Assembly (NCBI GenBank): GCA_017411305.1
Contig: JAFQQI010000001.1
Span: 1-36,296 of the forward strand
Direction of reading: 5' to 3'
DNA length: 36,296 nt
DNA from: Lachnospiraceae bacterium
Lineage (GTDB): Bacteria; Bacillota; Clostridia; Lachnospirales; Lachnospiraceae
The position numbers and the translations under genes were made by a program. The notes beneath the pieces are model-generated. The model made no database searches. It had not been told where the DNA came from and saw only the letters and a program-made list of their open reading frames with translations. This document shows, one piece after another, positions 1 through 36,296 of the stretch. Numbering within the stretch: the first letter of the stretch is position 1; each line of letters opens with the position of its first letter.

Positions 1-337
1 ATATCAGGATATGGACGAAGACGCGTATGATATGGTGGTGGCGTATACCGGCGCAGAAGAATTGGTTTCAGTTAAGAAGAATCATGAAAGTGGAGGAAAA
101 GTTAATATGTGTTTGGCAATAAAAGAAATGTTAGCAGATGAGCGGCAGGAAGGATTAGAACAGGGCCGCAGTACACTTCTTGTAGAAAAGGTGTGTAAGA
201 AACTTGAGAAGAATAAATCAAGGGAACAGATTGCGGAAGAACTGGAGGAAGATATAAGCATCATCCATCGAATCTGTGATGTGGCAGAGGAAGTAATCCC
301 TAGATATGATGTGGAGAAAATTTGTGAAAGGATATAA
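1..337 (+). CDS. C-terminal part of an Rpn-family nuclease/transposase-like protein (5' end outside window)
   Basis: The reading frame is open from the first bases of the window, so the ATG at 11 is probably internal and the gene starts upstream. The visible part has the usual tail of Rpn (PD-(D/E)XK nuclease family transposase) proteins: an AYTGAEEL-like segment, then MCLAIKEMLADERQEG, a Gln/Gly/Arg linker, and a C-terminal helical region with IAEELEED and a VEKI ending. The catalytic domain would lie outside the window. In this family, known from E. coli RpnA, the catalytic domain is a DNA endonuclease linked to RecA-independent recombination. A second related C-terminal fragment lies 300 bp downstream, so this is a cluster of family members in different states of decay. 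The family call rests on the tail pattern only. Confidence 0.6.
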   Translation, partial: YQDMDEDAYDMVVAYTGAEELVSVKKNHESGGKVNMCLAIKEMLADERQEGLEQGRSTLLVEKVCKKLEKNKSREQIAEELEEDISIIHRICDVAEEVIPRYDVEKICERI

Positions 338-408
338 GTTACCCAATAAAATAAAAAATATATTAAATTCAAAAAGCTATTTACGGTATAAAGGAAAAAG
401 AACGCACC

Positions 409-621
409 ATGTTGATTAGTGAAAGAATATATAATCTTTTAAAAGAGAAAAATATTTCTCAGATTGATTTGCTTTTGGGAGCAGAAAGCAGGAATCAGAA
501 AAAGAATAGAAACTTATATACAAGAGGTAAAAAAATAGAGTTTTGTCATATTGACAAAGCTTTATTTTTGCCACGGCATATTGCATATACGATATCGCAA
601 ATACGGTGCGCGCGAGCGTAA
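409..621 (+). pseudogene. Truncated XRE-type helix-turn-helix regulator
   Basis: The first 22 or so codons (MLISERIYNLLKEKNISQID) look like the start of a Cro/C1-type (XRE) helix-turn-helix domain, including the typical ERIYNLLKEKNIS start. After LLLGAESRN the sequence stops resembling the family and becomes low-complexity, Lys/Arg-rich and then unrelated. The recognition helix is therefore missing. A small frameshifted or deleted remnant between two Rpn-type fragments is the simplest reading. No clear Shine-Dalgarno sequence precedes the ATG beyond an AAGGAAAAAG stretch. It could instead be an unrelated short ORF. Confidence 0.4.
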
Positions 622-633
622 TGGAACTGCCAG

Positions 634-966
634 TTGTTTCGGAATATGGAAGAAGAGTATGAGATAGAAGCAGAAAAAGAAGTGAAGGAGGGAATCAAAG
701 CAATGTGTAATTTAAGTGAAGCAATAGAAGAGAGAGGTATCAGAAAAGGTCTAAAGCGTGGTCAAAGGCAAGGTTTAAAGCAAGGCTCAGAGCAAAAGTT
801 GATAGAACTGGTCTGCCGAAAAATTGCAAAGGGAAAAGGAATGTTGCTGATTGCAGAAGAGCTGGAAGAGGACGAAAACAACATTAAAAAGATTTATGAT
901 GTAGCGTTGAGTCTCGCACCTGACTTTAACGTGGAAAAAGTATATCATATTTTACATGCAAAATAG
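634..966 (+). pseudogene. C-terminal remnant of a second Rpn-family protein
   Basis: This frame encodes only the C-terminal third of an Rpn-type protein: MCNLSEAIEERGIRKGL followed by Arg/Gly/Gln repeats, then a helical region with IAEELEEDENNIKKIYDVA and a VEKVYHIL end. It parallels the preceding fragment (VCKKL versus VCRKI; IAEELEED in both; DVA; VEK), so the two are paralogues. The frame could start at TTG 634 or ATG 646, but neither has a convincing ribosome binding site. A full family member is about 300 residues with an N-terminal nuclease domain that is absent here, so the gene is most likely a 5'-deleted pseudogene. Confidence 0.5.
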
Positions 967-1069
967 CAGTGTTTAGTGTAGTTACCGGGAGCCTAACGGC
1001 TCCCGTTTCTTTTCAAAGTATATAGAATTCCGTCTTGTTTTAAAGAAGTCCCTTTCACAATTAATTCTC

Positions 1070-1127
1070 CCATACTACCATATACGGTAATAATTGGGCG
1101 GGCGAAACGGGTACAATGGTAGTACCA
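1070..1127. promoter_or_regulatory. Candidate operator palindromes upstream of the first XRE gene
   Basis: Two short dyads lie ahead of the 1146 gene. TACCATATACGGTA (1076-1089) is an imperfect palindrome. TGGTA-G-TACCA (1117-1127) is a perfect 5-1-5 palindrome. The segment CCCATACTACCAT at 1069-1081 is also roughly the reverse complement of the 1116-1135 stretch. Small XRE regulators commonly bind such dyads near their own promoters, so autoregulation is a reasonable inference. No clean -35/-10 pair was identified here. Confidence 0.35.
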
Positions 1128-1145
1128 AATATGGGAGGACGAATG

Positions 1146-1385
1146 ATGAAAGCACAGGATATGTTAGTAGAAAGAATTAACAATTTATGTAAAGAAAAGG
1201 GACTGAGTTATTATACATTATCCTATCGTTCCGCAGTACCGCTTACGACCTTGATGCACATTATTGATAAAACCACGATAAATCCCGGAATTATTACGAT
1301 ATGTAAGATTTGTGACGGACTGGATATTACGGTGAAAGACTTTTTCGACGCACCTGAATTTGACGGACTCGAGCAGGAAGACTAA
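1146..1385 (+). CDS. Small XRE-family transcriptional regulator
   Basis: A protein of about 79 residues that is almost entirely one Cro/C1-type helix-turn-helix domain. It reads MKAQDMLVERINNLCKEKGL, a short turn, a recognition-helix segment around SAVPLTTLMHIIDK, and the family's closing pattern ITICKICDGLDITVKDFFD. It should bind DNA as a dimer; its targets are unknown. The start is set at 1146 because GGGAGG at 1133-1138 is 7 nt upstream. ATG 1143 is the alternative, and the far-upstream ATG 1116 has no ribosome binding site. Palindromic sites lie on both sides of the gene (1076-1127 and 1394-1423), suggesting control of itself and of the downstream regulator-glf unit. The XRE fold call is firm; the role is inferred. 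Confidence 0.75.
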   Translation: MKAQDMLVERINNLCKEKGLSYYTLSYRSAVPLTTLMHIIDKTTINPGIITICKICDGLDITVKDFFDAPEFDGLEQED

Positions 1386-1393
1386 GGGGATTG

Positions 1394-1423
1394 GTACTTT
1401 AGTACGATGTTAGCGAAATTTCG
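1394..1423. promoter_or_regulatory. Two dyads upstream of the second XRE promoter
   Basis: GTACT-TT-AGTAC (1394-1405) is a perfect 5-2-5 palindrome, and CGAAATTTCG (1414-1423) is a perfect 10-bp palindrome. Both sit just upstream of the -35 region of the promoter at 1434-1462. They are plausible operators for one of the adjacent XRE regulators. No T-run follows, so a terminator is unlikely. Confidence 0.35.
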
Positions 1424-1433
1424 ATTTTTTCAA

Positions 1434-1462
1434 GTGACGATTTGGTCTTAATATGATATAAT
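1434..1462 (+). promoter_or_regulatory. Sigma-A promoter with extended -10 for the XRE2-glf unit
   Basis: The -10 box is TATAAT at 1457-1462, preceded by TG at 1454-1455 (extended -10). A -35-like GTGACG lies at 1434-1439, leaving 17 bp of spacer. The start codon of the next gene is 30 bp downstream of the -10 box. Confidence 0.65.
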
Positions 1463-1491
1463 TTTTTCAATATTAAGTGGGAGGTTGAGTG

Positions 1492-1824
1492 ATGACCAAA
1501 GCGGAAATTTTAAAACAGGAAATTTTGAAACAATATAAGAGTGTCAGACAGTTTGCAATTGAGATGAATATTCCTTACAGTACTCTTGTGACTGCACTTG
1601 ACAGAGGAATTGAAGGCATGGCATACGGAACCGTTATCCGTATGTGCGATAAGCTGAGCCTGAATCCCGTTGATTTTTCTTCTCTTGAGAAGGGTGAATC
1701 TCTTGGTGAGAAGATTTTAGAGAACAGAGTAATGCAGTATTACATTCAGCTGAACAAAAAGGGTCGTAAGAGAATCCTTGAGATGATGGAAGACTATGTT
1801 CAACTTGAGAAATATAGAGAATAG
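1492..1824 (+). CDS. XRE-like helix-turn-helix regulator with C-terminal extension
   Basis: A protein of about 110 residues. The N-terminal two thirds is a Cro/C1-type HTH: EILKQYKSVRQFAIEMNIPY, then STLVTALDRGIEG, then VIRMCDKLSLNPVDF. A helical tail follows with the pattern YYIQLNKKGRKRILEMMEDY, similar to that seen after the HTH in many Lachnospiraceae regulators. ATG 1492 is preferred because GGGAGG at 1479-1484 is 7 nt away; GTG 1489 is the alternative. It has its own extended -10 promoter and is followed after only 8 nt by glf, so the two are probably co-transcribed. Its ligand and targets are unknown. Confidence 0.75.
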   Translation: MTKAEILKQEILKQYKSVRQFAIEMNIPYSTLVTALDRGIEGMAYGTVIRMCDKLSLNPVDFSSLEKGESLGEKILENRVMQYYIQLNKKGRKRILEMMEDYVQLEKYRE

Positions 1825-1832
1825 AGGTGCTT

Positions 1833-2972
1833 ATGCCTAAGCATTATGACTATTTAGTTGTGGGAGCCGGACTATATGGTTCGGTTTTTTCACATAAAAT
1901 GAATAAAAATGGCAAGAAATGTCTGGTGATTGACCGGAGAAATCATATAGCCGGAAATATTTATACGCAGGAAGTCAGAGGAATTCAGGTGCACGAATAC
2001 GGAGCACATATTTTTCATACCTCGGACAAGAAAATCTGGGAGTATGTGAATCAGTTTGCTGAGTTTAACCATTACATAAATTCCCCCATGGCTGTGTACA
2101 AGGATGAAATATATAATCTTCCTTTTAATATGAATACATTCAGCAGGCTTTGGGGAGTGAAAACACCGGATGAAGCAAAGGCGGTCATTCAGAAGCAGAT
2201 TGATGAACTGCATATCACAGAACCTGCTAACTTAGAGGAACAGGCACTTTCCCTGGCAGGAAAGGATGTATATGAAAAGCTGGTAAAGGGCTACACCGAG
2301 AAGCAGTGGGGGAGAGATTGCAAGGATTTGCCGGCGTTTATTATTAAACGTCTTCCGTTCCGTTTCACCTACGACAACAACTATTTTAATGACAGATATC
2401 AGGGAATTCCGATCGGTGGCTATACTGCCATGGCAGAGAAAATGCTGGAAGGTGTGGAAGTACTTCTTGATACGGACTACCGCCAATTTGCAGAGCAGCA
2501 AAAGGCAGCACAGGCAGCGGGGGATGAATATATTTCCTATGACAAGGTGTTGTATACCGGTATGATTGACGAGTATTTTGATTTCTGCCTTGGAAATCTG
2601 GAGTACCGTTCTCTTTGCTTTGAAAAAGAGGATATGCCGACATGTGAGAACTATCAGGGTAATGCCGTGGTAAATTACACGCATCGTGACGTTCCCTATA
2701 CTAGAATTATCGAACACAAGCATTTTGAATTCGGTAAAGGTGAGGGAACTGTAATCACAAAAGAGTATCCGGCAGAATGGAAGCCGGGACAGGAGCCTTA
2801 TTATCCTATTAATAATGAAAAGAATAATACATTATTTGCGCAGTACAAAGAACTGGCGGCGAAAGAAGGGAATATTCTGTTCGGCGGTCGTCTGGGTAAT
2901 TATCAGTATTATGATATGGATAAGGTGATTGCAGCTGCACTTACGGCAGTGGAAAAGGAGCTTGCAGGCTAA
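1833..2972 (+). CDS. glf: UDP-galactopyranose mutase
   Basis: A flavoenzyme of 379 residues, the normal length for the family. It interconverts UDP-galactopyranose and UDP-galactofuranose in the cytoplasm, supplying Galf for cell-surface polysaccharides. The N-terminal Rossmann FAD motif GAGLYG is at residues 11-16. It is followed by the family's RRNHIAGN motif and the EYGAHIFHT segment. GYTEKQWGRDCKDLP and the C-terminal FGGRLGNYQYYDMDKVI stretch (FAD binding and substrate end) are also typical. The start is ATG 1833, with AGAGG overlapping just upstream; GTG 1827 lies inside that ribosome binding site. It sits 8 nt behind the XRE-like gene and ends in a strong bidirectional terminator. No other polysaccharide genes are adjacent in the window. 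Confidence 0.95.
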   Translation: MPKHYDYLVVGAGLYGSVFSHKMNKNGKKCLVIDRRNHIAGNIYTQEVRGIQVHEYGAHIFHTSDKKIWEYVNQFAEFNHYINSPMAVYKDEIYNLPFNMNTFSRLWGVKTPDEAKAVIQKQIDELHITEPANLEEQALSLAGKDVYEKLVKGYTEKQWGRDCKDLPAFIIKRLPFRFTYDNNYFNDRYQGIPIGGYTAMAEKMLEGVEVLLDTDYRQFAEQQKAAQAAGDEYISYDKVLYTGMIDEYFDFCLGNLEYRSLCFEKEDMPTCENYQGNAVVNYTHRDVPYTRIIEHKHFEFGKGEGTVITKEYPAEWKPGQEPYYPINNEKNNTLFAQYKELAAKEGNILFGGRLGNYQYYDMDKVIAAALTAVEKELAG

Positions 2973-2982
2973 GAAATTTTAA

Positions 2983-3026
2983 AAGCCGTAAGGAATAAGA
3001 ATTATCTTAATCCTTACGGCTTATTT
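2983..3026. terminator. Bidirectional terminator between glf and the convergent cap-protein gene
   Basis: A perfect 12-bp stem, AAGCCGTAAGGA (2983-2994) with TCCTTACGGCTT (3011-3022), is separated by a 16-nt loop. T-rich sequence follows on the plus strand, and on the minus strand after the complementary A-rich run. It serves both convergent genes. Confidence 0.9.
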
Positions 3027-3028
3027 AT

Positions 3029-4336
3029 TTAACAATAGCTGTTGAACATCATGCCGCTGTATGCACTGGGGGCATACGGTGCAATGAAGTTATGGCCGGG
3101 ATTCTTGTAAGCCACAACTGTTTTGTCAACATACTGCATCGGGTTTAAGGAAATCTGATTTGTTTTGTGGAGGATAGAATCGGCAAAATCCCTGATAACA
3201 GAGAGAGAATCCTTTCCTTCGTCGGCAAGTGCCGTTTGTCGTAAAGCTTCCTTATCTAATGCAAGCTGTCCGTCCTCTCCGAATGAAACACCCATTCGTT
3301 CAAAATCAGCGCGGTAGGCCTGGGAAATGTGATTCATTTCTCCAACCAGACGGCGGCTTCTGGGATGGGAATCCAAATAACCGGCAGCGGTATTGATAAA
3401 GGAGTTATATCCCATAATCAGGGAATTTACATTTTCAGTTAAGGAATCCATATCGGTTTTAAGACCGATTTCTGCCACTTCGCCTTTATAGCTGCTTGCC
3501 CGGTTTAGCTGCACCTCGAACAGCTTATCCACGGTAAAGTGGTTGGAGGAGGCACTGCGCAGTTCGCCGTTTAACAAAAACTCTGCATTGGAGGCGTTAT
3601 TGGTAACGGTATCAATTCCCAAATAGGCCACACTACCTTTTTGTTTACTTGTGTTGCTGTCGGACACATGGAAAAGGTTGCTTTGGTCATTTTTCAATCC
3701 GGAAGCGGTGGAAGCAAGGCGCAGAGCACTGTTTCCGTTGCCGTCCTCTAAAACATTTGCCTTCAGACCGATGTCTGCATTGGTAATCAGACGGGCAAGT
3801 CGTTCCTGGATTTCTTTATTGGTTTCACCTTCATGAATATTATATTGGAATTCATAGCTTAAGTCGTTGATGGTGATATCAAAGGAATAACCGTCGGCAG
3901 GTAACTCGGCTTCAATACCGGAAGGTAAAAAGTGACCGGTATTCATCTGCTCGGAAGCTAAGGTAAGAATCTCCATTTTAAAGGAAGGAACCTCTTCCCC
4001 TTCACCGGCTTCTCCGATATAGGAAGCACTGACCAATTCACTGTTACTGGAGTAGGCTGCCTTCTTATTTAATAAGTCATCGGAATCAAGACCACCGAGG
4101 GATGCAATGGTATTGCGAAGCTCTCTGGCATTTTCTTTCAGGCCGATAGCATAGCTTTGGGTTTCCTTACTGTTATCCAGCAGATACAGAGGGGATTCTT
4201 TATTCAGTTTTATCATGGAATTATAAATATTGCGCAGTTCGCTCTTCTTATGCGTGTCATAGCGTGTAGTACCCTTAGGCGCATAAGTAGTCAGATAATG
4301 ATTATAGACGCTGTTAAGCGCAGCATGATATGCCAT
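3029..4336 (-). CDS. FliD-like flagellar filament-cap family protein
   Basis: A 435-residue protein with features of the flagellar hook-associated protein 2 (FliD) family. It has a helical N-terminus with Asn/Tyr-rich heptads, a beta-rich middle with SFKMEILTLASEQMNTGHFL and a region like YEFQYNIHEGETNKEIQERLA, and a C-terminal helical region with SLTENVNSLIMGYNSFIN and MGVSFGEDGQLALDKEAL. The last pattern is characteristic of FliD C-termini. FliD caps the filament and guides flagellin folding outside the cell. No signal peptide is seen, as expected for flagellar type III export. AAGGAGGGG precedes the ATG on the minus strand. No other flagellar gene is in the window, so its partner flagellin is unknown; a specialised cap-like surface protein is possible. 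Confidence 0.7.
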   Translation of the reverse strand: MAYHAALNSVYNHYLTTYAPKGTTRYDTHKKSELRNIYNSMIKLNKESPLYLLDNSKETQSYAIGLKENARELRNTIASLGGLDSDDLLNKKAAYSSNSELVSASYIGEAGEGEEVPSFKMEILTLASEQMNTGHFLPSGIEAELPADGYSFDITINDLSYEFQYNIHEGETNKEIQERLARLITNADIGLKANVLEDGNGNSALRLASTASGLKNDQSNLFHVSDSNTSKQKGSVAYLGIDTVTNNASNAEFLLNGELRSASSNHFTVDKLFEVQLNRASSYKGEVAEIGLKTDMDSLTENVNSLIMGYNSFINTAAGYLDSHPRSRRLVGEMNHISQAYRADFERMGVSFGEDGQLALDKEALRQTALADEGKDSLSVIRDFADSILHKTNQISLNPMQYVDKTVVAYKNPGHNFIAPYAPSAYSGMMFNSYC

Positions 4337-4423
4337 AAAAACCGCCCCTCCTTTCTTCCGTGAAATGTATAACAGCCAAAACCGTTTGGCAATTAGGGCA
4401 TAAAAACCTACTTTTATGACTTT

Positions 4424-4452
4424 ATTCTATCATGATAATAAATCAAAAACAA
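4424..4452 (-). promoter_or_regulatory. Sigma-A promoter for the FliD-like gene
   Basis: Read on the minus strand, TTGTTT (complement of 4447-4452) and TAGAAT (complement of 4424-4429) are separated by 17 bp, with TG one base before the -10 box. This implies a 5' UTR of about 80 nt. Its presence suggests vegetative rather than purely sigma-D (flagellar) control. Confidence 0.55.
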
Positions 4453-4515
4453 GATATAATAAGGAAAAAACAGCAAAAATACAAGAAAAATACAGAAGAA
4501 AATGTAATTTTCCGG

Positions 4516-4544
4516 TTGACGCAAAAGAACGGATATGTTATATT
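4516..4544 (+). promoter_or_regulatory. Promoter for rpmG-secE-nusG
   Basis: TTGACG (4516-4521) and TATATT (4539-4544) are separated by 17 bp, with an extended -10 TG at 4536-4537. The rpmG start codon is 72 nt downstream of the -10 box. Confidence 0.75.
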
Positions 4545-4615
4545 AGTCAAGCGAAGATAAGATTTAGGTCTTTTTTTTATGCTCAAAATCCGGTAAAAGA
4601 TTGGAGGAATTTAAG

Positions 4616-4765
4616 ATGCGTACAAGAATTACATTAGCATGTACTGAATGTAAACAGCGTAACTACAATACCACTAAAGATAAGAAGACACATCCCGACA
4701 GGATGGAAACCAAGAAGTATTGTAGATTCTGCAAGACTCACACATTACACAAAGAAACCAAGTAA
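4616..4765 (+). CDS. rpmG: 50S ribosomal protein bL33, zinc-binding form
   Basis: A 49-residue ORF beginning [17 protein letters not shown], with TTGGAGG just upstream. It is the standard length for bL33. Two Cys pairs (CTEC near residues 9-12 and CRFC near 36-39) mark the zinc-containing paralogue. Many Firmicutes also carry a Cys-free version expressed under zinc limitation. The position directly before secE and nusG is the conserved Gram-positive arrangement. bL33 sits near the ribosomal E site of the large subunit. Confidence 0.97.
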
Positions 4766-4794
4766 TTGTTTTTGGCGTTTGAAAGGAGTTAGAA

Positions 4795-5013
4795 ATGTCA
4801 GATTCCGCGAAGAAAGAAAAGGCTCCGGCAGCAAAGAAGCCCGGCTTTTTTAAAGGATTAAAGTCAGAATACAAGAAAATTTCATGGCCTGATAAAGAAT
4901 CACTCTTTAAACAGTCAGTAGCAGTTGTTTGTGTTTCCTTTGTTGTTGGTGTTATCATTGCCGTACTGGATTTCTTCTTGAAGTACGGTGTGGATTTCCT
5001 GACAAGTCTGTAG
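4795..5013 (+). CDS. secE: Preprotein translocase subunit SecE
   Basis: A 72-residue single-span membrane protein, the short Gram-positive form. It has an N-terminal charged, Lys/Ala-rich stretch and the conserved amphipathic segment [17 protein letters not shown] ahead of one transmembrane helix (about residues 42-62, [20 protein letters not shown]). SecE clamps SecY in the SecYEG channel. GAAAGGAG lies 6-7 nt before the ATG. It lies between rpmG and nusG with 15 nt to nusG, indicating co-transcription. Confidence 0.97.
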
Positions 5014-5028
5014 AGTGAGGGTGAAAAT

Positions 5029-5544
5029 ATGGCAGAAGCAAATTGGTATGTAGTGCATACCTATTCAGGATATGAAAATAAGGTGAAAGCCAATATTGAA
5101 AAAACCATCGAGAACAGACACCTGGAGGAAGAAATTCTGGAAGTTCGCGTGCCTATGCAGGACGTTGTGGAACTGAAGAACGGTGCGAGAAAGACAGTCC
5201 AGAAAAAGATGTTCCCGGGCTATGTGCTGATTAACATGGTAATGAATGATGACACATGGTACGTGGTGCGTAATACCAGAGGCGTAACGGGATTTGTCGG
5301 TCCCGGAAGCAAGCCGGTTCCGCTTACGGAAGCAGAGATGAAGCCCCTTGGTATTAAGACAGAAAATGTATCTGTTGATTTTGCAGAAGGAGATACCATT
5401 GCAGTAGTTGCCGGCGTATGGAAAGATACGGTGGGCGTAGTACAGCGTATGGACTTCGGTAAGCAGACAGCCACCATTAATGTGGAATTGTTCGGCAGAG
5501 AGACTCCTGTAGAAATCAGTTTTGCAGAAGTCAGAAAAATGTAA
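5029..5544 (+). CDS. nusG: Transcription termination/antitermination factor NusG
   Basis: A 171-residue protein of normal length. The N-terminal NGN domain begins WYVVHTYSGYENKVKANIE and contains the MFPGYVLINMVM and VRNTRGVTGFVG patterns. A C-terminal KOW domain starts at FAEGDTIAVVAG (about residues 120-171). NusG binds RNA polymerase and modulates pausing, Rho-dependent termination and coupling to the ribosome. GTGAGGGTG upstream serves as a modest ribosome binding site. It is followed by a 209-nt structured leader before rplK, which suggests that rplK-rplA output is set separately from nusG. Confidence 0.97.
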   Translation: MAEANWYVVHTYSGYENKVKANIEKTIENRHLEEEILEVRVPMQDVVELKNGARKTVQKKMFPGYVLINMVMNDDTWYVVRNTRGVTGFVGPGSKPVPLTEAEMKPLGIKTENVSVDFAEGDTIAVVAGVWKDTVGVVQRMDFGKQTATINVELFGRETPVEISFAEVRKM

Positions 5545-5562
5545 CAAATTTGGTATTTATAT

Positions 5563-5718
5563 AGGAAGGTAACTTCCTTGTAAATATAGAGGAACTAAAA
5601 ATGTCTGTGAGTCATTCACAGACCGTGGGAGCAGAGAGCCGGCTGCGGAAAGGAAATAGCGGTAAGCAGTTGTTTCCCGGAAGCTGCGTAAGCAGGTCGG
5701 AAGGATGCGCCATACCAC
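5563..5718 (+). promoter_or_regulatory. Structured leader of rplK with an L1-stalk-like site
   Basis: The 5545-5753 leader holds a GGAAG/CTTCC hairpin (5564-5577) and a perfect 7-bp hairpin TCTGTGA/TCACAGA (5604-5610, 5616-5622). It then has GTGGGAG (5625-5631) and ATACCAC (5712-5718), whose GTGG and CCAC can pair. In 23S rRNA the L1-binding stalk (helix 76) uses the same GTGGGAG...ATACCAC pairing. Autogenous repression of the L11-L1 operon by L1 through rRNA mimicry is known in E. coli. I infer the same here; an Rfam search was not possible. Confidence 0.6.
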
Positions 5719-5753
5719 AATGCATTTATTGCATTATTATAGGAGGTGCCACA

Positions 5754-6179
5754 ATGGCAAAGAAAGTAGAAGGATATATTAAGTTACAAATCCCTGCTGG
5801 TAAAGCTACACCAGCTCCCCCTGTTGGTCCTGCACTTGGACAGCATGGTGTAAACATTGTTGAATTTACAAAACAGTTCAACGCAAGAACAGCTGATAAG
5901 GGCGATGTTATCATCCCTGTAGTTATCACTGTATATGCTGACAGAAGCTTCAGTTTTATTACTAAGACTCCCCCTGCAGCAGTACTTCTTAAGAAAGCAT
6001 GTAACCTCAAGTCCGGTTCCGCAACACCGAACAAGACAAAGGTTGCAACAATTTCCAAAGCTAAGCTTCAGGAAATCGCTGAAATGAAGATGCCTGACTT
6101 AAATGCTGCAAGCCTTGAAGCTGCAATGAGCATGATTGCAGGTACAGCAAGAAGTATGGGTATCAAAGTAGAGGACTAA
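5754..6179 (+). CDS. rplK: 50S ribosomal protein uL11
   Basis: A 141-residue protein, the exact usual length, starting [20 protein letters not shown]. The [22 protein letters not shown] motif is the L11 signature. The C-terminal rRNA-binding domain ends [18 protein letters not shown]11 binds the GTPase-associated centre of 23S rRNA with L10-L12. The start is ATG 5754 with AGGAGGTG upstream; the same frame extends to 5601 but that extension is leader RNA, not protein. It is co-transcribed with rplA, and elements like the L1 stalk flank it on both sides. Confidence 0.97.
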
Positions 6180-6196
6180 TAACAATATTGTAGAGA

Positions 6197-6228
6197 GTGG
6201 GAGACAACACGGTTGTCGTTTGAACCAT
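6197..6228 (+). promoter_or_regulatory. L1-stalk-like element between rplK and rplA
   Basis: GTGGGAG (6197-6203) overlaps a perfect 6-bp hairpin GACAAC-ACG-GTTGTC (6203-6217). ACCAT at 6224-6228 then closes a GTGG/CCAT outer stem (one G-U pair). The element directly abuts the AGGAGG of rplA. It is a compact version of the longer site before rplK and is a candidate translational operator for L1. This function is inferred from resemblance to 23S helix 76-77. Confidence 0.6.
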
Positions 6229-6242
6229 AGGAGGATTTAATA

Positions 6243-6932
6243 ATGAAACATGGAAAGAAATATAATGAGGCTGCTAAGCAGGTAGACCGCAGCGTTGCAT
6301 ATGAACCCGCTGAAGCAATTGCACTTGCAAAGAAGACAGCAGTAGCAAAGTTTGATGAAACAATCGAAGTTCACATCAGAACAGGCTGTGACGGACGTCA
6401 TGCTGAACAGCAGATCCGTGGCGCTGTAGTACTTCCTAACGGAACAGGTAAGACTGTTAAGGTTTTAGTATTTGCTAAGGGTGACAAGGTAAACGAAGCA
6501 GAAGCTGCTGGCGCAGATTTCGTTGGTGGTGAAGAACTCATCCCCAGAATTCAGAACGATGGATGGCTTGACTTTGACGTAGTTGTTGCTACACCTGACA
6601 TGATGGGTGTTGTTGGTCGTCTCGGTAAGGTACTTGGTCCTAAGGGATTAATGCCCAACCCCAAGGCAGGAACAGTTACTATGGATGTAACTAAGGCAAT
6701 CAACGATATCAAAGCCGGTAAGATTGAATACAGACTTGATAAGTCTAATATCATTCACTGTCCTATCGGAAAGGCTTCCTTCGAGGAAGAAAAGCTTCAG
6801 GAGAACTTTACAGCTCTCATGGATGCAATTGTGAAAGCAAAACCTTCAGCATTAAAGGGTCAGTATTTAAGAAGTATCACAGTTACTTCCACAATGGGCC
6901 CCGGCGTTAAGGTAAGCGTAGCTAAATTCTAA
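6243..6932 (+). CDS. rplA: 50S ribosomal protein uL1
   Basis: A 229-residue protein of normal length, starting [17 protein letters not shown]. It contains the DDVVVATP-like [19 protein letters not shown] stretch and the family signature around [16 protein letters not shown]1 forms the mobile stalk at the E site and is a known translational repressor of its own mRNA in other bacteria. AGGAGG precedes the start by 8 nt, and the candidate L1 site overlaps this ribosome binding region. A strong terminator follows the stop, closing the nusG-rplK-rplA unit. Confidence 0.98.
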
Positions 6933-6954
6933 TTATTTTAAACCGGAATCATAT

Positions 6955-6989
6955 AAGACCGTTTTCACTAAAGTGAAGGCGGTCTTTTT
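6955..6989 (+). terminator. Rho-independent terminator after rplA
   Basis: AAGACCG...TTCACT pairs with AGTGAA...CGGTCTT (6955-6985) around a short loop, followed by TTTTT. It separates the L11-L1 unit from the CapA-like gene. Confidence 0.85.
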
Positions 6990-7056
6990 GTATGATGAGT
7001 GTCTTCATTCGGTTATTTTATGGTACAAAACCGCAAAATGTGGTATGCTGTTAGGT

Positions 7057-8325
7057 ATGAAGAAGAAAACAACCGGAAACAAAAACAGAATATCGCCGTT
7101 GAAGGCTTTTTTTATAACTTTTACCACAGTTGTGGGATGCGGCTTGCTTTTCATGTTCGGATATTTTTTACTTAGCGGAAGCGGCACGGCTTTTGGCTCT
7201 GCAGATCAGGAGAGCGGCTTTTTGCGTGTTTTTTGGGAAGCCATTCCGGAAGATGCCGGGGGACAGGAAACAGACGGCTCGGGAGGGGATGGCACGAGGT
7301 ATGGTGCATTGCTGGCAGATGAAGAGGCAATGAGAGAAGGCAATATTTATGCCATGCCAAACCGTAAGGAAGGTGTAGTCAGTCTGGGCTTTGTGGGGGA
7401 TATTTTATTTGATGATGAGTATGCGGTGATGGCAAATCTGTTAAACAGGGGCGTTACCATTGAAAACGGCATTTCCGAGGAGCTGCTGGCGCAAATGCAG
7501 GGCGTGGATATCCTGATGGCCAATAATGAATTCGCTTATACTGACAGAGGCACCCCTACAGAAGGAAAAACTTATACCTTCCGGGCGGATACGGAAAGTG
7601 TCGGTTATCTGAAAGACATGGGAGTGGACATTGTTTCTTTGGCCAATAATCATTGCTATGATTTTGGGGAAACAGGGCTTTTGGATACTCTTACGACGTT
7701 AGAAGAAGCGAAAGTTCCTTATGTTGGCGCCGGAAGGAATCTGGAGGAGGCAGCAAGACCGGTTTATTTTATTTCTGGAGATATTAAAATAGCAATTGTT
7801 TCCGCAACCCAAATAGAAAGGCTGGACTATCCGGATACCAAAGGGGCTACGGACAGCAGTCCGGGTGTGTTCCGCTGCTGGAACCCTGAGAAATTGTATG
7901 AAGTGGTAACCGAAGCAAAGGAAAACAGTGATTTTGTAATTGTATTTATTCATTGGGGAACAGAAAATGTGGCAGAACCGGACTGGGCACAGCTGGAGCA
8001 GGCACCGAAGCTGGCGGAAGCCGGTGCGGATTTAGTCATAGGAGCCCATCCCCATTGCCTGCAGGGGATTCAATATTATGGTGATGTGCCCGTGGTTTAC
8101 AGTCTGGGGAACTTTTGGTTTAATTCCAAAACCGTGGATACCTGTTTATTTAAGGTGAATATTACCAAGGATGGTCTTGAAAGCATGCAGTTTATCCCAG
8201 CAATCCAAAAGGACAGCCGGACAGACCTTGCTTACGGCAGTGAAAGCCAACGTATCATATCTTATATGGAGAGTATTTCCTACGGTGCCACAATCGACAG
8301 CCAGGGCTTTGTGGGCAAGAGATAG
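7057..8325 (+). CDS. CapA-family (poly-gamma-glutamate capsule type) surface protein
   Basis: About 422 residues. A cytoplasmic basic start is followed by one membrane anchor (roughly residues 17-41, ending FMFGYFLLSG), then an acidic/Gly linker. The extracellular PGA_cap (CapA/PgsA) domain resembles calcineurin-type phosphoesterases. Motifs are LGFVGDILFDDEY, MANNEFAYTDRG, DIVSLANNHCYDFG, VFIHWGTE, LVIGAHPHCLQG and VVYSLGNFWFN; the Asp/His/Asn residues match the family's metal-site positions. Family members act in capsule or surface-polymer synthesis or release, but substrates are mostly unproven. The start is uncertain: ATG 7057 has a weak AGG close by, ATG 7045 is possible, and the GTG at 6973 lies inside the upstream terminator. 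It is a foreign-looking insert between rplA and rplJ. Confidence 0.85.
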   Translation: MKKKTTGNKNRISPLKAFFITFTTVVGCGLLFMFGYFLLSGSGTAFGSADQESGFLRVFWEAIPEDAGGQETDGSGGDGTRYGALLADEEAMREGNIYAMPNRKEGVVSLGFVGDILFDDEYAVMANLLNRGVTIENGISEELLAQMQGVDILMANNEFAYTDRGTPTEGKTYTFRADTESVGYLKDMGVDIVSLANNHCYDFGETGLLDTLTTLEEAKVPYVGAGRNLEEAARPVYFISGDIKIAIVSATQIERLDYPDTKGATDSSPGVFRCWNPEKLYEVVTEAKENSDFVIVFIHWGTENVAEPDWAQLEQAPKLAEAGADLVIGAHPHCLQGIQYYGDVPVVYSLGNFWFNSKTVDTCLFKVNITKDGLESMQFIPAIQKDSRTDLAYGSESQRIISYMESISYGATIDSQGFVGKR

Positions 8326-8410
8326 AGTGGTATAGGGGATAGAGAGCTTGGGGAGAAAAGGGTGAAACTAAGGAAAAGAGAAAAAACAGGAAAAAATGCA
8401 GATTTCGGGA

Positions 8411-8439
8411 TTGACAGACCGGAAATGCTGTGATATTGT
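8411..8439 (+). promoter_or_regulatory. Promoter for rplJ-rplL
   Basis: Consensus TTGACA (8411-8416) and TATTGT (8434-8439) are separated by 17 bp, with extended -10 TG at 8431-8432. Transcription should begin near 8446, right at the first hairpin of the L10 leader. Confidence 0.85.
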
Positions 8440-8445
8440 AATAAA

Positions 8446-8577
8446 GGTCGTTTGCGACCATGCCGAAGACAGTAGGTGCCAAAGGCTATCGTAGCCGGAA
8501 GCGTAAGTGTATCGCCTACCGAGGAGAAGAGTTTATGATGATGAATTCTGTCCTTCCGTCTTTGGAGGGACTTTTTT
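8446..8577 (+). ncRNA. L10 ribosomal-protein leader (autoregulatory)
   Basis: The rplJ 5' UTR begins with GGTCG-TTTG-CGACC (8446-8459). A larger bulged structure follows, closed by GTAGG (8472-8476) with CCTAC (8515-8519) and containing GGCTATCGTAGCC and GGAAGCGTAAG-type internal elements. This layout and position match the L10 leader described in Firmicutes, in which the L10-L12 complex binds a mimic of its 23S rRNA site. A Rho-independent terminator ends the leader, so control here is probably by premature termination. A covariance-model search would settle the family assignment. Confidence 0.8.
8550..8577 (+). terminator. Attenuator terminator inside the L10 leader
   Basis: GTCCTTCC (8550-8557) and GGAGGGAC (8564-8571) form an 8-bp stem with one G-U pair, followed by six T residues (8572-8577). 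It lies 46 nt before rplJ, so full-length mRNA needs read-through. Confidence 0.8.
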
Positions 8578-8622
8578 ATAAGTAAGCTCCTTTCGGCACG
8601 AAATCTAAAAGGAGGTAAAAAA

Positions 8623-9243
8623 ATGGCAAAAGTTGAATTGAAACAGCCTATCGTGGCTGAGATTTCAGAAAGCATCAAAGAAGCACAGTCCGTTGTACTT
8701 GTTGACTACCGTGGACTTACAGTAGAACAGGATACAAGACTTCGTAAGCAGCTTCGTGAAGCAGGAATCACTTACAAGGTGTACAAGAACACCATGATGA
8801 ACTTTGCATTCAAGGGAACAGATTTCGAAGCACTTGCTCCTTATCTTGAAGGACCCAGCGCTATCGCAATCTCTACAGAAGATGCAACAGCTCCTGCAAG
8901 AGAACTTTGCAAGTTTGCAAAGGAAGCTCCCAAGCTTGAAGTTAAGGGCGGTGTAGTTGAAGGTATCGCATATGATGCAGCAGGCATCAGCGAAATCGCT
9001 AAGATTCCTTCAAGAGAAGAATTACTGTCCAAGTTGTTTGGCAGCATGCAGTCTCCTATTGCAAACTTCGCTCGCGTACTGAATCAGTTAGCAGAAAAGG
9101 GTGGCGCATCCGAATGTGCAGCACCTGCAGCTGAGGAAGCTCCCGCAGCAGAAGAAGCAGCACCTGCAGAGGAAGCTGTAGCAGAAGCTCCTGCTGAAGA
9201 AGCAGCAGTAGAAGAAGCACCCGCAGAAACACCTGCGGAATAA
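8623..9243 (+). CDS. rplJ: 50S ribosomal protein uL10 with an unusual acidic Ala/Glu tail
   Basis: Residues 1-163 are a standard bacterial L10: MAKVELKQPIVAEISESIK, VVLVDYRGLTVEQ, KVYKNTMMNFAF, the LEGPSAIAIS stretch, and the C-terminal L12-binding helix. L10 anchors L12 dimers to the ribosomal stalk. The protein is 206 residues, about 40 longer than typical. The extra residues 164-206 are nearly all Ala, Glu and Pro (repeats like PAAEEA and PAEEA). This somewhat resembles the flexible acidic tails of archaeal and eukaryotic P-stalk proteins. AAAAGGAGGT gives a strong ribosome binding site. Expression is set by the promoter and L10 leader just upstream; rplL follows after 83 nt. Confidence 0.97.
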   Translation: MAKVELKQPIVAEISESIKEAQSVVLVDYRGLTVEQDTRLRKQLREAGITYKVYKNTMMNFAFKGTDFEALAPYLEGPSAIAISTEDATAPARELCKFAKEAPKLEVKGGVVEGIAYDAAGISEIAKIPSREELLSKLFGSMQSPIANFARVLNQLAEKGGASECAAPAAEEAPAAEEAAPAEEAVAEAPAEEAAVEEAPAETPAE

Positions 9244-9279
9244 TTCACAAAATTGTGAAATGAAACTTTCCGCGGGAAA
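9244..9279 (+). promoter_or_regulatory. Two dyads in the rplJ-rplL spacer
   Basis: TTCACAA-AA-TTGTGAA (9244-9259) and TTTCC-GCG-GGAAA (9267-9279) are perfect inverted repeats in the 83-nt spacer. They may protect or process the mRNA, or tune the L12:L10 ratio. There is no T-run, so they are not a terminator. Confidence 0.4.
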
Positions 9280-9326
9280 CCACGGAGTAACCGAAAAATA
9301 AAAGATTAAAACGGAGGAAATGAAAA

Positions 9327-9704
9327 ATGGCAAAATTATCCACTCAGGAATTTATTGACGCTATCAAAGAGTTAACAGTATTAGAATTAAATGATTTAGT
9401 TAAAGCATGTGAAGAAGAATTCGGCGTATCCGCAGCAGCAGGTGCTGTAGTAGTTGCAGCAGCCGGCGATGGCGCAGCAGCAGCTGAAGAAAAGACAGAA
9501 TTCGACGTAGAACTTACAGATGTAGGTCCTAACAAGGTTAAGGTTATCAAGGTTGTTCGTGAAGCTACAGGCCTTGGCTTAAAGGAAGCTAAAGACTTAG
9601 TTGATTCCGCACCTAAGATGGTTAAGGAAGGCGCTTCCAAGGAAGAAGCTGAAGACATCAAGGCTAAGCTTGAAGCAGAAGGCGCTAAGGTTACTCTTAA
9701 GTAA
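9327..9704 (+). CDS. rplL: 50S ribosomal protein bL12 (L7/L12)
   Basis: A 125-residue protein of normal length. The N-terminal dimerisation/L10-binding helices ([20 protein letters not shown]) are followed by an Ala-rich hinge (about residues 38-54). The C-terminal factor-binding domain contains [26 protein letters not shown]12 copies on the stalk recruit and activate EF-Tu, EF-G and other GTPases. ACGGAGG lies 9 nt before the start. It is translated from the rplJ transcript and followed by a terminator or attenuator that should reduce flow into rpoB. Confidence 0.98.
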
Positions 9705-9744
9705 TCAGACACGACTACTGATAATTAAAAAAATGATTGAAAGG

Positions 9745-9776
9745 CGGTTGGCATGCTTGCGTGTCAGCCGTTTTTT
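9745..9776 (+). terminator. Terminator/attenuator between rplL and rpoB
   Basis: CGGTTGGCAT (9745-9754) pairs with GTGTCAGCCG (9761-9770), with three G-U pairs, and is followed by TTTTTT. The wobble pairs suggest partial rather than complete termination. Confidence 0.7.
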
Positions 9777-9805
9777 GTATTTTCCAAAAAATTGAAAAAT
9801 GATTA

Positions 9806-9834
9806 TTGACTATAAAATTGATTTGTAGTAGAAT
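9806..9834 (+). promoter_or_regulatory. Promoter for rpoB-rpoC
   Basis: TTGACT (9806-9811) and TAGAAT (9829-9834) are separated by 17 bp. The predicted 5' UTR is roughly 85 nt. It lets RNA polymerase genes be expressed independently of rplJL. Confidence 0.75.
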
Positions 9835-9927
9835 GGATGATGCACTATTGTGGTGTGGTATGCAAATTTTGCAGTATTGCACTTTATATATAGAAGGCAA
9901 AATCATAAAGAACGGGGTGAAATGTCA

Positions 9928-12900
9928 ATGGAAAAGAACAGAATACGTCCTATTGCCACAGGCAGAAGCTTGCGTATGAGTTATTCACGACAGGAAGAAG
10001 TTTTGGAGATGCCAAACCTGATAGAAGTTCAGAAGGATTCCTATAAGTGGTTTCTGGAAGAAGGTCTGAAAGAGGTTTTTGACGATATCTCTCCCATCGC
10101 AGATTACAGCGGCCATTTAAGCCTTGAATTTGTGGACTTTGAACTGTGTGAAGACGACGTAAAATATTCTATTGAAAAATGTAAGGAAAGAGATGCTACT
10201 TATGCGGCGCCTCTTAAAGTAAAGGTTCGTCTCTATAACAAAGAGAAGGAAGAAATCAGCGAACATGAAATTTTCATGGGTGATCTTCCGATTATGACAG
10301 AAACCGGTACATTCGTAATTAACGGTGCTGAGCGTGTTATCGTAAGTCAGCTCGTTCGTTCCCCCGGTATCTATTATGCAATCGGTCATGACAAGATTGG
10401 TAAGAGACTGTTCTCCTCAACCGTAATTCCTAACCGTGGTGCATGGCTTGAGTATGAAACAGACTCCAACGATATTTTTTATGTACGTGTTGACCGTACC
10501 AGAAAGGTTCCCATTACCGTATTAATCAGAGCTCTTGGTGTAGGCACTAATGAGGAAATCAGAGAATTATTCGGTGATGAACCCAAAATTGAAGCCAGCT
10601 TTTCCAAAGACGTTTCTGAGAACTATCAGGAAGGTCTCTTAGAGTTATACAAAAAGATTCGTCCCGGCGAGCCTTTAAGCGTTGAAAGTGCAGAAAGCTT
10701 AATCAACGCTATGTTCTTTGACCCCAGAAGATATGATTTGGCTAAGGTTGGTAGATACAAATTCAATAAGAAACTGGCTTTCCGCAACAGAATCAGACAT
10801 CATATCTTGGCTGAGGATGTTGTAGATACCATTACAGGTGAAGTGCTTGCAACAGCAGGTACTAAGGTGAGTGCTGAACTTGCTGATGTTATCCAGAATG
10901 CGGCAGTTCCTTATGTATATATCCAGACAGAAGAAAAGAACGTAAAAGTTCTTTCCAATATGATGGTGGAAATTACCAATTTCATTGAGTGTGAACCGAA
11001 GGAACTTGGTATCACGGAAAAGGTATATTACCCCGTACTTGCACAGATTATCGAAGAGTTCGGCGAAGATCCGGAAGCTTTGGCTGATGCAATTAAGAAA
11101 AACGTACATGAGCTGATTCCTAAGCACATTACCAAGGAAGATATTCTTGCGTCCATTAACTACAATATTCACTTAGAGTATGGTATCGGTAATGATGATG
11201 ATATCGACCACCTTGGTAACAGACGTATCAGAGCCGTAGGTGAATTGTTACAGAATCAGTACAGAATCGGTCTTTCCAGATTGGAAAGAGTAGTTCGTGA
11301 AAGAATGACTACACACGATGCAGAGGATATTTCTCCTCAGGTACTTATCAATATTAAACCCGTACAGGCTGCCGTAAAGGAATTCTTCGGTTCCTCTCAG
11401 CTGTCCCAGTTTATGGACCAGAACAACCCTCTTGGTGAGTTGACTCATAAGAGACGTCTCTCCGCATTAGGTCCCGGTGGTCTTTCCAGAGACCGTGCCG
11501 GATTCGAGGTTCGAGACGTACACTATTCCCACTACGGAAGAATGTGTCCTATCGAAACCCCTGAAGGTCCTAACATCGGTTTGATTAACTCTCTTGCATC
11601 CTATGCAAGAATTAATGAATATGGCTTTATTGAAGCTCCTTATCGTGAAATCGATAAGTCTGACCCGGCTAATCCCCGTGTCACAGATAAGGTTATTTAC
11701 ATGACCGCTGATGAAGAAGATAACTATCATGTAGCACAGGCAAACGAACTTCTTGACGAAAAAGGTTACTTCGTAAAGAATACCGTATCCGGTCGTTACA
11801 GAGAGGAAACTTCCGAATATCCGAAGGCTATGTTCGATTACATGGACGTATCCCCTAAGATGGTATTCTCCGTGGCAACAGCCCTGATTCCTTTCCTTGA
11901 GAACGATGATGCGAACCGTGCGCTGATGGGATCTAACATGCAGCGTCAGGCAGTGCCCCTTCTTACTACGGAAGCACCTGCAGTAGGTACCGGTATGGAA
12001 CCTAAGGCAGCGGTTGACTCCGGTGTTTGTGTGGTAGCAAAGAAGTCAGGTACCATTGATTATGTATCTTCCAATTTAATTAAGATGTCTTATGATGACG
12101 GCGAGAAGGAAGAATACCACTTAACTAAGTTCTCCAGAAGTAACCAGTCTAACTGCTACAATCAGAAGCCTATTGTATTTAAGGGTGATCATGTGGCAGC
12201 AGGTCAGGTAATCGCAGACGGTCCTTCCACTGCACAGGGTGAGCTTGCACTTGGTAAGAATCCTCTTATTGGCTTTATGACATGGGAAGGTTACAACTAC
12301 GAAGATGCTGTTCTTTTAAGTGAAAGACTGGTACAGGAAGATGTTTATACTTCCGTACACATTGAAGAATATGAAGCAGAAGCACGTGACACCAAGTTAG
12401 GACCGGAAGAAATTACAAGAGACGTTCCCGGCGTTGGTGATGATGCACTGAAGGATTTGGATGAAAGAGGTATTATCCGTATCGGTGCAGAGGTTCGTGC
12501 AGGCGATATTTTGGTTGGTAAGGTAACTCCTAAAGGAGAAACCGAGCTGACAGCAGAAGAAAGACTCCTTAGAGCAATCTTCGGTGAAAAAGCAAGAGAA
12601 GTAAGAGATACCTCCTTAAAGGTACCTCACGGCGAATACGGTATTATCGTAGATGCTAAGATTTTCACAAGAGAAAACGGTGATGAATTATCACCCGGTG
12701 TAAATCAGGCAGTTCGTATCTACATTGCGCAGAAGAGAAAGATTTCCGTAGGTGATAAGATGGCTGGTCGTCACGGTAACAAGGGTGTAGTTTCCCGTGT
12801 ACTTCCCGTAGAAGATATGCCCTACCTTCCTAACGGACGTCCTCTTGACATCGTGCTGAATCCTTTGGGTGTACCTTCCCGTATGAATATCGGACAGGTA

Positions 12901-13788
12901 CTTGAGATTCACTTGTCCTTAGCGGCAAAGGCACTTGGCTTTAATGTAGCAACACCGGTATTTGACGGTGCAAACGAAAATGATATTATGGATACGCTCG
13001 ACTTGGCGAACGATTACGTTAACTTAAGCTGGGAAGAGTTTGAAGCAAAACACGGTAAGGAATTACTTCCCGAAGTGCTTCAATATCTGTCAGATAACAG
13101 AGACCACAGAGAATTATGGAAAGGCGTTCCGATTTCCAGAGACGGTAAGGTAAGACTCCGTGACGGTAGAACAGGTGAGTACTTCGACAGCCCGGTTACA
13201 ATCGGACACATGCATTATCTGAAGCTTCATCATTTGGTTGATGATAAGATTCATGCACGTTCCACAGGTCCTTATGCGCTGGTAACACAGCAGCCGTTAG
13301 GTGGTAAGGCCCAGTTCGGCGGACAGCGTTTCGGTGAAATGGAAGTTTGGGCACTGGAAGCTTACGGTGCATCCTATACACTTCAGGAAATCCTGACAGT
13401 GAAGTCCGATGACGTTCTCGGACGTGTGAAGACCTACGAAGCAATTATTAAGGGCGAAAATATCCCTGAACCCGGTATCCCTGAATCCTTCAAGGTATTA
13501 CTGAAGGAATTACAGTCCATCGGTTTGGATGTGAAGGTTCTTCGCGAAGATAACACAGAAGTAGAAATCATGGAAACCATTGACTACGGTGACAGCGATT
13601 ACCGTTATGAAATGGAAGGAGATAACAAGAACTATGACTACGGTCAGGATTCTTTATCCGCCATGGGTTATCAGAAGCAGGAATTTGACGAGGAAAGCGG
13701 TGAGCTTGTAGCGTCTGATGAAGAATTCGACGAAGCATTTGAAGATGATTTTGAAGAAGGCTTAGATATGGATTCTTACGAAGAGTAG
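9928..13788 (+). CDS. rpoB: DNA-directed RNA polymerase subunit beta
   Basis: 1286 residues from ATG 9928, chosen because GGGGTGA at 9914-9920 is 7 nt upstream. ATG 9922 is too close to that site, and a frame extension to 9850 reads into the promoter region. All major beta-subunit landmarks are present: [18 protein letters not shown], the rifampicin-pocket region [20 protein letters not shown] then [25 protein letters not shown], the [15 protein letters not shown] catalytic region, and the [22 protein letters not shown]-terminus. The Asp, His and Ser positions where rifampicin resistance usually arises are wild type. The final 40 or so residues form an Asp/Glu-rich tail. rpoC follows after 35 nt. 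Confidence 0.98.
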
Positions 13789-13823
13789 TATGATATGAAA
13801 AATTTCCGGAAGGAGTGCCAAAA

Positions 13824-16800
13824 ATGTCAGAAACAAAACAGGAAGTGTATCAGCCGATGACATTCGATGCCATCAAGATTGGTTTAGCGTCACCCGAAAA
13901 GATTCTGGATTGGTCCAGAGGCGAGGTATTAAAGCCTGAAACCATCAACTACAGAACCTTAAAGCCTGAAAAGGACGGTCTGTACTGTGAAAAGATTTTC
14001 GGACCCAGCAAGGATTGGGAATGTCATTGTGGTAAATATAAGAAAATCAGATATAAAGGCGTTGTCTGCGATCGTTGTGGTGTAGAAGTTACTAAATCCA
14101 GCGTTCGTAGAGAGCGTATGGGACACATTGAACTTGCAGCTCCCGTGTCTCATATCTGGTATTTTAAAGGAATCCCCAGCCGTATGGGATTGATTCTGGA
14201 TTTATCTCCCAGAGTACTGGAAAAGGTGCTTTACTTTGCATCTTATATCGTACTTGATGCAGGAGAATCCAATCTGGAATACAAGCAGGTTCTCTCTGAA
14301 AAGGAATATCAGGATGCAAGAGAAACCTACGGAAACAAGTTCCGCGTAGGCATGGGTGCAGAAGCAATCAAAGAGCTTTTGCAGGCAATCGATTTAGAGG
14401 CAGAAGCAGTAGAATTAAAGACAGGACTTAAGGAATCCACCGGCCAGAAGAGAGCAAGAATCATTAAGAGACTTGAGGTTGTGGAAGCATTCAGAGAGTC
14501 AGGAAACGATCCTGCATGGATGATTATGGATGCTATTCCGGTAATTCCCCCTGATTTACGTCCTATGGTACAGTTAGACGGCGGACGTTTTGCTACTTCC
14601 GACTTAAATGACTTGTACAGAAGAATTATCAACAGAAATAACCGTTTAAAGAGACTCCTTGAATTGGGAGCTCCCGATATTATCGTTCGTAACGAAAAGA
14701 GAATGCTTCAGGAAGCAGTAGATGCTCTTATCGACAACGGCAGACGCGGAAGACCTGTAACAGGCCCCGGTAACAGAGCACTGAAGTCTCTGTCCGACAT
14801 GCTGAAAGGTAAATCCGGACGTTTCCGTCAGAACTTACTTGGTAAGCGTGTAGACTACTCCGGACGTTCCGTTATCGTAGTTGGACCGGAACTTAAGATT
14901 TATCAGTGCGGTCTTCCTAAGGAAATGGCTATCGAGCTGTTCAAGCCTTTCGTGATGAAGGAGCTTGTTGCAAGAGGTATTTCCCAGAATATTAAGAATG
15001 CAAAGAAGCTTGTTGAAAGATGGGATACACAGGTTTGGGACGTTCTTGAAGAAGTAATTAAAGAGCATCCCGTTATGTTAAACCGTGCTCCTACTCTTCA
15101 CAGACTTGGTATTCAGGCATTTGAGCCTATCCTTGTAGAGGGTAAAGCAATTAAGCTTCATCCCCTTGTATGTACAGCCTTCAACGCCGACTTCGACGGT
15201 GACCAGATGGCGGTACACCTTCCTCTTTCCATGGAAGCACAGGCTGAGTGTAGATTCTTATTACTCTCACCCAACAACCTGCTGAAGCCTTCCGATGGTG
15301 GTCCCGTAGCCGTTCCTTCTCAGGATATGGTACTTGGTATTTACTACCTGACCCAGGAAAGACCCGGTGCAATCGGTGAAGGTAAGTTCTACAAGAATGT
15401 AAACGAAGCAATCCTTGCTTATGAAAACGGAGCATGTACACTTCACTCCAGAATCAAAGTAAGAGTAAGCAAAAAGAATGCAGATGGTGAAGTTGTTACC
15501 GGTACGGTAGAATCCACATTGGGACGTTTCCTCTTTAATGAGATTCTTCCTCAGGATTTGGGCTTTGTAGACCGTAGCAACCCTGAAAACCTTCTTCTTC
15601 CGGAAGTGGATTTCCACGTAGGAAAGAAGCAGTTAAAGCAGATCCTTGAAAAAGTAATTAATACACACGGTGCTTCCAAGACAGCAGAAGTACTCGACCT
15701 TATCAAAGCAACCGGTTACAAGTATTCTACAAGAGCAGCGATGACCGTATCTATTTCCGATATGACAGTTCCTGCCCAGAAACAGCAGATGCTTGATGAG
15801 GCACAGGCAACCGTAGATAAGATTTCACAGAACTTCAGACGTGGTCTTATTACCGAAGAAGAAAGATACCGTGCAGTAGTTGAAACTTGGAACGATACCG
15901 ATAAGCAGCTTACGGAAGTACTGCTTGCAGGTCTTGATAAGTATAACAACATCTACATGATGGCTGACTCCGGTGCCCGTGGTTCCAACCAGCAGATTAA
16001 GCAGCTGGCAGGTATGCGTGGTCTGATGGCTGATACAACAGGTAGAACCATTGAACTTCCTATTAAGTCCAACTTCCGTGAAGGTCTGGACGTTTTGGAA
16101 TACTTCATGTCTGCTCATGGTGCACGTAAGGGTCTGTCCGATACGGCGCTGAGAACCGCTGACTCCGGTTATTTGACCAGACGTATGGTTGACGTTTCCC
16201 AGGAACTCATTATCCGTGAAGTAGACTGTATGGAAGGCGCTGAGGAAATCCCCGGCATGACCGTTAAGGCATTCATGGACGGTAAGGAAACCATCGAAAG
16301 CTTAAAAGACAGAATTACAGGAAGATATTCCTGTGAAAATATTACAGACAAAGACGGTAATGTAATCGTTAAGCGTAATCATATGATTACACCCAGCCGT
16401 GCCGCTAAGATTTTATCCGTAGGTGTGGATGAAAAGGGTGAACCCATTGAAGCAGTAAAGATTCGTACCATCTTGAATTGCCGTTCCCACAACGGTATCT
16501 GTGCAAAGTGCTACGGTGCTAACATGGCAACCGGTGAAGCAGTACAGGTTGGTGAAGCTGTAGGTATTATTGCAGCACAGTCTATCGGTGAACCCGGTAC
16601 ACAGTTGACCATGCGTACCTTCCATACCGGTGGTGTTGCGGGTGACGATATTACACAGGGTCTTCCCCGTGTAGAGGAACTTTTTGAAGCAAGAAAGCCT
16701 AAGGGACTTGCAATCATTGCTGAATTTGGTGGTGTTGCGACTATTAAGGATACCAAGAAGAAACGTGAAATTGTTATTACTAACGAAGAAACAGGTGAAT

Positions 16801-17492
16801 CCAAGGCATACTTAATTCCTTACGGTTCCAGAATTAAGATTATGGATGGCGCAGTGCTTGAAGCCGGTGATGAACTGACAGAAGGTAGCGTAAATCCTCA
16901 TGACTTACTGAAGATTAAAGGTATCCGTGCCGTTCAGGATTATATGCTCCGTGAAGTACAGAGAGTATATCGTCTCCAGGGTGTAGATATCAGTGATAAG
17001 CATATCGAAGTGATTGTACGTCAGATGCTTAAGAAGGTAAGAATCGAAAATAATGGTGATACAGATTTCCTTCCCGGTACACTGGTAGACGTACTTGACT
17101 ACGAGGATATGAATGCACAGCTGATTGCAGAAGGCAAAGAACCTGCAGAAGGCAAACAGGTAATGCTTGGTATTACCAAGGCAGCACTTGCAACTAACTC
17201 CTTCTTATCCGCAGCTTCCTTCCAGGAAACAACCAAGGTTCTGACAGAAGCAGCAATTAAGGGTAAGGTAGATCCTCTGATTGGTCTGAAAGAAAACGTT
17301 ATTATCGGTAAGCTGATTCCTGCAGGTACAGGTATGAAGCGTTATCGTAACACAATTCTTTCTACTGACAACAAGCTTGCAGGAACTATTGATGTAGAAG
17401 ATGCTCTGACAGAAGAAATTGCAGAGCCTCAGATAGACATTGATGCAGAAGAAGCAGCAGAGACTGAAGAGGCTGTAGCAGTAGAAGAATAA
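13824..17492 (+). CDS. rpoC: DNA-directed RNA polymerase subunit beta'
   Basis: 1222 residues from ATG 13824; the in-frame GTG 13815 overlaps the GGAAGGAG ribosome binding site. The N-terminal zinc finger has CHCG and CDRCG. The clamp/switch region includes [20 protein letters not shown]. The catalytic magnesium motif is NADFDGDQM. The second zinc site has [11 protein letters not shown]. The rim and trigger-loop region contains [21 protein letters not shown]. The C-terminus ends in an acidic, Glu/Ala-rich tail. It forms the active centre with beta and is co-transcribed with rpoB. A strong terminator closes the unit. Confidence 0.98.
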
Positions 17493-17523
17493 ATCTTCTT
17501 ACTAAATTGATTAGTGGTTTAAG

Positions 17524-17563
17524 ACTCCGTGTATACTATATATAGTAGACACGGAGTTTTCTT
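17524..17563 (+). terminator. Rho-independent terminator after rpoC
   Basis: A perfect 9-bp stem, ACTCCGTGT (17524-17532) with ACACGGAGT (17549-17557), encloses a further TACTA/TAGTA pairing and is followed by TTTTCTTG. Confidence 0.9.
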
Positions 17564-17629
17564 GTATTCATCTGTTAAAAATGACGGAAAAAAGGCGTAC
17601 TTTTTGCTTAAAATTTACATGGAAATATA

Positions 17630-17658
17630 TTGACAATCAAAAAGTGAAGAATTATACT
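17630..17658 (+). promoter_or_regulatory. Promoter of the str operon (rpsL-rpsG-fusA)
   Basis: Consensus TTGACA (17630-17635) and TATACT (17653-17658) are separated by 17 bp. The rpsL start codon lies 69 nt downstream of the -10 box. Confidence 0.85.
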
Positions 17659-17726
17659 ATTTTAGTGTGCGATAAAATGCACATAAGAAGAAATTGGTTT
17701 AATCCACAAACAGGAGGTGAAACAGA

Positions 17727-18807
<1,081 letters not shown>

Positions 18808-18893
18808 TCAGTTTTGTGACCAACCTCATAGACCTGATTTGGCGGCGTGAAGCCTTATGGCTTTGCCCAGACTAATATAAGGAGGAAAAACCT

Positions 18894-21011
18894 TTGGCTG
18901 GAAGAGAATATCCGTTAGAGAGAACCAGAAACATTGGTATTATGGCTCATATCGATGCCGGTAAGACTACAACAACAGAACGTATTCTTTACTATACCGG
19001 TGTTAACTATAAGATTGGTGATACTCATGAAGGTACTGCTACCATGGACTGGATGGAGCAGGAACAGGAAAGAGGTATTACCATTACTTCCGCTGCTACC
19101 ACCTGTCATTGGACTTTGCAGGAAAACTGCAAGGCTAAGCCCGGTGCGTTAGAGCATCGTATCAATATTATTGATACACCTGGCCACGTAGACTTCACTG
19201 TGGAAGTAGAACGTTCACTCCGTGTGCTTGATGGCGCTGTCGGCGTATTTTGTGCAAAGGGTGGTGTTGAACCCCAGTCTGAAAACGTATGGCGTCAGGC
19301 TGATACCTACAACGTTCCCCGTATGGCATTCATCAACAAGATGGATATCCTGGGAGCAAACTTCTACGGTACTGTAGAACAGATTAAGACCAGACTTGGT
19401 AAGAATGCAATCTGCTTACAGTTACCTATCGGTAAAGAAGATGAATTCAAGGGTATCATTGACCTGTTTGAAATGAAGGCTTATATCTACAATGATGACA
19501 AGGGTGATGATATTTCTATCGTTGACATCCCTGAAGATATGGCTGACGAAGCAGAATTATATCGTTCCGAATTAATCGAAAAGATTTGTGAATTAGACGA
19601 CGATTTAATGATGATGTATTTAGAGGGTGAAGAACCTTCTAATGAAGAATTAAAAGCAGTATTGAGAAAAGCTACATGTGAATGTACAGCGATTCCCGTA
19701 TGTTGCGGTACTGCTTACAGAAATAAAGGTGTTCAGAAGTTACTGGATGCCGTTATCGAATTTATGCCTTCACCGTTAGATATCCCTGCTATCAAGGGTA
19801 CTGACTTAGACGGTAATGAAGTAGAAAGACATTCATCTGATGAAGAACCTTTCTCCGCTCTTGCATTTAAGATTATGGCTGACCCCTTCGTTGGTAAGCT
19901 TGCATTCTTCAGAGTTTACTCCGGTACTATGAACTCCGGTTCTTATGTACTGAATGCTACAAAGGGCAAAAAAGAACGTGTTGGACGTATTCTCCAGATG
20001 CACGCAAACAAGAGAGCAGAACTTGACAAAGTTTACTCCGGTGATATTGCAGCTGCAGTTGGATTTAAGTTCACAGCAACAGGTGATACCATCTGTGATG
20101 AACAGCATCCTGTAATCCTTGAGTCTATGGAATTCCCTGAGCCCGTTATCGAGCTCGCTATTGAACCTAAGACTAAGGCCGGTCAGGGCAAGATGGGTGA
20201 AGCTTTAGCAAAGCTTGCTGAAGAAGATCCTACCTTCCGTGCTCATACCGATCAGGAAACCGGACAGACAATCATCGCAGGTATGGGTGAGCTCCATCTT
20301 GAAATCATCGTAGACAGACTTCTTCGTGAATTTAAGGTAGAAGCTAACGTAGGTGCACCTCAGGTTGCTTACAAAGAAACATTTACAAAATCAGTTGAAA
20401 TCGACTCTAAGTACGCTAAGCAGTCCGGTGGTCGTGGTCAGTACGGACATTGTAAGGTTCGTTTTGCTCCCATGGATGCCAACGGCGAAGAACTCTTCAA
20501 GTTCGACTCCGAAGTTGTTGGTGGTGCTATTCCTAAGGAATACATCCCTGCAGTTGGAGAAGGTATCGAAGAAGCTGCTAAGTGTGGTATCCTTGCAGGA
20601 TTCCCCGTACTTGGTGTTCACGCTACCGTATATGATGGTTCTTACCATGAAGTCGACTCTTCAGAAATGGCATTCCACATTGCAGGTTCCATGGCATTCA
20701 AGGAAGCTATGCAGAAGGCAGGCGCAGTACTTCTTGAGCCTATCATGAAGGTAGAAGTAACAATGCCCGAAGAATACATGGGTGATGTTATCGGTGATAT
20801 CAACTCCCGTCGTGGACGTATCGAAGGTATGGATGACCTTGGCGGCGGTAAGATTGTAAGAGCATTCGTTCCTCTTTCTGAAATGTTCGGATACTCTACA
20901 GACCTTCGTTCCAAGACTCAGGGACGTGGTAACTACTCCATGTTCTTCGAGAAATATGAACCTGTACCGAAGAGCGTACAAGAAAAGGTAATCGCAGCTA
21001 AGGCAAAATAA
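18894..21011 (+). CDS. fusA: Elongation factor G, with TTG start
   Basis: 705 residues, slightly longer than the typical 690-700. Domain I contains the GTPase motifs AHIDAGKT (G1), the [10 protein letters not shown] switch I end, DTPGHVDF (G3) and NKMD (G4). Domains II-V follow, with the [17 protein letters not shown] and [12 protein letters not shown] regions and the C-terminal [12 protein letters not shown] drives translocation and ribosome recycling. The start must be TTG 18894: TAAGGAGG lies at 18878-18885, and the N-terminus [19 protein letters not shown] matches the family. The residues [10 protein letters not shown] between G2 and G3 are a short insert seen in some Clostridia. It sits 86 nt after rpsG. 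Confidence 0.98.
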
Positions 21012-21040
21012 TGTTTTGGTAGCAAAAACAAAAGAAATGC

Positions 21041-21086
21041 TTGAAAATAGCAATAGTTTTTAATATAATCAAATATAGTTGATTAT
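21041..21086 (+). promoter_or_regulatory. tuf promoter with an overlapping perfect dyad
   Basis: TTGAAA (21041-21046) and TATAAT (21064-21069) are separated by 17 bp. A perfect 8-bp inverted repeat, ATAATCAA (21065-21072) and TTGATTAT (21079-21086), begins inside the -10 box. The predicted start site falls in its loop, so it would act as DNA rather than as an RNA hairpin. Confidence 0.7.
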
Positions 21087-21133
21087 TTAAGTAACGTAAA
21101 ATTTTTATTATTAATTTAAGGAGGACTTTAGAA

Positions 21134-22321
21134 ATGGCTAAAGCTAAATTTGACAGATCCAAAACCCATTGTAATATTGGTACCATCGGCCACGTTGACC
21201 ATGGTAAAACAACTTTAACAGCAGCAATCACAAAGGTTCTTGCTGAAAGAGTAGCTGGTAACGAAGCTACAGACTTCGAGAATATCGACAAGGCTCCCGA
21301 AGAAAGAGAAAGAGGTATTACTATCTCTACAGCTCACGTAGAATATTCTACAGAAAACAGACACTACGCTCACGTAGACTGTCCCGGACATGCTGACTAC
21401 GTTAAGAACATGATCACAGGTGCTGCTCAGATGGACGGCGCTATCCTCGTAGTAGCTGCTACTGACGGTGTTATGGCTCAGACAAAGGAACATATCCTTC
21501 TGTCCCGTCAGGTAGGTGTACCTTACATCGTAGTATTCATGAACAAGTGTGATATGGTTGATGACCCTGAACTTCTTGAATTAGTAGAAATGGAAATCAC
21601 AGAACAGCTTGAAGAATACGGATTCAATGATTGTCCTATCGTTAAGGGCTCCGCTCTTAAGGCACTTGAAGATCCTCATGGCGAATGGGGCGACAAGATT
21701 ATGGAACTTATGAGCACAGTTGACGAATATATTCCTGATCCTGAAAGAGCTACAGATAAGCCTTTCCTTATGCCTGTAGAAGACGTATTCACAATCACAG
21801 GTCGTGGTACAGTTGCTACCGGTAGAGTAGAACGTGGTACACTTCACCTCAACGAAGAAGTTGAAATCGTTGGTATTAAGGAAGAAACACGTAAGACTGT
21901 TGTAACAGGTATCGAAATGTTCCGTAAGCTCCTTGATGAAGCTCAGGCTGGTGATAACATCGGTGCACTTCTTCGTGGTGTTCAGAGAACAGAAATCGAA
22001 AGAGGACAGGTACTTTCCAAACCCGGTTCTGTAAAGTGCCATACAAAGTTTACAGCTCAGGTTTACGTTTTAACAAAGGATGAAGGTGGACGTCATACTC
22101 CTTTCTTCAACAACTACAGACCTCAGTTCTACTTCAGAACAACTGACGTTACAGGTGTTTGTAACCTTCCTGCAGGTACAGAAATGTGCATGCCTGGTGA
22201 TAACGTAGAAATGACTATCGAACTGATCCATCCTATCGCTATGGAACAGGGTCTTACATTCGCTATCCGTGAAGGTGGACGTACTGTAGGTTCAGGCCGT
22301 GTTGCTACAATTATCGAATAA
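21134..22321 (+). CDS. tuf: Elongation factor Tu
   Basis: 395 residues, normal length. GTPase motifs are GHVDHGKT (G1), RERGITIS (switch I), DCPGHADY (G3) and NKCD (G4). Domain II contains [13 protein letters not shown]. Domain III ends [15 protein letters not shown]-Tu delivers aminoacyl-tRNA to the ribosome. TAAGGAGG precedes the ATG. It has its own promoter in the 122-nt gap after fusA, in addition to read-through from the str operon. The conjugative element begins immediately after its stop codon, so its native terminator may have been displaced. Confidence 0.98.
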
Positions 22322-22550
22322 TCCAGTAAAATCAAGGCTTTCGGGCTTTTGAGATTGGATTTTGCAACAAAATTGCAACAAAATCGCAACTGCATAGTGC
22401 TGAATAATGCGTTATTGTGCATATTTCAGTAAAAATGTGGTGAATTCAATTTCATAAATTTTGTATCTTAAAGGACATTTTCCAAGTGAAAACAAGGAAG
22501 ATGTCCTTTTTGTGTTGTAGTCAAAATATTATGATTTGGAGGAAATCAGA
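22322..22550. other. ICE left-end region, candidate attL with tandem TTGCAACAAAA repeats
   Basis: No gene. An imperfect dyad around GGCTTTCGGGCTTTTGAG (22336-22353) follows tuf. Two tandem 11-bp copies of TTGCAACAAAA (22362-22372, 22373-22383) and a third partial TCGCAAC (22384-22390) come next. An interrupted inverted repeat around AATAA-tgcg-TTATT lies further on (about 22403-22417). Tandem direct repeats beside a core dyad are typical of the arm and core sites of tyrosine recombinases. The rest to 22550 is AT-rich, with one strong terminator. Confidence 0.5.
22470..22511 (+). terminator. Strong terminator at the ICE left end
   Basis: A 14-bp stem, AAAGGACATTTTCC (22470-22483) with GGAAGATGTCCTTT (22496-22509, one G-U pair), is followed by a short T-run. 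It should block tuf transcription from entering the ICE genes. Confidence 0.85.
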
Positions 22551-22619
22551 ATGAATAATACAGCGTTAGGTGCAGGAGCGAGAAAGCTCAATATATTATC
22601 TGAACAGCGATGCACATGA
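22551..22619 (+). CDS. 22-residue ORF, possible leader peptide
   Basis: A short ORF (MNNTALGAGARKLNILSEQR, then CT) with TTGGAGG 10 nt upstream. It lies between the left-end terminator and the DUF3970-like gene. The good ribosome binding site is the main support. The peptide resembles no family I can name. It may be a leader peptide that affects translation of the next gene, which starts 20 nt further on, or a chance ORF. Confidence 0.3.
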   Translation: MNNTALGAGARKLNILSEQRCT

Positions 22620-22638
22620 GAGCATGGAGGAGTGTTGA

Positions 22639-22815
22639 ATGTTAAAAGTTAGATTGATGGGAACAAAGAATGATATTAAGTGGTTTGGGAAGATATTACA
22701 GAGAAATCCCAAGATAGAAGTAACAGAGTTTTCAGATGTATACCCGAATAAGGGTACAAAGAGATTCCACAGAGCATATGTGGAGGTAAAGAAACGGAAC
22801 ATAAAGGAACAGTAG
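22639..22815 (+). CDS. DUF3970-like small protein
   Basis: A 58-residue protein beginning MLKVRLMGTKNDIKWFGKIL, with ATGGAGGAG upstream. A conserved-looking middle reads EVTEFSDVYPNKGTKRFHRAYVEV, followed by a basic end. This matches my recollection of DUF3970, a small Firmicutes family often found on mobile elements next to ParA. Function is unknown. It is 19 nt before parA and in the same direction, so co-transcription is likely. Confidence 0.65.
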   Translation: MLKVRLMGTKNDIKWFGKILQRNPKIEVTEFSDVYPNKGTKRFHRAYVEVKKRNIKEQ

Positions 22816-22834
22816 AAAACAAAGGAGAATTATC

Positions 22835-23620
22835 ATGTGTAGAGTAATCGCAATCGCTAATCAGAAAGGTGGAGTAGGAAAGACCACCACAAGTATCAAT
22901 TTAGGAGTTGGTTTGGCTAGATTAGGTCAAAGAGTATTGTTGGTAGACGCTGACCCGCAGGGGCATTTAACCCTCGGATTGGGTTTTCCAAAGAATTTGA
23001 AAGTAACATTAAAAAATATGATGGAAAACATCATTATGGGCATTGAATTTGAGCCTAGAGAGGCTATTTTAAGCCATAAAGAGGGCGTAGATGTGATTCC
23101 GTCCAATAAGTTGCTTACAGGCATGGATATGTCGTTAATCACGGTTGATGACCGGGAATGTGTTTTAAAGGAGTATCTGGAGCTGTTACAAGATGATTAT
23201 GATTATATTATCATCGACTGTATGCCGTCACTCGGTATGCTGACCATAAATGCAATGACAGCAGCAAACAGTGTCTTAATTCCGGTACAGCCACAGTTTT
23301 ATGCAGCAGACGGTCTTACGGAGCTTTTAAAGGTATATAAGGGCACAAAACAGCGTTTTAATCCGGAAATAGAGATAGAGGGTATTCTGTTTACAATGGA
23401 TGCAAGCAGATACAACAATTCAAAGAGAAATAAGAAAGCGGTACATACCGCTTATGGAAATGATGTAAATATATTTGCGGATGCCATACCGAGGTCGGAA
23501 GCCATTGCAGAGATTGCTTCTGAAGGCGTGAGTATCTTTGAATATGACCGTCAGAGTAAAGGCGCAGAAAGCTACGAAAAACTGGCAAGGGAGGTGTTAA
23601 GTCATGCGAAAACCAAATAA
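22835..23620 (+). CDS. parA: ParA-family partition ATPase (Soj-like)
   Basis: 261 residues. The deviant Walker A motif KGGVGKTTTSINLG lies at about residues 11-24, with the signature Lys. It is followed by DADPQGHLT (Walker A' region), then DYIIIDCMPSLGMLTINAM (Walker B and switch) and IPVQPQFYAADG. Such ATPases form patterns on the nucleoid and position DNA bound by ParB. AAAGGAG precedes the ATG. The stop overlaps parB by 17 nt, indicating translational coupling. On ICEs, ParAB stabilises the excised, replicating circle or aids maintenance; this role is inferred here. Confidence 0.93.
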   Translation: MCRVIAIANQKGGVGKTTTSINLGVGLARLGQRVLLVDADPQGHLTLGLGFPKNLKVTLKNMMENIIMGIEFEPREAILSHKEGVDVIPSNKLLTGMDMSLITVDDRECVLKEYLELLQDDYDYIIIDCMPSLGMLTINAMTAANSVLIPVQPQFYAADGLTELLKVYKGTKQRFNPEIEIEGILFTMDASRYNNSKRNKKAVHTAYGNDVNIFADAIPRSEAIAEIASEGVSIFEYDRQSKGAESYEKLAREVLSHAKTK

Positions 23621-24479
23621 GGATATTCAGCTTACCACCTATCAGGATTTGCTTGGTGTAGAGGAAAATACGGGAGCCGGAACGGAAAAAGTAGTGATTG
23701 CTCCATTGACAGAGTTATTTGATTTCAAAGACCACCCGTTTAAGGTGCTTGATGATGAAAAGATGGAAGAAACCACAGAAAGTATTCGTCAGCATGGTGT
23801 ACTTGTTCCGGGTATCGCAAGACCGAGAACAGGTGGCGGTTATGAGTTAATTGCCGGACATCGAAGGAAAAGAGGTTCTGAAAGAGCCGGAAAGTCGGAA
23901 ATGCCGATTATTGTAAGAAACTACACCGATGATGAAGCTACGATTATCATGGTGGATTCCAATATCCAGCGTGAGGATATTTTACCAAGCGAAAAGGCAA
24001 AAGCCTATAAGATGAAATATGAAGCAATGAGACATCAGGGAAAGAAAGCCGGAATGAATACGCTTGATAAGGTGGGCGAAGCTGCCGGAGAGAACGCAAA
24101 AAAGGTACAGAGGTATATCTGGTTGTCCCGGCTATCGGATGAGCTTCTTGATATGGTGGATAAGAAGAAATTAGGCTTTTCACAGGGCGTAGATATTTCC
24201 TTTTTATCAGAGGATGAACAGCAGTGGGTGCAGGTCATTTTAGAGGAGCAGGGATGTAATGTAAGTACAGTACAGTCCGGGAAACTCAAGGAATATGGTA
24301 AAAGGGGAGAGCTTACCTTTGCGATGGTTCGCCTGATCCTAACGGAAGAAAAGCCAAAGGAAAGAAAAGTAACACTGAAAGCTGACAAAATCAGCAAGTA
24401 TTTTGAAGAAGATTACAGCAGTGAAGAAATAGAAAAAATCATCATTCAGTTGTTGGATGAATGGAAGAACAGACAATAG
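23604..24479 (+). CDS. parB: ParB/Spo0J-family centromere-binding protein
   Basis: 291 residues. The N-terminal ParB/Srx domain includes HPFKVLDDEKMEETTESIRQHGVLVPGIARPR and the AGHRRKRGSERAG box, which corresponds to the CTP-binding GERR-type motif of ParB. An IQREDILPSEKAKAY segment follows, then a central HTH region (about residues 140-200), and a Lys/Glu-rich C-terminus for dimerisation. It should bind a palindromic site and spread. It overlaps parA. No canonical chromosomal parS (TGTTTCACGTGAAACA) is seen in the window, but a 25-bp palindrome repeated four times across the element is a candidate target. That pairing is inference. Confidence 0.9.
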   Translation: MRKPNKDIQLTTYQDLLGVEENTGAGTEKVVIAPLTELFDFKDHPFKVLDDEKMEETTESIRQHGVLVPGIARPRTGGGYELIAGHRRKRGSERAGKSEMPIIVRNYTDDEATIIMVDSNIQREDILPSEKAKAYKMKYEAMRHQGKKAGMNTLDKVGEAAGENAKKVQRYIWLSRLSDELLDMVDKKKLGFSQGVDISFLSEDEQQWVQVILEEQGCNVSTVQSGKLKEYGKRGELTFAMVRLILTEEKPKERKVTLKADKISKYFEEDYSSEEIEKIIIQLLDEWKNRQ

Positions 24480-24494
24480 GAAGGGGGACGCAAA

Positions 24495-25559
24495 ATGGAT
24501 AACGGTTTGAAATTCGATTATTATTACGGAGCGGAAGCAGAACAGTTTTCCTTCTACCGTGTTCCAAGATTACTAATTAAGGATGAGCGTTTCAAAGGGT
24601 TATCCAGTGATGCAAAACTTCTTTATGGTCTGATGCTTGACAGAATGTCATTATCAATAAAAAATGGCTGGTTTGATGATGAAAACAGGGCATATATCCA
24701 TTATACGGTAGAAAACATCATGGAAGATTTAGGATGTGCCAGAGCCACTTGTGCAAAGGTCATTGCAGAGCTTGACAGTAAAAAAGGGATTGGTCTGATT
24801 GAGAAAAAAAGGCAGGGACTTGGGAAACCGGATATTATTTATGTGAAGAATTTTGTTGTGGTTGAGCAGAATATACAACCGGAACGAACTGAAAAAGAAC
24901 CCGCTAATACTGATGTTTCCGCAGAAGTTCAAGAATTGAATGACAAGAAATTCAATAATCAGACTTCCAGAAGTTCAAAAACTGAACTTCAAGAAATTCA
25001 AAATGCAGACTTCCGGAGGTTCAATAATCAGACCTCTGGAAGTTCAGAAACTGAATGTGCAGACGTTCAGGAAGTGAACCCTAATTATAACAATACTAAT
25101 TATACTGATTTGAGTTATAACAATCCTATCTATCAATCGGATAGTGACGCAGAAAGAGGGATGGATGGGATGGATGATGTCAATGCATACATAGAAATCA
25201 TAAAAGAGAATATTGAATATGAGCATCATATGAAGTATAGTTCTTATCAGGATAAAGGCTTGTATGATGAATTGTTTGACGTGATTTGTGAGGTGGTATG
25301 TGTAAAGCATAAAACCGTAAAAATCGGCGGGGATGATTACCCGTATGAGTTGGTAAAATCAAAGTTCCTAAAACTGAACAGTTCACATCTTGAATATGTG
25401 ATTGGATGTATGCGAAATACCACAAGTAAGATAGTAAATATCAAGGCATATATGGTGACTGCGCTTTATAATGCGTCAAGTACCATGAATCATTATTACC
25501 AGCAGGAAGTACAACATGATATGTATGGAGGTGGATGGAATGAGAAAGGTATTGTTTAA
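24495..25559 (+). CDS. repA: Replication initiator protein A (RepA N-terminal family)
   Basis: 354 residues. The N-terminal 120 or so residues are the RepA_N winged-helix domain: FSFYRVPRLLIKDERFKGLS, SDAKLLYGLMLDRMSLS, the ENIMEDLGCARATCAKVIAEL recognition segment, and GLIEKKRQGLGKPDIIYVKNF. The middle (about residues 140-200) is low-complexity and repetitive with FNNQTS units. The C-terminal domain (MKYSSYQDKGLYDELFDVICE onward) resembles the conserved end of the initiators of Lachnospiraceae ICEs. Proteins of this family start plasmid-type replication. The repetitive middle encodes seven DNA iterons with a 23-bp period, probably the origin itself. AGGAAGGGGG precedes the start, 15 nt after parB. 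Confidence 0.88.
   Translation: MDNGLKFDYYYGAEAEQFSFYRVPRLLIKDERFKGLSSDAKLLYGLMLDRMSLSIKNGWFDDENRAYIHYTVENIMEDLGCARATCAKVIAELDSKKGIGLIEKKRQGLGKPDIIYVKNFVVVEQNIQPERTEKEPANTDVSAEVQELNDKKFNNQTSRSSKTELQEIQNADFRRFNNQTSGSSETECADVQEVNPNYNNTNYTDLSYNNPIYQSDSDAERGMDGMDDVNAYIEIIKENIEYEHHMKYSSYQDKGLYDELFDVICEVVCVKHKTVKIGGDDYPYELVKSKFLKLNSSHLEYVIGCMRNTTSKIVNIKAYMVTALYNASSTMNHYYQQEVQHDMYGGGWNEKGIV
24924..25084. repeat. Seven 23-bp iterons inside repA (candidate origin of replication)
   Basis: Eight-base cores matching GAAGTTCA occur at 24924, 24947 (GAAATTCA), 24970, 24993 (GAAATTCA), 25016 (GAGGTTCA), 25039 and 25062 (GACGTTCA), each exactly 23 bp from the last. Several units carry a second TGAA or CAGACTTCC block at the same offset. 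Because 23 is not divisible by three, the register shifts through the codons, and the protein repeats only every 69 bp. RepA_N plasmid initiators are known to carry their origin as repeats within the rep gene. Confidence 0.8.
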
Positions 25560-25860
25560 AATAATTCTCCCGGTATTTTTGATTGCACTATGGATGATTA
25601 CCTGTTATCCGGTATGTAATAAAGCAGAAGGATTTGACCTGTTTTTATATTGGATTATGGTAGGGTTTCCGTTTGGAATACATAGGATGTGCTTATGGCT
25701 TGTACCAAGAAACTTTGGTATTGGTGGCAGTATAGGTGTATTTGCGCTGAACTGTATTATAGGCGGTCTGATTGGCGGAGTAGTGTTGATTGTTAAGATA
25801 ATCAAGATTATTGCAGAGATGTTTAAAATGATATTGGGAACTTCTGGACAAAATGTCTAA
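25540..25860 (+). CDS. Small membrane protein, possibly DUF6050
   Basis: About 106 residues with three likely membrane spans: FKIILPVFLIALWMITCYPV, LFLYWIMVGFPFGIHRMCLW and IGGSIGVFALNCIIGGLIGG/VVLIVKIIKIIAEM. The YPV, GFPFGIHRM and NCIIGGLIGG segments recall the DUF6050 family of ICE-borne membrane proteins; that name is from memory. ATG 25540 is chosen because GGAGGTGG lies 5 nt upstream; ATG 25516 lies deeper inside repA. It overlaps repA by 20 nt. Its last codons (GTSGQNV) are written within a copy of the element's 25-bp palindrome. Function is unknown. Confidence 0.65.
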   Translation: MRKVLFKIILPVFLIALWMITCYPVCNKAEGFDLFLYWIMVGFPFGIHRMCLWLVPRNFGIGGSIGVFALNCIIGGLIGGVVLIVKIIKIIAEMFKMILGTSGQNV

Positions 25861-25864
25861 AAGT
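25840..25864. repeat. 25-bp ICE palindrome, copy A
   Basis: Left arm ACTTCTGGACA, spacer AAA, right arm TGTCTAAAAGT. It overlaps the last codons and stop of the small membrane protein gene. It differs from copies B and D at 3 positions. Confidence 0.85.
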
Positions 25865-25866
25865 TA

Positions 25867-25905
25867 AAAAAGCTATTGAAACAGAATTTTCAATAGCTTT
25901 TATTC
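25867..25905. terminator. Bidirectional terminator between convergent ICE genes
   Basis: AAAAGCTATTGAAA (from 25868) pairs with TTTCAATAGCTTTT (25888-25901), with A and T tracts on both sides. It serves the repA-side genes and the minus-strand XRE gene. Confidence 0.85.
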
Positions 25906-26115
25906 TTTTTGCGGTTCGTCTGGCACATACTGCATAATATCTTCAACATTACAGTTAAGAATACGACATAAATTGTTGATAGTGATGGTTTTGACTATCA
26001 TATTGTGTTTTAATCGGTGTATTTGAGCTTTATCTACACCATAATCCTTCATTAAAGAATACTGACTGATGTTTTTATCTTTTAAAGTTTCCCATAAACG
26101 GTCATATACAATCAC
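25900..26115 (-). CDS. XRE-family regulator of the ICE
   Basis: 71 residues, essentially one Cro/C1-type HTH: DRLWETLKDKNISQYSLMKD, YGVDKAQIHRLKHN as the recognition helix, and TINNLCRILNCNVEDIMQYV as the closing helices. The start codon is GTG at 26115-26113, with AAGGAG on the minus strand 10 nt ahead. It is divergent from the 26200 gene and ends in the bidirectional terminator. Small XRE proteins at this position in ICEs usually repress transfer genes or themselves, but no operator was identified in the 84-bp divergent gap. Confidence 0.8.
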   Translation of the reverse strand: MIVYDRLWETLKDKNISQYSLMKDYGVDKAQIHRLKHNMIVKTITINNLCRILNCNVEDIMQYVPDEPQKE

Positions 26116-26134
26116 GGAACCACCACTCCTTCAC

Positions 26135-26163
26135 TTGTATTTTATAAGGTATAGAAGTATAAT
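26135..26163 (+). promoter_or_regulatory. Sigma-A promoter for the 26200 gene
   Basis: TTGTAT (26135-26140) and TATAAT (26158-26163) are separated by 17 bp. It lies in the divergent gap opposite the XRE regulator, which could control it. Confidence 0.7.
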
Positions 26164-26199
26164 AATAGGGTGCGTGTACGCAGACCAAGGAGTGAGAAG

Positions 26200-26628
26200 A
26201 TGCAGATACACAAAGGAAAAGATATTGTATATTTTACGTTGTATGATGAAGATTTATTCCCGTACGGAATTGATGTTAATCATATATTGAACCTGAAACC
26301 TTTTAAGGAAAAACTGATATTAGATTTAAAAGATGCCGGAGAGAAGGAATACGGGAAAAAATTAGATTGTGATATTTGTAAGGTAATCCCAAATGCAGAT
26401 GGAAAAGCGGTAGTATTTGGCATAGCGGAAAAATCGAATATTTACTTTATTGAAAACGAATTTACCGAAGAGGAACGTATTATAGATGGAATACAGGAAA
26501 TGTTCCAATTTCTTCCGGATGATAGGATTGATATGGGTATAATGGACGTAGAAGAAAAGAAAGCCTATTTAGAGTTGCTTCGAAGTAAAGAGGGCAGAGA
26601 GATAATCAGACAGGAGTTTTTGCGGTAG
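26200..26628 (+). CDS. Hypothetical ICE protein
   Basis: 142 residues from ATG 26200, chosen for AAGGAG at 26187-26192; an upstream GTG at 26170 lacks a site. The protein is soluble-looking, with a beta-rich start (KGKDIVYFTLYDEDLFPYGI), a central CDICKVIPNADGKAVVFGIA segment with two Cys, and an acidic helical C-terminus. I recognise no family. It has its own promoter and is followed by another small unknown gene, so the two may form a regulatory or accessory unit. Confidence 0.65.
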   Translation: MQIHKGKDIVYFTLYDEDLFPYGIDVNHILNLKPFKEKLILDLKDAGEKEYGKKLDCDICKVIPNADGKAVVFGIAEKSNIYFIENEFTEEERIIDGIQEMFQFLPDDRIDMGIMDVEEKKAYLELLRSKEGREIIRQEFLR

Positions 26629-26649
26629 ATGTAAAAGGGGAATGTAGTA

Positions 26650-26940
26650 ATGGATGAAAGAATGTTTGAGGAACTAAAAGAAGAAATAAGAAAGAACCGC
26701 ATTGTAGAAAAGAATGCCATATTGGGAATTGTGATTCAGGCAATGGAGAAGGGCGGATTTGGAACTTATGACACAATGGTAGTAGTATGTGAAACAGCGG
26801 ATATATTGGATAATGCAGATTATGGGGAAGCAGAGCAGATATATCGAAAGTGGCTACGAGATGCAAGATACGAAAAAAGTGATTTTCGCAGATTTTGTAA
26901 AAAGGTAAAAGATTACATTAACAGAAAATTGGAGAAATAA
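26650..26940 (+). CDS. Hypothetical ICE protein
   Basis: 96 residues, highly charged and mostly helical by eye (MDERMFEELKEEIRKNRIVE at the start, basic KKVKDYINRKLEK at the end). No membrane span, Cys pattern or HTH is obvious. GGGG 12-15 nt before the ATG is a weak ribosome binding site. It lies 21 nt after the preceding unknown gene, so co-transcription is likely. A terminator follows directly. Function is unknown. Confidence 0.65.
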   Translation: MDERMFEELKEEIRKNRIVEKNAILGIVIQAMEKGGFGTYDTMVVVCETADILDNADYGEAEQIYRKWLRDARYEKSDFRRFCKKVKDYINRKLEK

Positions 26941-26949
26941 ACAGCGTTA

Positions 26950-26990
26950 GGGCAGTTATGAACGATTAGAGTTTGTAGCTGCCCTTTTTT
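26950..26990 (+). terminator. Rho-independent terminator before the transfer module
   Basis: GGGCAG (26950-26955) pairs with CTGCCC (26979-26984) across a 23-nt loop, followed by TTTTTT. It separates the maintenance/regulatory genes from the conjugation genes. Confidence 0.75.
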
Positions 26991-26997
26991 ATTGCTT

Positions 26998-27022
26998 ACT
27001 TTTGGACAAAATGTCCAGAAGT
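26998..27022. repeat. 25-bp ICE palindrome, copy B
   Basis: Left arm ACTTTTGGACA, spacer AAA, right arm TGTCCAGAAGT; the arms differ at one base. It sits between the terminator and the GGAAAGGAG site of a short ORF leading into pcfB. Confidence 0.9.
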
Positions 27023-27036
27023 GGAAAGGAGAGAAA

Positions 27037-27075
27037 ATGAAGTATTTACTGCACAGGCTGTATGTTCCACCTTAG
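27037..27075 (+). CDS. 12-residue ORF, possible leader peptide of the transfer operon
   Basis: MKYLLHRLYVPP, with AAAGGAG 7 nt upstream, ends 37 nt before pcfB. The strong ribosome binding site just after palindrome copy B, and before the first transfer gene, suggests a leader peptide. A chance ORF cannot be ruled out. Confidence 0.25.
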   Translation: MKYLLHRLYVPP

Positions 27076-27112
27076 CGGAAGTATGGCTGTAAGAAACTAA
27101 AGGAGGAAAACC

Positions 27113-27589
27113 ATGCAGGAGGAAACAACACAAAAAACGATTGCCCTTGTTTTTAAATCCTCTAGGCTGACCGCTGATGTGCTGAAAAAAGCCATGAAGT
27201 TGTATCTGGAACACCGCAGAGCCGGGAAACAGGCAACACACGGAAAGATTTCAGTAAAAGAATTGGTAGGACAGGGTATGGGAGCTTCGAGTATTGAGGT
27301 TACGGATAACAACATCAAATCCTTTGAGAGAGTGGCGAAGAAATACAATGTAGACTTTGCCGTGAAAAAGGATAAGACGGTGGAACCACCGAAGTATATG
27401 GTATTTTTCAAGGGCAAGGATGCCGATGTGATTACACAGGCATTTAAGGAGTTTGTAAAGGTTAATGAAAAGAAACGTGGCAGAGTATCTGTAAAAGAGA
27501 AGCTGGCAGAATTTAGGGAGCTGTTAGGTAAGGACAAAAACAGAGACAGAGCAAGGGAGCATCAAAAGGACAGGGGACAGTCGCTATGA
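27113..27589 (+). CDS. PcfB-family (DUF3801) relaxosome accessory protein
   Basis: 158 residues. The N-terminus (TIALVFKSSRLTADVLKKAM) and the VKELVGQGMGASSIEVTDNN motif are characteristic of DUF3801/PcfB. The middle has YMVFFKGKDADVITQAFKEF, and the C-terminus is Lys/Arg-rich. PcfB of enterococcal plasmid pCF10 helps link the relaxosome to the coupling protein. AAAGGAGG precedes the ATG. Its stop overlaps the virD4-like start by 4 nt (ATGA), giving translational coupling that fits this partnership. Confidence 0.88.
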   Translation: MQEETTQKTIALVFKSSRLTADVLKKAMKLYLEHRRAGKQATHGKISVKELVGQGMGASSIEVTDNNIKSFERVAKKYNVDFAVKKDKTVEPPKYMVFFKGKDADVITQAFKEFVKVNEKKRGRVSVKEKLAEFRELLGKDKNRDRAREHQKDRGQSL

Positions 27590-29427
27590 GTAAAGTCATA
27601 GAGGGGATAGTCAAAGATTTAAAAGCAGTTCCACAAAAGCTTACCTCTGAAATGAAAAAGGTGGATAAAAAGAAGTTTATTCTTATGAATCTGCCATACG
27701 TTCTTATGGGTTACTTTTGTAATAAAGTAGCATGGCTATGGAGAACATCGCCGGGGAAAAATGCTTCCGATAAGATGTTAGCAACCATGAATGGGTTGGA
27801 AGATTTGTTTTCCAATCCGTTACCGAGCCTTTTTCCAAAAGACTTATTGATAGGAGTGATGTGCGGTATCGTATTCCGTCTTATGGTGTATTTTAAAGCT
27901 AAGAATGCCAAAAAGTTTCGACATGGCGTGGAATACGGTTCTGCAAGGTGGGGAACGGCAAAGGATATAGAGCCATACGTTGATCCGGAATTTGAGAACA
28001 ACGTGCTTTTAACAGAAACAGAACGGCTTATGATGTCCGGCAGACCAAAGGAGCCGAAGTATGCAAGAAATAAAAATATTCTTGTTATCGGCGGTTCCGG
28101 TTCCGGTAAGACCAGATTCTTTGTAAAACCAAACCTTATGCAGATGCACAGCTCCTATGTAGTTACTGACCCGAAGGGAACGGTGCTTGTGGAGTGCGGA
28201 AAAATGCTTGTAAAAAACAAATACAAAGTCAAAGTTTTGAATACCATTAACTTTAAGAAATCCATGCACTACAATCCTTTTGCTTATATCCGAAGCGAAA
28301 AGGATATTTTGAAACTTGTAAACACAATTATTCTCAACACCAAAGGAGAGGGACAGCAATCCGGTGAAGATTTTTGGGTGAAAGCAGAAAAGCTCTATTA
28401 CACTGCACTTATCGGGTATATCTGGTATGAATGTGTGGAGGAAGAACAGAATTTCACTACTTTGCTTGACATGATAAATGCCAGTGAAGCAAGGGAGGAT
28501 GATGAAGAATTTAAAAATCCGGTGGATTTAATGTTTGAGGAGCTGGAGGAGCGTGAGCCTGACCATTTCGCAGTAAAGCAGTATAAAAAGTACAAACTTG
28601 CTGCAGGTAAGACAGCAAAATCTATTTTGATTAGCTGTGGTGCGAGACTTGCACCATTTGATATTAAGGAGCTTCGTGATTTGACAAGCTATGATGAATT
28701 AGAGCTTGATATGTTAGGGGATGAAAAGACAGCACTGTTTGTCATTATCTCTGATACAGATGATACATTTAATTTTATCGTGTCAATCATGTACACACAG
28801 CTCTTTAATCTGCTTTGTGACAGAGCAGATGATGTGTATAACGGCAGACTGCCTATTCATGTTCGTTGTCTGTTAGACGAGTTTGCGAACATCGGGCAGA
28901 TACCTAAGTTTGAGAAGTTGATTGCGACTATCCGTAGCCGTGAAATATCAGCTTCTATTATTTTGCAGTCAAAGTCACAGCTTAAGGCAATTTATAAAGA
29001 CAACGCAGATACCATAGAGGGCAACTGTGATACCACACTATTCCTCGGTGGGAAGGAAAAGACCACGCTAAAAGAGCTGGCAGAAGTTTTGGGTAAAGAA
29101 ACCATTGACCTTTATAATACCTCGGATACGAGGGGTACGAGCCAGTCTTACGGTCTGAATTACCAAAAGACCGGAAAGGAGCTTATGAGCCAAGACGAGA
29201 TTGCGGTCATGGACGGTGGCAAGTGCATTATGCAGCTTAGAGGGGTAAGACCATTCTTCTCCAATAAGTTCGATATTACCAAGCATAAGCAGTATCATTT
29301 GCTTTCTGACTATGACGAAAAGAATACCTTTGACATCGAAAAGTATGTGAAGAACCTTAACAGAGCAAAGATAAGAAACAACGACACCATTGATGAGGTG
29401 GAAGATGTCGGGGAAATCGCAGCGTAA
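27586..29427 (+). CDS. VirD4/TraG-like type IV coupling protein (CD1115 family)
   Basis: 613 residues. Two N-terminal membrane spans (about residues 30-50 and 85-105) anchor a cytoplasmic ATPase. The Walker A motif GGSGSGKT is at about 168-175 and is followed by the YVVTDPKGTVLVECG segment. The Walker B region is HVRCLLDEFANIGQIPKFEK (about 425-443), followed by IRSREISASIILQSKSQLKA. The protein recruits the relaxase-DNA complex to the secretion channel. It is coupled to pcfB by overlap and followed by a 253-nt non-coding gap with palindrome copy C and a structured region. Confidence 0.95.
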   Translation: MSKVIEGIVKDLKAVPQKLTSEMKKVDKKKFILMNLPYVLMGYFCNKVAWLWRTSPGKNASDKMLATMNGLEDLFSNPLPSLFPKDLLIGVMCGIVFRLMVYFKAKNAKKFRHGVEYGSARWGTAKDIEPYVDPEFENNVLLTETERLMMSGRPKEPKYARNKNILVIGGSGSGKTRFFVKPNLMQMHSSYVVTDPKGTVLVECGKMLVKNKYKVKVLNTINFKKSMHYNPFAYIRSEKDILKLVNTIILNTKGEGQQSGEDFWVKAEKLYYTALIGYIWYECVEEEQNFTTLLDMINASEAREDDEEFKNPVDLMFEELEEREPDHFAVKQYKKYKLAAGKTAKSILISCGARLAPFDIKELRDLTSYDELELDMLGDEKTALFVIISDTDDTFNFIVSIMYTQLFNLLCDRADDVYNGRLPIHVRCLLDEFANIGQIPKFEKLIATIRSREISASIILQSKSQLKAIYKDNADTIEGNCDTTLFLGGKEKTTLKELAEVLGKETIDLYNTSDTRGTSQSYGLNYQKTGKELMSQDEIAVMDGGKCIMQLRGVRPFFSNKFDITKHKQYHLLSDYDEKNTFDIEKYVKNLNRAKIRNNDTIDEVEDVGEIAA

Positions 29428-29456
29428 AACTGAATATGGAACTTTTATAACACAGA

Positions 29457-29481
29457 ACTTTTGGACAAAAAGTCCAGAAGT
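29457..29481. repeat. 25-bp ICE palindrome, copy C
   Basis: Left arm ACTTTTGGACA, spacer AAA, right arm AGTCCAGAAGT. It differs from copies B and D by one base. As at copy B, GGAAAAGGAG follows directly. Confidence 0.9.
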
Positions 29482-29497
29482 GGAAAAGGAGTTTTGA

Positions 29498-29611
29498 ATG
29501 TGCTTTAGGATGAAACAAAAAAACATCCGATACCATAGGTCGCTAAACTGTAAGTATCGGATGCCAGTGAGGGAAATCCTAAAGGAATGCCCTGTCCTGA
29601 TTTTATCATAG
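29498..29611 (+). CDS. 37-residue ORF between virD4-like and maff2
   Basis: A short basic ORF (MCFRMKQKNIRYHRSLNCKY at its start, PVLILS at its end) with AAAAGGAG 6 nt upstream. It runs through both hairpins of the structured region. The ribosome binding site and its place after palindrome copy C argue for translation. The overlap with strong RNA pairing argues that the codons may be by-products of an RNA. It matches no family I know. Confidence 0.35.
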   Translation: MCFRMKQKNIRYHRSLNCKYRMPVREILKECPVLILS

Positions 29612-29625
29612 GATGGGGCATTTTA
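29524..29625 (+). ncRNA. Candidate structured RNA upstream of maff2
   Basis: Two hairpins. The first is CATCCGATAC/GTATCGGATG (29524-29533, 29554-29563), perfect over 10 bp with a 20-nt loop. The second is GCCCTGTCCT/AGGATGGGGC (29589-29598, 29610-29619), 10 bp with two G-U pairs. A short ATTTTAC follows. It could be a leader or attenuator of the maff2-virB4 operon, an sRNA, a weak terminator for virD4, or a DNA site. No known RNA family is recognised. Confidence 0.45.
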
Positions 29626-29680
29626 CACGAAAAAACTCTTTCAATTACTAAAAATTTATGGAAAGAAAGAGGAAAAGAAA

Positions 29681-29896
29681 ATGGCATTTTTTACAACAGC
29701 AGTAACAGGTTTAAAGACAGTAGTAACAGCAATCGGCGGTGGTGTCGGTGTATGGGGTGTGATTAACCTTTTGGAAGGTTACGGAAATGATAATCCCGGT
29801 GCAAAGTCACAGGGTATCAAGCAGCTCATGGCAGGTGGCGGTATTGTAATCGTGGCTCAGACGGTGATTCCTCAGCTTACTACTCTGTTCTCATAA
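29681..29896 (+). CDS. Maff2-family membrane protein
   Basis: 71 residues with two membrane spans separated by a short polar loop: TVVTAIGGGVGVWGVINLLE and IKQLMAGGGIVIVAQTVIPQ. The NPGAKSQGIKQLMAGGG motif is diagnostic of Maff2, a family found between the coupling-protein and TrbL-like genes of clostridial ICEs. Its likely role, by analogy with VirB2/VirB3-sized proteins, is as a small membrane component of the transfer channel. AAAGAGGAAAAG precedes the ATG. The next gene starts 5 nt after its stop. Confidence 0.9.
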   Translation: MAFFTTAVTGLKTVVTAIGGGVGVWGVINLLEGYGNDNPGAKSQGIKQLMAGGGIVIVAQTVIPQLTTLFS

Positions 29897-29901
29897 GATA
29901 G

Positions 29902-30774
29902 ATGGGTGGAATCATTGACAAAATTACTGACTTCATAAAGGAAATGCTGCAAGGGTGGGTGCTGTCCAATCTGTCAGCCATGTTTACCGATGTCAATGAC
30001 AAGGTAGGCACGATTGCCGGAGAGGTCAGCAAAACACCAAGCACATGGAACGCTGGTATTTTCAGTATGGTTCAGACTTTATCAGAAAACGTAATAGTTC
30101 CCATAGCCGGAATGGTAATCAGTTTTGTACTTATCTATGAACTGATATCAATGGTAATCGACAAAAACAACATGCACGATTTTGATACAGGCTTGTTTTT
30201 CCGCTTTCTATTCAAGGCGTGTATTGCAGTCATGTTACTTAGCAAGACCTTTGACATTGTAATGGCAGTATTTGACGTGGGAAGCCATGTAGTGACAGAG
30301 GCGGCAGCACATATTTCCGGTTCTACAAATCTGGATGTGGAAGCAACGCTTACCACGATGTTTAATAACCAGATTGGAAGCATGGGAATAGGAGAACTGA
30401 TAGGACTAGGAATGGAAACCATGATAATCAGCTTATGTATGAAAATCATGTCAGTCCTCATCACCGTCATTTTATACGGACGAATGATTGAAATATACCT
30501 TTATGTTTCAGTATCACCGATTCCGGCAGCAACCGTTACCAACAGGGAATGGGGAAGTGTCGGAACGAACTATTTAAAGGGACTTATCGCATTAGCATTT
30601 CAAGGATTTTTCATTATGGTATGTGTGGCAATCTATGCCGTGTTAGTAGCCGGTGTGGCAGTAGCAGGCAATCTCCACAGTGCTTTATGGTCTGTGGCAG
30701 CCTACACCGTAATCCTTTGCTTTAGCTTATTTAAGACGGGTTCCTTATCTAAATCAATATTCAATGCCCACTAA
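29902..30774 (+). CDS. TrbL/VirB6-like channel protein (CD1112 family)
   Basis: 290 residues. A polar N-terminal amphipathic segment precedes about six membrane helices, including VIVPIAGMVISFVLIYELIS, LFFRFLFKACIAVMLLS, ISLCMKIMSVLITVILYG and LIALAFQGFFIMVCVAIYAV. The motif PIPAATVTNREWGSVGTNYLKG between the later helices is typical of the family. VirB6/TrbL proteins form the inner-membrane channel of type IV secretion. The start has little ribosome binding site of its own and lies 5 nt from the maff2 stop, so it is probably translationally coupled. Confidence 0.9.
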   Translation: MGGIIDKITDFIKEMLQGWVLSNLSAMFTDVNDKVGTIAGEVSKTPSTWNAGIFSMVQTLSENVIVPIAGMVISFVLIYELISMVIDKNNMHDFDTGLFFRFLFKACIAVMLLSKTFDIVMAVFDVGSHVVTEAAAHISGSTNLDVEATLTTMFNNQIGSMGIGELIGLGMETMIISLCMKIMSVLITVILYGRMIEIYLYVSVSPIPAATVTNREWGSVGTNYLKGLIALAFQGFFIMVCVAIYAVLVAGVAVAGNLHSALWSVAAYTVILCFSLFKTGSLSKSIFNAH

Positions 30775-30803
30775 ATGGGTATGCACACGAAAAGGAGCAG
30801 ACT

Positions 30804-31205
30804 ATGGCAATTTCAGTACCCGTGCCAAAAGACTTGAGTGGCATCAAAACCAAAGTAGCATTGAATCTGACTAAAAGACAGATTATCTGTTTTAGCGGAG
30901 CTGCCATAACAGGAGTTCCCATTTACTTTCTCACAAAGGGAGTATTGGGAACCTCGGCAGCTTCTTTGTTAATGGTCGGAATCATGTTGCCATTCTTCTT
31001 TGTGGCAATGTATGAAAAGGACGGTTTCCCGGCAGAGAAAATCCTGTACTTCATGATAAGGCAGAAGATACTGACACCGGGAATCAGACCTTATAAATCA
31101 GAAAACCTCTATGAACAGTTGGAGGAGCGAGAACGAATTAAGAAGGAGGTACGTTATCTTGAAGAAAAAGCAGTCAGCGAAAGCAATTCCGCTAACGGGC
31201 AGTAA
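30804..31205 (+). CDS. PrgI-family membrane protein
   Basis: 133 residues. The N-terminus MAISVPVPKDLSGIKTKVAL is the PrgI signature. Two membrane spans follow (about residues 30-70), then FPAEKILYFMIRQKILTPGIRPYKSENLYEQ and a charged helical tail. PrgI is a VirB3-like inner-membrane partner of the VirB4 ATPase. AAAGGAG precedes the ATG. The 3' end overlaps the virB4-like gene by 47 nt. Confidence 0.92.
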   Translation: MAISVPVPKDLSGIKTKVALNLTKRQIICFSGAAITGVPIYFLTKGVLGTSAASLLMVGIMLPFFFVAMYEKDGFPAEKILYFMIRQKILTPGIRPYKSENLYEQLEERERIKKEVRYLEEKAVSESNSANGQ

Positions 31206-33642
31206 AATACCGGGGAAATCCGGTCTTAGCTTTGCAGAAAAAAAGCGGTTGGCTGAGCTTAAACGTACTCTTGCCGGAAACAGTAAAGAACAGGCAAAAC
31301 CTGACACCGCACAGAAAACCATTACCTTTAAAAAGATGTTCCGTGACGGCATCTGTCAGGTCACTCATAGATTTTATACAAAGATGGTGGAGTTTTACGA
31401 CATCAACTATGATTTGCTGGAGGTGGAAGATCAGGGAGATATTCTGGAAGAGTACAGTAAACTTATCAATTACTTTGACCCGTCGATAAAGTTTGAATTG
31501 TTTTTATTCAACAGACAGGTTAATGAACAGGCACTTGCAGACCAGTTCGATATTCCTTTGCAGAAAGATGATTTTGACGATATCCGTGAGGAATACACAC
31601 AGATGCTACAACATCAGTCAGCAAAAGGAAATAACGGTATCATTAAATCCAAGTATCTTATTTTTGGGGTGGAATGTACCGGATATAAGGAAGCAAAGAG
31701 CAAATTAAATAACATCGAGAAAGATGTTGTGAGAAACTTAAATAACATAGGCACAAACGCCCGGTCTTTAGACGGAAAGGAAAGACTTCGTATCCTGCAT
31801 GAGTATTTCAATCAGGGAACGATGGAACCTTTCCGTTTTTCATTTAAGGAATTATCAGAGTCCGGTAAATCCGTAAAAGATTACATTGCACCGCCGGGAT
31901 TTGATTTCCGCTATCCAAGCAGGTTTAAGTCCGGCAGTATCTACGGAAGTGTGTCTTATCTTGATATTATCGCACCGAGATTTAATGACGAGCTGTTAAA
32001 GAAGCTCCTTGATATTGATGATAACCTTACCGTGACCATGCACATGCAGACGATGGACCCGGTAAAGGCTATCAAGATGTTAAAAGGCGCTTTGACCAAC
32101 ATTCAGAAAATGAAAATCGAGGAGCAGAAAAAAGCAGTCCGCAGTGGGTACGATATGGATATTTTACCTACGGACATCATCACGTATGAAAAGGATACCT
32201 TAGAGCTTTTGGATGACCTTAACAGCAGTAACCAGAAGATTGTCAAAATGACATTCTTAATTACCTGTTACGGAAGAACCAAGAGAGAGTTAGAGAACCT
32301 GACACAGAGGGTGTCCGGTATCATTCAACAGGCAAACTGCAATTTACGATGCTTGCAGTATTTACAGGAGCAGGGCCTTATGGCATCTGCACCGATTGGA
32401 TGCAATGACACGGGAATTGAAAGGGTGCTGACAACCAAAAGCACAGCGATTTTGGTTCCTTTCTGTACACAGGAGTTATTCATGCCCGCACCCGCCATTT
32501 ATTACGGTTTAAATGCACTTAGCAACAACATGATCATGGCAGACCGTAAACGGCTTCGTACACCAAACGGCGTGATACTTGGAACGCCGGGTAGTGGAAA
32601 GAGTTTTAGTGCGAAAAGAGAAATTTTATCCTGCTTTTTAATCACAAGGGATGACATCATCATTTGTGACCCGGAGGGCGAGTATTTCCCATTGGTACAG
32701 GCATTAAAGGGACAGGTGGTAAGGCTGGCAACCAATTCCAAAGATTACTTAAATCCGATGGATATTCAGCTTAGCCATAAAAACGATAAGGAAGCACTGA
32801 AATTAAAGAGTGACTTTTTAATTACTTTGTGTGACCTGATTGCCGGAGGAAAAGACGGACTGGCAAATGATGAAAAAGGTATCATTGACGATTGTATTCG
32901 TCATATCTATGATACCTACTTTGAAAATCCGGTGCCGGAGAATATGCCTATCTTAGAGGATTTGTATAATGCCCTCTTAAAATATGAGCCTAGAAATGTG
33001 GCAAAGGAGCTTGCCGGGGAAGCAAAGGCAAAAGCGGTCAGAATTGCCAACAGTCTTGTGCTCTATGTGCATGGTTCACAGAATTACTTTAACCACAGGA
33101 CAAACGTGGATTCCCAGAACCGTATCATGTGCTTTGACATTAGGGATTTGGGAAATCAGTTAAAAGAGATTGGTATGTTAATCGTACAGGATGCGGTATG
33201 GAACAGGGTTTCCAAAAACAGGGAACGCAAGATTGCCACAAGATACTATTGTGACGAGTTTCATTTGCTTTTGAAGGAAAAGCAGACCGCCATTTATTCT
33301 GTGGAAATCTGGAAGAGATTCAGAAAATGGGGAGGTATCCCAACAGGGCTTACGCAGAACGTGGGTGACTTCTTAAAGTCAGAGGAAATCGAGGGCATCC
33401 TGGGCAACAGTGACTTCGTGTATCTGCTCAATCAGAATGCCAAAGACCAGCATATCTTGGCGGATAAGTTGGGACTTTCTGAAAAGCAGCTCATGCACGT
33501 AACCAATTCCGAACCGGGAAGCGGTCTGATTTTATTTGATAACGTGGTCATTCCGTTTGTGGATAAATACCCGACAAATACCAAGACCTATGCAATTATG
33601 AACACCAAACCGGAAGAAATCGCAAAAAGTGAGGTAAGTTAA
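31159..33642 (+). CDS. VirB4-like type IV secretion ATPase, with TTG start
   Basis: 827 residues from TTG 31159, chosen because AAGGAGGT (31143-31150) lies 8 nt upstream and the product then begins with Lys-rich residues as in relatives. The ATG at 31111 lies inside prgI and has no site. The N-terminal domain contains DILEEYSKLINYFDPSIKFE. The ATPase core has Walker A GTPGSGKS (about residues 475-482), then IICDPEGEYFPL, and the Walker B YYCDEFHLLL (about 695-704). VirB4 powers pilus or channel assembly and substrate transfer. It ends TAATG, sharing one base with the next gene's start. Confidence 0.95.
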   Translation: MKKKQSAKAIPLTGSKIPGKSGLSFAEKKRLAELKRTLAGNSKEQAKPDTAQKTITFKKMFRDGICQVTHRFYTKMVEFYDINYDLLEVEDQGDILEEYSKLINYFDPSIKFELFLFNRQVNEQALADQFDIPLQKDDFDDIREEYTQMLQHQSAKGNNGIIKSKYLIFGVECTGYKEAKSKLNNIEKDVVRNLNNIGTNARSLDGKERLRILHEYFNQGTMEPFRFSFKELSESGKSVKDYIAPPGFDFRYPSRFKSGSIYGSVSYLDIIAPRFNDELLKKLLDIDDNLTVTMHMQTMDPVKAIKMLKGALTNIQKMKIEEQKKAVRSGYDMDILPTDIITYEKDTLELLDDLNSSNQKIVKMTFLITCYGRTKRELENLTQRVSGIIQQANCNLRCLQYLQEQGLMASAPIGCNDTGIERVLTTKSTAILVPFCTQELFMPAPAIYYGLNALSNNMIMADRKRLRTPNGVILGTPGSGKSFSAKREILSCFLITRDDIIICDPEGEYFPLVQALKGQVVRLATNSKDYLNPMDIQLSHKNDKEALKLKSDFLITLCDLIAGGKDGLANDEKGIIDDCIRHIYDTYFENPVPENMPILEDLYNALLKYEPRNVAKELAGEAKAKAVRIANSLVLYVHGSQNYFNHRTNVDSQNRIMCFDIRDLGNQLKEIGMLIVQDAVWNRVSKNRERKIATRYYCDEFHLLLKEKQTAIYSVEIWKRFRKWGGIPTGLTQNVGDFLKSEEIEGILGNSDFVYLLNQNAKDQHILADKLGLSEKQLMHVTNSEPGSGLILFDNVVIPFVDKYPTNTKTYAIMNTKPEEIAKSEVS

Positions 33643-36140
33643 TGGCACAGACAAAGAAAGGAAAAGAGAGTGCTTTTCAGGCAAGGGATTCCACTTTCCA
33701 TAAGGGAAGTGGAGAAGTGCCAAAAAAGAAAAACTCTTCAAAGGCTCATTCAAAAAAAGAATATGGAGCTACTTTTGGACAAAATGTCCAGAAGTCAGAT
33801 GCAGAGCCGGGAGCCGAACCCAAAACGGATTTTTCCAAAGAGAATAATGCTTTTTTTACAGAAAGCGGACAGGAGCAGTCAGAAGAAAGAGAAAAAAAGC
33901 AGAGTTCTTCGGAAGATTATCACCGCAGGGACACATACAGGCAGTCGCAGAAAAAAGGGACGTATCAGAAAAAGCGTGTGCAGAAAGAGCATTCAAGCAG
34001 AGAGCGTGTGAAAGATGCCACGTTTACGGATGATGCCGGAAGTGTTTTTAAAGAGGATAGCACGGATGAATTTAGCGGTAGTAAAAAGCTTAAGAAAAAG
34101 CACAAACAGGCACAGAGAGCCGGAAAAAAGGTGGAAAAGGCAAAGGCGAAGCTGCCTAAGAAAAGGGAATATACATTGCAGAGAGTGTTTGATGAAGAAA
34201 CAGGCAGAGCAAAGTATGTAGTTGTTCCCTTTGATACAAAAAAGCCTTTTAAGCAGGAAGCAATGCATAAGTCCACCATGAAAAGATTGCAGAATGAGAG
34301 CCGGAATTTTGTGCATGGAAAGGTTGCAGAATCAGAGAAAGAAAATTCAGCCGTAGAGGGTGCCCATAAGACGGAGCAGAGAGCAGAGGAATTATTTGCT
34401 TTTGTAAAAAGGCAGTATGAGGGCAAGGAGCATAGGCAGAGGGCAAAAGTGGCAAAACTTGAGAAAAAGCAGTTCCAGAAGGAAGTCAATTTCCAGTATC
34501 AGAAATTTGTGGAAGAAAACCCACAGATACAGAAAAAAGCATTGCAGAAACGGATTCAGAAACAGCGTATCAAGCGTGAGTACATGAAAGCAAAGCGGAA
34601 AGGAAATGCTTCAAAAAATGCAGAGCAGGCAGTGGTGCAAACAAAAAATGCAGCCACAGCCATTGCAAAGAAACTGCAAGAGTTGGCAAGTAAAAATATA
34701 GGCGTGTTTGCTACCGTTGGAGTGGTGGCAATTCTGCTTATTATGATTATGACTTCCGTATCGTCCTGTGGGGCGATGTTTGCAGATACGCAGTCCACTG
34801 TCTTAGCTGCAAGTTACCTTAGTAAGCCAAAAGAAATAGATGCAACGGATTTGCAGTTTACCCGTTTAGAGCTTGATTTACAGAATGAGATTGACCGTAT
34901 TGAAACGGATTATCCGGGATATGATGAGTATTCCTATAATCTTGGGGAAATCGGTCACAATCCGTTTACGTTAATCGGGTATCTGTCTGCTATTCACACA
35001 GAGTTTACCGCAACAGAAGTAGAAAGCGAAGTACAGGCACTTTTTGAGGAAATGTATGAGCTGACTACCGAAGCAGTGACAGAAACAAGGACAAGGGAAG
35101 TGCAGTCCACAGATGAAGCCGGAAACCTTTTATATGATGAAGCCGGGGAGCCTGTCATGGAAGAAGAGGAATATGAGGTTACGGTCTTAAAGGTGGTGCT
35201 TACAGTAACACCGCTTGAAGATATTGTAGCGGGTAAAATGAACGCAGAGCAGACCGAACTATTCTCCATGTATAAGGAAACGGGCGGACTGTTACAGGAA
35301 TTTGATACTCCGGTCAAACTGTATTGGTATAACTATATCAGTAGTTATTACGGGTATCGCAAAAATCCGATTACTGGAGAGGAGCAACTGCACAGGGGTG
35401 TGGATATTGCAGTACCCACAGGAACTAATGTATATGCTACCCATGACGGAACGGTGACACAGGCAGCCTATGACAGCCATTATGGAAATTATGTGGTGTT
35501 GGAGCTTGACGGATATACCACAAAATACGCCCACATGGAAACGGTAAGTGTCAGTACCGGACAGACGGTGGAAAAAGGAACGATTATCGGTACAACAGGA
35601 AACACGGGAAGCAGTACCGGAAGCCATTTGCATATAGAATGTTTGTATAACGGGGAGTATTACAACCCGTTATTTTATTTTGATGTGGGAACCGGGACGA
35701 TTTATGGAGAAGCCATTGACCGTGACCCGACAGACGTAATACCACCGGATTCCTATGATGATGCAAGCGTACAGGCTCTAATGGAGGAAGCAGCCAGATA
35801 TTTAGGATACCCGTATGTGTGGGGTGGTTCCACACCGGATACAAGTTTTGACTGTTCCGGCTTTGTATGCTGGGTATATACAAATAGTGGCGTACACAAT
35901 CTGCCACGAACCACAGCACAGGGCATTTATAACCAATGTACTCCGGTTTCGCCAAGTGAAGCAAAGGCGGGGGACATTATCTTTTTTACAGGTACTTATA
36001 ATTCGCCGGGAGCTGTAAGTCATGTAGGTATTTATTGTGGCGATGGCGTGATGATACATTGCGGAGACCCAATCAGCTATGCAACCATTACATCGTCCTA
36101 TTGGCAGAGCCACTTTTACAGTTTTGGAAGATTGAATTAA
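33642..36140 (+). CDS. Two-domain conjugative wall hydrolase: M23 peptidase + NlpC/P60 (CD1108 family)
   Basis: 832 residues. Residues 1-350 are cytoplasmic, highly charged and Lys/Gln/Glu-rich, with no known fold. One membrane span follows at about 353-373, then an extracellular stretch with an acidic linker. An M23 endopeptidase domain (about 555-675) has HRGVDIAVPTG and HLHIE supplying the zinc His/Asp ligands. An NlpC/P60 domain (about 715-832) has Cys in DCSGFVCWVY and His in SHVGIYCGDG. The protein should open peptidoglycan so the transfer channel can cross the wall, like TraG/VirB1-type hydrolases of Gram-positive systems. Its start overlaps virB4 by 1 nt. A copy of the 25-bp palindrome lies within codons 44-52. 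Confidence 0.93.
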   Translation: MAQTKKGKESAFQARDSTFHKGSGEVPKKKNSSKAHSKKEYGATFGQNVQKSDAEPGAEPKTDFSKENNAFFTESGQEQSEEREKKQSSSEDYHRRDTYRQSQKKGTYQKKRVQKEHSSRERVKDATFTDDAGSVFKEDSTDEFSGSKKLKKKHKQAQRAGKKVEKAKAKLPKKREYTLQRVFDEETGRAKYVVVPFDTKKPFKQEAMHKSTMKRLQNESRNFVHGKVAESEKENSAVEGAHKTEQRAEELFAFVKRQYEGKEHRQRAKVAKLEKKQFQKEVNFQYQKFVEENPQIQKKALQKRIQKQRIKREYMKAKRKGNASKNAEQAVVQTKNAATAIAKKLQELASKNIGVFATVGVVAILLIMIMTSVSSCGAMFADTQSTVLAASYLSKPKEIDATDLQFTRLELDLQNEIDRIETDYPGYDEYSYNLGEIGHNPFTLIGYLSAIHTEFTATEVESEVQALFEEMYELTTEAVTETRTREVQSTDEAGNLLYDEAGEPVMEEEEYEVTVLKVVLTVTPLEDIVAGKMNAEQTELFSMYKETGGLLQEFDTPVKLYWYNYISSYYGYRKNPITGEEQLHRGVDIAVPTGTNVYATHDGTVTQAAYDSHYGNYVVLELDGYTTKYAHMETVSVSTGQTVEKGTIIGTTGNTGSSTGSHLHIECLYNGEYYNPLFYFDVGTGTIYGEAIDRDPTDVIPPDSYDDASVQALMEEAARYLGYPYVWGGSTPDTSFDCSGFVCWVYTNSGVHNLPRTTAQGIYNQCTPVSPSEAKAGDIIFFTGTYNSPGAVSHVGIYCGDGVMIHCGDPISYATITSSYWQSHFYSFGRLN
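33771..33795. repeat. 25-bp ICE palindrome, copy D (inside CDS)
   Basis: Identical to copy B: left arm ACTTTTGGACA, spacer AAA, right arm TGTCCAGAAGT. It lies within the coding region of the wall hydrolase, encoding ATFGQNVQKS in its low-complexity N-terminal part. Confidence 0.9.
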
Positions 36141-36155
36141 CAGGAAGTGAGAACT

Positions 36156-36296
36156 ATGACAAAGAGTCAGAAATTAGAAAAAGAGATTGTAAAAGTCCGG
36201 GAACAACTTGCTTCTTTACAGGCAAAGTTAAAGGACTTGGAAGAACAGAAACACATGGCAGAAAGAGCCGAAAAGATTGAGTTCATGGAAAAGAAC
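36156..36296 (+). CDS. DUF4315-like small protein (3' end outside window)
   Basis: Open from ATG 36156 to the window end (47 codons) with GGAAGTGAG upstream, 15 nt after the wall hydrolase stop. The sequence is a Lys/Glu/Leu-rich coiled coil (LEKEIVKVREQLASLQAKLK, then DLEEQKHMAERAEKIEFM). This matches DUF4315, a small protein usually placed directly after the CD1108-like hydrolase in these ICEs. Function is unknown. Confidence 0.7.
   Translation, partial: MTKSQKLEKEIVKVREQLASLQAKLKDLEEQKHMAERAEKIEFMEKN

Follow-up and report, generated by a model that had tools for sequence, protein, structure and literature searches.

The window, by which we mean the whole 36,296-nucleotide stretch of DNA analyzed, contains four copies of a 25-bp near-palindrome, each predicted from sequence to be a parS-like binding and loading site for the ParB protein encoded at 23604..24479 (+ strand), a reading to which we assign a probability of about 0.88. 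These palindromes are very probably ParB recognition sites, rather than an operator for an XRE protein, terminators or RNA hairpins. An earlier note, made from the sequence alone, had placed the copies at 25840-25864 (copy A), 26998-27022 (copy B), 29457-29481 (copy C) and 33771-33795 (copy D); a search of the window recovered all four at exactly these positions, and shuffling its dinucleotides gave no match in 100 shuffles. No further copy was detected elsewhere in the window with up to three mismatches, in agreement with the reported lack of copies in the chromosomal DNA to the left. A genome-wide search with the 16-base core, allowing up to two mismatches, found the four copies and two weaker matches in the draft assembly (2.89 Mb, 123 contigs, 82.6% complete), and a reversed-pattern control gave three matches. 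The contig is 36296 nt long and ends where the window ends; the element is therefore cut, and four copies are a minimum for it. Copies B and D are identical in sequence, and A and C differ from them at three positions and one position, respectively, as previously described. The earlier claim that all four have the same orientation held only in part: the AAA spacer of copy A matches that of the other three, but the arms are unequal at arm position 5 (T/C), and this asymmetry gives B, C and D one direction and A the opposite one. A shared orientation has, in any case, little meaning for a near-palindrome.

The ParB gene (ParB_N, PF02195, E 1.4e-17; GHRR and NIQR motifs) adjoins that of its partner, the Walker ATPase ParA (22835..23620, +; Pfam AAA_31, E 2.5e-59), and is followed by a RepA_N/DUF6017 replication initiator-like gene (24495..25559, +; PF06970, E 2e-26; PF19481, E 6.2e-39). 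Copy A, with two arm mismatches, overlaps the 3' end (TSGQNV-stop) of a DUF6050 gene (25516..25860, +; PF19517, E 4.9e-14), which converges on a small XRE (VanU-like) gene (25900..26115, −; PF13443, E 4.7e-17; 39 bits with the VanU model, under its cut-off of 150). The terminator-like hairpin between these two genes (25868..25901) is distinct from copy A, as the note had observed; no strand is assigned to the hairpin or the palindromes. The 23-mer core of copy B lies 91 nt ahead of the start of a DUF3801 gene (27113..27589, +; PF12687, E 1.8e-38), and that of copy C lies 31 nt past the gene for a VirD4-like coupling protein of the CD1115 family (27586..29427, +; NF045973, 578 bits) and upstream of a Maff2 gene (29681..29896, +; PF12750, E 9e-35). 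Both B and C stand directly ahead of ribosome-binding-like stretches, again as first reported. Copy D lies in the 5' part of a gene for a CD1108-type M23/NlpC-P60 protein (33642..36140, +; domain and family model matches), in the same reading frame (TFGQNVQKS) as that of copy A in its ORF.

The features expected of a ParABS system were largely present: a ParB_N domain with CTP-binding motifs, from which CTP binding is predicted, an HTH, an adjoining parA and a computationally identified palindromic site fitting the HTH. The canonical 16-bp chromosomal parS, which the note had also failed to see, was not found in the window with up to three mismatches; plasmid-type systems need none. The G-H-R-R and N-x-Q-R motifs were invariant across the 18 ParB sequences of one alignment (A3), the profile of which matched Spo0J (1vz0, E 3.7e-29, the alignment spanning the HTH) and the N-terminal part of KorB (8qa8, E 1.4e-9, profile positions 52-132). 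Points against the ParB-site reading include the HTH_ParB score of the window ParB, 20.6 bits and slightly under the Pfam cut-off of 22.6, and the existence of elements that bear sites and no ParB.

Evidence linking the palindrome to ParB came from relatives, in which the site has a constant architecture, CTTY-N6-NNN-N6'-RAAG, and a variable hexamer, with 46 versions among 108 ParBs. These 108 were drawn from 157 ParBs, after the omission of 30 with no assigned half-site, 18 with two-mismatch in-gene palindromes and one of less than 270 aa. Over 271 aligned ParB columns, excluding the in-gene insertion, the hexamer covaried best with the equivalents of Caulobacter ParB residues 174, 162, 173 and 201, as judged with shuffles that ignore phylogeny. 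With background identity used to stratify the pairs, first and second place among 259 columns went to 162 and 174, but 173 ranked only 12 and 201 ranked 246, which counts against the reading. Residues 162, 173 and 201 have been named as contact or specificity residues (PMC7383237). Covariation with the ParB HTH was a check that the note had put forward. Arginine at 201 was paired with C at position 10 in 23/23 cases and the other tabulated residues with A10 in 77/80, five of the 108 ParBs, with rarer residues, being left out of the table; at 174, the pairings were K-G7 (37/38), R-G7 (28/28), N-C7 (12/12) and E-C7 (9/9), the four code residues having been picked on the same set that yielded these counts. 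The association of R201 with C, as read from these sequences, matches the rule measured for Noc, whose R201 favors C; parS, with A at this position, is bound by ParB carrying G (or C/S/T) at 201 (PMC7383237). The base paired with residue 173 is unlike that in Noc.

The window ParB has L, A, K and S at the equivalents of 162, 173, 174 and 201, which predicts TGGACA, and its hexamer was predicted exactly using only ParBs less than 60% identical to it. In records fetched separately from plasmid and phage collections, the position-10 rule was followed by 16/18 site-bearing ParBs (six of the 18 sharing 90% identity or more with a ParB of the training set) and the 174 rule by 10/10; 3/21 ParBs in these records had no site. 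Some pairs of ParBs about 90% identical in background have different sites; the ParBs of L197 and L231, for instance, are a close pair at 94% identity. ParBs of the same genome differed in hexamer in 58 of 61 pairs (G300 and G028 look like one genome, as do G306 and G124), and about 59 differing pairs were expected by shuffling, giving no signal of avoidance.

In relatives, the site either forms an in-frame insertion within parB or is spread over the transfer region, where it recurs in the same slots, and is rarely both: for 115 unique ParBs with loci of at least 9 kb, it was in-gene only in 58, both in 1, dispersed only in 41 and neither in 15. An in-frame centromere within parB would make the reader and its site travel together. 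The transfer-region slots are kept while the hexamer changes. Among 80 CD1115 loci, the site was present in 19/23 with ParB versus 8/57 without (p 1e-8), and in five of these eight “ParB-less” loci a ParB was found upstream on an equal-sized contig; enrichment on ParB-bearing elements was a test that the note had suggested. ParB and site occurred without a transfer module in 14/60 loci of at least 15 kb. Taken with the covariation and the separately fetched records, the sites inside parB strongly support the note's proposal of a candidate centromere for ParB.

We infer that a ParB dimer would use its HTH to recognize both TGGACA half-sites. As CTP-binding motifs are present, ParB probably closes into a clamp at the palindrome and then leaves it by sliding through the transfer region; sites placed kilobases apart would let ParB clamps cover the transfer module. 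The most likely use in this ParA-bearing element would be the partition of its excised replicating form together with damped expression of transfer genes, like KorB on RK2.

Alternatively, the ParB sites may serve chiefly in gene control, as in KorB or BisD, with partition secondary or absent, a reading that we take seriously without favoring it. Considering ParBs with at least 1.5 kb of upstream sequence, all seven long ParBs (at least 400 aa) lacked a ParA within 3 kb, versus 3 of 47 shorter ones (parA present near 44/47). Dispersed sites accompany five of these seven, and other long-ParB loci (L040, L183 and L186) have 10-12; the constancy of the transfer-region slots under a variable hexamer also fits control of expression. 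KorB loads at OB and, by sliding, silences promoters at distances of up to 1.5 kb (PMC11790492). However, parA is present in the window, the ParA of long-ParB elements could be located elsewhere, copy A lies at convergent gene ends and D within a gene, neither being a promoter position, and a promoter scan of 25500-30000 gave no promoter-like match at copy B or C. The sites may have a KorB-like double role, in loading and in gene control.

It is very unlikely that the palindrome is the site of a second, uncharacterized protein, such as RepA_N, with a specificity traveling with ParB. RepA_N was found in 33/41 multi-site loci and in one ParB-less mobilizable element (L054), but in only 3/14 long loci that lack CD1115 while having both ParB and site, both locus sets (41 and 14) containing ParB by selection, and the prominence of ParB DNA-contact residues as the best covarying columns would be left unexplained. 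The note's other candidate, an operator for an element-wide regulator such as the XRE protein, we regard as highly improbable, despite the position of copy A 36 nt from the XRE gene and the ribosome-binding-like stretches that follow B and C: XRE was found in 6/41 ParB loci (at least 9 kb and two sites, some redundant) and was rejected as the general binder, residues of the ParB HTH covary with the hexamer, many elements hold their sites inside parB, some without a transfer module, and no promoter-like match marks B or C. An RNA hairpin acting on the transcript is extremely improbable. With G-U pairs allowed, the RNA arms of B and D are fully complementary, and ribosome-binding-like stretches directly follow B and C, but the mismatch types (in-gene: 10 G-U, 33 A-C, 39 other; external, with chance matches included: 100 G-U, 80 A-C, 76 other) did not clearly favor sense-strand G-U pairing for an RNA element or terminator, sites occur in both orientations, and none of the four Rfam matches in 22000-36296 (E up to 1, all below gathering) fell on a palindrome.

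The scattered parS of IncC plasmids and the operators of KorB are the closest known layouts to that of these putative ParB sites. The OB sequence differs from the palindrome described here, and the promoter-side sites of KorB-OB were not seen; as in that system, a ParB-fold protein and dispersed sites occur on a conjugative element. KorB of RK2 is a ParB-fold CTPase clamp that loads at operators far from its target promoters (PMC11790492). IncC plasmids carry scattered imperfect palindromes over their conjugative backbone, most of these plasmids bearing 12-14 copies of the core, and ParB binding was shown by gel shift for the sites tested; their site is an inverted repeat of 22 bp, neither a residue-base code nor an insertion within the gene is evident in the portions of that report consulted, and the likeness is one of description rather than sequence (PMC10954446). 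Chromosomal ParB-parS and Noc-NBS share ParB_N and HTH domains, the same specificity residues and the R201-C rule, but the chromosomal parS palindrome is even, 16 bp long and varies little, whereas the site here is 25 bp and odd, with a 3-bp center and dozens of hexamers (PMC7383237). BisD, from a Pseudomonas putida element and again likened by description rather than sequence, is a ParB-like clamp on an integrative conjugative element and is said to regulate gene expression (PMC12704722). The ParR groups of Clostridium perfringens plasmids show a similar diversification of partition specificity among related conjugative plasmids, but in ParMRC rather than ParABS systems (PMC9426499).

Tandem sites of differing specificity (TGGACA+GGGACA or GGGCCA+TGGACA) occur on some mobilizable elements that lack ParB, and one stretch beside Gabija genes has seven palindromes with different hexamers. 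No second array was found among 15 loci matched to it by DNA in 150 genomes; five match single palindromes in other parB loci and one is a lone palindrome without ParB. SGI1, a mobilizable island, carries two mimics of IncC parS (PMC10954446). We tentatively suggest that mobile elements of gut Firmicutes have a fast-evolving ParB-centromere code, with hexamers particular to each lineage and often in parB, and that elements without ParB combine sites for several foreign ParBs, as stolen centromeres or decoys exploiting or interfering with many conjugative elements. If true, this would resemble what SGI1 does with IncC, but with many helpers.

A search for literature on parS of Tn1549/CD1115-type elements found none in titles and abstract openings, a coverage with subscription papers mostly outside it. 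The pairs described here very probably form a fast-changing family of ParBs and sites in gut bacteria, in which the site differs by element and is sometimes hidden in parB. The previous specificity study had to mutate one ParB-Noc pair (PMC7383237). The family offers 46 natural site versions with matched ParBs, as opposed to a little-varying chromosomal parS, and ParBs about 90% identical in background with different sites, so that the recognition code can be tested directly. A further gain is a rule for locating sites in a large group of conjugative elements, along with the suggestion that hitch-hikers lacking ParB read this code too.

All four 25-bp palindromes claimed by the earlier note (copies A, 25840-25864; B, 26998-27022; C, 29457-29481; and D, 33771-33795) are real, and no further copy of equal quality was found in the draft genome. 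The element carrying them, which we take to be Tn1549-like, comes after an ORF (21134-22321) presumably encoding EF-Tu. Its gene order is parA, parB (23604-24479, + strand), RepA_N/DUF6017, DUF6050, a small XRE gene, DUF3801, a coupling protein gene of the CD1115 family (VirD4-like) and Maff2, followed by genes that we read as TrbL-, PrgI- and VirB4-like and by a CD1108-type wall hydrolase gene, where the contig stops. In the CD1108 and DUF6050 genes here, the palindrome has the same reading frame as the in-gene copies of relatives' parB (below). The stretch between copy C and Maff2 (29500-29620) contains two stems, one formed by CATCCGATAC/GTATCGGATG and another that looks terminator-like by eye; it gave no match in Rfam at E values up to 1. 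The same genome encodes a second ParB of the family (locus L315, G000:C111:82892-84355), with an in-gene palindrome of the GTATCT type.

Searched for at up to two mismatches, a 21-base core turned up in 28 of 299 genomes, among them that of the window; the reversed core gave one match in each of two genomes. Neighbourhoods fetched from relatives contained up to 11 copies per 20 kb (≤3 mismatches), in both orientations and with two arm types, TGGACA and GGGACA. A scan for the architecture alone (CTTY, any six bases, a 3-base centre, six bases complementary to the first six and RAAG, tolerating one mismatch in the outer and one in the inner part) yielded 207 sites in the window and loci L037-L150, versus 25 in the reversed sequences. 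The six-base half-site core (hexamer) varies between elements (TGGACA, GGGACA, CCGACA, GCGACA, GGACC types, GGGCCA, GTGCCC and others) and little within one element. In one locus (L050:5249-5919), four identical palindromes with a 216-bp period are found within a gene of the CD1108 type and may reflect expansion of a coding repeat.

The motif is enriched on ParB-bearing elements: among the best 80 CD1115 loci of a scan of named genomes, a site was found in 19 of the 23 with a ParB in the fetched stretch, versus 8 of the 57 without (Fisher p 1e-8; reversed control, 1/23 and 1/57). For five of these eight (L086, L087, L094, L097 and L122), a ParB was found upstream on a contig of equal length (L207, L203, L190, L189 and L200, respectively), and L065 and L088, also with a site and no ParB in the stretch, reach contig ends; L100 is the eighth. 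No site was found in the remaining four ParB loci: L127 and L131 have in-gene palindromes with two mismatches, and L060 and L061 have two copies with an arm one base shorter.

Many relatives carry the site within parB itself, mostly at nucleotides 416-521 (most commonly 458). There it forms an insertion that encodes T-S-x-Q-x-x-x-K or a similar peptide and separates the HTH from the N-terminal domain. All 62 in-gene palindromes with at most one mismatch share one reading frame, no frame having been required; five in-gene palindromes lie at 872-1148 in longer ParBs, and one at 68. A two-mismatch palindrome is in a different frame in the long ParBs of L040, L042 and L146, so the feature kept seems to be the DNA rather than the peptide. 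In an alignment of 18 ParBs, the insertion is absent from those of elements with dispersed sites, outside parB (window, L047, L067, L084, L189, L212 and L060). For 115 unique ParBs from loci of at least 9 kb, the site was in-gene only in 58, in-gene with at least two external sites in one, external only in 41 (two or more sites in 38, one in three) and neither in 15. The 40 shorter loci comprised 18 in-gene only, five external only, 13 with neither and four with both, the last being long ParBs with GGGCCA.

Of 157 unique ParBs collected, a half-site was assigned to 127, whose commonest hexamers were of 55 kinds; without two-mismatch in-gene palindromes, 108 ParBs and 46 hexamers were left. Mutual information between half-site bases and 271 alignment columns (>85% occupied, hence without the insertion; 200 shuffles) ranked highest the columns equivalent to Caulobacter ParB 174 (half-site positions 6-8), 162 (5-6), 173 (7) and 201 (10). 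Caulobacter numbering was carried over via Thermus Spo0J, whose Q162, G170, K171, R173, N178, G201 and R204 match residues named in PMC7383237. When pairs were stratified by background identity, 162, 174, 173 and 201 ranked 1, 2, 12 and 246 of 259, the last presumably because close pairs seldom change residue 201. R201 accompanied C at position 10 in 23/23 cases, and the other listed residues accompanied A in 77/80. In Noc, base 1 is the outermost. According to PMC7383237, Noc R201 prefers C at NBS position 6 by experiment, and parS, with A at that base, is bound by ParB variants that carry G, or C/S/T, at 201; the R201-C pairing is the same here. The fit is looser at residue 173, whose partner is position 7 here and base 1 in Noc.

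With training ParBs less than 60% identical, the four residues predicted 78% of hexamer bases correctly (commonest base, 59%; nearest whole-sequence neighbour, 60%), and the window TGGACA exactly. As these residues had been chosen on the same set, 20 further records from plasmid and phage collections were examined, giving 21 ParBs, 18 with a site (none was found for L332, L342 and L333). The position-10 rule was correct for 16 of the 18 (L336 wrong, L348 mixed), or 10/12 once the six ParBs with ≥90% identity to one of the training set are set aside; the rule from 174 to position 7 held in 10/10 applicable cases. The earlier note's ParB reading of the palindromes is upheld at the sequence level, and the system is very probably of the ParB-parS kind.

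Classical operators are unlikely, because neither copy B nor copy C coincides with a promoter-like match, copy A falls where two convergent genes end and copy D is within a gene. Loading sites for a sliding clamp fit better. Dispersed sites with different hexamers recur in shared slots, often 39-92 nt upstream of DUF3801, 1-52 nt downstream of CD1115, immediately 3' of TrbL, 21-28 nt upstream of PrgI, within the 5' portion of CD1108 and where DUF6050 ends; in some elements, sites also lie at greater distances. All seven long ParBs (432-528 aa) for which ≥1.5 kb of sequence upstream was available (L042, L142, L143, L144, L146, L147 and L240) had no ParA within 3 kb, as did 3/47 shorter ones; the dispersed sites there may therefore serve something other than ParA-driven partition.

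Sites also occur in a mobilizable-element family (L054 carries RepA_N, a Mob_Pre relaxase and a serine recombinase); the 15-20 kb stretches read at L053-L056 contain no ParB. A relaxase search of 150 genomes gave 26 places. Within the close set (11 places at ≥91% identity plus L368, 85% over half the protein), 8/12 had one or two sites, L357-L360 had none in the 3.8-3.9 kb read, and a ParB was found in 0/12; the 14 remaining places, at 45-80% identity, comprise eight that adjoin a ParB with an in-gene site and six that lack any site of known hexamer. Tandem pairs in which the hexamers differ (TGGACA+GGGACA or GGGCCA+TGGACA) and the two sites are 26 bp apart lie, in ParB-less elements, at L351:252-300, L355:147-195, L368:2284-2332, L370:3747-3795 and L056:10172-10220. 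Seven palindromes with different hexamers span ~850 bp of G169:C11 (L017:1136-1984, the same place as L377:1899-2747 in the longer L377), with weaker ones beyond. On one side of them is what we take to be a serine recombinase gene, on the other are GajB/GajA (Gabija) genes, and the 12 kb read contain no ParB.

Within the ParB-parS kind, the system stands out for its site of odd length (25 bp) and how many versions of it exist, the in-frame insertion in parB, long ParBs without a nearby ParA yet with dispersed sites, and mixed sites on ParB-less carriers, which, by analogy with SGI1 and its two IncC parS mimics (PMC10954446), would be read by the ParBs of other elements.
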